DNA from: Mesostigma viride | Taxonomy: Eukaryota; Streptophyta; Mesostigmatophyceae; Mesostigmatales; Mesostigmataceae | Length of the DNA: 64,000 nt | Direction: 5' to 3' | Assembly (NCBI GenBank): GCA_009746045.1 | Contig: RPFO01000406.1 | Span: forward strand, 2,282,287 to 2,346,286 | In this document: one piece after another, positions 1-64,000 of the stretch | How positions within the stretch are numbered: position 1 is the first letter of the stretch | Layout of the letters: every line of letters starts with the position of its first letter | Translations under genes and position numbers: made by a program | Notes under the pieces: model-generated | The model's database searches: none | Told to the model about the DNA's origin: nothing | What the model saw: the letters and a program-made list of their open reading frames with translations, nothing else

Positions 1-2
1 GG

Positions 3-383
3 CAGCCCGGGCACACACGCCGCGCATGTAAGGGTAAGGTTGTCGCTAATTCTGAGTCCTTCCCTCCCTGCACTTTCTGTAATAGGACTAACCATCTGGC
101 TAAGGATTGCTACTTTCGCAAGTGCAAGTCTTGTGGCAATTCTGGACATGATGCGTCTGCCTGCAGGAGCAAGGCGGGCGCTGGACCCAAGGATACCCAG
201 ATGGAGGTCCTCAAGCTGCTGCAGCAGATCTCCCAAGCCGTCAAGAGCGGTGCCCTTCGTGGTGGCGACGCTTCTCAGCCGCGTGGTGGTGACGCTTCCC
301 AGCCGCGTGGTGGTGATGCTTCTCAGCCGCGGGGTGGCAATACCTCTCGTGGCCGCAAGAGGAAGCAGCAGCAGAAAAACTAG
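3..383 (+). CDS. gag C-terminal part, copia-like element A (partial, starts before window)
   Basis: The reading frame is open from the window edge to the TAG at 381-383. It encodes two consecutive zinc knuckles of the form C-x2-C-x4-H-x4-C (first begins CTFC, second begins CKSC), as in retroelement nucleocapsids that bind the RNA genome. After them comes a low-complexity tail with three near-perfect copies of the 8-residue unit RGGDASQP and a basic end. Elements B to E each have a single knuckle, so A is a more distant relative. The pol frame starts just downstream in the -1 frame. The N-terminal capsid part lies outside the window, so gag size cannot be given. Confidence 0.8.
   Translation, partial: QPGHTRRACKGKVVANSESFPPCTFCNRTNHLAKDCYFRKCKSCGNSGHDASACRSKAGAGPKDTQMEVLKLLQQISQAVKSGALRGGDASQPRGGDASQPRGGDASQPRGGNTSRGRKRKQQQKN
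374..383 (+). promoter_or_regulatory. possible -1 ribosomal frameshift site at gag/pol junction of element A
   Basis: The last gag codons read AAA-AAC-TAG, forming the heptamer G-AAA-AAC directly before the stop. The -1 frame is open across this point and runs into pol without a stop, giving L-D-D-P-L as the first residues before the ATG at 422. AAC as second slippery codon is common in known -1 sites, but the first base is G, so the heptamer is not the perfect X-XXY-YYZ form. Independent initiation at 422 remains possible. Inference only. Confidence 0.35.
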
Positions 384-421
384 ATGATCCTCTCTGTTTA
401 TATAACCCCTACAGCGTCCTT

Positions 422-3400
422 ATGGATGCTGATGAGAGTGGACTCATGGCAGATGAGGCCTGCCAGGTGGTAGGGGCTCCAGCAGTAACCCCTACTGACC
501 GTAAAGCTGCCCCAGTGAGCAGCAGTAAAAGTGCCCCTGTTTGTGGCATTCCTATCCATGCCTGGAATAAAAAGAGTACCCCAGAGGGAACTCTTCCTGT
601 AAATAATACATGTGGATCTGCTCCTGGTTGTAGACAGATGCCACATGGTGTTGCCCAGGTGAGCAACGTATCTGTGAACAATACATGTGGTGCAGCTCCT
701 GTTTGTAGCCAAGCACCCATTGATATTGTTAACAGTCAAGCTCCTCAGAGCAATAATCCTTGTTATATTGATAATAAAAACTTGGACTCTTGCTCTGCCA
801 GGAACGTGGATGCCCGTCCATGTCCTGAAGAGCCTGAGCCTAATGATTGTATTAATCTTAGGACTCTGGCTAAGAGTTTGCATGATGCCTGTGGCCATGG
901 AAACAATGCCATTAGGCTTGTTCAAGCCATTAATAACAAGGCTCTCTGGCAGGCTTATCAAGATGTCAGAGAACATTGTGTGTGCCAATTGTGTGCTAAC
1001 AAGCCTTCCAAACGTCATGCAAAGCATCCTGCAGATGGTAGGGGTAATCTACAAGCTGATATCCTCTACTTCACCAATTACAGGCAATTGCCTTACTTGG
1101 TGGCTGTGGATGAATGGTCAGGCTACATTGGAATTGAACCTATGGCAGCAGGGGATGAGAATACTCTCCATGCCGCAGTTCTTGTTATTCTGCAGAAGTT
1201 TGCAGTTATTCATAAGCTGCAGATGGACTTGCAGTTTAACTGCCTGACCAAATACTCTGATCTGCCTTTCCTAAGGATTGTGGGTCGTGAAGATCACCAA
1301 GCCCAAGGCAAGGTTGACAGATATATACAGGAGCTTAAGAAGTTGGTAATATCCGGGGACTATCCTGAGATGTTTAAACCAACTTTTGCTGTCAGGTGTT
1401 TGGGTGCTGCAAAAGTGGAAAACACCATGAACAACCGTTTTCATACTATCAAGGTGCGTGGTGTTCCACGGCTGGTCTCACCTCGTGGACTAGCAGGTGG
1501 CCTCTACCCTGATGACATCATGCAGGCATGGAGTAAGCAGAGGTGGGCACAGTATGCTCATCTCTGTGAAAAGGATAAACAGAGAGGAGAATCATTAAAA
1601 TTTGAGGTGGGAGACCAGGTGATCTTCCACAAAGAAAATGCTCCTGGTAAACGTGGTTATTGGCAGGGTCCAGGGACCATAACCTCAGTTGACCTGGAGA
1701 TGAAAACTGCTGATGTGGTCTGGAATGGGACCACTTATCATCTGGCTTGGAATAGATTGAAGAGAGATCCAATGAACGTTCAAGAAAATCCCCTGGAAAT
1801 TATGGCCCCTGAAGAGGCACTTGGATCTCCCAATCTTTCCTGTCCACCTTTGGCCAGTGAACAGGCTGGACTCCAACTACCAGAAAGGGCGGCCTCCCAT
1901 CAACTGGAGCCTACTACTCAGCAAGCTCAGCCTAAGACATTGACTGGGATATCACAGGATGATATGGATGAAGCTGACTTGTTGGATAATAGGGTGTCTG
2001 ATCAGCACCGGAAGCTCCGGCCGTTGGAACATGGGCTTGAGACCCCTGGGCAGGTGGATAACATATTTCAGTCTGAACAGCCAAAGCTTGGATCCAATTA
2101 CCCTGGTAATAAGCCATTGCCCTTGGAGACTGATGGGATTCCAGCCCAAGGAAGACAAGCTGAGGAGGGGTTGTCCAGGTTGAACACTCAGCTCGGCAAG
2201 AGAGGCAATCCTCAAGAGCTTCGGGATATTGTAAAGAAGCTCAAGCCCTCACTAAAGATTGCCAAAATAACTTCTCTTCTAGAGAAGGGCATGGACCTTG
2301 ATGGCTTTGATGTGGATACCAAAGCAGAGGTCTCTGTCACCTCGCCCTTTAATGCTTTGCTGGATAAGTATTCCCTTGAACCCAGTCCATGGACTATTGT
2401 CCAAGACTTTGCGGGTAACACTGATCATCAAGTTCTTGGGAATATCACTATCCCATTCTTGGGTGAGTCTTTGACACTTTGTGTTGTTGATGGCTATAAG
2501 GGACCCACTCTCATTGGCCAGCCATTCTTGGTGACTCCCGGTGTTACCATTGTTGATGGCCCCAATAACACAAAGAGTCTCCTAAAAACCCATTGTGACC
2601 CAATTCCTCTGGAATCATTCAGATGTCTCTTGCCTCTTGAAATGTTCCAGAAGGCAAATTGGAAGACCGCCTGTGTCGGTTCAATAAAAGGAGCAGAATG
2701 GGGAAGGGATATACCCCCAGCTTCTGAGCTGGTAGAACCCGCCCAGCTCAGTGTGACTTCTCTTGGTCTCACAAAAAGGTCATTTGCTGCTCATAGCCCC
2801 ATGTCCTTTGATGATGTAGACCTGGATTGTCACACTTTCGCTGGCCTTGAGGCCTGGCGAGTAGCATTGGCGCGTGCGCTCCAGGAGTGGCAAACGCTGG
2901 ATGTTTTTGAAGGCATTTCAGAACCTCCACCCAATGCTCAAATGCTTCAGTTGCGTTTTGTATGCAAGATGAAGAGCAAGCTTGGTGAGCCTCCCATACC
3001 AAACGCACGTCCAGTCGTGACCCAGTTCCATGGTACTACAGACTTTGATAAGGAGGAGCTGTACACTCCTGGCCTGTCACATCCTGTTCTCAGGCTTATT
3101 CTTAGTCTGTACCTTGGTGCTTTGGACTATGGCTTGGATTATGGAGCAGAAATTGATGACTTCACCAGGGCCTTTTTGCATGGTGATCCTCAGGTGGCCA
3201 GAGCCACTTGGCAAGCTCAAAGACCCTGTTGTGTTAAGACCCCAGCATGCTGGATAGCTGAAGTAGGTCATCCCTACATGCAGCCTAAAGTGGGCTGGGA
3301 AGGACTGGTCAGCAGTCCAGTCATCTGGTATGAAACCATTGCTCCTGCCATCCAGGAGAGATGTCAGATGCAACAATCTCATCTTGCTTATTGTCTCTTT

Positions 3401-4351
3401 GTGGGGCAATCCAAAGGACAACCCACCTGGGCTACCTTACATGGAGATGATATGCAACGCATTGGTCCCAAGGGATGGTTGAATGAGACCTATAAAAGGC
3501 TCAATGACAAGTCCCCTATTGGTACCAGAGCATGGTTTAGTAAAAACAGCCAGGTACCTTACTGTGGCATTGGCTGTACCCTTTTCCAGGATGACAAAGG
3601 ATGGCATCTTAAGCTGCAATCGGCGAAGGGGTATAAAGAAAAAGTAATAACTCAGTTGCCCAAGAGAGTAACTGAGGAGAATGCCCCTACGGTTAAAGGT
3701 CAACTGGGTTGGCTGGCTGCCACAACTAACCCTGACCTGGCAGTACAGAGTAGGATGCCAGACTCTGTTGTTGTAGGAGAAGGAAGGAGGCGCCTGGAGA
3801 GCTGCCTCAATGAATCTCCTGACTTGGTGTTGTCCGGTGTAGACTGGCATGGGCGCATCATCATAGACGCCTACACAGATGCTAGCCAAGAGTCTAGATC
3901 TGCCAACAAGATTGGTGCCAGAGCCGGATGCCTGATCACCATCAGGAATGAAGGCAAACAGCCCTCGTTGGTATACTGGTCCAGTAACCTTCAGAGGAGG
4001 CGGTTTGCTGGCATTGACACCGCTGAGTGCAGGGCATACGCCATGTGCATTCGCGATGCCATATACATAAGAGAGCTACTCTTATGGTGTCTGAGTCAGA
4101 TAAGACCTCAACCCGTGATTGATGTCAGGGTTTATTGTGATAATAAGCCCGTGGTCTCTTTTATCAAGAATGAGAGGGCCACTACTACTGACTTGGACTA
4201 CCTTGTGGCAAAGGAGTTGTCCAGCCACTGTATAACCATACATCTGCCAGGACACTCAAATCCTGCTGATGCTATGACCAAGCTTCCACGACTGGCCCTT
4301 AATGGGTACCAGTTGCTGCGGTCCATGATGGCTGGGAAACCCTTGTCATGA
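422..4351 (+). CDS. Pol polyprotein of element A (INT-PR-RT-RNase H)
   Basis: Intact 1309-residue polyprotein for reverse transcription and integration. Order of domains: integrase zinc-binding region (H154, H159, C186, C188); integrase core with D213 and D269, where the third acidic residue is D299 instead of the usual E; a basic C-terminal module; a retropepsin-like domain with DTKAEVSV at about 632 and LIGQPF at about 697; RT with DDFTRAFL at about 912 and catalytic HGDD at about 1007; RNase H near 1150-1300 ending ADAMTK. The protease therefore sits between integrase and RT, as in elements B to E. The first 150 residues are Cys- and Pro-rich and have no recognisable fold. The frame upstream of 422 is open and overlaps the gag end. 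Confidence 0.85.
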   Translation: MDADESGLMADEACQVVGAPAVTPTDRKAAPVSSSKSAPVCGIPIHAWNKKSTPEGTLPVNNTCGSAPGCRQMPHGVAQVSNVSVNNTCGAAPVCSQAPIDIVNSQAPQSNNPCYIDNKNLDSCSARNVDARPCPEEPEPNDCINLRTLAKSLHDACGHGNNAIRLVQAINNKALWQAYQDVREHCVCQLCANKPSKRHAKHPADGRGNLQADILYFTNYRQLPYLVAVDEWSGYIGIEPMAAGDENTLHAAVLVILQKFAVIHKLQMDLQFNCLTKYSDLPFLRIVGREDHQAQGKVDRYIQELKKLVISGDYPEMFKPTFAVRCLGAAKVENTMNNRFHTIKVRGVPRLVSPRGLAGGLYPDDIMQAWSKQRWAQYAHLCEKDKQRGESLKFEVGDQVIFHKENAPGKRGYWQGPGTITSVDLEMKTADVVWNGTTYHLAWNRLKRDPMNVQENPLEIMAPEEALGSPNLSCPPLASEQAGLQLPERAASHQLEPTTQQAQPKTLTGISQDDMDEADLLDNRVSDQHRKLRPLEHGLETPGQVDNIFQSEQPKLGSNYPGNKPLPLETDGIPAQGRQAEEGLSRLNTQLGKRGNPQELRDIVKKLKPSLKIAKITSLLEKGMDLDGFDVDTKAEVSVTSPFNALLDKYSLEPSPWTIVQDFAGNTDHQVLGNITIPFLGESLTLCVVDGYKGPTLIGQPFLVTPGVTIVDGPNNTKSLLKTHCDPIPLESFRCLLPLEMFQKANWKTACVGSIKGAEWGRDIPPASELVEPAQLSVTSLGLTKRSFAAHSPMSFDDVDLDCHTFAGLEAWRVALARALQEWQTLDVFEGISEPPPNAQMLQLRFVCKMKSKLGEPPIPNARPVVTQFHGTTDFDKEELYTPGLSHPVLRLILSLYLGALDYGLDYGAEIDDFTRAFLHGDPQVARATWQAQRPCCVKTPACWIAEVGHPYMQPKVGWEGLVSSPVIWYETIAPAIQERCQMQQSHLAYCLFVGQSKGQPTWATLHGDDMQRIGPKGWLNETYKRLNDKSPIGTRAWFSKNSQVPYCGIGCTLFQDDKGWHLKLQSAKGYKEKVITQLPKRVTEENAPTVKGQLGWLAATTNPDLAVQSRMPDSVVVGEGRRRLESCLNESPDLVLSGVDWHGRIIIDAYTDASQESRSANKIGARAGCLITIRNEGKQPSLVYWSSNLQRRRFAGIDTAECRAYAMCIRDAIYIRELLLWCLSQIRPQPVIDVRVYCDNKPVVSFIKNERATTTDLDYLVAKELSSHCITIHLPGHSNPADAMTKLPRLALNGYQLLRSMMAGKPLS

Positions 4352-5054
4352 GGAGTAATCTGGGAGCCTGAGCCTAATGCTCCTCCTGTAGGTTTTTATC
4401 CCCCTGGAGGTTTTGTCCTCTCTGGAGAAGAGGTTTTCCTTCAGATTTGGGTTTTCCCTACAGCAGGTTACACCAACCATGCAATGATGAGATGCAAACT
4501 CCATAAGACCCAAGTGAGTCCCCATTGCCCACATATGTGAAAGTGAACTGGCCAGGTGCGGCCGAACATCAATGAATACATCTAAGCCTTATCACTTTCA
4601 CAAGGGAAAGAATGGCTGGAGTTGGTTGGAGACCCATCTAGGGTCCACATGGGTCCTCAGAGATAGAGGATCTTGTACAGATTACTACAATATACTTTAT
4701 TGTAGTATTGGGCCAATGGCTGTACTTCACTAGTACTCGCCAATGGGATAACGCCACGTAGAATATGTGGGCGTCTCCCAGGCCTCCACGTCACCGGCTG
4801 GTCAAGGGCCGGTGTAGTACTGTCAATAGGACTGAGCCGACTATCGGCCTATTATGTATGCGCATCTGCCTTGGTACCTCCTAGAGGATTCTAGAAGTAT
4901 CTAACACGCGGCATGCACTGAACTACACGGAATGCATGTCCACGTAGGATATTCAGCAAGACTGATGAAGGTGCCAAGCGCAATAGAATATATGCGCAAC
5001 GAAGACGAATTATGCAGCAACGACAATAACGTATGAGAACAATAAACACAACGT
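4352..5054 (+). repeat. 3' untranslated region and probable 3' LTR of element A
   Basis: No coding sequence. A purine-rich run ending at about 4619 (AAGGGAAAGAATGGCTGG) precedes AGTTGGTTGG at 4620. This has the same arrangement as the polypurine tract and AGTT-type LTR start of elements B to D. The LTR would run to roughly 5.04 kb, but its second copy is outside the window, so the right edge is not fixed. The CACGTAG and CTAGAAG motifs inside it resemble, loosely, the solo LTR at 43358-43765. Confidence 0.45.
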
Positions 5055-5525
5055 TCATTTCATGCTTTCTGATTTACATCGCATTCCATTTATTTGGAAC
5101 TGAATGTGCTCGGGGCTCTCGATGAGGTTGGTGTCATCAGCATAAATCAGGTCGGCAAGGCGGTAACCAGGTCTAACCCCGCCGTGCTCTTTCACGTTAA
5201 GGATGTCCAAGCCTGGCTCGAACCCCTTAAGAGCAGTAAAGCGCGCACGTGCCCGGCGCATGACGTGATCCACGACAATAATGAACAGGTATGGGGACAG
5301 GACACAACCTTGCCACACCCCGTGGTGAAGGGGGAATGGTGGAGTGGTGCCCTCCGCAGTCCGCACTACTGCCTGTGAGCCCTCATACAGTCGGCGAATG
5401 GCAGCAATAAACGCAGGATATAAGCTATGCGTCAGCCTATCTATGGTATTGCACTGGTTGTATTGCACCCACAGTGTTGCGCCCCGGCACCATGCCGTGG
5501 AGAGAGCGCTCTGTGGCCTGCCCAC
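5055..5525 (-). pseudogene. reverse transcriptase fragment of a non-LTR (LINE-type) retrotransposon
   Basis: The minus-strand frame of 156 residues contains two LINE-type RT blocks: GVWQGCVLSPYLF with a following D in VVDHVMRRA (palm motif), then LADLIYADDTNLIE, which holds the catalytic YADD. Spacing between the blocks matches RT of LINE elements and differs clearly from the copia-type RT of the neighbouring elements. The fingers, thumb and endonuclease are missing, and the frame ends soon after YADD, so this is a broken remnant. It abuts the 3' end of element A. Clade not assigned. Confidence 0.75.
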
Positions 5526-7493
5526 CTGCGGCAGTGAGAGAAGCTAGGGCGCCCTCCCTCCTTCTCGCTGTGTATATAGGGTTGAAGGTTCCTTTACTCT
5601 GTATTGGCACCCACGTGACGCAATCACGTGCTTATTACTTAATTAATTAATTAATCCTACCGGTCTAATCTATCTACAACATGAAGATGTGGTATATTAA
5701 GGGGACGTGGCGCGCCGAATATTTTCCGCGCGAAAAAATTCGCGGTACCGGCCGTACCATGAAAAGTGGGTGCTCCGTGCGCGCACCACTTGCGGAAGTG
5801 GCCATGGCGACTGCGTTTAGGCGAAACTAGCAATGTAGGGCTAGAGAAATGCAAGAAAAATGCTTGGATGTTGAAGACGATGATTTAATGATGTCGGGTT
5901 GCGGCGGCAAGTGGCTGGTTTACAATATCGCTGCTTTTTTTTACTGCCATCGGCATCGGGGGTAAACTGCATTTTTTGGTCGCGCGGAATAAAATAAATT
6001 CTCAGTTTTGGGGGTCTTTTTGACCGTGAAGGATGCATTCATATCGGTAGCATCGAATTCTAAACCGAACGGGTGCTTTTTGCTACATTTTCGGCCATTC
6101 TCGGTAAGTATTTCTTCAGGCCTGCGCAGTGCACGTCGGAACCTTCCATGGAAGAACGGCCGTTGTTGCGCGCCTGGGCGAGGGATCTACGAGGGCAAGG
6201 TATAGATTTGTGGCGACTGTTATCTACTATCAGTTCTTTCTTCGAAGAGCTCATCGTTCGAAGTTTTTTGCGTTCGTTTTGGTCAGTTTCTGCCAGTTAA
6301 CTCTCCGTTGGTCGCCGTCGTGTTGACGAATACCTGGCAGCTTTAGCTTGTTTTCGTTGATGTCTTGATCAAATCCGCTTCAGTCTCAGCCGATAGATCC
6401 TAGGGAAGGCGTAAGGGATTTCATAGCACGTGTTCTGGCAAGGATGTTGTGCGTATGGACGCTTCTTGCTGTGTGATAGTGACGCACCCTTTCCTCGCAG
6501 CGGCATCACAGCGGTCAGAAGCTGAACGGCCGCCACTGGTTTCTTTGCATTTGATCGTGTAGGGAAGGAAGTTTTTTTCGACGACCATGTTGGAGCTATT
6601 GCATTTGTGTGACTGCATGTAGATAGCTGCCATCATTGGTTTATTTGAGCTTTCCTTGTTATGATGATGTGACAAGACAGCAATGTGCTGAGCCAACCAT
6701 GGTTGACATGGTTGACTGCATGCGAGCTTTGTATGCCATGATCTCCTTGGTTCCTTGCCCTCCATAGTTCCAGTTTGTTGCCCATGTCGGGTAGGGCAGT
6801 TAAGGAGTTGTTGCTGTGTTGGTAAGATTGGTTGGCATAACCCTTACATTCTAACCTGGGAGAAACATAGAAAATGCTGGTAATGCATGTTAGTGCCATC
6901 ATCATTATTGCTATTCACGTACCTATAAGTCTGGCCATGCTCGAGGGAGGGTGAAGGAGTATGAGGTGCGTGGCCACCCCTTTGTACTTCATAACATATT
7001 CAGCATGGATTTGATGCATGTTGGATGGAATGCAAAGTGTGATTGTGTTTACTTGCTTTCTGAGTGGTCCTTAGCGCCTTGTCAGGTGGTGAGTGGTCGT
7101 CTAGGAAACCCATCAGTGCGTGCCACAGTGACCCCCAACCTTGAGCATGTGTCGTCATCAGTGTGCTAGAGTTAACTATATGTGCTGTTGATCATAGATA
7201 GATTTGCTGAGTTCTTGGCATGAAGTTTACAAGGTAACCTTGGGTAGAGTATAGTGTATGCTCTCTTGGCATGTATGCCTAGCGATCGTGTTGCTATGCT
7301 TGCGCTGGCAAGGTTGGCCATGCCGAGGGCAGGTGAGGGCAGATGTGGTGCCTAGCCGTTTGCTTATGTTTTGTGATTGAGTGGGGCATGCTTTCTGGCT
7401 TTTTGGATGGAAAACAGCATGCCTAAGTGGCCATATACAAAGAAAACCCCCCTTAAGCTTATGTTCAGGTTTTAGCACGCATAACCTTAAATT
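5526..7493. other. about 2 kb with no gene recognised
   Basis: Only short frames without family resemblance are present. Two local structures stand out. The palindrome CACGTGACGCAATCACGTG (5612-5630) is followed by a TTAATTAA tract (5638-5655); a near-identical hairpin plus tract occurs at 23169-23210. The sequence just after the tract (about 5656-5697) recurs inverted at about 20824-20853 and 20994-21010. These look like transposon boundaries. From about 5.7 to 7.0 kb I see nothing I can name. Confidence 0.5.
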
Positions 7494-7877
7494 ACTTGAG
7501 CTAGACTTGTCGGAATGACCTGTGTTAAGGGTGGCTGTCACGACGTGATGCAAAGGGAGGGGCAGGGGGGCGATGGGGAAGGTAGCAGTGATGATGAGAA
7601 TGATGTTGATGATATTCCTTGCCTTGCATGTGCGTCCCCGGATGAAATTGACGGTGTCCCTTTCCTGCTGTGCAGCACATCCGAGTGCAAGGGAGGACTG
7701 CATGGGTGCTGCGCTGACCCCCCGTTGACTAAGGAGCCCAAGGGGGATTGGTTTTGCCCTGCCTGCCTTGTGCAGGATGCTTACAAGGGCTGATATAGTG
7801 ACATTTTCTGTTTTAGCGGGCATTTTTCTGAAAACACGTCTGACGCAATAACTTGAGCTAGACTTGTCGGAATGACC
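7494..7877. repeat. 27-bp direct repeats flanking a PHD-finger ORF
   Basis: The stretch beginning ACTTGAGCTAGACTTGTC and ending GGAATGACC occurs at 7494-7520 and again at 7851-7877, without a visible mismatch. Between them lie about 330 bp holding the PHD-type ORF. A related core, ACTTGTCGGAATGA, occurs inside the 695-bp LTRs of element B (for example near 25078), so the repeats may be remnants of an LTR-like sequence. Confidence 0.6.
7515..7793 (+). CDS. PHD-type zinc finger protein (short, possibly one exon)
   Basis: A 92-residue frame. After an acidic Ser/Asp/Glu stretch (residues 20-33) it has a C4-H-C3 array: C36, C39, C53, C58, H63, C66, C81, C84, with W79 two residues before the last Cys pair, as is typical of PHD fingers. 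PHD fingers usually read histone H3 tails. The position of an aromatic cage cannot be judged. The ORF has no obvious partner domain, so it may be one exon of a larger gene or a domain carried by a mobile element. The flanking 27-bp direct repeats favour the second view. The start at 7515 is the first ATG after the left repeat, but an upstream splice site is equally possible. Confidence 0.55.
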   Translation: MTCVKGGCHDVMQREGQGGDGEGSSDDENDVDDIPCLACASPDEIDGVPFLLCSTSECKGGLHGCCADPPLTKEPKGDWFCPACLVQDAYKG

Positions 7878-8797
7878 CGGGACTTGGAACACTGCTGTCC
7901 CCCTGTTAGCCGGAATTTTGGTTGATTTTGTGGCCTTATCGGAAGTGTTTATGATGTGTTTATTCTCAATGTCCGGTAAAAAATGACCTGCTTTGCGGGA
8001 AAATTAATAACTGTTCAAGGTTTTGCCATTTCCATGATGTAAATAGCTCAGCAAGCTACAAACTCAGGGAACTATATGACCTTGATTTTTGGTAGCCAAC
8101 AAATAAGTGCATTGGCTGGGGCATACCCAGCCCTAATTAGCGTCTTTTGCTATTTATAGCGCATTATTGGCGTATATATGGGGGTAGTACCCCCAACAAG
8201 TGCATGGACAACTCACTAGAGATGTTATTTAGTGCCCCCAATCATAATTCAGCATTGTGCAAATGAATTTCAAGTGATATTAGCATATGTCAAATTTTAA
8301 GGGTTTTGGGGTGCCACCTCCCCTTAACCCATAGTCCGCTGACCCATTTTTGGCACTTTTATACCCCTGAAAATGAAAAAAATCATAACTTACAGGCCAC
8401 AACTCCAAATACCCCCAACCAAGATGCTAGGAGTATCTACACTTCAAGGGCTTTCAGAATATGCAATAATACCTTGGCTTTATCAAAGCATTTGGATGAT
8501 AGCTCCAGTCAAAGCTGGCCAAAAGACGATCTTTTTTCCCCAAGGAAAAGTCTACCCCCCCTAACTTCCCAGGGAGGGCAGGGAATCTCAATACCAACAT
8601 TGGACAACTTAGTTGGATAGTCAAATGGGGGTTTCCTTGGGTCAGACCACCCGGATAACCCATTACCCCTATATAACGAGCTCATACATGTGTGTGGGTT
8701 ACGCACGTGAAAACAGCTATCTATGACATGCAGCACAGTAATGCATTATAACAAGCTATCAAAGGCTGCCAAAAGTGCTGGAATACAAACACGTTGC
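7878..8797. other. no gene recognised
   Basis: AT-leaning sequence with only short frames and no family resemblance. It ends where the left arm of the large inverted repeat begins, next to a TTAATTAA-like tract at about 8812-8826. Confidence 0.5.
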
Positions 8798-9308
8798 CAA
8801 GATGTGGTTAATCGATTAATTAATTAGGAACATAACTGAGCCGTTGGGAGTACATGTAGCACATATCCCTGAGAAGGGGCATATGGCTTTTAATACATTC
8901 TGGGCTACTTCCTGCAAGGGTAGGGTGTAAACTACACCTGCTCTAGGTGCACCAAGGGCACCTGCACCACCATGATGTCTAAGAGCTCAATTAAGGCATG
9001 GCATGGGGAGCACCCATCCATCAAGGAATATGTGCTACATGATCTCCCAACGGAGGCATGTTATAATTTAATTTAATTTATATTTTTAATTTAATGGGGA
9101 GCATGCTCCTGTTTCAGGTTAATACCCACGAGCCCCGCGGCCCATTGCTAGAATGCAGGGTAGAAGTCCGCAGGTGGAGGTTATTGCCCCTGAGGATATC
9201 CGCTACACTACCGCCTCGTCTACCATTACAGTACATGACAGCTGAGATAAGGATGATATCCCCCTCAAGTGACTATTTATGGTTCCAAGGGCATGATGCC
9301 TTGAATGA

Positions 9309-9640
9309 AAGAGTGCGTGCGTGCGTGCATGAGTGAGTGAGTGAGTGAGTGAGTGAGTGAGTGAGTGAGTGAGTGAGTGAGTGAGTGAGTGAGTGAGTGA
9401 GTGAGTGAGTGAGTGAGTGAGTGAGTGAGTGAGTGAGTGAGTGAGTGAGTGAGTGAGTGAGTGAGTGAGTGAGTGAGTGAGTGAGTGAGTGAGTGAGTGA
9501 GTGAGTGAGTGAGTGAGTGAGAGTGAGGGAGGGAGGGAGGGAGGGTGGGAGGGAGGGTGGGAGGGAGGGTGGGAGGGAGGGAGGGAGGGAGGGAGGGAGG
9601 GAGGGAGGGAGGGAGGGAGGGAGGGAGGGAGGGAGGGAGT
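9309..9640. repeat. tetranucleotide tract (GTGC)n-(GAGT)n-(GGGA)n
   Basis: Short GTGC repeats pass into an almost pure GAGT array and then, from about 9522, a GGGA array with a few GGT interruptions. The mirror tract in the right arm is much longer. Frames through it code only for low-complexity protein and are not genes. Confidence 0.95.
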
Positions 9641-9837
9641 GCAAACGTCCGGGGAAATACGCTTTGGATTTGGAGCTCGATTTTGCTTTGTAAATTGTCA
9701 TGATCAATCTGCAGAGGACTTTTACCGGGCATTTTCGGCATCAGTCGATTAATGCATGAAAGGAGACAGTGTCTCTACCTTTGTCATGTTTCTAAGAAAT
9801 ATCATGGCAATGGTAATCCTCCCACCCACACTATTCA

Positions 9838-10070
9838 CCAAGCACACGTTCAGCCCACTGACCAAGCACATGTTCCACCCACTGACCAAGCACACGTTCA
9901 ACCCACTGACCACACGCGGGTTCCGCCTACTGACCAAACACACGTTCCACCCACTGCATGACCAAACACGGGTTCCCTATACTGACCAAAACCACACGTT
10001 CAACTCACTGACCAAGCACACGCTTTACCCACTGACCACGCACGGGTGCACCATACTAACCAAAGCACTC
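9838..10070. repeat. degenerate minisatellite, about 24-bp unit (left-arm copy)
   Basis: About eight diverged copies of a unit resembling CCCACTGACCAAGCACACG plus TTCCA. The mirror copy lies in the right arm. A 153-residue frame runs through both copies (9756-10217 and, inverted, 16701-17162), but its repetitiveness and lack of family resemblance argue against a protein. Confidence 0.7.
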
Positions 10071-10606
10071 CGGGTTAGTACCATCATCCACAGGGTGTCC
10101 AGGTGCTGCCAAGTTGCCCTAGCCCCTACACTGCACTCACCCACCAAACTAAACAGCCAATGCAAGCAAACAACCCAGCCACCAATTGAAAGCAAACGGC
10201 ATGTCTCTTTACCCTAATAATAAAGTCTGTACAGTCATTCATGCCTTAAGTTGGGTTGGCTTAAAGTTGTGTTCACGCCTTAAGTTGGGTCAAATAATTA
10301 AGTAAACTCGTGCCCCCGTTGGGTCGCATCGGCTTTCGGCATTCAAGTTCAAAGTAGTTTAGAACAGTATGTTTGAGTATCTTTAGTTCAAATTAGTACA
10401 ATTAAGTTAAGTCATTGACACGTAAAGTTGGGTTGACCCCTAAAAAACCTTGAAACCAAATCAAGGCGTGAATGACGGAATAACTGTACCAGTAGGGGCT
10501 TGGCCCCTACCGGGTCTACTTGTTATGGATAAATTAAAACACACAAATTATTTTGACCATATAGCTTGTAAATTAGTAACAACATTTAACGGGTGAGACC
10601 ACGCAC

Positions 10607-11170
10607 CTGCACATTGATGTACAGCAGGGATGCAGCTGCTAGCTCTCGATTGCCACCCCATGAGCCATCCTTGCGCATCCGTGACAAATAATCTAGAAAG
10701 GAGACCTCTTCCTTTTCATTGAAAGAACTAGTGATCAAGAAGGGCGTGTGTGCCTGCAGAAACGTGGCAATGTATGAATGGTACAGCACTCCATATTCAA
10801 GCAGTTATGATAAAGAATGGGCATACTAGGAATGAGTTGGCGGCAGTGCATGCGCAGGTGGCAAATTAAACGTGTATAATGACGTGTGTATACGTTATAC
10901 GTGGGCGCCGCACAACAACATGCTGTGATCGACAGGCCAATGGAAAGGACATGTGAAATGCAGGCAAGCAAACATGGGAACTAAACACGTAAAGAACAAC
11001 GACATAGGCATCTCCACAATACCTGCATATAGTCCACGACTTCCTGTCGGCACTGGTGTGTCCCCATTATGTTTCCCGTGCGCTGATCGATATCAATGAG
11101 TTATATATAGCCCCAAGCAGACAGTTGCCATCATGTGGAATGGCGCAGAGAGGGCAATTGCTGAAGGCCT
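10607..11170 (-). pseudogene. OTU-type cysteine protease gene, left-arm copy
   Basis: Mirror copy of the right-arm OTU gene. The catalytic-loop codons D-G-N-C are visible on the minus strand at about 11121-11132 (Cys codon 11121-11123). A second coding piece ends at a GT donor at about 11023, and a third exon (10607-10753) lies between AG and GT and contains SWGGNRELAAASLL. This copy lacks the SINE-like insertion that splits the right copy. Its third exon, however, is 9 bp shorter, removing three residues before the last strand of the block. A frame break seems to lie between the first and second pieces. Exons are inferred by eye. Confidence 0.5.
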
Positions 11171-11663
11171 GTGGCGAGTCCAAGTAACACCATGCTCACC
11201 GGCAGTAACGTCTAACCACAAGTACTCGAAAGATAATTGGGTGTATACGTAAGTGCGCAGGATAAACTTGATCATGACGCCACATGTCGCCACATTCGGG
11301 CAATAGGCATGGATATCCCCGCCTATTCGATATATATGAGCGACGTCGTCGGATTACCCACTCGCCAAGTCAAAGTCTTCCCGAAAAGCGAGCGGGCGCG
11401 CTAAAGAAGACTTACATTCGACCAGGAATCATCAACACGCCCAGCTGCTCGCGCAATCTAGTAACTAAATCACACAGCGCCGATGCAGGCCGAACCGACC
11501 TTTTCCCACAAATATTAGGCTGCGGCTTTTACAGGGCTAAAATTATCGCGATATTTCAAATAAATGACACTCCGATCACTGTCAGCATTGTTGGCAAGCA
11601 CTCAATATGCCCCGGAATCGATGTCTAGTGCAGCACCACCATTCATTTCTTTATCCCTGCTTT

Positions 11664-13478
11664 TTTTTTTTTTTAGACGGACGCTCCAGATTGTCGGCGG
11701 CTAACGTTTTAACTTTTTTCATTTTGCCTTCGTAGTTTTTTTTTTTTGAGACTATCGATGTGCACATGTCAGTTGGCTAAGCTTAGCCGCCTAGCGGCTA
11801 AGCTTAGGTAAGGTTTACGAAAATTTTCAAACTTTTCATTAAAATTATATTAAAATATTTAAGCGCGACGCACAGCGTCTCCACAGACATTTTTCTACCT
11901 ACAAAAGTCATACAATGTTAATCATGATTCTGGCGCTGTCACAAGGTCCGGCCGGCGACTTGCGCCGGAAATGCGCGGACTACACAAAGTAATTTGGCAC
12001 ACGGCCACGTCCAGGCTGTTTGGGATCATAAAAAGACTTTCCTCACGTGACTTAGTGTTTTCCTGTTGACATCATGCCCATTTAATATTAATGCTGCTGT
12101 TACCCTGCTCATGACCATCATGCCCTGAATTCCATTCTTTGGTGACTTAGTGTTTTCTTGTTTAGGGGCTGGCATGCATGCGTTGCCATTGACATGCCAT
12201 GGATGAAAAACGCCAAGAAGAGTATATGGCCCCGCTGCCACCAAAAAGCACCTGGTTGATCAACCAAGGGGATAGCCTGCACAGTGAGACACAAACACAG
12301 CAGACCCAGCAAAGCAAAATTCAGGTTGTAAGCGAGTGGAGATTACTTTTGACATGCTTGATGAAGAAATATATAACACACCTTCTATTGTCACACCTTC
12401 TATAAACAAATAGTTGATTGATCACCTTATACACCACGTAAACATGCTAGCAGACGCGCTCTTCAGTCCAGTGAAAATCCACGTGCGAAGCAAGTCAGCT
12501 TACGCAGAAAGCACCATGAATGTAAATGACGCCCCAAACCCGTGACCAGGCAAGCATCCAGAGGGGCTTTCCAAGCCCAGTATATTCCAGAAAAAAGCAT
12601 CACAGATCCTTGGGCAACCGAACGGACGTTAACGGACATTCGAAGGACCATGAAGATGGCGTCCTGCACGGCTAAGAAAATAAAACGCAACGCTACGCTA
12701 TGTCTTTGCTGCGACTAGGTGGATTCGGTGAAAAGGAAAGAACGCAACCATGAAAATGCATCAGAAGGTAGTATCGATCAGGTAGTACCCCGGTAGGTAG
12801 TACGCCTCACCATCGGCATCGCCAGTTACGTCCCGTGGCAAAAAATCCAGCGTTCTTTCCAATATGATGACACCAGAAACTCGTCGGCCCCACCCCACGC
12901 CTTCCACGAACAGCAAACTGATTTTACTAGGCACCCAGTACGTAAAGCAATTAAGCATGATACTACAATACCTAAATCTACAACGACATTCCATTTCCAG
13001 GTCGCCATAGCGACGCGGACCTCTCCCACGGAGGTATCACTCCGTTGACGCACCTCCAGCTCAGAAAATTTCGTACTTGCTCTTCAAACATAAAATTTTG
13101 ACGTATAAAACCATGGCTGCGCATTCCCCATCCCAATTTTCTAGCGTACGTTTCCTGCCATCGCCAGCCAGCATATTGCTCGCGGAGCACGTCACTTTGT
13201 TTTTCGTCCGGCGGCGTGGCCTGCGGCTGCGTCGTTTCGGTGGTCTTATCGATTTCGGGTCGTTTCCGTTGGATTTGTGACCGTTGGGGCCGAAGGCCGT
13301 TTGTTTTCCGTAGTTTGCTTGTTTTGGATTGGTTGTTTATGTGTAGTATTTTGTAGTATTCTGGACGGACGACCCGAGCCGCTAACTTAGCGGGTTTATC
13401 GCGTCCGTTGGATCCATCATCGTACGCTCCAGATTGTCGGCGGCTAACGTTTTAACTTTTTTCATTTTGCCTTCGTAT
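11664..13478. mobile_element. 1.8-kb insertion in the left arm, bounded by poly-T and 53-bp direct repeats
   Basis: The right arm is continuous at this point (about 15086), so the segment is an insertion. A 53-bp direct repeat beginning CGCTCCAGATTGTCGGCGGC occurs near the left end (11682-11734) and exactly at the right end (13425-13477). The left edge starts with a run of about 15 T, and another T run follows at 11738-11750. No ORF with a recognisable domain is present. It could be a non-autonomous retroelement read on the minus strand with an A tail, or an element with very short terminal direct repeats. Confidence 0.5.
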
Positions 13479-13842
13479 ATCCATTACTGTACTATCACCG
13501 GCCAGGCTGTCTTTGGCCCGCGCACGCAGTGAAATGTTTATGTTCCGCCTCTCTAATTCGACTCCGCGACACCGGAACAGTCAGCGCGACGCGGAATTGC
13601 GCGGGAAACGGCTCTGTTTACCGTCAACGCGGTTTTACTGAACACCGGTACAAACGCTAACCTTGTTCAGCCTGAACCGCCAGCTGATCGAAGCCATTTC
13701 GTTCAGTAAATTTCAGAAACCTTGGAACGGAATCATTTTGTAACATCGTTGGCTAATACTCGGAATCCTCGAATTCAGTCTCTTCGCGCCGATTGGTCCA
13801 TTTTTAACACCATTTTAACACCAAACCGCTTAACACTCCGTC

Positions 13843-14719
13843 TGTGAACTAACTGAACTTATAACGGGCGTGGCCAGTAATTTTTCGTAGAATGCAGAAT
13901 CGCGCCAGATGCGGGTGCCGGAGCGTCGCGCCGAATCTGGAAAAACGGTTCGATGGGATCCGAGATCCAATGTTGGGCTATTTGAATATATTTTTAATAT
14001 TTTTTTTGGATAACAAATATTGGTGAATTGCACGTTGCCATATGAGGGGGTTTGGCTACAAATGTTAACAAAAAAGGGGTGATGAGATGGTTCTTAATTT
14101 GGGTATGATGATAAAGTTGAGGGCACCAAAAACCTCCTAAACCCAAAAGTACACTACATAATGGACGCTTGGTGAGAAATTCAGCATCAATCATGCACAA
14201 GCTTCCAAATATCTAGGGACTCAAACCATTACGGGTGACACCCGTAATAACAACTAGAATGCTCCATTCTAGCCTTTGGGTGTGCCATTCATGTGGCATG
14301 GCCATCTGTGGTACCATGGCACATCCTCTCATTAGAGGATGATATCATACTGGCTGTTGGCTCAGGAACAACACAGGGTGTGGGACCCAGGGCCCAATAA
14401 CGACAAGCCCAGACCGCTCCATCTTTTTCATGATCTACTGGGTCGTAACCAGGTATTCACCATTATGCCTCACGGCGACATGACTCAGGTCCACTGGCTT
14501 CCCTGGTCTAATAACGCGCCCTATTAGCCTTTCACCTGTCACCTCCACACGTGTGTGTGCCCACCTTTAATTAGGATTCGCTGATACTCATTTCCCCTCT
14601 CACCTCTTAATTGGTCCATAATTGGCTAATAAAAATATACCCATTTCCCCGAAAATGCTAATAGGGCCGGAACGAGACGGTTTTCAAAGTGCGGCACGAG
14701 TACGGGCGTGGTGTCTTTT
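13843..14719. other. unique spacer between the inverted arms, no gene recognised
   Basis: About 880 bp, moderately AT-rich, with no frame that resembles a known family. It lies between the two GGTGTTAA-rich inner arm ends. Confidence 0.5.
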
Positions 14720-15572
14720 TGGTGTTAAGGGTTTTGGTGTTAAAATGGTGTTAAAAATGGACCAATCGGCGCGAAGAGACTGAATTCGAGGATTCCGAGT
14801 ATTAGCCAACGATGTTACAAAATGATTCCGTTCCAAGGTTTCTGAAATTTACTGAACGAAATGGCTTCGATCAGCTGGCGGTTCAGGCTGAACAAGGTTA
14901 GCGTTGTACCGGTGTTCAGTAAAACCGCGTTGACGGTAAATAGAGCCGTTTCCCGCGCAATTCCGCGTCGCGCTGACTGTTCCGGTGTCGCGGAGTCGAA
15001 TTAGAGAGGCGGAACATAAACATTTCACTGCGTGCGCGGGCCAAAGACAGCCTGGCCGGTGATAGTACAGTAATGGATAAAGCAGGATAAAGAAATGAAT
15101 GGCGGTGCTGCACTAGACATCGATTCCGGGGCATATTGAGTGCTTGCCAACAATGCTGACAGTGATCGGAGTGTATTTATTTGAAATATCGCGATAATTT
15201 TAGCCCTGTAAAAGCCGCAGCTTAATATTTGTGGGAAAAGGTCGGTTCGGCCTGCAGCATCGGCGCTGTGAGATTTAGCAACTAGATTGCGCGAGCAGCT
15301 GGGCGTGTTGATGATTCCTGGTCGAATGTAAGTCTTCTTTAGCGCGCCTGCTCGCTTTTCGGGAAGACTTTGACTTGGCGAGTGGGTAATCCGACGACGT
15401 CGCTCATATATATTGAATAGGCGGGGATATCCATGCCTATTGCCCGAATGTGGCGACATGTGGCGTCATGATCAAGTTTATCCTGCGCACTTACGTATAC
15501 ACCCAATTATCTTTCGAGTACTTGTGGTTAGACGTTACTGCCGGTGAGCATGGTGTTACTTGGACTCGCCAC

Positions 15573-16306
15573 AGGCCTTCAGCAATTGCCCTCTCTGCGC
15601 CATTCCACATGATGGCAACTGTCTGCTTGGGGCTATATATAACTCATCCCGTTGGGGCTATATATAACTCCTCCCGTTAGGCGTTTCCATTGGTCTTATC
15701 GTAGTATAGAGCTTTGACATGGCTCTGTATATAGGTTTATAGCTGGGCGTTTGCTTTGGTTTGAGTGATTTCACTCTGCTGTAAGTAATTATATTTTTAA
15801 TATATATAACTCATTGATCAGCGCACGGGAAACATAATGGGGACACACCAGTGCCGACAGGAAGTCGTGGACTATATGCAGGTATTGTGGAGATGCCTAT
15901 GTCGTTGTTCTTTACGTGTTTAGTTCCCATGTTTGCTTGCCTGCATTTCACATGTCCTTTCCATTGGCATGTCGATCACAGCATGTTGTTGTGCGGCGCC
16001 CACGTATCACGTATACACACGTCATTATACACGTTTAATTTGCCACCTGCGCATGCACTGCCGCCAACTCATTCCTAGTATGCCCACTCTTTATCATAAC
16101 TGCTTGAATATGGGGTGCTGTACCATTCATACATTGCCACGTTTCTGCAGGCACACGCGCCCTTCTTGATCTCTAGTTCTTTCAATGAAAAGGAAGAGGT
16201 CTCCTTTCTAGATTATTTGTCACGGATGCGCAAGGATGGCTCATGGGGTGGCAATCGAGAGCTAGCAGCTGCATCCCTGCTGTACCGAGTTAACATCAAT
16301 GTGCAG
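15573..16306 (+). pseudogene. OTU-type cysteine protease gene, right-arm copy (spliced, interrupted)
   Basis: OTU proteases usually cleave ubiquitin or ubiquitin-like chains. A possible AG acceptor at about 15572 opens a frame reading CPLCAIPHDGNCLLGAIYN, whose DGNC matches the OTU catalytic loop (Cys codon 15620-15622). A SINE-like copy then interrupts it. The next piece, THQCRQEVVDYMQ, ends at a GT donor after 15881. The exon 16151-16306 lies between TGCAG and GTGCGT and encodes 52 residues including WGGNRELAAASLL, the conserved WGG-E-A block. The catalytic His was not found, so a further 3' exon is expected. The frame between the first two pieces does not join cleanly. Some transposons encode OTU domains, which would fit its place in a repeat arm. 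Not certainly a host gene. Confidence 0.6.
15671..15810 (+). mobile_element. SINE-like repeat, copy 1 (5'-shortened)
   Basis: About 135 bp starting CTCCCGTTAGGCGTTTCC and ending in an AT-rich tail. It is flanked by TATATAACTC on both sides, a target duplication of about 11 bp. It is absent from the same position in the left arm. The target sequence is also tandemly repeated just upstream. No clear tRNA-like promoter was found. Confidence 0.6.
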
Positions 16307-16849
16307 GTGCGTGGTCTCACCCATTACATGTTGTTACTAATTTACAAGCTATATGGTCAAAATAATTTGTGTGTTTTAATTTATCCATAACAAGTAGACC
16401 CGGTAGTAGGGGCCAAGCCCCTACTGGTACAGTTATTCCGTCATTCACGCCTTGATTTGGGTTCAAGGTTTTTTAGGGGTCAACCCAACTTTACGTGTGA
16501 ATGACTTAACGTAATTGTACTAATTTGAACTAAAGATACTCAAACATACTGTTCTAAACTACTTTGAACTTGAATGCCGAAGGCCGATGCGACCCAACGG
16601 GAGCACGAGTTTACTTAATTATTTGAGTCAGTGAATTATTTGAGTCAGTGAACACAACTTAAGCCAACCCAAGGCATGAATGACTGTACAGACTTTATTA
16701 TTAGGGTAAAGAGACATGCCGTTTGCTTTCAATTGGTGGTTGGGTTGTTTGCTTGCATTGGCTGTTTAGTTTGGTGGGTGAGTGCAGTGTAGGGGCTAGG
16801 GCAACTTGGCAGCACCTGGACACCCTGTGGATGATGGTACTAACCCGGA

Positions 16850-17085
16850 GTGCTTTGGTTAGTATGGTGCACCCGTGCGTGGTCAGTGGGTAAAGCGTGT
16901 GCTTGGTCAGTGAGTTGAACGTGTGGTTTTGGTCAGTATAGGGAACCCGTGTTTGGTCATGCAGTGGGTGGAATGTGTGTTTGGTCAGTAGGCGGAACCC
17001 GTGTGTGGTCAGTGGGTGGAACGTGTGCTTGGTCAGTGGGTGGAACATGTGCTTGGTCAGTGGGCTGAACGTGTGCTTGGTGAAT
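16850..17085. repeat. degenerate minisatellite (right-arm mirror copy)
   Basis: Reverse-complement counterpart of 9838-10070, with a few substitutions between the two. Confidence 0.7.
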
Positions 17086-17280
17086 AGTGTGGGTGGGAGG
17101 ATTACCATTGCCATGATATTTCTTAGAAACATGACAAAGGTAGAGACACTGTCTCCTTTCATGCATTAATCTACTGATGCCGAAAATGCCCGGTAAACGT
17201 CCTCTGCAGATTGATCATGACAATTTACAAAGCAAAATCGAGCTCCAAATCCAAAGCGTATTTCCCCGGGCGTTTGCACT

Positions 17281-18267
17281 CCCAGGCTCCCTCCCTCGAT
17301 CCCTCCCTCCCTCCCTCCCTCCCTTCTCCCTCCCTCCCTCCCTCCCTCCTCCCTCCCTCCCTCCCTCCCTCCCTCCCTCCCTCCCTCCCTCCCTCCCTCC
17401 CTCCCTCCCTCCCTCCCTCCCTCCTCCCTCCCTCCCTCCCTCCCTCCCTCCCTCCCTCCCTCCCTCCCTCCCTCCCTCCCTCCCTCCCTCCCTCCCTCCC
17501 TCCCTCCCTCCTCCCTCCCTCCCTCCCTCCCCTCCCTCCCTCCCTCCCTCCCTCCCTCCCTCCCTCCCTCCCTCCCTCCCTCCCTCCCTCCTCCCCCTCC
17601 CTCCCTCCTCCCTCCCTCCCTCCCTCCCTCCCTCCCTCCCTCCCTCCCTCCCTCCCTCCCTCCCTCCCTCCCTCCCTCCCTCACTCACTCACTCACTCAC
17701 TCACTCACTCACTCACTCACTCACTCACTCACTCACTCACTCACTCACTCACTCACTCACTCACTCACTCACTCACTCACTCACTCACTCACTCACTCAC
17801 TCACTCACTCACTCACTCACTCACTCACTCACTCACTCACTCACTCACTCACTCACTCACTCACTCACCCACTCACTCACCCACTCACTCACTCACTCAC
17901 TCACTCACTCACTCACTCACTCACTCACTCACTCACTCACTCACTCACTCACTCACTCACTCACTCACTCACTCACTCACTCACTCACTCACTCACTCAC
18001 TCACTCACTCACTCACCCACCCACCCACCCACTCACTCACTCACTCACTCACTCACTCACTCACCCACCCACCCACCCACCCACCCACCCACCCACCCAC
18101 CCACCCACCCACCCACCCACCCACCCACCCACCCACCCACCCACCCACCCACCCACCCACCCACCCACCCACCCACCCACCCACCCACCCACCCACCCAC
18201 CCACCCACCCACCCACCCACCCACCCACCCACTCACTCACTCACTCACTCACTCACTCACTCACTCA
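17281..18267. repeat. very long tetranucleotide tract (CTCC)n-(TCAC)n-(CCAC)n
   Basis: About 1 kb: CTCC repeats with single-base phase slips to about 17682, TCAC repeats to about 18014, then CCAC blocks mixed with TCAC. It is continued by 19826-20170 on the far side of the hAT-like insertion, so one tract of about 1.3 kb was split. Long Ser/Pro and Thr/His/Ser/Leu frames through it are artefacts of the repeat. Confidence 0.95.
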
Positions 18268-19825
18268 CCGTGTTGGTCTGTACGGCAGTACGGGGTACTC
18301 GGTAAAACCCTTGCGTACTGTAAAAATACAGGTATTTTTGCGAGGGCTCAAAAATACGCGAAAAAATACGCAGTACGGCATACGGGGTATTTTTGACATT
18401 GTGGTAAAAAAGTACGGGGTATTATTGAGGCCAAGGCTTAAAGTACGGGGTATTCTAAGGATGTGTGGCCCTGCATCCAACAAATGTCACTATGTACTAT
18501 GCTCTCTGCTATTCATTAATGAGCATAATTAATGGCAGTGACTTGCCACCTGCCACACTTAGATCGACATTGCAATACATCCTTCAAGTACATTTGTATA
18601 TATTGTGGACATGCAAACTATTGACCATCTAACACCGGTCTCTTTAATTACAATGCATTATTGACAACATAATACATTATTGAATGGTATAATGCACCCA
18701 GAGCTCTGGCAGCCTCGATGCAGAGGATGTCATAGCACTATAGATGGCAGCTTCGCTGCACAATGACAACAAGTGCATGCCACGAATCCCTAATTAAAAA
18801 TAAAATCATTGGCAATGAACCCAGAATTGACCTTCACTGCTGCGGCAGGTCCATACTTTGCCACTGCCGCGATCATGTTCTTGTACGAGGCGCTGGCGGC
18901 GACGTGAAACGGAATGCCATTCTCGTAAAAGAAAGAGGCCTGGGCAAGGCGGACTTCCTGGAGCTGCGCATTGGAAAAGCACTGTAGAATCGTCTTCTGC
19001 ACTGCCTTGCCAGAGCCACAAGGGCCAGCACCTGGGGCAGCGGCAGGCAGAAGGGCCTTGGCAACGCGGGCACCGAGCACTGCCTTTTGCTCCTTCTTTT
19101 CCAACCGGGCTGCCTCAGCCGCCTGAAGCCTCCCGATCAGGCCTTCTACATTCCTAGACTGCTGGCAAAATGTGGCTCCCTTGTTGGGGATGTGGCCGAG
19201 ATGGCCGACAGTGCGATTCTTGCTAAAGTTGCCAGGCCTGCCGAACTTGTAATCGCACAGCTTGCACGCCTGGCCACCTCTGGCCGACTACCACGTCTTC
19301 CCCACTCACGGTCTTTTCCACCTCGTCAATCAGGTGGAGGTATTGATACTCCTCTCCCCTTTTGACGACTGGAACTCTAGGCATGGTCGCCTCTTTTAGG
19401 ATTGCCTAGCGCACAATACATGAACCGGCGCACCCGGCACCCTCTATTTGCTTTAATTGCGTCGTCAGTCTTCTGCGTCTTTTTGGAAGTGCACCCGTCC
19501 CTAAACCTTATGATTCTGCCATGCATATGCTCTGTCCCCTCGCAGCTTTTCTCCCGCGCAATAAAAAATCCTGTCAAAAAATGTAGAAAGGCACACCGTC
19601 ACGCGTGTACTAGCAAGTAGCTATTCACTCGCTGCAATTTCAGCAGTTTCAGTACCACTGACAGGTCTGGGCCTCTCCCCACCGCGTGACACGTCCGCGA
19701 CCTCCAAAATCGGCTAAGTCCAAAGTGAAAAACAGTGAAAATCGTACGGCGTACGCGGTCGAAAGCATCAGTACCGTGGAATACGGCGTATTTTCATACC
19801 CGAGATGCCGTACGAACCAACACGG
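18268..19825 (-). mobile_element. hAT-like DNA transposon, internally broken
   Basis: It begins CCGTGTTGGTCTGTACGGCA and ends with the near-perfect inverse of this sequence (about 20 bp, two mismatches). Flanks match as the 8-bp duplication CTCACTCA. Because the target is a 4-bp repeat, this has about a one in four chance of matching by luck. Four TACGGGGTA copies lie in the first 190 bp, like the subterminal transposase-binding repeats of hAT elements. The coding remnant inside is a BED-finger and hAT N-terminal region. At 1.56 kb it is too short for a full hAT transposase gene. Confidence 0.7.
18790..19384 (-). pseudogene. BED zinc finger / hAT transposase N-terminal fragment
   Basis: From an ATG at 19384 the frame reads MPRVPVVKRGEEYQYLHL. 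After a one-base frame change near 19290 it continues with ACKLCDYKF, then VGHLGHIPNKGATFC. That gives a C-x2-C ... H ... C pattern of a BED-type finger. It goes on to FFYENGIPFHVAASASYKNM, which resembles the start of the hAT transposase catalytic region (a small aromatic block followed by IPF). The frame stops at 18790 with the catalytic Asp/Glu residues and the hAT dimerisation domain missing. It cannot encode an active transposase and probably depends on enzyme made elsewhere. Confidence 0.55.
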
Positions 19826-20172
19826 CTCACTCACTCACTCACTCACTCACTCACTCACTCACTCACTCACTCACTCACTCACTCACTCACTCACTCACTC
19901 ACTCACTCACTCACTCACTCACTCACTCACTCACTCACTCACTCACTCACTCACTCACTCACTCACTCACTCACTCACTCACTCACTCACTCACTCACTC
20001 ACTCACTCACTCACTCACTCACTCACTCACTCACTCACTCACTCACTCACTCACTCACTCACTCACTCACTCACTCACTCACTCACTCACTCACTCACTC
20101 ACTCACTCACTCACTCACTCACTCACTCACTCACTCACTCACTCACTCATGCACGCACGCACGCACGCACGC
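19826..20172. repeat. tetranucleotide tract (CTCA)n-(GCAC)n
   Basis: Nearly pure CTCA array to about 20150, then a few GCAC units. It is the second half of the tract split by the hAT-like insertion. Confidence 0.95.
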
Positions 20173-20224
20173 AGGCACTCTTTCATTCAAGGCATCATGT
20201 CCTTGGAACCATATATAGTCACGC

Positions 20225-20447
20225 TTGTCGGTGGCGCTGACTCGGGCCATGGCTGACATCATGCTCCGCCGTACGCGGGCTGATTTTGCGGTGCAGCAGG
20301 GCTATTAGGTTCCTCCCGTTAGGAGTTTCCATTGGTCTTATCGTAGTATAGAGATTTGACATGGCTCTGTATAGAGGTTTATAGCTGGGCGTTTGCTTTG
20401 GTTTGAGTGATTTCACTCTGCTGTAAGTAATTATATTATTAATATAT
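20225..20447 (+). mobile_element. SINE-like repeat, copy 2 (longer)
   Basis: About 220 bp, with a GC-rich head and then the CTCCCGTTAGG body shared with 15671-15810, ending in an AT-rich tail. It is flanked by ATATAGTCAC on both sides (10 bp), a target duplication. The left arm has no insertion here. The shared body differs from copy 1 at a handful of positions. Confidence 0.65.
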
Positions 20448-20833
20448 AGTCACTTGAGGGGGATATCATCCTTATCTCAGCTGTCATGTACTGTAATTGC
20501 AGACGAGGCGGTAGTGTAGCGGATATCCTCAGGGGCAATAACCTCCACCTGCGGACTTCTACCCTGCATTCTAGCAATGGGCCGCGGGGCTCGTGGGTAT
20601 TAACCTGAAATAGGAGCATGCTCCGCATGCCAGGCCTTAATTGAGCTCTGAGACATCATGGTGGTGCAGGTGCCCTTGGTGCACCTAGAGCAGGTGTAGC
20701 TTACACCCTACCCTTGCAGGAAGTAGCCCAGAATGTATTAAAAGCCATATGCCCCTTCTCAGGGATATGTGCTACATGTACTCCCAACGGCTCAGTTATG
20801 TTCCTAATTAATTAACTAATTAATTACCACATC

Positions 20834-21114
20834 TTCATGTTGTAGATAGATTAAATGCACACGGATAGATTCCAATGCACATTTCCATCACCATTCATCT
20901 TCTTCATCCTGAACGACTCGAACACGCGGACAAGATAACGGCAGGCTCGAGCTACCATGGTCAGGATTCTCCCGATTTCTGGCCTGCGCTGGTTGTCTCC
21001 TTGAGATTAGACCGGTAGGATTGTGTGTCCCCATCCATCCATCCATCCATCCATCGGGGTTAATGCTCCGTGACTCCCCAACGGGAGCACGAGTCTAATT
21101 AATTGATTAATTAA
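20834..21114. repeat. small repeat block ending in a Helitron-like hairpin terminus
   Basis: Contains a (CATC)n tract near 21032-21056. From 21067 it reads GCTCCGTGACTCCCC-AAC-GGGAG followed by CACGAGTCTAA and then TTAATT. A stem-loop a few bases before CTAA-3' and a T on the right is the form of a Helitron 3' end. The same arrangement with compensating stem changes occurs at 23777-23815. A 137-bp segment (about 20854-20990) appears to be inserted relative to 5656-5697. Confidence 0.45.
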
Positions 21115-21488
21115 TCGGGGTTCTTTGAACGGAGTTTCTTCTATACGTGAATGCGGGAACAAGAGGCCGCTGGATTAGCGGCTTATATGTCGTAGTGTTT
21201 TCTCGTAGCTGTTTGGCTAGAGCTTTTGTGATTAGTAGATGCAGTATAGTGCATGGTTGAAAAATGAATTAAATAAAATGTGCGTTCCGCGCTTAATTGG
21301 GTTGATTATACCCGGGCGGAACGGGGCGTGAGGTGCAGTGCCCCTGAAAAGAACAACCTACGCATTATTTAATACTAGCCGTGCAGATTCGGGATATTCT
21401 ACCCCCGGTCTGTACGGTTAGCGTCCTACTAGCATCACTGAACATAAGGGTTTAATGACGTCAGTTAGCTAGGGATAAGGGAGGTTTT
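21115..21488 (+). repeat. 374-bp direct repeat X, copy 1
   Basis: Starts TCGGGGTTCTTTGAACGG after a TTAATTAA tract and ends at GGGAGGTTTT. Copy 2 lies at 22504-22877 with about five mismatches. No coding potential recognised. Confidence 0.8.
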
Positions 21489-22503
21489 GCGACTAAAAGC
21501 CGCTCTGGCTGGTTTTGTCGGCCTCTTTCTTTGCTCGTTGTCGTTGCGGCGGCAGCCGCAGCTATGGGTGCTGCGGAGCAAAATCCCAAAAGCACTGGTT
21601 GCACCGGCCACTTGGCCAGTGGTGAGACTTCCAGTTGTTAACCGGCCAGGCGTAGTTCCTCGGCCGGTTAACTAAAAGAAAAGAAAATGATTACCTCCGG
21701 TCCGCACCTTTTCCCCAGCTTGGGGTCTTTGGTGGGTCGGGTGCCGTGACAGGTGCTCAACTGTCGCTAATTGGTCGGCCCAGTGCGCGAGCTGGTGCTC
21801 CGTACCTGGGGATGCTTGCACCCCGGGTTGGAGCCGGATGGCTGGCACTGGCGACCCGTGTCTCGGTCCGCGGCCTGAGGCTTTTTCTTCGGAAATCGCT
21901 GCTGGCCAGCAAACTTTGCAATTGCCTTCCGCCGAGGGGGGGGTGGTTGGGGCTGGGGACGGCGATGGGAAAAGCGCCTAAGCTAGAAATTTTTCCCCCA
22001 CGCATAGAAACCTCGGGGGGGAATGCGGTCTTGGCTGAACGGACTCTCGTTCAGCCAGGTGCCTGGGGCTGTGGCCTCGGGCATCCGGGCTGGCGGGGCC
22101 TGGGCTAGGTCCACGTTTTTTCTCGAAGCACCCCGGGTCTATGGGGAGACGGCCATAGCGGTACCGACTCGGGGCCCCGAGAGGGGTCATGATAGGCTGG
22201 CCGTGCGCAATCGCAGTGCAAATGCGCTGGGCCTTTTTGGGCCTGGCCATGCATCCACAGCCGCCGGGCACACGCCTCCCGATGTGGGGGGGCTCCCGTT
22301 TTGCGGCAGGGCGGTCACTTGTGACAACGAGCAAGGTGGAGTGCGGCTTCAAGGGAAAGCCAGGGCGGGGGTGATTGGGCAACGTACTTCATGAAGGGCC
22401 TTGAACGGCGTGCCTCCGGGCATGTCAAACGTGTCACATGTATGCTTCCACTTATTGTTGTAATGAAGATGCTGGTTTTTGTGGGAGCTACGTGGGACAT
22501 GAA
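21477..22503 (+). mobile_element. 1.03-kb element with GC-rich interior (long form)
   Basis: Its left 60 bp (21477-21536) and right 126 bp (22378-22503) recur as the two ends of the 220-bp sequence at 23210-23429, so the latter looks like an internal-deletion derivative. The GC-rich interior holds frames such as 21746-22108 (120 residues), but none resembles a known family. No clear terminal inverted repeats. Class unknown. Confidence 0.5.
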
Positions 22504-22877
22504 TCGGGGTTCTTTGAACGGAGTTTCTTCTATACGTGAATGCGAGAACAAGAGGCCGCTGGATGAGCGGCTTATAGGTCGTAGTGTTTTCTCGTAGCTG
22601 TTTGGCTAGAGCTTTTGTGATTAGTAGATGCAGTATAGTGCATGGTTGAAAAATGAATTAAATAAAATGTGCGTTCCGCGCTTAATTGGGTTGATTATAC
22701 CCGGGCGGAACGGGGCGTGAGGTGCAGTGCCCCTGAAAAGAACAACCTACGCATTATTTAATACTAGCCGTGCAGATTCGGGATATTCTACCCCCGGTCT
22801 GTACGGTTAGCGTCTTACTAGCATCACTGAACATAAGGGTTTAATGACGTCAGTTAGCTAGGGATAAGGGAGGTTTT
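22504..22877 (+). repeat. 374-bp direct repeat X, copy 2
   Basis: Second copy of the repeat at 21115-21488. It directly follows the GACATGAA end of the 1.03-kb element. Confidence 0.8.
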
Positions 22878-23209
22878 CGTGGACTTTTCGTGATAGACTC
22901 GGCATGGACATGTGCTACACTAGACGTGACGGGCTCACCCCCGGGCAGCCTCCTGGTTTGTCTGTAATATGGAGGCAGATGGTGCGCAAGGATAGATGGC
23001 AAGTAGTGATGAAGGAGACCACCCCCAAGCCTGTGGGGGCTCCGCGTGTGACCAAGTATGGCATTCATAGCGATTCGGGCCGCGGTGCCCACACCCCTGT
23101 AACTAGGACCTAGATAGCTTATACCATCCATTCCATCCCATGTTCCCCTCCCACTGAGGACTTATGCTCACGTGACGCAGTCACGTGTCTATTAATTAAT
23201 TAATTAATT
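22878..23209. other. segment after repeat X, with a terminal hairpin
   Basis: A short frame at 22904-23113 has no recognised family. The palindrome CACGTGACGCAGTCACGTG (23169-23187) is followed by TCTA and a TTAATTAA tract. It nearly equals the palindrome at 5612-5630, which also precedes such a tract. Confidence 0.45.
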
Positions 23210-23429
23210 AAGGGAGGTTTTGCGACTAAAAGCCGCTCTGGCTGGTTTTGTCGGCCTCTTTCTTTGCTCCCCACCCACCCACCCTTGTCTTGGTTGCCTC
23301 TAGGGCAACGTACTTCATGAAGGGCCTTGAACGGCGTGCCTCCGGGCATGTCAAACGTGTCACATGTATGCTTCCACTTATTGTTGTAATGAAGATGCTG
23401 GTTTTTGTGGGAGCTACGTGGGACATGAA
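23210..23429 (+). mobile_element. 220-bp short form of the 1.03-kb element
   Basis: Consists of the left 60 bp and right 126 bp of 21477-22503 joined by about 33 unrelated bases that include a CCCA repeat. TTAATTAA tracts flank both sides, suggesting insertion into TTAA. Confidence 0.6.
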
Positions 23430-23483
23430 TTAATTAATTAATTAATATACCACGCCATAATTTTAGCTGACATACAGAGCTAG

Positions 23484-23844
23484 GACGCTGTTAATTGGCG
23501 TCATCCGCTCAACCCCTCCTACTCAGATAATGGTCGGATCAGCAGGATACATAAGCAGCGTTTGGATGACGTTGTCAAAGACTACGACCCTGTAACTGTG
23601 GGTCCTAGGAAATATAAAAAGCAAGGTAGGCATTGTTTGCGTACGTGCATGCGCAAGATTAGCTCGAGGCCTCACTTGAGGCCCATATTTTGGATTTGCA
23701 GTGGACATCATACAGTTTATACGTGTTGACGTCGATCTTGGGGAGACTTGCACTGTATCTCAAATTGGGAATTCAGTGCTCCGTGGTCCCCCAATTATCG
23801 GGGACACGAGACTAATTAAATTATTTATTTGTATTTTAGTGTAA
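23484..23844 (+). CDS. possible two-exon coding fragment, function unknown
   Basis: Exon 1 (about 23484-23625) reads from an AG to CAAG|GTAGG. Exon 2 (23702-23844) starts after GGATTTGCAG. Joining keeps the frame, and the result includes RLDDVVKDYDPVTVGPRKY and then VDIIQFIRVDVDLGE before a TAA. No family recognised. The end of exon 2 overlaps the hairpin terminus at 23777-23815, so it may belong to that element. Exon limits are guesses from splice-site consensus. Confidence 0.3.
23777..23815 (+). other. Helitron-like 3' terminus
   Basis: GCTCCGTG, then the stem GTCCCC/GGGGAC with an A/T-rich loop, then ACGAGACTAA followed by TTAAA. It matches the terminus at 21067-21098 outside the stem, while the stem bases differ in a paired way. 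Confidence 0.45.
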
Positions 23845-24463
23845 CCCGTACATTGTCAAGGAGGTCACATGGAAAATCAAATAACGGTTCAATTGGAGAG
23901 CAATATTGATAAATGTTGTGCCCTAAACACCAGTCAATCACGAACAAAACAAACATAAAAAAGCTTTTATCTAAAAACGATGGCAAGACGTATAAAGCAA
24001 CATACTATGTATACGCATAGTTTCTCTCTTAATAAGAACATTAAAGTCGTTTGGCCATGCGGTACACAACAAATTGTGAAGGCATACGTCAAGGCAAACC
24101 CTCCCATGCCTGATTTTTTCCAAAACACAACATGGCCATGACATTAGGAACTCTTGGTCCTCACAAAGTCTAGCTACACCTATATGGATCAAGCACAAAT
24201 GAGCGCCATGGTATTCTGGCCAGAATAATTCCCGTGATTCACAAGTAATTGCTCAACGTCCCTTCATTCATTGGCCCAAGCTAACACCACAAAGAAAAGC
24301 TAGCTGCTATGGCACAGCTGGATGTGGACTTGGTAAACTCTAGGCAGATGCGAAGTTCAGGACAGGAGAAATTGGGAACCCAATCGCATCAAAATATCGC
24401 TCCTCCGTCGTGGACATGCAACGTGACGGGGGAGTCCCACAACCTGGGCGGGTTGTGCAGGTC
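23845..24463. other. left flank of composite element B, no clear gene
   Basis: On the minus strand, the last 150 bases before the insertion have an open frame (Thr/Ser-rich, ending near 24340). It would be continuous with the sequence right of 46922 if B were removed. No family recognised. Confidence 0.35.
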
Positions 24464-24468
24464 CATGT

Positions 24469-25163
24469 AGTTAACGTTCTTATCACACGCAATGTGAAGG
24501 ATATGGTTGCAATGCAGCAATGTGTGATATGGTTGGAAACGGAGCTTTGTTAAAATCGGATAATGTTACAGCGCTCACACACTTGAGGCTTGTACACGCG
24601 CTTGCCAAGTCAAGGCACAACACGTGAGGCGGGCTCGCAAGAGATGCCCATTTGGCACTGGCCTATTGTTTATATACTTGTGCACTGTGCTTGCTAGTCC
24701 TGAGCAGCCTAGGAGGCCTGCTCAGTAATAACACCCCCGGTACAGTATTCACTACCTGTACAGCGCTCAACTCCTATACAGTAGGTCTGCCATACAGGCA
24801 CAATGACCACAGAGCACAGTCCACAGTGACTATTGCATCTGCACCTAGAAGTCCAGGACTAAGCCTGCGGTACCAACAGACCACAGGTTAAGGTTCCTAT
24901 TTCCTGCGTACGACGTATTAATCCAATACCGTCGTAGGTACAGCACCTAATTCCTGTCAGCCCAGGAATTACTGTCGACCCCATATGTCGTCGGCAAATA
25001 TTCACGTCCGACTTAGAAGAACAGCCGGCTCGCGCTCGCGCGCGACCGGGAAGTCGGAACGCCATAACTTTCTTGATACTTGTCGGAATGAACTCGTTCC
25101 GGTGCCGCTGGAATCGCAGAGATATGCCGAATCAGGATCACGCCAATGCGCTTGGCGTTAACT
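24469..25163 (-). repeat. LTR of element B, left outer copy
   Basis: 695 bp. On the plus strand it runs AGTTAACGTTC...GGCGTTAACT, so both ends are the 8-bp inverse AGTTAACG/CGTTAACT. The flank at 25164 on, read on the minus strand, is a purine tract (AAGAAAAGAAAGGATTGG), which identifies this as the 3' LTR of a minus-strand element. One mismatch to the right outer copy was noticed. Confidence 0.9.
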
Positions 25164-25818
25164 CCAATCCTTTCTTTTCTTGAGCTGTAGCAGCTCACAC
25201 AAGTCTACATACAAACACACACAATGGGTACTGGACATCCTCCCCGACTACAAGTCACAACCCGCTGGGCATGACAGTCAGCTTGGATTCCTTATTATAT
25301 GTACATAGCACCCATACTGGCTCAGGAGCACAAACAAATTACAATGAGTCCCTATCCCTTCACGGAAGCTCGTTGTGTTACCCATGTACAAGAGGTTGGC
25401 CAACTGTGGCAGCCCATAGGTGTTCAGCTAAGAACTTGAGAAGTATGTACAACCTTCAGGACCTTAGGCGAAACCCCACAGATCACCCACAACAGCTCAT
25501 CAGAAAACATTGCTGACCCCCAGACGGGAGTCGGCGCCGGTCTGCTGCCCCTTATCGAACCAGACACAACATCTACGCGAAGCACATGCAAAACACAAGG
25601 CCCCAGCCCAGTACAATGTACTGAGGAAGCTCATGAATGCTGACTGTCAAGTCGGTCTATCTGTCTAAAAGCTGAGAGCTGGGTGCTTAAGTCTCTGGAT
25701 ATCAGGCTGGGAGCTTGATTGTACATAATCCTGAGCACACCTTGAGGGGTGAGACATGTCTCTGGTGTGGGAATGTCTGACATTGTCTCTGATGGAGAGA
25801 TGTCTATCTGGGGTTTTC
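25164..25818. other. 3' untranslated region of B (-) joined tail-to-tail to a pol 3' end (+)
   Basis: 25164 to about 25599 is the minus-strand 3' region, including the polypurine tract. At ACACAAG (about 25593-25599) the sequence switches strand and continues as the last 23 pol codons plus stop (to about 25667) and its untranslated region on the plus strand. The shared ACACAAG suggests a microhomology join. Confidence 0.75.
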
Positions 25819-26513
25819 AGTTAACGCCAAGCGCATTGGCATGATCCTGATTCGGCATATCTCTGCGATTCCAGCGGCACCGGAACGAGTTCATTCCGAC
25901 AAGTATCAAGAAAGTTATGGCGTTCCGACTTCCCGGTCGCGCGCGAGCGCGAGCCGGCTGTTCTTCTAAGTCGGACGTGAATATTTGCCGACGACATATG
26001 GGGTCGACAGTAATTCCTGGGCTGACAGGAATTAGGTGCTGTACCTACGACGGTATTGGATTAATACGTCGTACGCAGGAAATAGGAACCTTAACCTGTG
26101 GTCTGTTGGTACCGCAGGCTTAGTCCTGGACTTCTAGGTGCAGATGCAATAGTCACTGTGGACTGTGCTCTGTGGTCATTGTGCCTGTATGGCAGACCTA
26201 CTGTATAGGAGTTGAGCGCTGTACAGGTAGTGAATACTGTACCGGGGGTGTTATTACTGAGCAGGCCTCCTAGGCTGCTCAGGACTAGCAAGCACAGTGC
26301 ACAAGTATATAAACAATAGGCCAGTGCCAAATGGGCATCTCTTGCGAGCCCGCCTCACGTGTTGTGCCTTGACTTGGCAAGCGCGTGTACAAGCCTCAAG
26401 TGTGTGAGCGCTGTAACATTATCCGATTTTAACAAAGCTCCGTTTCCAACCATATCACACATTGCTGCATTGCAACCATATCCTTCACATTGCGTGTGAT
26501 AAGAACGTTAACT
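25819..26513 (+). repeat. LTR of element B, internal copy in opposite orientation
   Basis: 695 bp, AGTTAACGCC...AACGTTAACT. Both ends are exact, yet both join to internal B untranslated-region sequence rather than to host DNA or a primer site. One substitution relative to the outer copies was noticed near the 5' end. Confidence 0.9.
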
Positions 26514-27089
26514 CAAATTACAATGAGTCCCTATCCCTTCACGGGAAGCTCGTTGTGTTACCCATGTACAAGAGGTTGGCCAACTGTGGCAGCCCATAGG
26601 TGTTCAGCTAAGAACTTGAGAAGTATGTACAACCTTCAGGACCTTAGGCGAAACCCCACAGATCACCCACAACAGCTCATCAGAAAACATTGCTGACCCC
26701 CAGACGGGAGTCGGCGCCGGTCTGCTGCCCCTTATCGAACCAGACACAACATCTACGCGAAGCACATGCAAAACACAAGCTCCCATACTCGTTCCAACCG
26801 TGGAAAATCAGGGGACCTGTCGCCACCTCACCAGCATGGTGGATGGGTCAGCCAGTCCGTGAAACTCCGCCTTAAGACGGCACCAGGGAATCGAACCCCG
26901 CCCACAAACCACAGATCTGGGGAAACCTCAGACTGAGATGAAAACCCCAGATAGACATCTCTCCATCAGAGACAATGTCAGACATTCCCACACCAGAGAC
27001 ATGTCTCACCCCTCAAGGTGTGCTCAGGATTATGTACAATCAAGCTCCCAGCCTGATATCCAGAGACTTAAGCACCCAGCTCTCAGCTT
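26514..27089 (-). other. 3' untranslated region of the left B body
   Basis: Non-coding and the same as 45647-46222 inverted. It is truncated at the join with the internal LTR: the polypurine tract seen at 25164 on is missing here. Confidence 0.75.
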
Positions 27090-30000
27090 TTAGACAGATA
27101 GACCGACTTGACAGTCAGCATTCATGAGCTTCCTCAGTACATTGTACTGGGCTGGGGCCTTGTGTGGCAGCTTTGTCAATGCATCAGCAGGGTTCTCCTC
27201 GCCAGGGATATGCTTCAAGTCAACCAAACTGGCCAACTCCTTCAGCAACAAATAATCCAGGTCCCGGCTCCTGGCCAGCTGCTTGTGAACAAACTGGACC
27301 ATACCCATGCTGTCTGTTAGCAACAACGTCTCCATCTGCAAGGTCCAAGGGGTAACTGAAGCCAGCTCCAGCATTAACTCCTTTATGTACAGGCTGGACT
27401 GGATCCCCTCGCATATGGCCCTGCATTCTGCCACATCTGAACTGATACAGACCCTCTTCTGCAGTCTGCTGTACCAGCTGAACAAACTTGCCCTGCTCTG
27501 ATAAAAAGCAAACAGAGCAGCAGATCTCCCCCTGACCTTGGTAACCTGGCGAGCATCCATGGAACTGTCAACAAAGATCTCCAAGGTGATAGGCTGGGTA
27601 AAGTCAATCCCAGACAAAATCAGATCAGGGGTACTCTCCACCAACCGGGCTATGACTCGAGGCTTCTCATCCTCAAGCACCTCATCAGGCATTCTGCTAT
27701 GGACCATCAAAGACGGACCACAGATGCTGGCAAACCAGGCCCACATGCCTCTCAACTCAGGTCCTGCAGCCTGGGTGATCTTCTCTGGCAAGGCCTTCAC
27801 AATGGTCTGTTTATAATCTCCTCCAGCCTGAAGCCTGATACTCCACTCCCCGTCCCTCCTGAACAGGGTAGCCTGCATTCCACAGAACACTACAGGCTTG
27901 TTGGGCTCCTGCCACAGCTCCTTGCCCAGTGAAAACTTGCCACTGATGACAGGAATAAACTTCTTCAGCCAGGTCGTGGGGGCTAGCAAATGCAGATCAT
28001 CTCCATGCAAACTAGCATACACTGGCAGACCCTCCCATTGGGCCAGCAGCAAACAGGGATCAACTGAAGACACTCTCAAGCCACACTCACTGATCAGAGC
28101 TTCCTGCAGCGTGAGTCTCCAGATGATTGGGCTCGACCTGAGTCCTTCCAGGCCCTTCAGAATAACCAGGAATTGTTGATGCAGCTCCAGCTTCCAGATG
28201 GCAGGCACCTCAACACAGTAAGGCTCATCCTGCTTCCACACCCTCCTGGCCACTTCTGGATCAGATTTTAAAAATGCCCTCTTGAAGTCCAGCAGCACTG
28301 ATGACATAGCTGCTCCCCTGTTCAGCAACCCCACGTAGAGACATAGCAAAATTCTCCATGTGTCGTGTAGCATCCCTGGCGTGTATAGCTCCTCTCCTGG
28401 CAGACTCCCCGTGCCGTGATACTCATTCAGGACAGGCCTGACATGGGGCACTGATACCTCATCCACAACCTTCCTCTTCAGCACAAATCTCAAAGCAAGC
28501 TTCCTTGATGCTGGGGGACGTCTGTCTGTTGGTGCAGCACACTCAAACTGCAACCACTCCTCCAATGCCTTGGAGAAGGCGAGCTTCCAAGCCTCAAACA
28601 AAGTAGGCGAGCTCATCTCTTGGACCAGCTGGTCATATGTCAAAGGAGAGTGTGCAGCAAGGCTCCTGTGAGTTATGCCAATACTGCTGGGGTGCAACAC
28701 AGCTGGAATCACCAAACTGGCCGCTGGGGGCACCTCCCCTTCATCCCATTTTACACCCTTGACTGGCTTGGCCCTGCACCTGACTGGAAATGTTGTCCTG
28801 AAATTTTCTAGGGGAATCATCCCCCAGCCATCTCTTCTCAGAGCTGTAGCTCTGATAGAAATCCCAGGATTGCCCAGAAAATTCTGACCCAAAATCACAG
28901 GGCCATCATAGTCCTCTAGGACAAGGAAGGTCACATCCACACCCATGACAGGGGCAGTAACCTCTCCCAACACCCTTAGATGCGTCCTACCACTGAAATC
29001 AGACACCCAGGGGCAACTTGGTTCTCCGACCAGCAGTTCTCCTGTATGCTGAGGTCCCATGACAGAAACCTGTGCATTGGTATCTATCTCCATGGCAGCT
29101 ACCTCAGGTTCATCCAACTGGACAAGCTTGGACACCTTAGGCTCCTTCTTGGCTCTTTGCAAAGCCTGTACAATATCTGATAGACGCACACCCCTAGGCC
29201 TGGTGTCGGGCCGTTCCGGAGGTGCAGCCTGTCCGCCTGCTTGCCCAACCACCGTATGTGAAGGTACCCCAGGGGCCGGGCCAGGGTCACCCTGAGGGCT
29301 CGATACAGCTGTAGCACCCTGATCAGGAAGCTCCACGTCACCCCCGCCTTGTACACCAGCGGGCACCTGGAAGAGGTCTCCTTGATTACCTCCCCGGGGA
29401 CGGATCTTTGACCAGGACAGACGGTGCACTGCTTGGGAGCCATCAATGGCCACCCAGCACTTATGGCCAGCGGCTTCTACTCGGGTCACCACCCCATCAT
29501 GCCAGCTGCCACGTTTCCCTGGAAAGCTTGGTTCCTTCCACACAACAACCTGTTGTCCAACGTTAGGTTCTAGGACACTCCAGCCCTTGTCTTTCTGCCT
29601 CAGCTTGAGGAACTTGGCCTCTAGCTTCTCCTTCCATGCCTGCTCAGCATCAGCTGGCAGCATCCTGGTATGCAGCATAAGAGGATTGATGGCAATGTCA
29701 CCAAAGAACATGGGAGTCCTCAGGTTCAGCCTGTCCTCCACAGAACGTAGCCATGCAGATGTCACAATGGCAGATGACGTCCTTGGAATCCTCTCCACCA
29801 GCAGCACAGTCTTGATCTCTTGGATGGCTCTCTCCACCACCCCTTGCTGGCCGTGGCTCTCCCTGGGTGTAATCAGCAACTCTGGAAACTCTGGCAGGTT
29901 CTCACAGCACTCAAACTGAATGTCACACTGCAACAACTCCAACCCAGGGTACCTGCTCCTTGTCAACTTCAGAGCAGCAATCAATGTAGGCTTCTCCATG

Positions 30001-30647
30001 TCAGGCAGGATCTCTAGGGTCTTGTACTTGGTATATCTGTCCACTGCCACCAGCAGCTTCAAACCCCTGATTCTCTGAATATCTACCTGCACATGGCCTG
30101 GCTGCAAAATAGGAGTCCTGGCATGAGACTGCTTGGGCTTTCTAGCAACTAGCCTGCACTTGCAAGCTTGAGCAACCTGTTGGCAGATGGAGTACAACTC
30201 ACTTCCTCCCAGCCGTCTAGCAACTTGCAAAGACTGAGCTGCATGGCCAAACATGGTATGCAACCTTGAGGCAATGTCATACAAGAGAGAAAACCTTTTA
30301 TTGTCATTATTAGCACTCAAGGTATGTACAGATCCCTTATGTACAGGAGGCACCAGGGTCGTGCCTGTCAGACTGTCTCCAGCCCTATCCTCATCCTGAC
30401 CATCCTGTGCCAGTCCTGCACGGTCAGAATGCTTCTGAGATCCACCTGGGTCCACATCACCAGGTCCTACCTCAGGCTCAGCACCGCCATGGCGGGCACG
30501 TTGGCGAGTAACCACTGCAGCTACAGCTGGCATACTCTCTGTGGTAACCAAGCTTGCCCCATCGTGTCCAATAGGCTCTTTCACTAGAGCATGGGGCTGC
30601 CCCTCACTGCTGTCACTAGCAGCTTCATTACACACCCCTGGGGGCAC
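27090..30647 (-). CDS. Pol polyprotein of element B, left body (intact)
   Basis: 1185 residues without a break. Order: integrase zinc region (H130, H135, C162, C164); integrase core D189, D242, E272, with ESHGQQGVVERAIQE around the Glu; basic module with WKEPSFPGKRGSW and HRLSWSKIRPR; retropepsin-like domain with EIDTNAQVSV near 522 and VILGQNFL near 588; RT with DFKRAFLKSD and catalytic LHGDD near 880; RNase H with FVDSSMD, VAECRAI, LTDSMG and ADALTK. The protease lies after integrase, unlike known copia order. The frame begins at a GTG and is open upstream to the gag UGA in the same frame, so it is probably made as a gag-pol readthrough product; no good ATG start is needed. It is closest to the interrupted copy at 33467-45646. 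Confidence 0.9.
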   Translation of the reverse strand: MPPGVCNEAASDSSEGQPHALVKEPIGHDGASLVTTESMPAVAAVVTRQRARHGGAEPEVGPGDVDPGGSQKHSDRAGLAQDGQDEDRAGDSLTGTTLVPPVHKGSVHTLSANNDNKRFSLLYDIASRLHTMFGHAAQSLQVARRLGGSELYSICQQVAQACKCRLVARKPKQSHARTPILQPGHVQVDIQRIRGLKLLVAVDRYTKYKTLEILPDMEKPTLIAALKLTRSRYPGLELLQCDIQFECCENLPEFPELLITPRESHGQQGVVERAIQEIKTVLLVERIPRTSSAIVTSAWLRSVEDRLNLRTPMFFGDIAINPLMLHTRMLPADAEQAWKEKLEAKFLKLRQKDKGWSVLEPNVGQQVVVWKEPSFPGKRGSWHDGVVTRVEAAGHKCWVAIDGSQAVHRLSWSKIRPRGGNQGDLFQVPAGVQGGGDVELPDQGATAVSSPQGDPGPAPGVPSHTVVGQAGGQAAPPERPDTRPRGVRLSDIVQALQRAKKEPKVSKLVQLDEPEVAAMEIDTNAQVSVMGPQHTGELLVGEPSCPWVSDFSGRTHLRVLGEVTAPVMGVDVTFLVLEDYDGPVILGQNFLGNPGISIRATALRRDGWGMIPLENFRTTFPVRCRAKPVKGVKWDEGEVPPAASLVIPAVLHPSSIGITHRSLAAHSPLTYDQLVQEMSSPTLFEAWKLAFSKALEEWLQFECAAPTDRRPPASRKLALRFVLKRKVVDEVSVPHVRPVLNEYHGTGSLPGEELYTPGMLHDTWRILLCLYVGLLNRGAAMSSVLLDFKRAFLKSDPEVARRVWKQDEPYCVEVPAIWKLELHQQFLVILKGLEGLRSSPIIWRLTLQEALISECGLRVSSVDPCLLLAQWEGLPVYASLHGDDLHLLAPTTWLKKFIPVISGKFSLGKELWQEPNKPVVFCGMQATLFRRDGEWSIRLQAGGDYKQTIVKALPEKITQAAGPELRGMWAWFASICGPSLMVHSRMPDEVLEDEKPRVIARLVESTPDLILSGIDFTQPITLEIFVDSSMDARQVTKVRGRSAALFAFYQSRASLFSWYSRLQKRVCISSDVAECRAICEGIQSSLYIKELMLELASVTPWTLQMETLLLTDSMGMVQFVHKQLARSRDLDYLLLKELASLVDLKHIPGEENPADALTKLPHKAPAQYNVLRKLMNADCQVGLSV

Positions 30648-30675
30648 CCTCCAGGGTTCAGGGATGTGTGCAGGC

Positions 30676-31172
30676 TCAAGTCAATGATCAGCAGCCTTGC
30701 CCTTGCCCTTGTCCTGGGATGGACCAGCCTTGTCCTTGCTGCCACCCTGAGCTGGCTTGCTCTGACCTTCCTGCCTCAGGTACGAGGGACACTCATTCCT
30801 GAAGTGACCCTTCCCCTGGCAGAAATAACATTCCACCTGACTGATGTCCCGTGAGGTCCCACTGCTGGGCCCAGCCTTGGGAGGACCACCCACCCTCTTG
30901 AAGTCAAACTGGGACTGTGGATGTCCCGACTTCGGCGGGGTCCCCCGTCCAGCCCTTCTGTCACGCCCCCTCCTGGACCTTCCTCGACCCCTTGAAGAGG
31001 TCTCAGGCCCTCTCGAGGGCGCTGGGCCCCCGTGGCCCGATCCCCTCATGGACTTAACCGTGGGTTCAGTGGCCTCCTCATCACCCTGACGAGGGCGCTT
31101 ACCACCCACGTACTTGCCGCTGAAACACTCATACAACTGGTCCGTCATGGCTGCCCAGCCATGGACCTGTCG
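30676..31172 (-). pseudogene. gag C-terminal part, left B body (5'-truncated)
   Basis: Carries the zinc knuckle C-x2-C-x4-H-x4-C (CYFCQGKGHFRNEC), a basic Arg/Gly tail and the same UGA-CUU-GAG stop context as the full copy at 32279-33466. The capsid region is missing because the inverted junction at 31172 cuts it. No start codon in context; probably not expressed alone. Confidence 0.85.
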
Positions 31173-31261
31173 TTACAACCAGTCTCAGCGGAACGGCCAG
31201 GAGGGTCGTTGCCGGTTGCGGTGTGCAGCGTTGACGACGCGAGGAGCTCGTCTGGTGGTGA
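31173..31261 (+). other. leader of the right B body, starting at the presumed primer-site position
   Basis: The sequence at the junction reads CGTTACAACC. In elements C, D and E the bases right after the 5' LTR are CGTATTACA, CGTATTACA and CGTACTATT. So the right body seems to start exactly where its 5' LTR should have ended, with the left body joined there instead. Confidence 0.5.
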
Positions 31262-32176
31262 ATGGTGCAGGAGGAACAACGGCAGCAGGATTTCCGGTTT
31301 CGGCAGTCTGCTGGGGGTTCGATTTCTCCTGAATTACGTTGTGTCGTTCGGGATCTATCTTTATTGCTTGCAGATCGTCCACCTGTAAATCGCAGCTTCG
31401 TGCAATTCGTCGACGACCAGGTCGAAGATTGGGAGCGAATTCTGCGACACGTACAAACCATCGTCATTCCGGAGCACCGGAGCATCGACGACCTCGAGCA
31501 GGAGCTTCACGGGTTGGTCGGCATCCAGACGGTGATTACAGCAGTAGCTGAGCGAGTGCGGACGGAGTTGGCGGCAAGGCGAGGCGAGGTTGCGGAAGCA
31601 GCTGGCGCAGGGCGACACGAGTTTGTACCGACAGTAGCGGGCGCGGGAGTACCACGTGCTTTCGCAGGCGGCATCGGCGACGAGGGTGTTGCAGCGGGGC
31701 CAGTTAGGCGTGAACGACGCGGAGCGGAGCACTACAGGCGGCTTGCAGAGGTCGGGGCGACAGCGGAAGCCATCGCCGGAGGACAGCGCGCGACAAGAGT
31801 CGGCAGGTTTCCAGAGCGAGTAAGAGTTCCTTTTCAGGAGCTGCCCCGGCCCCTTCGCGTTCGTGTGACGCGTTGGGAAGAGTTTGCACCTCTTGGGTAC
31901 GATAGTGACCTTGAGGAGGGAGCAGGGGGTGTCGCTGGGCTAGGCGACGAGACACTTGGTGACCACGAGGTGCCAAGATACAATCCGCGGGGTGCCAACG
32001 ACGGGTTGTCACCTGTCTACTATACCAACGGTGACGATTCAGTCATCGCGGGCCGACAGCGGGTCGACGACGGCGCAGCAGGTAGCAGGGTACCAGAGCT
32101 GATTGTGGTGAGCGACGGCGACAGCGACAAGGAGAACCAGGACGCGCCTGGGGCCAGCCGTGGTGGTCTTGCCTGA
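31262..32176 (+). CDS. ORF1 of element B, extra gene upstream of gag
   Basis: 304 residues. The ATG at 31262 is preceded in frame by TGA, so this start is firm. Residues 25-105 look helical, with regular hydrophobic spacing (for example VVRDLSLLL and VDDQVEDWERIL). The middle is Ala/Gly/Arg-rich, and the end is acidic with Ser/Asp (SDGDSDKENQD). No known domain, zinc finger, signal peptide or clear membrane segment. Elements C, D and E have an ORF at the same place; C and E are clearly homologous to each other, while B is related only by position and overall layout. Gag starts 103 bp downstream. Possible roles include an RNA-binding or structural protein, but the sequence does not tell. Confidence 0.7.
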   Translation: MVQEEQRQQDFRFRQSAGGSISPELRCVVRDLSLLLADRPPVNRSFVQFVDDQVEDWERILRHVQTIVIPEHRSIDDLEQELHGLVGIQTVITAVAERVRTELAARRGEVAEAAGAGRHEFVPTVAGAGVPRAFAGGIGDEGVAAGPVRRERRGAEHYRRLAEVGATAEAIAGGQRATRVGRFPERVRVPFQELPRPLRVRVTRWEEFAPLGYDSDLEEGAGGVAGLGDETLGDHEVPRYNPRGANDGLSPVYYTNGDDSVIAGRQRVDDGAAGSRVPELIVVSDGDSDKENQDAPGASRGGLA

Positions 32177-32278
32177 GTGGTAACACTTGGCACTTTCCTT
32201 TCTTGTTCAGTAGCTTATATTGCTTTAATTGCTGCTTGGCCACTTGGCTGGCTGTAGCAGATCTGAACAGAGGCCATC

Positions 32279-33466
32279 ATGGAAGATGGAGCTATCAACC
32301 AACAAGCGGGTTTTATGGGCTTCGGGCGGCGCGGCGCTGGGATGGATGGACGAGATGGACGCGATGGACGCGGTGGACGCGATGGACGCGGGGACGGCCA
32401 AGCGCTGGGAGACCAGGCTGATGTGCCAGATAATCAGAGCCAAGGATCGCAGGGCGGGCAGCACGCGCCAGCCGCAGATCAAGCGGCGCCTAAGCGACCA
32501 ACCGTTGCTGAGGGGTACGCGGTGCTAGGCCAGTTTCAGTCCATCAAGGACAATTGGCAGCCCCGGGATGCTGAGAGGATGTTAGAGGACATGAACTTGT
32601 ACACGGAGATATACAACGGTGACAAGCTTCGCATCTTGGCGTCTAGTGCCTACATACGGCAGTCGGCGAGGCAGCTGTTCAAGTTTGTTCGGGAGCGACA
32701 TGCGGCGGGGGACACCTGGACGGCGTTTATGACGCGACTCAGGTCGTTCCTGAGTGACAAGAGGACCATAGATGGGTCCCACCTGAAGCAAGAATACCTG
32801 GACTACAAGCCCATCAAGGGGCAACTAGTGGTCCACGCCTTTGAAGACTTCGTCAAGCTGAGGGAGGACGCCATGGCCAAGGGCTTCTTCGTCGCAGATC
32901 GGATGGCCATGGGCGACTTTCTCAAGTCGCTGCAGCTGGATCCGGTCACCATGGATAATGTGACCATCCACATGCGACAGGTCCATGGCTGGGCAGCCAT
33001 GACGGACCAGTTGTATGAGTGTTTCAGCGGCAAGTACGTGGGTGGTAAGCGCCCTCGTCAGGGTGATGAGGAGGCCACTGAACCCACGGTTAAGTCCATG
33101 AGGGGATCGGGCCACGGGGGCCCAGCGCCCTCGAGAGGGCCTGAGACCTCTTCAAGGGGTCGAGGAAGGTCCAGGAGGGGGCGTGACAGAAGGGCTGGAC
33201 GGGGGACCCCGCCGAAGTCGGGACATCCACAGTCCCAGTTTGACTTCAAGAGGGTGGGTGGTCCTCCCAAGGCTGGGCCCAGCAGTGGGACCTCACGGGA
33301 CATCAGTCAGGTGGAATGTTATTTCTGCCAGGGGAAGGGTCACTTCAGGAATGAGTGTCCCTCGTACCTGAGGCAGGAAGGTCAGAGCAAGCCAGCTCAG
33401 GGTGGCAGCAAGGACAAGGCTGGTCCATCCCAGGACAAGGGCAAGGGCAAGGCTGCTGATCATTGA
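32279..33466 (+). CDS. Gag of element B (capsid and nucleocapsid)
   Basis: 395 residues from the ATG at 32279. It begins with a Gly/Asp/Arg-rich repeat (DGRDGRDGRGGRDGR), followed by a helical capsid-like region from about 75 to 260 that includes RMLEDMNLYTEIYNGD and the later FSGKYVGG. A basic region and one zinc knuckle (CYFCQGKGHFRNEC) near 348-361 follow, then a Lys/Gly/Gln tail. Gag packages the RNA. The stop is TGA-CTT-GAG, after which the pol frame continues in the same register, so part of the product is probably extended into Gag-Pol. Confidence 0.85.
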   Translation: MEDGAINQQAGFMGFGRRGAGMDGRDGRDGRGGRDGRGDGQALGDQADVPDNQSQGSQGGQHAPAADQAAPKRPTVAEGYAVLGQFQSIKDNWQPRDAERMLEDMNLYTEIYNGDKLRILASSAYIRQSARQLFKFVRERHAAGDTWTAFMTRLRSFLSDKRTIDGSHLKQEYLDYKPIKGQLVVHAFEDFVKLREDAMAKGFFVADRMAMGDFLKSLQLDPVTMDNVTIHMRQVHGWAAMTDQLYECFSGKYVGGKRPRQGDEEATEPTVKSMRGSGHGGPAPSRGPETSSRGRGRSRRGRDRRAGRGTPPKSGHPQSQFDFKRVGGPPKAGPSSGTSRDISQVECYFCQGKGHFRNECPSYLRQEGQSKPAQGGSKDKAGPSQDKGKGKAADH

Positions 33467-33472
33467 CTTGAG
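33464..33472 (+). promoter_or_regulatory. putative stop-codon readthrough site, gag-pol of element B
   Basis: UGA-CUU-GAG, with gag and pol in one frame and no further stop. The same place reads UGA-CUU-GAG in E, UGA-CUA-GUG in C and UGA-CUG-UCU in D. UGA followed by CUA is an established leaky context in eukaryotes; CUU and CUG are close variants. Confidence 0.6.
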
Positions 33473-33615
33473 CCTGCACACATCCCTGAACCCTGGAGGG
33501 TGCCCCCAGGGGTGTGTAATGAAGCTGCTAGTGACAGCAGTGAGGGGCAGCCCCATGCTCTAGTGAAAGAGCCTATTGGACACGATGGGGCAAGCTTGGT
33601 TACCACAGAGAGTAT

Positions 33616-34259
33616 ATTTAGATGAACGCGGATCAGTGAGTTTCTGGTCTTCCCAAGATGTGATGAATGGAGCCATGGTTTCAACCAGCGGCTTTTAACC
33701 TTTACCACAGTTGCCTCACTACCCTGTGGTCACTAGCCTGAGGCGGCAGCACCCACGGACGGTGTTGGGAAAAGACGCTTGGCCACTGCTGTGTCCGAGC
33801 CTTTCTAGGTCTCACCATTGCTGCCAGGCCTTGCACGCCTTGGCAGGTCCGCCACTGTCAATTTCCTTGGTTGCATCAATCCAGGACGTCTGTCCTTCCA
33901 TGAATGACAGTAACGCTCTGGATTTATCCGTCATGACAAGTACCCGTCCATCCCAGGCCTGCAGGACTGCCAGTCCTGAAGTCCTGTGACATTCTTGGTA
34001 CCATCAACCAATATTGACCACAGTACCTCCTAGTGACAGTCGGTCCTGTGACACGTAACGTGTGATGGTTCACCCAACACTGCCACGTGCCCTGTCCCTC
34101 ACGTGTCCTTAGTCCTGGTACTGCTGTAGCGTCCGGCGGCATTACTTCGGGACTTGATAACTCTCAAGTTCCTTGTCCAAATGAGGCGTTTAGCACGGCG
34201 TTGGAAAGGCCACTTCAAGTATGATATGCTTAGCATATTGCATCACCAATATGCTAACT
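33616..34259 (-). repeat. 3' LTR of element C
   Basis: 644 bp. In element orientation it starts AGTTAGCATATTGG and ends CATCTAAAT. It is preceded, on the minus strand, by a purine-rich tract ending AAGAAAGGGTTGG. Confidence 0.92.
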
Positions 34260-35223
34260 CCAACCCTTTCTTGTTTTGGAGCTGCAAGCTTCACACCATG
34301 ACCAACCCATTCCTTGCTGCCTTGTGAAATGGACACCTGGTTACCCTGGACTTATAATAAGCCTCATGAGCACCCCTTTTGCCACCTTAATGGTATCCTC
34401 TTTTAGGGATCTATGGTTCAACCCTGCCATCTGATCATTAACTTGACCTGCAGGTCATCCCCAACCCTTTCTTTTGCAACTGTACCTTGGCTTGGGCTTA
34501 AAGGAGGATATTGAATATTCCTTAGGCAACATATCCTGGATATCTGAATGAGAGGCCCTGACTACAGGAAACGTATTACAGTGAGTTCCTGGTCTTCCCA
34601 GTTATCACTGGCGCCCGTTTCATGGCGCCCGCCCCGAGCGTTCCAGGCATCATCCATCCAAATGTTCACCAATGGAAACCACTTCAACACCACTGTGCCA
34701 CTGCTTGATGGGGAGCCCATGTCATCACTGGGTGTTAAAGCCCAGGAGTCATACATACCAGGCTGTGGCTCAACTAGGGAATCGAACCCTACCCCAGAAC
34801 CCCAGGTTAAACTTAACCTGGTCACATGACAGACAACAAGAGAGATTGGCATACAACATGATTATGGTTTATTATAGAATATCCACCAAAACCAATGTTG
34901 AGTGTTCCCAGTGGACCAGCCTGCACCAGCAAGGCCCAACTGTCAGGTTACAACACCATAATATCCAAGGTTGTCACTTATTCACAGCTAAAGAAAACTA
35001 AACAAGAGAGATATATACAAACAACCTGGAAGAACTCTCAACATGGCCTGCCCTGTCATGGCCTAACTGCCCGAGGCCAAAGGCATCCCACTGTGCTAAT
35101 CCTTTACAGGAAGAGCTTGCTCCTGTTGAGCCTTCTACCTGCTTGGTGACAGGTAGGCTACCTGTTGCCCTCCCCCCTGGGGACAACAGCACTGGTCAGC
35201 CACCAACTGGCAAAGGCTGGACT
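34260..35223 (-). other. 3' untranslated region of element C
   Basis: Non-coding between the pol stop and the 3' LTR. It contains the polypurine tract at its LTR end. No ORF with recognisable similarity. Confidence 0.7.
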
Positions 35224-38200
35224 TCAAGTCCCACCAGAAAAGGGGTCCATGAGCCCTTTGAGCACAGGGTATTGTAGCTCAGCCTTGCTCTCCAGCTTGG
35301 TGAGGGCGTCTGCTGGGTTGTCAACACCAGGCACATGTTCAAGATGAGCAAGGTAAGACATCTCCTTCAGCAACAAATAATCCAGATCCCTGCTCCTGGC
35401 GAGCTGTCTGTGCACAAACTGCACCATGCCCATGCTGTCTGTCTTGACCAGTGTGTGCAGCTGCAAGCTACAGGAAGCTACCTGACAGAGCTGGTAGAAT
35501 AACTCCCTGAGGTAAAGAGCAGTGTGTAGCCCCTCACATATTGCCCTGCACTCAGCAATGTCACTGCTGGGCGTCACCCTGTTCTGTAACCTACTGTACC
35601 AGCTGACCAGAGAAGTGTGCTCCTGTTGTAGTGTAATGAGTGCTGCTGCCCTACCCCTGACATCCGTCACCTTCCTGCTGTCCATGGAACTGTCCACAAA
35701 AAGCACCATGTTGAGTGGTTTGTACAAGTCCACAGCTGCCAGTATGAGTGGAGGTGAGCTCCTGACAGACTCAACCACCTGCTCTGCCCCTACCTCAACC
35801 AGCTGAGCATCTGTGAGCCTACTCAGCACCAACAAATCTGGGGCACAAATGCTAGCTAGCCAAGCCAACATTCCCCTGATTGTGGCACACCTGGCCTGGG
35901 TAATGGGCTGCTGGAGGGCATCAATGATCTGCTGAGGATAGTTGTTGCCACCCTCCATCTTGATAAACCAAGTACCTGCCCTCTTGATCAGCGTGGCCTG
36001 CATTCCACAAAACACCATGGGCTCATCCTGCTTCATGTGCTGGACCTTTCCTAACTCAAACCTCTTCTGGATCTTGGACAGTACTGAATCCACCCACTCA
36101 GGAGGCCCTAGAAGGTGCAGGTCATCTCCATGCAGAGATGCAAACACAGGCAACCCTTCATGAGTACTCTGGAACAAGCAAGGATCAACTGGAGACACAG
36201 TAAAGCCACAGTGAGTTTTCAGAAACTTTTCCAGGCTCTTTCTCCAGATGATAGGGCTGGACCTGAGACCCTCCAAACCCTTGAGTATTCTGAGATATTT
36301 TGACTTGATCTCTGCTCTCCACACCTTGGGCACTGTTACAAAGAAGGGAGGGATATCACGCCACGTCTCCTTGGCCTGCTCCACATCACCTTTAAGAAAA
36401 GCCCTCTTGAAATCAATCAGCACAGAGCTGTACGCAATGCCCTTGACCAGGAAAGACAGATATATACACAGAACAATCCTCCAGGTATCATGCAGCATCC
36501 CAGGCGTATACAACTCCTCATCTGTCAGCTCCCCCGTGCCATGGTACTCAGTCACAACTGGCCTCACATGTGGCACCTGCACCCGTCTATCTCCTTCAGC
36601 TTGAGCACAAACAAGAGCCTTAGCAACTGATGCTCCCTGGGCAACTCATCCACAGGCTCAGCACAGTTAGACACTATCCAGTCATGCCCACTGGAGACAA
36701 ACCCTAGAATCCATGCCTTAGCCATCTTGGGGCTTTGCATCAACTCTACCAACTGGTGCCAGGAAATAGGACTGTGACCAGCAATCTGGTACTTGTGCAC
36801 CCCCAAGTCCCGTGGATCTAGGGTGGTTGGGATGATCAACAAGTCCTCAGCAATGGGCTCCTTGCCTTCAGGCCCCACACTCTGCTGCCCCTTCACAGCC
36901 TTGACTGCCACAGCTAGACCCTTGGAGTAGTGATATCTCTGGAGGGGCAAACTGCCATGACCTTCTAGTGCAAGCTCATCTGCTGACAGAGTCACTCCTG
37001 GCATGCACAAGAAATTCTGGCCCAAAATGGCAGGCCCCTGGTACCCTTCCACCACACAGAACGCAGTGGGGACACCCAGGATAGGCACAGTCACTTCCCC
37101 TAGGATCTTCATTGTTACAGTGCCCGTAAAGTCACTCACTGCCCTGCAGCCAGCCTTATTCACCTTCAGGCCCTGAGCATCCTCCACCCTGATGATAGAC
37201 ACCTCTGAGTTAGTATCCACTTCTAGGGTAGCAGCCCAGCAAGAACCCCATTCAGTCAACTTAGATACCTTGGGATCCTTGTGCTTGTTGAACATGAGCG
37301 ACCGGACAATGTCTGCCATGAGTGGCCTCTTGGACCCTGGTGCAGGCCCAGCCCCCGTTGGCTCCACCACAGGTGATGCAGTTGCCTCCTGCACCTCATC
37401 ATCATCAGAGGGATAGCCACCTCCCACGTCAGTGACAGGCACATCAACTACCTGGTCCTTAACCTGGCCCTCCAGCCAACACTGGGGTCCAGGCCCGTCT
37501 GCAGGCCAGATTGCATGTGGCTTGCGTTCCTTGACGTTGGCCCAGCTCAACCTGTAAACATGCCTGGGATTACTCTCCAAGGCCACAAGGCAGGAACGAT
37601 TGGCATCTTCCACACAGGTCACCACCCCGTTCTGCCACTTGCCCCTCTTGCCCTGCATTGATGGCTCCTTCCACATTCTGACCTTCAGCCCCACCTGAGG
37701 CCTCAGCACATTCCAGCCCCTATCCTTGCGTCTCAACTGAGCAAACACCCTGTCTGCTTTCCTCAAGCATGCCTGGACCACTTCCTGGGCTAGCATCCAA
37801 ACTGCAGTGCTACAGGATTGACAGCCACCCCGTCATAATAGTAGTTTATTCTGAGGTTCAACTGTTCTTCCACCTGCCTGGTCCACACTGCCCTCTCCAA
37901 AGCAGATGCTACCAGTGGCACCTTAGGTTCTGCCAGCACTACGGTCTTGACCTCCCTGATGGATCTCTCCACAGCACCTTGCTGTCCATGGCTCTCCCTG
38001 GGCGTGACCAGCAGCTTGCATGGCAGTTGCTCCTGCTGTGACAGTAGGCACTCAAACTGAATATCAGCCTGTACTGTCTTGTACACCCCAAAGCCTGGTA
38101 AGAGAGTCTGCAAGCCCAGCAGCAGGGTATTCCCCTTCATATCTGGCAGAATCTGGAGCAGCCTGTACCTGCTAAATCTGTCCACTGCCACCAAAATGTA

Positions 38201-38761
38201 TAAGCCCCTGATATGCTGGACGTCTACCTGGATGTCCCCCTTCTCCCTGGCAGGCTCCCTAGCATGGGACCTTGGCTTCTTGGCAGCATTCTCCTTACAG
38301 GCACATTGCTCAGCTGCAGCCCTGCATGCTTCCCTCAGTGGCTCATCTCCAATCTTCCAACCAAACATCTCAGCCATGGCTGTGTGACCAAAGATATTGT
38401 GCAGCCTGCGTCCAGCATCCGTGTAGCTCAGTTGCCTAGCCAGATTACGCACCTGGGAAGACGCCTGGACGGGCCCTGCGTGTGAGGACGCAACATCCAC
38501 CTTCTGCATCTTGGATCCAGAGGACCCAGCAGACCCTCCCAGCAGAGCATCTAGGCTCCCAGAGCCAACCCTGTCTGGGGACCCTCCACCTGTTGACAGT
38601 TGAGGGGATTGTTGTGCTGCAGCATGCATGCAATCTTGTGGAATGAGAACATCAGTACACCCCTGGTGCTGATCAGAGGTGGCACCCTGCCCAGATTTAT
38701 TTACATGTGAAGCTGTGTCCCCACAGGGTGTCTCACTATGTACACGGGACTGCTTCACTAG
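35224..38761 (-). pseudogene. Pol of element C (two frameshifts)
   Basis: Three overlapping frames together cover the polyprotein. The first (38758-37790) has the integrase zinc region (LHNIFGH, CACKENAAKKP) and core (DIQFE, ESHGQQGAVERS). The second (37796-36564) has the basic module and the retropepsin-like domain (LEVDTNSEVSI, AILGQNFL). The third (36582-35224) has RT (DFKRAFLKGD, SLHGDD) and RNase H (FVDSSMD, IAECRAI, ADALTK). Compared with element E, one base is missing at about 37793 (after LALQFG) and one at about 36575 (LKEIDG). The first frame joins the gag UGA in register. Element E is its closest relative in the window. Confidence 0.85.
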
Positions 38762-40083
38762 TCACTTCTGATCAGACTGCCCCTTCTTCTTGTTTGGGCA
38801 ATCCCTCTTCCAGTGACCTTCCTTGCCACAAGCAAAACACTTGCTCTTGCCAGACCCTCCCCCTGGGGCCTTGCTGTCCTGCTTGTTCTGGTTGCCTGAG
38901 GCCTGATTGTTATTCTGCCCCTGGCCACCACCCTTACCCTGCTGATGGCTGTTACGGTTGCCAGACTGGTTCCCCTGATTCTGGTTCCCCTGCTGACCCC
39001 TCCACCACCCTGGTTCTGCTCCTTCTGGGCCTGCTTCCTTCTCCTGCTACCATACCGTGTCCCAGATGGGGTACGGTTCTTGCCCTGGCTAGCCTGAGAC
39101 GCTGACCCTCCCTGAGAACTGATACCCTTGCAGGTAGGGACCCGGGTCCTGAAGTTTAGTATCACACGCTTCAGAGCCCCCCAGGTGCCATCAGTGAGAT
39201 CACAGAGCTGCCTAGCAGTAGCCCTACCTTCCTCTGACAAGCCCATCTTATCAAAGAAGTGGTCTGCTGCTGCCCTGACTGTCACACTGAAGCCCTGCTT
39301 CTTGCCTGCCTCCACGATCAACTCAAACCTGGCCAGCTCAGCAGCCACCTCACCCTTGATCTCAAACTCATCAAATTCTCTCTTCTTTTCCATGGTGAGA
39401 TTGTGAACCCTGTCAGAAAACTCCTCCTTGATGTCATCCAGGAACTGCAGCCAAGTGTGCCCCTCTTTCAGAGCATGCCTAGCCATGTCATTGACCCTTT
39501 CAGACGACCCTTGTTTGCGGTGGAAGAGTGAAACACCCTGACAATATCCACACCTGCTGCGACAGAGCCCACAACTAGCTTCATGTCATCAAGCCATTTA
39601 TCCAGGTTGTCTTGCTTCAGGGAGGGTTGAGCGCTTTCTGCCCATTCATGACTGTCACAGCATCAGAAAATGGACGGGTGCCAGGCAACACACTCCCCAC
39701 ACGCACTGGTGGTGCCTGGGGAGGGTCAATCCTAGCCTCCAAACGCTCGGGCAACATACCAGACACCCTATCGTGAACAGCAGCTTGCTTTGCAGCACGC
39801 ACACCTGGGGTGACGATGGCGTCCTCCTCACCAGGCGTTGTGAGCACCACTGCATCCGTAGGTCGCCTGGCACGCTTGACTTTCTCCGCCTCAGCTTGCC
39901 CATCACGCCACCGCTTGTGTGTTCTCCCGGCCTGGGGTCCATCTCTGGGATAGGTTGCCCAGCTGGCGCCTCCACGCCCCTCTCCTCCATCGCCTCCCCT
40001 TCCTCTCTGGCGATGTCCTCCTCTGCCGTTCGCTCCCGTTGCTCCTCGAATGTCGCCGCACCCCGGCTTGCCCTCCTAGGCAT
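38762..40083 (-). pseudogene. Gag of element C (several frameshifts)
   Basis: The likely ATG is at 40083 (MPRRASRGAATFEEQ). Similarity to element E gag then moves between frames near 39890, 39620, 39490 and within the Gln/Gly-rich tail. Conserved pieces include SDAVTVMNGQKALNPP, a capsid segment (FDEFEIKGEVAAEL) and, at the end, a zinc knuckle C-x2-C-x4-H-x4-C (CFACGKEGHWKRDC). The stop is TGA at 38764-38762, followed by CTA-GTG in the pol frame. It cannot give an intact capsid protein. Confidence 0.8.
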
Positions 40084-40151
40084 TATATACAATGGCTGCG
40101 ACCAACTTTGCAACAAGAAAACAGCAAACTCTCCACCTATCCTCCACCCCC

Positions 40152-41116
40152 TCAAGCCTCGTTTTCAGACGAAGCTTCTCCTGCAACCGGTGCAGGTGCT
40201 GGCTCGTGGAACGGTCCCTCCACCGGATTCAATGGCTGCCCCTGGTCGTCGTGAGTAGGCACAGGCCTAATAACCACCGGAAGCCTCAAACCATACGCGT
40301 AATCACGTATCCAGCGAGAACGCCCCCACCTCAACAAATGGGCCTCACCTAAACCAACGTTGTCGTCAATGTGGTAGCGATTAAGCTCGTCCCGCTGCGC
40401 CTGCTCACGGCCCTCCTGAGAGCCGTCGCCCTCGTGACGCCTCTGGGCCGGCTGTACTACCGCCCCTGCTGGCTGATCTACGAAGTCGTAGAAGGCGTCG
40501 TCGGCTGAGACCTCTCGACCGCCAACCACGTCGACAGTCAAACTTAGCTGGTTTAACTCTCGGCGAGAATGTGGAGTATCCCGACTAGTGTAGATGGAGA
40601 AGGGATTAAGAGTAATGAAGACACGATCAGCAGCGCCTCTGGTCAACTCTAAGACAGAGTGCGCCAGATTCTGGCACTCTGCCACCAACGCCTGCGTACT
40701 GCCACGAACGATGGCCTCCCGCCTGTCCCGGGCGACCTGCACCACGTTTGGCACGCCGGTGTAGTCGTCCCCAAGGCGGAGATTGGCGACAAGGTCGTTT
40801 ATCTCTCGGGCACCCCCGAGGCTTATGGCAATTATCTGCAAAAGCAGAGTGACCACCTGCTCAAACGCGAATGCGTTTGTGTGGCCAGCCCGCCAAGACG
40901 CTGGCAGCCTTCTGATGATTTCCGCGAGGTCCTCGCGAAATCTCAGCAGCTGCTCGGCTGCTCCTCGGACGTACTCGCCCGGTGCCGACACCGCACGAAT
41001 ATTTCGGCGCACTTCCCCGAGTCCTCGTGCCCTCCTGCGGGTACTGGACTGGACGCCGCTACCGTTGCTGCACGCGCAAAGGTGTTTGTCCTAGCTTCAG
41101 AGTCCGAATTCGACAT
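40152..41116 (-). pseudogene. ORF1 of element C, upstream of gag (one frameshift)
   Basis: The ATG at 41116, 24 bases inside the 5' LTR, begins MSNSDSEARTNTFARAATVA. The frame changes near 41010 and then stays open for 286 residues to 40152. This part matches ORF1 of element E along most of its length: PGEYVRGAAEQLLRFRE against PGETGRVAVEELVRIRD, ADRVFITLNPFSIYTSRDTP against ADRFYITTQPFGVYSRLDTP, and RWIRDYAYG against RWVRDLAWH. A protein conserved in this way between diverged elements was under selection. No known family; helical first half, probably beta-rich middle. Confidence 0.7.
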
Positions 41117-41140
41117 ATCCGTCGACCAGACTGTAATACG

Positions 41141-41784
41141 ATTTAGATGAACGCGGATCAGTGAGTTTCTGGTCTTCCCAAGATGTGATGAATGGAGCCA
41201 TGGTTTCAACCAGCGGCTTTTAACCTTTACCACAGTTGCCTCACTACCCTGTGGTCACTAGCCTGAGGCGGCAGCACCCACGGACGGTGTTGGGAAAAGA
41301 CGCTTGGCCACTGCTGTGTCCGAGCCTTTCTAGGTCTCACCATTGCTGCCAGGCCTTGCACGCCTTGGCAGGTCCGCCACTGTCAATTTCCTTGGTTGCA
41401 TCAATCCAGGACGTCTGTCCTTCCATGAATGACAGTAACGCTCTGGATTTATCCGTCATGACAAGTACCCGTCCATCCCAGGCCTGCAGGACTGCCAGTC
41501 CTGAAGTCCTGTGACATTCTTGGTACCATCAACCAATATTGACCACAGTACCTCCTAGTGACAGTCGGTCCTGTGATACGTAACGTGTGATGGTTCACCC
41601 AACACTGCCACGTGCCCTGTCCCTCACGTGTCCTTAGTCCTGGTACTGCTGTAGCGTCCGGCGGCATTACTTCGGGACTTGATAACTCTCAAGTTCCTTG
41701 TCCAAATGAGGCGTTTAGCACGGCGTTGGAAAGGCCACTTCAAGTATGATATGCTTAGCATATTGCATCACCAATATGCTAACT
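41141..41784 (-). repeat. 5' LTR of element C
   Basis: 644 bp, differing from the 3' copy by one noticed base (C/T at about 41577). It is followed, on the minus strand, by CGTATTACAGTC, the presumed primer-binding position. Confidence 0.92.
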
Positions 41785-43357
41785 AGTATGCCAGCTGTAG
41801 CTGCAGTAGTTACTCGCCAACGTGCCCGCCATGGCGGTGCTGAGCCTGAGGTAGGACCTGGTGATGTGGACCCAGGTGGATCTCAGAAGCATTCTGACCG
41901 TGCAGGACTGGCACAGGATGGTCAGGATGAGGATAGGGCTGGAGACAGTCTGACAGGCACGACCCTGGTGCCTCCTGTACATAAGGGATCTGTACATACC
42001 TTGATTGCTAATAATGACAATAAAAGGTTTTCTCTCTTGTATGACATTGCCTCAAGGTTGCATACCATGTTTGGCCATGCAGCTCAGTCTTTGCAAGTTG
42101 CTAGACGGCTGGGAGGAAGTGAGTTGTACTCCATCTGCCAACAGGTTGCTCAAGCTTGCAAGTGCAGGCTAGTTGCTAGAAAGCCCAAGCAGTCTCATGC
42201 CAGGACAGACCTATTTTGCAGCCAGGCCATGTGCAGGTAGATATTCAGAGAATCAGGGGTTTGAAGCTGCTGGTGGCAGTGGACAGATATACCAAGTACA
42301 AGACCCTAGAGATCCTGCCTGACATGGAGAAGCCTACATTGATTGCTGCTCTGAAGTTGACAAGGAGCAGGTACCCTGGGTTGGAGTTGTTGCAGTGTGA
42401 CATTCAGTTTGAGTGCTGTGAGAACCTGCCAGAGTTTCCAGAGTTGCTGATTACACCCAGGGAGAGCCACGGCCAGCAAGGGGTGGTGGAGAGAGCCATC
42501 CAAGAGATCAAGACTGTGCTGCTGGTGGAGAGGATTCCAAGGACGTCATCTGCCATTGTGACATCTGCATGGCTACGTTCTGTGGAGGACAGGCTGAACC
42601 TGAGGACTCCCATGTTCTTTGGTGACATTGCCATCAATCCTCTTATGCTGCATACCAGGATGCTGACAGCTGATGCTGAGCAGGCATGGAAGGAGAAGCT
42701 AGAGGCCAAGTTCCTCAAGCTGAGGCAGAAAGACAAGGGCTGGAGTGTCCTAGAACCTAACGTTGGACAACAGGTTGTTGTGTGGAAGGAACCAAGCTTT
42801 CCAGGGAAACGTGGCAGCTGGCATGATGGGGTGGTGACCCGAGTAGAAGCCGCTGGCCATAAGTGCTGGGTGGCCATTAATGGCTCCCAAGCAGTGCACC
42901 GTCTGTCCTGGTCAAAGATCCGTCCCCGGGGAGGTAATCAAGGAGACCTCTTCCAGGTGCCCGCTGGTGTACAAGGCGGGGGTGACGTGGAGCTTCCTGA
43001 TCAGGGTGCTACAGCTGTATCGAGCCCTCAGGGTGACCCTGGCCCGGCCCCTGGGGTACCTTCACATACGGTGGTTGGGCAAGCAGGCGGACAGGCTGCA
43101 CCTCCGGAACGGCCCGACACCAGGCCTAGGGGTGTGCGTCTATCAGATATTGTACAGGCTTTGCAAAGAGCCAAGAAGGAGCCTAAGGTGTCCAAGCTTG
43201 TCCAGTTGGATGAACCTGAGGTAGCTGCCATGGAGATAGATACCAATGCACAGGTTTCTGTCATGGGACCTCAGCATACAGGAGAACTGCTGGTCGGAGA
43301 ACCAAGTTGCCCCTGGGTGTCTGATTTCAGTGGTAGGACGCATCTAAGGGTGTTGGG

Positions 43358-43765
43358 AGTTAGCTGAGATACCTCGAGGCTGACTTGTGGCCGGAGCCAC
43401 ACAGGGGAACATACAGTGTGACCGGAGTTATTCTGGCGGAGACAGAATAACGGTGCCGAGCGCCGGTTGTGGCGCGACGCACACACGTGTACGCAAGTTA
43501 CGTAGCTAGCAACTAGTCTAGTGGACGTTGTGCGTAGTAACGTTGCTCCAGGTCTAGAAGCCTCTAGAACCTGGACACGTGGCGGACAAGTGAGCGTAGT
43601 CCAGTTGTCCTAGGGATCTCGTGTGAGTGATGTGTCCACGACATATAATGTGTGCCCACATATGGAGTGAATAATGACAAGGAACGCCCCGATCCCTGGC
43701 GTTGCTGCAGCCATCATTCTCACACTGAGTCCCAACGTCTCCGACGTACATCTATATATCTAACT
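43358..43765. mobile_element. solo LTR of a further family, in pol of B
   Basis: 408 bp from AGTTAGCTGAG to ATATATCTAACT, flanked by TTGGG on both sides (43353-43357 and 43766-43770). The left body of B shows the empty site with one TTGGG. The ends AGTTAG/CTAACT are the same type as the LTR ends of B to D. It differs from all of them in sequence. Confidence 0.88.
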
Positions 43766-45646
43766 TTGGGAGAGGTTACTGCCCCTGTCATGGGTGTGGA
43801 TGTGACCTTCCTTGTCCTAGAGGACTATGATGGCCCTGTGATTTTGGGTCAGAATTTTCTGGGCAATCCTGGGATTTCTATCAGAGCTACAGCTCTGAGA
43901 AGAGATGGCTGGGGGATGATTCCCCTAGAAAATTTCAGGACAACATTTCCAGTCAGGTGCAGGGCCAAGCCAGTCAAGGGTGTAAAATGGGACGAAGGGG
44001 AGGTGCCCCCAGCGGCCAGTTTGGTGATTCCAGCTGTGTTGCACCCCAGCAGTATTGGCATAACTCACAGGAGCCTTGCTGCACACTCTCCTTTGACATA
44101 TGACCAGCTGGTCCAAGAGATGAGCTCGCCTACTTTGTTTGAGGCTTGGAAGCTCGCCTTCTCCAAGGCACTGGAGGAGTGGTTGCAGTTTGAGTGTGCT
44201 GCACCAACAGACAGACGTCCCCCAGCATCAAGGAAGCTTGCTTTGAGATTTGTGCTGAAGAGGAAGGTTGTGGATGAGGTATCAGTGCCCCATGTCAGGC
44301 CTGTCCTGAATGAGTATCACGGCACGGGGAGTCTGCCAGGAGAGGAGCTATACACGCCAGGGATGCTACACGACACATGGAGAATTTTGCTATGTCTCTA
44401 CGTGGGGTTGCTGAACAGGGGAGCAGCTATGTCATCAGTGCTGCTGGACTTCAAGAGGGCATTTTTAAAATCTGATCCAGAAGTGGCCAGGAGGGTGTGG
44501 AAGCAGGATGAGCCTTACTGTGTTGAGGTGCCTGCCATCTGGAAGCTGGAGCTGCATCAACAATTCCTGGTTATTCTGAAGGGCCTGGAAGGACTCAGGT
44601 CGAGCCCAATCATCTGGAGACTCACGCTGCAGGAAGCTCTGATCAGTGAGTGTGGCTTGAGAGTGTCTTCAGTTGATCCCTGTTTGCTGCTGGCCCAATG
44701 GGAGGGTCTGCCAGTGTATGCTAGTTTGCATGGAGATGATCTGCATTTGCTAGCCCCCACGACCTGGCTGAAGAAGTTTATTCCTGTCATCAGTGGCAAG
44801 TTTTCACTGGGCAAGGAGCTGTGGCAGGAGCCCAACAAGCCTGTAGTGTTCTGTGGAATGCAGGCTACCCTGTTCAGGAGGGACGGGGAGTGGAGTATCA
44901 GGCTTCAGGCTGGAGGAGATTATAAACAGACCATTGTGAAGGCCTTGCCAGAGAAGATCACCCAGGCTGCAGGACCTGAGTTGAGAGGCATGTGGGCCTG
45001 GTTTGCCAGCATCTGTGGTCCGTCTTTGATGGTCCATAGCAGAATGCCTGATGAGGTGCTTGAGGATGAGAAGCCTCGAGTCATAGCCCGGTTGGTGGAG
45101 AGTACCCCTGATCTGATTTTGTCTGGGATTGACTTTACCCAGCCTATCACCTTGGAGATCTTTGTTGACAGTTCCATGGATGCTCGCCAGGTTACCAAGG
45201 TCAGGGGGAGATCTGCTGCTCTGTTTGCTTTTTATCAGAGCAGGGCAAGTTTGTTCAGCTGGTACAGCAGACTGCAGAAGAGGGTCTGTATCAGTTCAGA
45301 TGTGGCAGAATGCAGGGCCATATGCGAGGGGATCCAGTCCAGCCTGTACATAAAGGAGTTAATGCTGGAGCTGGCTTCAGTTACCCCTTGGACCTTGCAG
45401 ATGGAGACGTTGTTGCTAACAGACAGCATGGGTATGGTCCAGTTTGTTCACAAGCAGCTGGCCAGGAGCCGGGACCTGGATTATTTGTTGCTGAAGGAGT
45501 TGGCCAATTTGGTTGACTTGAAGCATATCCCTGGCGAGGAGAACCCTGCTGATGCATTGACAAAGCTGCCACACAAGGCCCCAGCCCAGTACAATGTACT
45601 GAGGAAACTCATGAATGCTGACTGTCAAGTCGGTCTATCTGTCTAA

Positions 45647-46222
45647 AAGCTGAGAGCTGGGTGCTTAAGTCTCTGGATATCAGGCTGGGAGCTTGATTGT
45701 ACATAATCCTGAGCACACCTTGAGGGGTGAGACATGTCTCTGGTGTGGGAATGTCTGACATTGTCTCTGATGGAGAGATGTCTATCTGGGGTTTTCATCT
45801 CAGTCTGAGGTTTCCCCAGATCTGTGGTTTGTGGGCGGGGTTCGATTCCCTGGTGCCGTCTTAAGGCGGAGTTTCACGGACTGGCTGACCCATCCACCAT
45901 GCTGGTGAGGTGGCGACAGGTCCCCTGATTTTCCACGGTTGGAACGAGTATGGGAGCTTGTGTTTTGCATGTGCTTCGCGTAGATGTTGTGTCTGGTTCG
46001 ATAAGGGGCAGCAGACCGGCGCCGACTCCCGTCTGGGGGTCAGCAATGTTTTCTGATGAGCTGTTGTGGGTGATCTGTGGGGTTTCGCCTAAGGTCCTGA
46101 AGGTTGTACATACTTCTCAAGTTCTTAGCTGAACACCTATGGGCTGCCACAGTTGGCCAACCTCTTGTACATGGGTAACACAACGAGCTTCCCGTGAAGG
46201 GATAGGGACTCATTGTAATTTG
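45647..46222 (+). other. 3' untranslated region of the right B body
   Basis: Mirror of 26514-27089. It ends abruptly at CATTGTAATTTG, where an LTR of opposite orientation is joined and the polypurine tract is missing. Confidence 0.75.
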
Positions 46223-46917
46223 AGTTAACGTTCTTATCACACGCAATGTGAAGGATATGGTTGCAATGCAGCAATGTGTGATATGGTTGGAAACGGAGCT
46301 TTGTTAAAATCGGATAATGTTACAGCGCTCACACACTTGAGGCTTGTACACGCGCTTGCCAAGTCAAGGCACAACACGTGAGGCGGGCTCGCAAGAGATG
46401 CCCATTTGGCACTGGCCTATTGTTTATATACTTGTGCACTGTGCTTGCTAGTCCTGAGCAGCCTAGAAGGCCTGCTCAGTAATAACACCCCCGGTACAGT
46501 ATTCACTACCTGTACAGCGCTCAACTCCTATACAGTAGGTCTGCCATACAGGCACAATGACCACAGAGCACAGTCCACAGTGACTATTGCATCTGCACCT
46601 AGAAGTCCAGGACTAAGCCTGCGGTACCAACAGACCACAGGTTAAGGTTCCTATTTCCTGCGTACGACGTATTAATCCAATACCGTCGTAGGTACAGCAC
46701 CTAATTCCTGTCAGCCCAGGAATTACTGTCGACCCCATATGTCGTCGGCAAATATTCACGTCCGACTTAGAAGAACAGCCGGCTCGCGCTCGCGCGCGAC
46801 CGGGAAGTCGGAACGCCATAACTTTCTTGATACTTGTCGGAATGAACTCGTTCCGGTGCCGCTGGAATCGCAGAGATATGCCGAATCAGGATCACGCCAA
46901 TGCGCTTGGCGTTAACT
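46223..46917 (-). repeat. LTR of element B, right outer copy
   Basis: 695 bp, minus orientation like the left outer copy. Its outer end borders the target duplication CATGT (46918-46922). Confidence 0.9.
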
Positions 46918-46936
46918 CATGTTGCCACTGAGTGAC

Positions 46937-47284
46937 TCATGCGGCTTCTTCAAGCAGGCAGGGCAGAAACATGCTGTCGGCGCTACGCACCGTGATCATC
47001 AGTGACATCAACCTCAATGGACGGGTAAACGTGCTTGCGGACATATGCTGATGCGAGCACCGGTAGACGATGCCTGTCCTTGATCTACTAGTGCCCCTTC
47101 CACCGCATTTCAGAGGCACCCCCTCAATCTCACGCAGCCTCCAGACCTTGGGGTCGTCCTCACGTATGCCAGACCGCTTCTGCATGCATGACATATCACG
47201 ATGCATTGCAGGGCACACAGTATAGATATTATAAGATAATAGATCTAGGACACTTACGAATAATAAAGAGAAAAATGTAAACAA
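46937..47284 (-). CDS. hypothetical fragment next to element B
   Basis: 115 residues, open to a TGA about 15 bp from the insertion. The middle, RSGIREDDPKVWRLREIEG, has protein-like composition and is followed by Cys/His residues (PLKCGG, YRCSHQHMS). The first 35 residues are hydrophobic and probably intronic. It may be an exon of a gene or of an older transposase into which B inserted. No family assigned. Confidence 0.3.
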   Translation of the reverse strand: MFTFFSLLFVSVLDLLSYNIYTVCPAMHRDMSCMQKRSGIREDDPKVWRLREIEGVPLKCGGRGTSRSRTGIVYRCSHQHMSASTFTRPLRLMSLMITVRSADSMFLPCLLEEAA

Positions 47285-47445
47285 TATGCTGCACTACAGA
47301 CCTACAAAAATTAAGCGCATGAAACTGAGACGGTTTTATATGTAAATAGGAATGACAACTGACTGACCATATAAAATATATAATGGGCGATGAAGATAGA
47401 ACTAGGTTAAGACAACAACCAGTGACCACCGGCATTCGAGCCAGG

Positions 47446-47895
47446 TCATGGGCGATTACGGGGGGGCTGCCGCCGATCACATAGCAAGGCTTCCCCTGGT
47501 ATGCACCCGTGCGGGGGGTGCCTTCCTACGGGCGGTCGTTGGAGCAAACACGCGGTGTTGTGCAGTGGCCGGGGGCGTGTCTTCCTCGACGCGGCCTGTG
47601 GAGGCAGAAGGTGCCGACTTCTTCTCGGGTGCAGCACACCTGTCGTTGAGCGGTGCAGTGGCCGCGGGAGGCGTGTCTTCCTCGACGCGGCCTGTCGAGG
47701 CAGAAGACGTGCTGACTTGAACCTCTTGGGTGCAACACACCTGTCGTTGAGCCCAGCGGCAAGAAGACTTGCATCGCTGCTTGAAGCTGAAGCGCTTAGA
47801 GATGCTTGCTGTCGGCTTTGCGTCTGCCTGCCGGGAAGGGGCTTCACAGGAGAGACCGTGAGGTCGATGGTAATGCGCGGCATTCTGCTTGACAA
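47446..47895 (-). CDS. hypothetical repeat-containing protein start
   Basis: An ATG at 47883 begins MPRITIDLTVSPVKPLPGRQ, followed by a Ser/Ala-rich stretch and repeats containing LNDRC. Two 93-bp tandem repeats (about 47562-47654 and 47655-47747) encode, in a shifted frame, ASTGRVEEDTPPA. One frame change would be needed to read both repeats in that form. A TATA-like AATTTATACCC lies about 60 bp upstream. Function unknown. It may be the 5' exon of the gene whose other pieces flank element B. Confidence 0.35.
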   Translation of the reverse strand: MSSRMPRITIDLTVSPVKPLPGRQTQSRQQASLSASASSSDASLLAAGLNDRCVAPKRFKSARLLPRQAASRKTRLPRPLHRSTTGVLHPRRSRHLLPPQAASRKTRPRPLHNTACLLQRPPVGRHPPHGCIPGEALLCDRRQPPRNRP

Positions 47896-48090
47896 CAGCA
47901 GAAGTTAGAATGTGGTGGAAGGGCACCAAAAGGGAAGAACGGACGCAATTTATACCCACCTAAACGCCAAATATCTGTAGGCGCCCAACCGTCATTGCGA
48001 CCTGTCATTTGTCAGAGTTAGGTATTGCGGACTTGTCCTAGAAGTAACACCGCGCCAAAAAGCTAGTCAACCGACTCCTGACACCGGATG
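47896..48090. other. flank between hypothetical gene and element D
   Basis: No gene. Ends in GGATG, the left target duplication of element D. Confidence 0.5.
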
Positions 48091-48707
48091 AGTTGTGATA
48101 GTGAGAATGCCACGAATTCCGCCATGGTTCTTGCAGGAAGTTGCCTTTATTAATAACAAGGAAACACAGACGTAAGTCACGTCACTTCCAAGACTGCACG
48201 CAGCACAGACGACAGGGTCGCAGTGCCAAGAGAACGTGCACGCAAGAACTAGCGTCCCGGTGTGACCAAGTCACTCATATAGCTTGCTAGGGACGCGTCC
48301 AAGTATTCAGCTGCACTGTCACAGCTGAACTGTCAATCAATTGATTACACAGACTCTGGCACGCCTTTGGCGCGCAGATCTATCAATTGTCCATACGGCT
48401 AGTCCTGTGGACCTATCCGTACACTAGTCAGCATCAATTGTCTCATAGGTCCTGGCGCGCTACAGCACGCCTACCTATCAATTGACCATCAAGTCCTGTA
48501 CAAGTCCTGTCAACGTCCTGCGGACTATCAAAGTGACACTTGTACATCCTGTGTCCGTACGCGCCCACAGTGGCGCGCCGGGTACTGTCGGCACAGCCTA
48601 GGAAACGTCATAACTTTTACGTTCCTTAACCAAATGAGGCGTTCAAGGTGCCGTTGGAAAGAGCGTAACAATCTCTATCCATCTAACGTAAATCCTTTAC
48701 GTTAACT
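48091..48707 (-). repeat. 3' LTR of element D
   Basis: 617 bp; on the plus strand AGTTGTGATAG...ACGTTAACT. The purine tract (minus strand AAAGAAAAGAAGGGATTGG) abuts its start. Confidence 0.9.
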
Positions 48708-49656
48708 CCAATCCCTTCTTTTCTTTAGGGATCACATCCCCTGCCAGGGACCCTTGAAGTAGCTTGAAATGTCCTTCACTCCAGCTTGAAGCTTGAACAG
48801 ATGTCTTTAATGGCCATTGCCATTCCCCCAGCCCTTTCTTTTAAGGAACTGGAAAAGAAACAGATCTGCCACAGGGAAAACCATTCCATGAGAAATGGAT
48901 AAAAACCTATGGAAGTGGCATTACAGAGTACCACCAGATATTAGAAGCACACAAAATTAAATACATACAGGTTAATTCTATGAGGTCTTCTCCAGGAATT
49001 AATCCCATCACCTCGGTAGAGCCTCCAGTACAATGACCTTCTGGCGGTGAGTTACATTAATCCCAGATACTAATCCCATAAAACCCAGTACATATTCAAT
49101 ATAAGTACAATAAATCCATGACAATTAAAATACCACTTGACAAAGTAAGGCGTATTACAATAGTTTGCCTGTCATTCTCTCAACAGGGGTCTATTGGCGC
49201 CCGTCTTACGGCGCCCGTCTACTTGCCAGATGGTAAACTGCCACAGCAAACAAATGACAAAATGAAACACATAGGCAACAATTAAATCCTGCCCTGGGGA
49301 ACTAGGGAAGTCTGAACAGGCAAACACCTGAACAGGCCAGCTTGTAGAAACATAATACCAGGGAATCGAACCCCGCCCTATAAACCCCAGAATAAAGGTT
49401 CCCAGACCATTGTGAGAAGTATGTACAAATATACATTTCTTTTAAAATAGAATACATGGTCTGTAATGGACCTGTCAACCTTGTGTAGTCAACAGCATGA
49501 ACCCCAGCCAAAACCTGGCTGTATCCTGATTAAAATCAGAGTGAGTGTACCATGGTCCATGAGCCTTAGTACAGACTAAAATACAGGTATTATGCCAGTC
49601 ACAATGCTGACACTACCACACAATCTGCTCTCCAATGCCCTATAACCAGCACCAGC
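48708..49656 (-). other. 3' untranslated region of element D
   Basis: Non-coding, AT-leaning, with the polypurine tract next to the LTR. No ORF of interest. Confidence 0.7.
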
Positions 49657-52600
49657 TTAGACAGCTTGCTGAGATGGGTCCATCAGAGACTGAAGAACCT
49701 TGTATTGCACTGCTGCCTTCTGCACTAGCTTGGTCAAAGCATCAGCAGGATTGTCAACCCCAGGGATATGCTCAATATTGGCCAAGGAGGACAACTCCTT
49801 AAGAAGGAGATAATCCAAGTCCCTACTTCTGGCCATCTGCCTGTGCACAAACTGCACCATCCCCATGGAGTCTGTTTTTAGAAGAGTGGTAACCTGAAGT
49901 GGCCAAGGAGTGTTAGAAGTCATCTGATGAAGCAACTCCTTCAGATAAAGGCTTGTGTGAATGCCTTCACAAATAGCCCTGCATTCTGCCACATCACTGC
50001 TGACAGCCACCCGTTTGTGCAGGCGACTAAACCAGCTCACCAAACTCCCCAGGCCTTCCTGTCTGAGCACAAAGAGCCCTGCAGCCCTGCCCCTGACCTT
50101 GGAGACCTGCCTGCTGTCCATTGAGCTATCCACATACAGCTCCATGCAAATGGGTTGTGATAAATCCACTGCAGACAACAGAATGCCAGATGAAGCCCTG
50201 ACCTGATCAGCCACCTTGGCAGACCCTAGCTCCACCAGCATGTCATCAGGCAACCTGGCTATGACCATAAGGTCTGGCCTGGAAATGCCTGCCACCCAAG
50301 CAACCATGCCCCTCACCATGGGACACAGTGCCTGTGTGATGGTTGGAGGAAGCTTGCTAATGAGGGTCTCTTGATAGTCATTGCCCCCCACCAGCAGCAT
50401 ACGCCACTCCCCTCCCTTCTTCACCAGTGTGGCCTCCATGCCCACAAACAGCAGAGGCTCATTCTCCACCTGCCATTGCTCCCTACCCAGAGGAAACTTG
50501 GACTTAATGATGGAGATCAGCTCCTTAAGCCACGACGTGGGAGCTATCAGATGTAGGTCATCCCCGTGCAGCGAAGCATACACTGGCAGGCCTTCCCATT
50601 GCCCCAGAAACAGACAGGGGTCTACAGGAGAGACCTTCAAGTTGCAATGCTCCTTCAGGAAACGGTTGAGAGTCTCCCTCCAGATTATTGGACTTGACCT
50701 CAGGCCCTCCAGGCCCTTGAGGATTTTAAGGAACTCCGTGTGGATGTCCCTTTTCCATACAGCAGGCACCCTAACATAGAAAGGCGTCTTGCCCTCCCAC
50801 TTTTCCTGTGCCACATCTGCATCCCCTCCAGAAATGCCCTCTTGAAGTCTACACCACTGAGCCATAGTCCAAGCCCTTGTTGAGAAGGCCTAGAAAGACA
50901 CACAGCAGCAGCCTCCAAGTATCATGCAGCATGCCAGGGGTATACAACTCCTCAGCAGTGCACTCACCAGTACCCTTGAACTCATTCAGCACTGGCCTGA
51001 CATGTGGTACCTTGACCCCGTCCACCTCCTTCATCTTGATGACAAACTTGAGCTTGAGTAGACGTCGTGCAGGAGGCAGGTCATTGACAGGTTCCACGCA
51101 TTTCTTGGAGATCCAGTCCTCCCCAGATTTAATCAACCCAGTGTGACCTGGGGACACATAATGGGAGAGGACATGAGCTTCACCAGGCCTTGGTAGTTGA
51201 TAGGGCTGTGTCCAGCAAGTGAGTGAGGACCAATGCCCAAACTGCTTGGATGACTAGCAGCTGGCAGTATGAGGTCATCAACCAAGGGCTCCTGCCCCTG
51301 GCACACTTGCACACGCTTAACCGACCTGGTTACTGCACGTGATAGGTGAGTGGTCCTGAAATTAATCAGTGGGACCTGACCAGCCCCTTCCTTAGTCAGG
51401 AGAGAGGACGTGATCACTACCCATCCTGGCATAGGAAATTCTGCCCCAGAAGAGCAGGTCCTTGATAGCCCTCCAAGACACAAAAAGCAGTGTCCTGTCC
51501 AAGGATAGGAATGAATACCTCACCCAGTACCTTCACGTGTACCCCGCCACTGAAGTCAGACACAAACTGATAGCTGGGTTCAGACATGCTGTACCCTGCT
51601 GCAGCCCTGGTCCCAATGATGGAAACCTGAGAATTAGTGTCTACCTCTAAGGCAGTGTCCAGCCCCAGATTGCCATGCCACCTGAGCTTGGCTACCTTGG
51701 GCTGCTTCTTGGCCCTTTGTAGAGCCCCAATCAATCCAGCCAAACTTGTCCCCCTGGGCTTGGTTAGTGCCTTGGGCTTGACAGTTGACTCCCCAGCTGT
51801 TGACCTTGCAGCCTGTTCAACAAGTACCTCTGCAACCTGGCCAGGGCTGACAGATTCCCCTGCAACAGATGTGGTCGTTGCGTCAGTGATGTCACCTGGG
51901 ACCTGAAAATCCTGCAGATCCTGTGAGCCTTGTGCCTGACTGCCCTCATTCATCAGGTTAGGCTTGACATATGACCAACTCAGCCGGTGTACATGCTTTG
52001 GTTCGTCCTCCATGCTGACCAAGCATGCGTGGCTAGCTTCATCAACCTGGGTAACCACCCCAGGACTCCAGCTACCACGTTTGCCATAAAGGCTAGGTTC
52101 CTTCCAAGCTAGGACCTTCTGACCCACTTGTGGCTCCAGCATCTTCCAACCCCGGTCCTTCTCCCTCAGCTTGGCAAAGGTGACATGTGCAGCATGTTTC
52201 CAGCCCTCCAGCACATGTGGTGGGCACAGGCCATGATATAGACCCATTGGGCTGACAGCAACTCCATCATAGTAGAAGTTAACCCTGCTGTTCAGCTGCT
52301 GCTCCACGTTCCTCAGCCATGCACTCCTGACAAGTGCAGGTGCAGACAAGGGTACCCAGTCTTCAGAGATGATCAATTTCTTGACCTCCTGGATTGCCCT
52401 CTCGATAGCACCCTGCTGCCCATGAGCCTCCCTAGGTGTAACCAGCAACTCAGGAAGGGTAGGATCACCCTTGAGATGCTGAAACTGCATGTCCACCTGG
52501 ATCCTTGTGGTAGGAAACTTGGCTCTTACATTCTGCAGGGCAGCCAGCAAGTACCTGTTCTTCATAGAAGGTAAATGCTCCAGCACCTTGTATTTCGTGT

Positions 52601-53277
52601 ACCTGTCCACGCACACCAACAGTTGCATGCCCCTGATGTGTTGGATATCACACTGCAGATCACCAATGCTCTGAGGTAGAGCTTTGGCATGTGATTTCCT
52701 GGGCTTGTTGGAGGACAACTGGCACTTACACCGTGAGGCAGCTTGCTGACACGCCTTAAGAAGGGGTGCCCTGCCCATACGGAAGGCAAAGTTGTTTGAC
52801 AGAGAAGTGGCATGCCCAAACATGTTGTGGATTCGGGCACCCAACTCCTGGTACACAGAGGAAGCAGTCCCTGGCACAGTCAGGACTGTGCTGTCAGGTT
52901 GTCCAGCATCACCATGCTGACTTCCATCCTGTTCTGACTCAGAGCCTGAGTCACCCTGCTCATGCCCAACACCTGGACCGCCAGCAGGGACCACATGCAT
53001 ACCACCAGAGGCCTTCACACCCCTCTGTGGTTGTACATTGGTTTCTCTCAAAATGAGAGGTCCACCCTCGTGCCCAGCACGAGGATGCATGGGTCAGACA
53101 TTCTTACAGCTGCACAGCTGTCAAGGACGTCTTCATAGGAACCTGTACCTCTCCAGGTGACCTGGGGCCACACTGAACCTGGAGATCACCCTCTTGTTGC
53201 CCAGATATAAAATCTGCATTGGAGCACCTGGCCTCCCCCTTGGGTGAATTAAGGTGTGTAGGGGTTGCCTCAGACAG
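49657..53277 (-). pseudogene. Pol of element D (at least four frame breaks)
   Basis: Frames 53090-51417, 51483-51133, 51157-50849 and 50865-49657 together give the usual set. Integrase zinc region: IHNMFGH, CKCQLSSNKP. Core: VDMQFQ, EAHGQQGAIERA. Retropepsin-like domain: LEVDTNSQVSI, ALLGQNFL. RT: VDFKRAFLEG and catalytic LHGDD. RNase H: YVDSSMD, VAECRAI, ADALTK. Breaks lie near 51430, 51145 and 50860, plus one between the gag stop and 53090. Domain order is the same as in the other elements. The last 402 residues remain open, so decay is mild but fatal. Confidence 0.85.
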
Positions 53278-54393
53278 TCACTGCTCCTTGTTGTCTTCTT
53301 GCTGACTGCCCTTTGAAGGCTGGCCTGCCTGGGACTTGTTGTTGTTCTTCTTGTTGTTGTTGTTGTTATTCTTGTTGCTGCCCTGGCCCTGGGACTTCTT
53401 GAAGCTGGGACACTCCTTCTTGATGTGCCCCCACCCCTTGCACAGGTAGCATTGTATCTTGGACTTGCCCTGGCCACTGCCCCCATTGTCAGACGCGTTG
53501 CCCTGCTTGGGCTGACCACCCACCCGCCTGAACACCGACTTGGAGTGTGACCTCCTGTCAGAATCAGGTGAATGATCTCCCTTGCGCTTGTTATGGTTGC
53601 CCCTACGCCCTCCTTGGCTTCGGTCAGCCTCAGACGTCTTGGAGCCACCCTGGGTACGCCCGCCTGCCTGGGTAGCCTTCACTGCTGGCACTCCACCCTC
53701 AAACAGCTCCTCTGCCTCGAGTGCTTGTTTAATGATGACCTTGTAGGCCTTCAGGGTAGAGTGTGGGGCACACATGACTTTTAAGGAGCCACGTGTCGCC
53801 TTATCCAGCCCAGAAACCTTGAGCCAGTTGGTTAGGGCTATGTTATCAGCGACATTAAAGCCGTGAGCCCTGCCCTCCTCAACCATCTTACAATAGTTGA
53901 GAAAGTTCTGGATCAGGTCCCCCTTGACCTCCCACCCTTGATACTTGTCCTGCCAATGGATGCCGACCTTCTTGCGTTGGTCTCCAGCAGCTCCTTCAGC
54001 TCAGCCACGTACAGTGCCCAGGCCTTATTGGCCTTTTGCACTCCCTGGTTAGGTCCTTAATCTGGTCAGTACACTTGCCAAAAGTGCTACTGCCTATCCA
54101 GATTTGATAGTAATTTGTACCACCGTACAAGCTAGGGAACCCTTCCAATCCTCCACAAACTCTTCAGCCTGCTTAGGCTTGGAGTCTGAGGTTACAGGCT
54201 GCAACTGATTGACAATTAAAAGACCCTGTGTGGTAAGATCAAAGCCATGAATAGCTTGTGCATTATTATTATTGTGAGGAAGGTTGGTAATCTCTCCGGT
54301 AAGCCCCACGTCATCTACGTGAGCGGTTCCACTACCAGCACCCCCATTATTATTCCCACTGGCTGGACCCTTGCTACGGCGTCCCTCAGCCAT
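53278..54393 (-). pseudogene. Gag of element D (broken in the middle)
   Basis: The N-terminal frame starts MAEGRRSKGPASGNNNG at 54393 and stops at 54094. The C-terminal 202 residues (53886-53278) keep the second half of a capsid region, a zinc knuckle (CYLCKGWGHIKKEC) and an Asn/Lys-rich tail encoded by AAC repeats. The part in between has stops in every frame I followed. The terminal codon is TGA at 53280-53278, followed by CTG-TCT-GAG. Confidence 0.75.
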
Positions 54394-54563
54394 CCTGCAC
54401 TACCAGCTATTCAAAGAACACCTTAACAAAGCAGCAGAAAATATGTACAAAATTTTTGTGTCGCCACTGGCGCCTGCGCCGGTGTCGCTGCCGCCCCCGC
54501 GAATTGCCGCTGAAAAGTCGACAAAAAAATGTCGACGAGTACTGCAAAAGAAAATTAGGCCGA

Positions 54564-55272
54564 CTAGTAGTCAAGGCCCCTGAAGTCGCAGTACGTGTAT
54601 ACGAACTCACGATCCTCCATATCCAGCTCCGGACCTGCACCGGTATGAATTAAAACCGGTGTGCTCCCCGCCGCGTAAGTTGCGACGCGCCGACGCGCGA
54701 CGAGGCGCAGAGGATGTGTAAAGATCGTCAATAATTCCCACCCCGCGGGAATCCACTCTCGCACAGAGGCGAGAAATGCCACCAGGTTAATTAAAACCTG
54801 GCGCTCACGACTGCGTACGCCGCGAGTGAGCAGCGATAGCAGCGCGAGATCCTGAAACAAATTTGTTGACACCGCCGGCGCGCCCCCCGTGCGTAGCGAT
54901 GCCCAGTTTTGCAGGTTTCTCTGGTAACCGGTGAGTGAAGAGAGGACGTTGTCCAACTCCTCAATGGCAGTCGTGACTTCGGTCACCGACCGCAAACCTC
55001 CCCGCACCTGGACCGTAAATGTCGATAAAATGTTTCGAATCTGGTCCAACAGGTTGCGGATTGCCGGCACCAGTGCTGGCAAATCGGGGTCCTCGGGGTT
55101 ATCCCCGAGCAATGGTGAGCTGCGCGCTGTTGACGATGAAGCTCGTCGAGCGAGATCGTAACTTCGTCGAGCAATTGCTGCCACGACGGCGCAGTCGGTC
55201 TTGACGAAGACCAGCCGGCGGAGCGGCTATTTCCTCGTCATCGGGAATCCGAAATTCTTCAGAATTTGGCAT
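54564..55272 (-). pseudogene. ORF1 of element D, upstream of gag (frame broken near start)
   Basis: The ATG at 55272 begins MPNSEEFRIPDDEEIAAPP in one frame. From about 55184 another frame is open for 206 residues, with a helical stretch (LVPAIRNLLDQIRNIL and later hydrophobic repeats) and an acidic end. It has the same place as ORF1 in B, C and E and a similar length, but sequence similarity to them is weak by eye. Confidence 0.5.
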
Positions 55273-55296
55273 CTTTTTAACAGAGCGTGTAATACG

Positions 55297-55912
55297 AGTT
55301 GTGAGGGTAGAATGCCACGAATTCCGCCATGGTTCTTGCAGGAAGTTGCCTTTATTAATAACAAGGAAACACAGACGTAAGTCACGTCACTTCCAAGACT
55401 GCACGCAGCACAGACGACAGGGTCGCAGTGCCAAGAGAACGTGCACGCAAGAACTAGCGTCCCGGTGTGACCAAGTCACTCATATAGCTTGCTAGGGACG
55501 CGTCCAAGTATTCAGCTGCACTGTCACAGCTGAACTGTCAATCAATTGATTACACAGACTCTGGCACGCCTTTGGCGCGCAGATCTATCAATTGTCCATA
55601 CGGCTAGTCCTGTGGACCTATCCGTACACTAGTCAGCATCAATTGTCTCATAGGTCCTGGCGCGCTACAGCACGCCTACCTATCAATTGACCATCAAGTC
55701 CTGTACAAGTCCTGTCAACGTCCTGCGGACTATCAAAGTGACACTTGTACATCCTGTGTCCGTACGCGCCCACAGTGGCGCGCCGGGTACTGTCGGCACA
55801 GCCTAGGAAACGTCATAACTTTTACGTTCCTTAACCAAATGAGGCGTTCAAGGTGCCGTTGGAAAGAGCGTAACAATCTCTATCCATCTAACGTAAATCC
55901 TTTACGTTAACT
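55297..55912 (-). repeat. 5' LTR of element D
   Basis: 616 bp, AGTTGTGAGGGTAG...GTTAACT on the plus strand. Adjacent on the minus strand is CGTATTACACGCTC, the presumed primer-binding position. Confidence 0.9.
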
Positions 55913-55917
55913 GGATG

Positions 55918-56407
55918 GCCATTGAAAACCATGTATTGTAAGAGTTGCACTAGGCCGGACAACAAATAACACCACGGCAAATTTTGCTCCGAAATGCATA
56001 AGCGCAGTGACACGTTCGTACGTATCCACACGGTTGCCGATATTTTTGCGGAATGGCGGGAACGTATCAGACTAACAGCACCGCGAAAAATTGCCGCCAT
56101 GTCGATCAGCACAAGCTAGTGCTACTTCTGGTCACTGTACATTCTAGCAGGCGCGGGAATTCGCAGATCTTGATGTTCAGTTCAGTTCAGTGAGTGTTCA
56201 GTTCTGTTCAGTGTGCGTCCTCCGACCATTTCATTTCAAATCCTTTTTTGGAGTTAAGGGATTTGGTGTTAAAAATGGACCAATCGGCGCAACGAGCGCA
56301 ACCAGACTGAATTGTGGGGTTTCTAGTATTAACAAACGATATTACAATAAACCCGAGAGAATCTATGCGGATTTGGTGTTATTTGGCGGTTTCGTGGTGT
56401 TAAAAGT
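55918..56407. other. spacer between D and E, with a dispersed repeat
   Basis: No gene. From about 56250 to 56340 it carries the GGTGTTAAAAATGGACCAATCGG-type sequence (here cut for length) that also forms the inner ends of the large inverted repeat at 13.8 and 14.7 kb. A short CAGTT-rich tract lies at about 56172-56210. Confidence 0.5.
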
Positions 56408-57061
56408 AGTTAGCATATTGGGGCACCAATGTGCTAGATGGATGCAGGTTGAGGAGACCTTTCCAACGCCGTGTCAACCGCCTAGAACAGACAAGGGACT
56501 AGAAAGTTATCAAGTCCCGAAGTACTGCCGACCGGTGGGCGAGGGCGGGGCACGCTCAGGGCATAGTGGACAGGACACGTGGCAGGCCGTGCCTGCACAG
56601 GCTTAGCCTGTACACTCACGTGACTGGGACACAGTGTACTGAGGGCTCAACGGTACTGTGGCTAGTAGAAGCCAGTAACCAGCCAGCAGGTCTGCAAGGA
56701 TGTAAGTCCTTGCAGGACTGTGGCAGGTCCTGTGCTGTCCTAGACACAGGATAGCCAGAGATTCCTGTATGCTGCCTGCAACAAGGATGCAGGGCAGCGA
56801 TACGAGGCTCTGGCAATGTAGCGTTGCCCAGCGTTGCTCATGACCGAGGAACAAGGATGGAACGAGGTTGCATATAGCTCGAGGCTCAACGAGGCAACGA
56901 GCGTCTTCACACACGAACCTTGGTCGTCACGACGAGTGGCGAGCCTATCGAGGGTCGTAGGCCTGGTGTGAGGATAAAGGTTGCTAGCCAGCAGCCTAGG
57001 GTCATTCCAGCCGGCAAGGACCAGGAGCTCACAAGCTCTGCTGACGAGTTGCTGTGCAAAT
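56408..57061 (+). repeat. 5' LTR of element E
   Basis: 654 bp, AGTTAGCATATTGG...GTGCAAAT, related along its length to the LTR of C (same first 14 bases). It is followed by CGTACTATTGC, the presumed primer-binding position. The 3' LTR is beyond the window, so limits rest on similarity to C. Confidence 0.75.
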
Positions 57062-57084
57062 CGTACTATTGCTTCCACGCTTTC

Positions 57085-58221
57085 ATGTCTGGTTCATCGT
57101 CAAGCAGCCACGGTGCTGGTGAGGCGAACGAGCAGAGAGACGCGCAAGCGTTTTTCCCCTACCGTAACCAAGCAAACGCTCCAACATTCGTGCAAGCGGC
57201 CTACGTAGCAAGGCACTTGGCAGAAGAGGGGTGGGTGGCGGTGAGTGGGGGAGGCAACAGGCCAGCGGCGGCGGACCCGATTATACAACGGGCTCGCGTC
57301 GTGATTTCTCCAGGTGAGACGGGGCGAGTGGCGGTGGAAGAGTTGGTGCGCATTCGGGACGCGCTAGCTGAAACTGCTAATCGTGTGGAGGTCGCTTATC
57401 AGGGCGCCCATATCACGCTTGCCGGTCTCGACCTAGCCAGGGAGGCGCTTAGCCAGATCGTGGCAACAGCGCTCGGCAGCACCAGACTGTTCAACCACTG
57501 GGTGGCGACAGCAGTGCTAGGAGAGGGGGTACCAGACGCCGACATCATCCGGAACGCGCGTGCTCGGGAGACGGTAAATCCTTGGAGCACGGCGGAGGTA
57601 TTTGCCCAAACCATTGAGAATCTTGTTGCTGTCCTTTTGCAAGAGTCGAGAGGGTACGCAGACAGGTTCTATATTACTACGCAGCCTTTCGGAGTGTACT
57701 CCAGGCTTGATACACCGAGGCCGGAAAACACCACTGCGTGGGGTCCGGAGGTGGAGATTGTCACGGGGGTCGAGAAGACGCCTGAAGACGTCCATTTTGA
57801 GTGGACTGACAAGCCAGAGGGCTCCGTCAAGCGCTCAGCCCAGCAGATAAACGAGGGCGACGGCACTACCGAGACCTACGAGGAGAGGCAGAGAGCTGAT
57901 CTGCATATCCCTCGTGAGGTAACTCACGAGTACGATCGTTACGGCCGAGGCGAGCAGAACGAGCTTGTCGGCGGCGGTAAGCGGTGGGTACGCGATCTTG
58001 CTTGGCATCGCAACCCAGGCGAGACACAACATCCAGTCGAACGCAAGGAAGACGGGCGACCTGTGACCTGCGTACTGGGAGAGTTTAACCCAGACCTCCA
58101 GATTGTCGCAGAGGCAGCAGCAGCCACATCGGTTGCTGAGGGTGTTGAGCAGCGTCCAGACCGTGAGGAGGGGCAGGCGAGTGCAAGCCAGGAGGCGGCC
58201 TCGTCTGGAGTAAGTGCGTGA
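57085..58221 (+). CDS. ORF1 of element E, extra gene upstream of gag (intact)
   Basis: 378 residues from the ATG at 57085, 23 bases inside the LTR. The frame is open further upstream into the LTR, but this ATG fits the ORF1 starts of C and D. N-terminus Ser/Gly-rich; residues 75-180 helical (VAVEELVRIRDALAETANR); the middle contains ADRFYITTQPFGVYSRLDTP and RWVRDLAWH, conserved in C; the end is Glu/Ala/Ser-rich. No zinc knuckle, transmembrane segment or catalytic motif was seen. It ends 54 bp before the gag ATG. This is the best full-length example of the family. A structural or RNA-binding role is possible but unsupported. Confidence 0.75.
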   Translation: MSGSSSSSHGAGEANEQRDAQAFFPYRNQANAPTFVQAAYVARHLAEEGWVAVSGGGNRPAAADPIIQRARVVISPGETGRVAVEELVRIRDALAETANRVEVAYQGAHITLAGLDLAREALSQIVATALGSTRLFNHWVATAVLGEGVPDADIIRNARARETVNPWSTAEVFAQTIENLVAVLLQESRGYADRFYITTQPFGVYSRLDTPRPENTTAWGPEVEIVTGVEKTPEDVHFEWTDKPEGSVKRSAQQINEGDGTTETYEERQRADLHIPREVTHEYDRYGRGEQNELVGGGKRWVRDLAWHRNPGETQHPVERKEDGRPVTCVLGEFNPDLQIVAEAAAATSVAEGVEQRPDREEGQASASQEAASSGVSA

Positions 58222-58275
58222 GCCTGAGTGGGTTCCAGCGGCCATATCTGCGTGTGTTTTCTGTAGTATTCTATA

Positions 58276-59625
58276 ATGCTTCGTAACACGCGCGGGGGCG
58301 GCAGCGGGAGCGGGGCGGGAGCGGGGGATTGCGGGGGTGAGGCAAGGGCAGACACGGGAAGCCCCGCCAACGTCGTGCCAGAGGGACAGGCAATCCCAAC
58401 GGCAGAGGGCGTCAATGGCAGGAGGGCGTCCAACCGGAAGAGGAAAGAGGTGGCACAAGGGGAGGAGCGTGCAGGGTGGCCAACCGACGGCGTGGTGCTG
58501 ACGGGGGAGGGCCAGAATGATGCTGAACGTCAAGCACCTGGTAAGAGACCATGTGTGCCTGCGTCTGGTGTTCCTGCAGCTAATGTTCCTGCGCCATTAG
58601 CACCAGTAGGAGCTGCTGTCATTGGCAGTGACCCTCGTGCTTTGCCTGGGACTAGACCTCATATGAGTGCTGTGGCTGTGATGAATGGCCAGAAGCCTCT
58701 CAAGCCTCCTGTGGGACAGGAAGAGCTAGACAAGTGGTTGGAGGATATGGAGCTAGTTTCATGCTCTGTAGATCCCACTGTCAACCTTGTGCAGGTATTC
58801 CACACATCCACGACTAATAGGGATTCAAGTGAGCGGGTGAGGGACAAGGCTAGGCAGGCTGTCAAGGACAAGCTGACTTGGTCTCAGTTCCTAGAGGGCC
58901 TACGTCAGGAGTTTTCTGATAAGGTACTCAACCTCACTAATCACTATAAGCTCAGCTATGATACCTTTGAGATCAAGGGCACAATAGCTGAGGAGCTGCA
59001 GCGGCTCACACGCATCAGGGAGAAGGGGGCCAAGCATGGCTTCAATCTGACTGACAGAGCAGTGGCAGATTACTTCCTGGATCGCATGGGGCTGAGTGTG
59101 GATGGGAGAAATGCAGCTAGGATGTTTGCTGATCAGACAGATGGGACGTGGCCAGCCTTGCAAAAGGTTATTTTCAATATCCGTCCATCTGACAATGCTG
59201 CTTGCAAGGCAATCCAGGTGACTGGTGCCCCTTCAGCCTCCGCTCATCAGGTCCATGGTGACGCCCCTGGGCAGGGTGCTCAGGGAGAAACCAGACCTAG
59301 TAGGCGTCAGAGGGCTAACAGGCGCAGGCAGAATGGTAACCAGGGTGGCAAGGGCCAGCAGCAGGGATCCAAAGGCAAGGGTCAGCAGCAGGCTGGTGGT
59401 CACCAGGGTGGTCAGCAGAACAAGGGTGGCCAAGGGCAAGGCAAGAGCCAGGGCCAGGGCACCCAGGCCAGTCAGAGCAGCCAGAACCAGGGTGGCCTGA
59501 AGAAGGCTGCTGCTGGGAAGGATGACAAATGCTTTGGATGTGGCAGGACGGGTCATTGGCGACGTGACTGCCCAGACCAGGCCAAGTCTGCTGGAGCAGG
59601 CTCTGGCCAGGTGGGTAAGCCATGA
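58276..59625 (+). CDS. Gag of element E (intact)
   Basis: 449 residues. N-terminal Gly/Ala-rich region, then VAVMNGQKPLKPPVGQEELD leading into a capsid-type helical domain (about 150-320, with WLEDMELV and FEIKGTIAEELQRL). A Gln/Gly/Lys low-complexity region follows, then one zinc knuckle near 425 (CFGCGRTGHWRRDC). The stop is TGA, followed by CTT-GAG in an open frame. The ATG at 58276 follows ORF1 by 54 bp and is the first in frame with similarity to element C gag. Confidence 0.85.
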   Translation: MLRNTRGGGSGSGAGAGDCGGEARADTGSPANVVPEGQAIPTAEGVNGRRASNRKRKEVAQGEERAGWPTDGVVLTGEGQNDAERQAPGKRPCVPASGVPAANVPAPLAPVGAAVIGSDPRALPGTRPHMSAVAVMNGQKPLKPPVGQEELDKWLEDMELVSCSVDPTVNLVQVFHTSTTNRDSSERVRDKARQAVKDKLTWSQFLEGLRQEFSDKVLNLTNHYKLSYDTFEIKGTIAEELQRLTRIREKGAKHGFNLTDRAVADYFLDRMGLSVDGRNAARMFADQTDGTWPALQKVIFNIRPSDNAACKAIQVTGAPSASAHQVHGDAPGQGAQGETRPSRRQRANRRRQNGNQGGKGQQQGSKGKGQQQAGGHQGGQQNKGGQGQGKSQGQGTQASQSSQNQGGLKKAAAGKDDKCFGCGRTGHWRRDCPDQAKSAGAGSGQVGKP

Positions 59626-59631
59626 CTTGAG
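59623..59631 (+). promoter_or_regulatory. putative stop-codon readthrough site, gag-pol of element E
   Basis: UGA-CUU-GAG, identical to element B, with the pol frame continuing in register (LEMLSPVNSQ). Confidence 0.6.
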
Positions 59632-62600
59632 ATGTTGTCCCCTGTAAATAGTCAATCACCCCTAGTGGGACGAACAGTTGTACATAGTAACAGGGGTGTC
59701 CCTCTTGTACAGCAGCAAGGGGTTGGGAATGATGAGGTGCTTCCGTGCTCAATGATTGCAATAACGCTGCTGCAGCAGTGGAATTCCCTGTGCCTGTGGC
59801 AGGTGCAGGGTCTCCAGTTTTTGGGGTTGACTCTGGGAGTCAAGCCGCCAGACTGGAAGGACCTGCAGCTTCTGTGGGAACCGGAGCTGGCTCTGGGAGC
59901 CGAGCTACCTTGGAGGAGGTCCCTGGAGCAAGAGAACAGCAGGTGGGTCGTGCTATCCCAAGCACACAGTCTTTGTCACGTTCCTCTCTGTGCAGCCAGG
60001 CTGACAGGGGGTTGAGCTATGCTCAGGCTGGAAACACTCTACACCATATCTTTGGCCATTCTAAGCAGGCAGAGATGTTTGCTTGGAAGATTGGCAAGGA
60101 GCCTTTACTAGAGGCCTGCAGTGCAGCTGCTCAGAATTGTGTCTGTCAGGAGAATGCTGTTCGCCTCCCACGGTCCCATGCCAGAGAACCTGCTGGGTGG
60201 TCCCACGCGGAATGGGGTAGATTTTTGCAAGAAAAAAACGCTAGTTTCAATCGTCCGAAAACCGGACATTGTGCCGAAATTCTTGCCGAAAAATTTGCAG
60301 CCGAGCGAATTTTCCGCCGGCCGGAAAGGGTCTCTCTGCAGCTAGACCCCGCGCAAATCGTGCGAAATCGCGCAAAATTTGCTGAAATTTACCAAAACCA
60401 GGCCAAAAAAGTGTAAAATCATGCGAAATCTTGAAAATTTTGCTGAAATTGACCAAAAACCGACCAAAAAAGTGCGAATTCATGCAAAAAAGTTCGATTG
60501 TAAGAAAATTACGACATGTGAAAAATGCGTGAATTCATGCAAAATTTTTCAAAGGGTCTCTCTGCAGCTAGACCCTTCGTGTAAAAGTATGCGAAATCCT
60601 GTGAAATCGTGTGAAATTGTGTGAAGTTGTGCGAAAATCGTGCGAAAATCACGCGAAATTGTGCAAAATTTTGCGGGCGTTCTCAAATCGCCAGAAAAAA
60701 TTTCGAAACAAAAAGTCGAAAACAGCGTTTTTTTCTTGCAAAATGCGCAAAAAACTACCCCATTCGGCGTGGGACCACCCTGCTAGAGAGCGGGGGGATA
60801 TCCAGGTGGACATTCAACACATCAGGGGCATGTATCTGTTGGTGGGGGTGGATAGGTTTAGCAGATATAGGTTGCTGACCATTCTTCCTGGAATGCAGGA
60901 GCATCAGCTGTTGATGGGTCTCCAGTCTTTGTTGCCAGGCTTTGGGGTGTACACCAAGGTGCAAGCTGACTTGCAGTTTGACTGCTTGATCAAGCTGGCT
61001 GACCAGCTTCCTTGTAAGTTGGTAGTGGTCCCTAGGGAGTGCCATGGGCAGCAGGGAGCTGTAGAGAGATCTATACGTGAAGTAAAAACAGTGGTGCTAG
61101 CAGCTAAGAGTGTGCCTGTTGTGGCATCAGCTCTAGAGAAAGCAGCTTGGTGTAAGGGGATTGAGGAGCAGCTTAACCACAGGGTAACCTATTACTATGA
61201 TGGTGTGGCAGTCTCTCCCCTGGCATTGCAGTTTGGTATGCTATCACAGGACGTGGTGGCAGCCTGCCTGAAGAAGGCAGACAGGGTGTTTTCCAGATTG
61301 AGGCGTAAGGACAAGGGTTGGAAAATGCTGAGGCCCCAGGTGGGACTGAGGGTCAGGATGTGGAAGGAACCGTCATTACCAGGCAAGCGTGGCAAGTGGC
61401 AAGATGGGCAGGTAACCCATGTTGAGGAAGCTAACCATTCTTGTCTGGTGGCTTTGGAGAGTAATCCCAAGCACGTGTACAGGCTATCCTGGGCTCACGT
61501 CAAGGAGAGAAGGCCAACTGCAATCTGGCCTGAAGACGGCCCTGATCCTCCCTTGGAGGGAGATGAGCAGGATGAGAGCCAGGCAGCAGATGCTAACCCA
61601 CCATGCTTGGATTATGGTCTGTCCTGGATGGATGAGGGTGAGCAGGAGTCTGCTGAGACGTCTGTCACAAGGCCAGAGGTGGCCAGGGCTGCACCACAGT
61701 CCAGGGGGCTGCTTATGGCGGACATCATTCGAGCTCTGCAGAACAGCAAGCGTGATCCCAAGGTATCTAAGCTCACGGGATGGGGGTCATGTGGGGCACC
61801 AGCACTAGAAGTGGATACCAACTCGCAGGTGTCCATTCTAAGGGTAGAGGATGCTGCAGGCTTGCAGTGGTCATCCCCTAGCTGCCTAGCTGTGTCTGAT
61901 TTCTCTGGGAATGTGTCCATGAAGATCTTGGGAGAAGTGAGTGTGCCTATCCTGGGGGTACCCACCACGTTCAGTGTGATTGAAGGGTATCAGGGGCCTG
62001 CCATTCTAGGTCAGAACTTCTTGTGCTTACCAGGGGTGAGGATATCCTCTGAGGAGCTAGCATTAGAAGGGCAGGGCCGCCTTCCCTTGCAGAGATATCG
62101 CTACTCCCAGGGTCTTAGTGTGGCTGTAAGGGCTGTGAGGGGTCTAGAGGCAGAGGGTCCTGATACAAAGGAGCCCATTGCTGGGGACCTGCTGATCCTC
62201 CCTACTACGTTTGACCCACGTGAGTTGGGTGTGCAGAGGTACCAGATCCCAGGAACGAGTCCTGTACCTTGGCGCAAGCTAGTGGAGATGATGCAAAGCC
62301 CCAAGATGGCTAAGGCATGGACTCTTGGCTTTGTTGCTTCTGGGCATGAGTGGATAGTTGCCAACTGTGCAGAGCCTGTGGATGTCCTCCCTGAGGATCA
62401 CCAGCTGCTCAGGTTGATGTTTGTCCTCAAGCTCAAGGAGGTGGATGGCGTGCAGGTGCCACATGTTAGACCAGTTGTGACTGAGTACCATGGCACTGGA
62501 CAGTTAGCAGATGAGGAGCTTTACACACCAGGGATGCTGCATGATACATGGAGGATTTTGTTGTGCATTTACTTGTCTTTTCTGCAGAAGGGGATACCCT

Positions 62601-63811
62601 ATAGCTCTGTGTTGGTAGATTTCAAGAGGGCTTTTCTTAAGGGTGATCAGCAGGAAGCACAGGATACTTGGCGCACAATACCCCCTTTCTTTGTTAAGGT
62701 GCCTGCAGTGTGGAGGGCAGAGCTGAAGACGAGGTATTTGAGGATTCTCAAAGGCGTGGAAGGCCTTAGATCGAGTCCCATCATCTGGAGGAAGAGCTTG
62801 GAGAAGTACCTCAGGTCTGTCTGTGGTCTCTCAGTCTCTCCAGTTGATCCTTGTCTGTTTCAGGGTAGCTATGAGGGGCTGCCAGCGTTTGCCTCCCTGC
62901 ATGGTGATGATCTGCATCTCCTGGGCCATCCCACTTGGCAAGAGTTGACTCTGGCCAGGATCCAGAAACGGTTTGAACTGGGTAAGATCCAGTACATGGT
63001 TGAGAATGAGCCCATGGTGTTTTGTGGAATGCAGGCGACCTTGGTCCATCAGCAGGGTACATGGTCCATCCAGCTGGAGGGTGGTAAGGATTATCCTCAG
63101 CAGATCATAGATGCCTTGCAGGAGCCCATCACCCAGGCCAGATGTGCAACAATACGAGGTATGTTGGCATGGCTGGCCAGCATTTGTGCTCCTGACCTGT
63201 TGGTCCTGAGTCGGTTGACCGATTCCCAACTGGTTGAGGTGGGTGCTGAGAGAGTGGTAGAGGCTGTTCGCATGTCTCCCCCTCTCATGCTGGGTCCTTT
63301 GGATTTGTACAGGCCTTTTGACATGATGCTCTATGTGGACAGTTCTATGGATAGTAGGAAGGTCACAGAGGTCAGGGGCCGTGCAGCAGCATTAATATCC
63401 CTGGTGCAGGAACAGTCCTCTCTGGTCTGCTGGTACAGTCGGTTGCAAAACAGGGTAACTCCCAGCAGTGACATTGCTGAGTGCAGGGCAATCTGTGAAG
63501 GGCTTCATACTGCTCTTTACTTGAGGGAGCTATTTTACCAGCTATGTCAAGTGGCTTCCTGTCGGTTGCAGATGCACACACTGGTAAGAACTGACAGCAT
63601 GGGCATGGTGCAGTTTGTGCACAGGCAGCTGGCCAGGAGCAGGGACCTTGATTATTTGTTGCTCAAGGAAATGTCTTGCTTAGCTAACATTGAACATGTG
63701 GCTGGCGTGGACAACCCTGCAGATGCTCTCACCAAGCTGGAGGAGAAGGCTGAGCTGCAATACCCTTTGCTTCGTGGGCTCATGGCCTCCAAGGGGGGAG
63801 GGCCAGAGTAG
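59626..63811 (+). pseudogene. Pol of element E (one frameshift, one insertion)
   Basis: In register with the gag UGA to about 59740. The similarity to C then continues one base off (59745-60194), through the integrase zinc region (LHHIFGH, CVCQENAVRLP), to the inserted element. From about 60781 the frame is open to the stop: integrase core (VDIQHIRG, ADLQFD, ECHGQQGAVERS); retropepsin-like domain at about 61806-62030 (LEVDTNSQVSI, AILGQNFL); RT with DFKRAFLKGD near 62618 and LHGDD near 62900; RNase H with YVDSSMD, IAECRAI, RTDSMG and ADALTK. All catalytic residues are kept, so inactivation is recent and due to the insertion and frameshift. Confidence 0.85.
60195..60780 (+). mobile_element. 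586-bp MITE-like element inside pol of E
   Basis: Terminal inverted repeats begin GGGTGGTCCCACGC and match for about 50 bp apart from two substitutions and one small gap. Flanks repeat TGCT. The interior is A-rich with no ORF of interest and contains two copies of a 22-bp near-palindrome (GGGTCTCTCTGCAGCTAGAC and on) at about 60328 and 60555. Comparison with C shows the empty site (residues REPARE). Superfamily not assigned; a 4-bp duplication is unusual for common MITEs. Confidence 0.8.
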
Positions 63812-64000
63812 ACCAAACAGCCTTGCTCTAGGTGGGAGGCATCCCAGTGGGCTGGGCAGCCACGTGGTGGCTGACAGCAGGTCCTTCAGAGTTCAGACAC
63901 ACTCTGCTGGACAGGGGTCAGGGTGGAGTCACTCCCCTGGCTGAGAATTTCGCCTGGCTCTGTCATGGAGCTGCAGAAGAGTCTTAAGGACTTTGTAATG
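63812..64000 (+). other. start of the 3' untranslated region of element E
   Basis: Non-coding tail after the pol stop. The polypurine tract and 3' LTR are not reached. Confidence 0.6.

Follow-up and report, generated by a model that had tools for sequence, protein, structure and literature searches.

The order of the domains in Pol is a main criterion by which the superfamilies of LTR retrotransposons are separated. Ty1/copia elements have the order protease, integrase, reverse transcriptase and RNase H (PR-INT-RT-RH), whereas PR-RT-RH-INT is the order in Ty3/gypsy elements (PMC6317226). The CoDi elements of diatoms, likewise algal and Ty1/copia-like, are reported to carry PR, IN, RT and RH in the expected order (PMC2806351). 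The REXdb survey of plant elements dropped polyproteins with an unexpected domain order as likely mispredictions (PMC6317226). The published assembly of Mesostigma viride comprises 441,847,188 bp with a scaffold N50 of 2,558,729 bases, and the genome paper counts 60,339 LTR elements; the terms 'copia' and 'gypsy' are absent from its main text (PMC6947507). In the open PMC literature searched we found no report of an INT-PR-RT order. Here we describe elements of this streptophyte alga in which a protease-like domain is located between integrase and RT. They were studied in one stretch of 64,000 nucleotides (the window), and copies were searched for in 439,911,974 bases of the M. viride genome.

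Elements and domain order

The window contains the related LTR elements A, B, B', C, D and E, whose features are listed in Table 1. Element C is inserted inside B' with a 5-bp duplication at the site. The succession ORF1, gag and pol is found in B' and E, and likewise in C and D, where frames are broken or ORF1 is truncated. The features of LTR retrotransposons are present: LTR pairs in C, D and three of the five B loci fetched from the genome, 5-bp target site duplications in the same three B loci and in C, and a CCHC Gag (zf-CCHC above the Pfam cut-off in the gags of B' and E). In those B loci (L009, L010 and L012) the LTRs are ∼697 bp long and the ends of the 5' LTR read AGTTAAC...GTTAACT; the remaining two of the five (L011 and L013) showed no full LTR pair.

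Table 1. Features of the elements in the 64-kb window (positions in the window).
Feature	Position	Strand	Remarks
A pol, 1344 aa	317-4351	plus	-1 frame relative to gag; retropepsin-like domain ~2246-2548 with DTK
B pol open frame, 1196 aa	27090-30680	minus	stop to stop, directly after gag UGA, same frame
B RT (LHGDD) and RNase H, Copia-type	27165-28718 (limits approximate)	minus	hhalign against same-genome Copia
B retropepsin-like domain, residues 511-609 (D533-T-N, ILGQNFL)	28854-29150	minus	motif pair, profile
B integrase region, residues 130-450: HHCC, DDE core, SH3-like C-terminal part	29331-30293	minus	profile and predicted fold
B' ORF1	31262-32176	plus	cut off from its own pol by element C
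B' gag, CCHC knuckle, ends in UGA	32267-33466	plus	cut off from its own pol by element C
B' pol (second B copy)	42180-45646	plus	broken between 43367 and 43649
Element C	33616-41784	minus	retropepsin-like domain ~36984-37280; gag and pol frame-broken
C LTRs	33616-34259 and 41141-41784		644 bp, 99.8% alike
Element D	48090-55912	minus	retropepsin-like domain ~51420-51707; pol frame-broken in the window
D LTRs	48090-48707 and 55296-55912		618 bp, 99.5% alike
Element E	56878-63811	plus	ORF1 56878-58221; gag 58267-59625 (UGA at 59623)
E pol	60605-63811	plus	part before 60605 in other frames; retropepsin-like domain ~61748-62044

The pol of B begins with the HHCC region (H-x4-GH ... C-x-C), the D200/D253/E283 core and an SH3-like C-terminal part, followed by D533-T-N-A-Q-V-S, V-I-L-G-Q-N-F-L, the RT with LHGDD and the RNase H. 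In A we observed the same succession of integrase, protease-like domain, RT and RNase H. E has the B-like order with the N-terminal part of the integrase in another frame, and C (35224-38761) and D (49657-53093) show it in pieces, their pols being frame-broken in the window; an unbroken copy of D elsewhere in the genome (L070, 1208 aa) displays the whole order. The succession that the preliminary description had claimed for A to E was thus borne out by the frames, the pieces and the unbroken copy. P0004, a protein from another record (source 'ena') with 66% identity, has the same order, so that in A to E and P0004 the Ty1/copia order is violated by a protease-like domain between integrase and RT.

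Nested and inverted copies do occur in the window (B, B' and C) and could point to an order that arose from nested insertions, chimeric copies or misassembly. We consider such an artefact hardly credible. Among the best candidates scored across the genome, all 39 copies of the B pol were 100% identical and without stops and all 35 copies of the A pol were likewise identical and stop-free; none of these pols is interrupted, and P0004 shares their order. Nested insertion was rejected because of these uninterrupted pols elsewhere in the genome. As a signature of the protease-like domain was moreover found at 2,200 genomic sites, the order reflects neither a broken copy nor an assembly slip. For D, 150 of 150 scored copies of the domain were identical and stop-free. 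The INT-PR-RT-RH order is real and widespread in the M. viride genome.

A further M. viride protein (P0006, EukProt) showed 85% identity to element E across 52% of the query. Beyond P0004, P0005 and P0006 the protein searches, in which no more than 7,996 candidates were scored each time, returned nothing further, and IMG/VR searched with P0001 and with A3 contained no relatives.

Search for a protease upstream of integrase

The preliminary description held that no retropepsin motif precedes the integrase, and named a genuine protease upstream as a finding that would overturn its reading. None that is credible was found. Pfam at E values up to 10 reported no protease on nine ORF1, gag and N-terminal pol pieces. 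Scanning three frames of 11 regions for the motif gave three matches, none of them credible as a protease before integrase. The match in the gag of E is followed by a hydrophobic-hydrophobic-Gly motif; it lies in the low-complexity start of gag and did not recur in the remaining regions. Neither of the two further matches has the second motif. For the A gag (L069) the search consisted of reading by eye. As controls we used Copia elements of the same genome (L044, L045 and L071/L072), which have the order zinc knuckle, PR, INT and RT; they show that the reading method detects an upstream protease where one is present. In L045 the zinc knuckle is outside the frame that was read.

Reverse transcriptase, RNase H and integrase

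Profile comparison by hhalign with three Copia elements of the same genome gave E values of 4.5e-8 for the RT and 7.1e-9 for the RNase H, values that 0 of 60 shuffles equalled in either case; the assignment to the Copia type comes from this comparison with Copia elements. The profile of RT and RNase H had no match in the PDB. Pfam RVT_2 reached an E value of 6e-4 in element E, which is below the cut-off, and did not appear for the pieces of B and A. In an RT tree of 13 rows, none of them Gypsy, the family forms a single clade (100/100) far from Copia, with element A on a long branch. This agrees with the separate group that had been proposed, in that the elements stand apart from the Copia elements of the same genome.

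For the integrase, a five-row profile searched against the PDB matched integrases of retroviruses (best E value 3.8e-4), and the best 60 of the 94 matches were all integrases, pol proteins or integrase chimeras. In the AlphaFold model the mean pLDDT was at least 70 in 22 of the first 30 ten-residue blocks. Foldseek on this model found the PFV and HIV intasomes among the best 50 of 1,326 matches, the best E value being 6.1e-12 for the PFV intasome. A DDE integrase is thus confirmed by profile and predicted fold, both of which resemble the integrase of retroviruses. In B 29 residues separate the second and third acidic residue, compared to 35 in HIV integrase, and in element A the third acidic place is taken by D. 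With the Copia integrases of the same genome we obtained no match by hhalign (50 of 60 and 86 of 100 shuffles were as good). The earlier label 'Copia-like' is supported for the RT and RNase H of this pol; its integrase and protease-like domain had no profile match to Copia.

The family shares with Ty1/copia the homologous RT and RNase H, an integrase placed before the RT, the CCHC Gag and the 5-bp target duplications, which are a Copia trait. In the Copia examples of the same genome (L044, L045 and L072) the protease, with DSA/DTG and LLSV.QL-like motifs, comes before the integrase, whereas it follows the integrase here. The difference to Ty3/gypsy lies both in the order and in the RT and RNase H, which are of the Copia type here. 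We conclude that these are LTR retrotransposons with a Copia-type RT and RNase H but without the defining order of Copia.

Origin of the protease-like domain

All five elements have D-T-x-[AS]-x-x-S followed 65-67 residues later by [IL][IL]GQxFL, a distance for which about 65-70 residues had been given before. The spacing from Asp to Gly is 65 in B, C, E and P0004, 67 in A and 71-72 in 19 gypsy and cellular retropepsins of the same genome; D is in register with B in the alignment, and the spacing expression matched an earlier ILGQ in it (47). The second motif [IL][IL]G-x-[DN] occurs at retropepsin spacing, with P at the last place in A. Combined into a paired motif, which was composed after the family had been seen and is thus partly post hoc, the two motifs were present in 6 of 6 family rows, in 17 of the 19 same-genome retropepsins and in 0 of 20,000 column shuffles. 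In the window, no six-frame open reading frame of 80 aa or more carried it outside the domains of A to E.

We then compared profiles. The six-row profile of the domain against 177,635 PDB sequences returned four matches at E values up to 10. One unrelated sequence comes last, after three retroviral proteases that are related to one another (0.92, 3.4 and 3.8, none of them significant singly). The alignments of these three proteases cover their C-terminal half in the right register, at about residues 46-98. Against the 19 canonical retropepsins of the same genome, many of which are close kin, hhalign gave a score of 21.9 at the D-T-G loop, which 0 of 200 column shuffles reached. As a yardstick, the genuine Copia PR scores 19.6 against the same set. 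The comparison of the domain with the Copia PR itself yielded no match (12 of 60 shuffles as good); the Copia profile is a small one of three sequences, and distant kinship is possible. One of five domains had a Pfam match to gag-asp_proteas, which covered the C-terminal motif at an E value of 0.2; the unrelated DUF6898 ranked higher at 0.16.

The structure predictions were of low confidence. AlphaFold gave a mean pLDDT of 39.7 for the domain alone (5 rows) and of 46-56 over its strands in a longer model (7 rows). No retropepsin was among the matches listed by Foldseek (best 50 of 83) and VIA-align (best 50 of 56) for the domain-alone model. Five of ten pairs gave a finite NG86 dN/dS for the domain, at 0.16-0.44, and these ratios are rough because dS exceeded 1 in every such pair; for the RT dN/dS was 0.08-0.36 in nine of ten pairs, so that the two are much alike.

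In principle the domain could be an unrelated small beta domain with a D-T motif arisen by chance, for example an extension of the C-terminal part of the integrase. The fold predictions are not confident, no Pfam family reaches its cut-off, and the single-HMM test was weak, with 30 of 3,548 shuffles scoring as high as the best real sequence or higher. However, the motif pair, its spacing and the weak profile matches agree on one register, and the integrase has its own SH3-like part followed by about 70 residues predicted to be without structure. An unrelated domain thus appears quite improbable. In all likelihood the middle domain is of retropepsin origin, as had been claimed; the motifs, spacing and weak profile matches speak for this part of the claim, the two AlphaFold models add no fold support, and because they leave the domain at low confidence the origin is likely and not proven.

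Loss of the active-site glycine

The canonical D-T/S-G is absent from all six aligned domains: B, C, D, E and P0004 have DTN and A has DTK. Along the active-site loop D and T are found in 6 of 6, followed by N or K and next by A or S; T31 (HIV protease numbering) is replaced by S. The turn GQN, the counterpart of GRN in HIV protease, is kept in five of the six. The D-T-x-[AS]-x-x-S motif of the preliminary description is therefore present; the loss of the canonical glycine, replaced by N or K in every domain, had gone unremarked. It separates the family from Ty3/gypsy and cellular retropepsins, with which the domain otherwise shares the D-T-G-A ... ILG-D/N pattern.

In order to follow the active site through the genome we used the signature [DE][VIM]DTx[AS][QE]V, followed mostly by S or T, which occurs at 1,102 + 1,098 = 2,200 sites, compared to 0 for the reversed pattern. 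At the 100 sites listed of the 2,200 the third active-site residue was N in 93 cases, K in 7 and G in 0. Six short stretches from signature sites showed DTN in five cases and DTK in one. Some sites are degraded: L080 and L082 go out of frame downstream of the motif, and in L085 a stop codon immediately precedes the domain. As the pols of B and A exist in many identical stop-free copies, DTN and DTK are found in families that have spread recently.

Loss of this glycine is expected to harm activity in known retropepsins. The domain could accordingly be a retropepsin without catalysis, kept for dimerisation or as a scaffold, with processing left to a host protease, to a Copia protease acting in trans, or not taking place at all. 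The glycine is N or K in all six domains and at the 100 sites listed of the 2,200, and the rest of the domain is conserved despite its loss. On the other hand the catalytic Asp and the Thr that follows are invariant in 6 of 6, the GQN turn is kept in 5 of 6, and Asn commonly substitutes for Gly in tight turns. We regard a pseudoprotease as rather doubtful, if by no means far-fetched; whether the middle domain may still be an active protease appears evenly balanced.

The gag-pol junction

In B the gag ends in UGA-CUU directly before the pol frame in 13 of 13 loci (ten copies). The other junctions are UGA-CUG in D (L070), UGA-CUA in C and UGA-CUU in E, and a UGA-CUN stop of gag just before pol is thus common to B, C, D and E. 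UGA-CUA is a leaky stop context. The gag is open in the frame of pol up to this UGA for 396-399 codons in L010 and B' and 373 in D (L070); the open stretch is shorter in L009, L011, L012 and L013 (123-148 codons) and in C (94). L010, with 396 codons, is the only one of the five B loci read in which gag is open in frame to the UGA. Since gag is broken in many copies, 'intact' applies to pol and not to whole elements. In E the gag is open to the UGA and 129 codons are open beyond, after which the integrase continues in another frame. In A the pol lies in the -1 frame and overlaps gag; a regular expression for canonical slippery heptamers had no match in this overlap. From these junctions we infer readthrough of the UGA and, in A, frameshifting.

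Discussion

The LTR transcript would first give Gag. A minority of ribosomes would read through the UGA and produce a fusion of Gag, integrase, protease, RT and RNase H. Once dimerised, the protease-like domain would cleave this product at both of its own borders, so that the integrase is released on the Gag side and the RT-RNase H on the far side, with D-T-N (or D-T-K) as an active site whose fold tolerates the replacement of the glycine. As to its origin, an ancestral Copia protease before the integrase may have been lost, and a domain whose motifs are closer to those of gypsy or cellular retropepsins may have taken its place.

We lean slightly towards a lineage that would combine a Copia-type RT-RH with a relocated, divergent and active retropepsin and make its Gag-Pol by UGA readthrough. 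The more specific proposal adds INT-PR-RT-RH to the known Pol orders and has the Copia protease replaced, at a new site, by a retropepsin of gypsy or host type that would work with D-T-N or D-T-K, Gag-Pol being made through UGA-CUN readthrough; it is put forward tentatively and with somewhat more doubt than assent.

The 2,200 signature sites of these elements, and their many pols that are identical and free of stops, show that an INT-PR-RT-RH order can be real and successful. This raises the question of how a polyprotein with a protease in its middle is processed, and whether the glycine of D-T/S-G is dispensable to an aspartic protease.

Element organization and additional reading frames

Two near-identical copies of one retrotransposon, B and B', lie inverted relative to each other, and element C is nested within B'. 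The inverted pair may reflect a rearrangement or a misassembly. For three of the five B loci fetched from the genome (L009, L010 and L012) we observed 5' LTR ends of the form AGTTAAC...GTTAACT, not TG...CA. The DDE core of the integrase of element A has Asp as its third acidic residue (GKVDR, position 1316), and Glu is found there in B-E.

An extra frame, ORF1, precedes gag in B', C and E, with no convincing Pfam match for any of the three. The C and E products are homologous (33% over 270 aa, E-value 4e-39), and comparing the B ORF1 with those of C and E gave no match.

Features in the window and in L070, an unbroken D copy elsewhere in the genome
Feature	Element	Position
ORF1, 5' of gag	B'	31262-32176
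ORF1, 5' of gag	C	40152-41090
ORF1, 5' of gag	E	56878-58221
gag UGA	B	33464-33466 (B' gag), read with pol frame edge 30680 (B)
gag UGA	C	near 38759
gag UGA	D	L070:1849-1851
gag UGA	E	59623-59625
Disrupted N-terminal part of pol	E	59626-60700
61-bp tandem repeat inside this stretch	E	60355-60489
Inverted near-identical copies	B, B'	25819-31172, 32975-46917
Long tetranucleotide arrays (CTCC, GAGT, CTCA)		17287-18230, 9311-9641, 19826-20149
Inverted copies near these arrays		9495-10257, 16661-17423

The gag-pol junction

In three of the five fetched B loci (L009, L012 and L013), only 123 codons are open 5' of the gag UGA, an identical stretch in each, and pol is intact in these three. Their common gag frame break may be real or derived from sequencing. 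In four families (B, C, D and E) gag ends in UGA-CUN just 5' of pol, whereas in element A pol overlaps gag in the -1 frame. Programmed readthrough is likely at the gag UGA-CUN of B, C, D and E.
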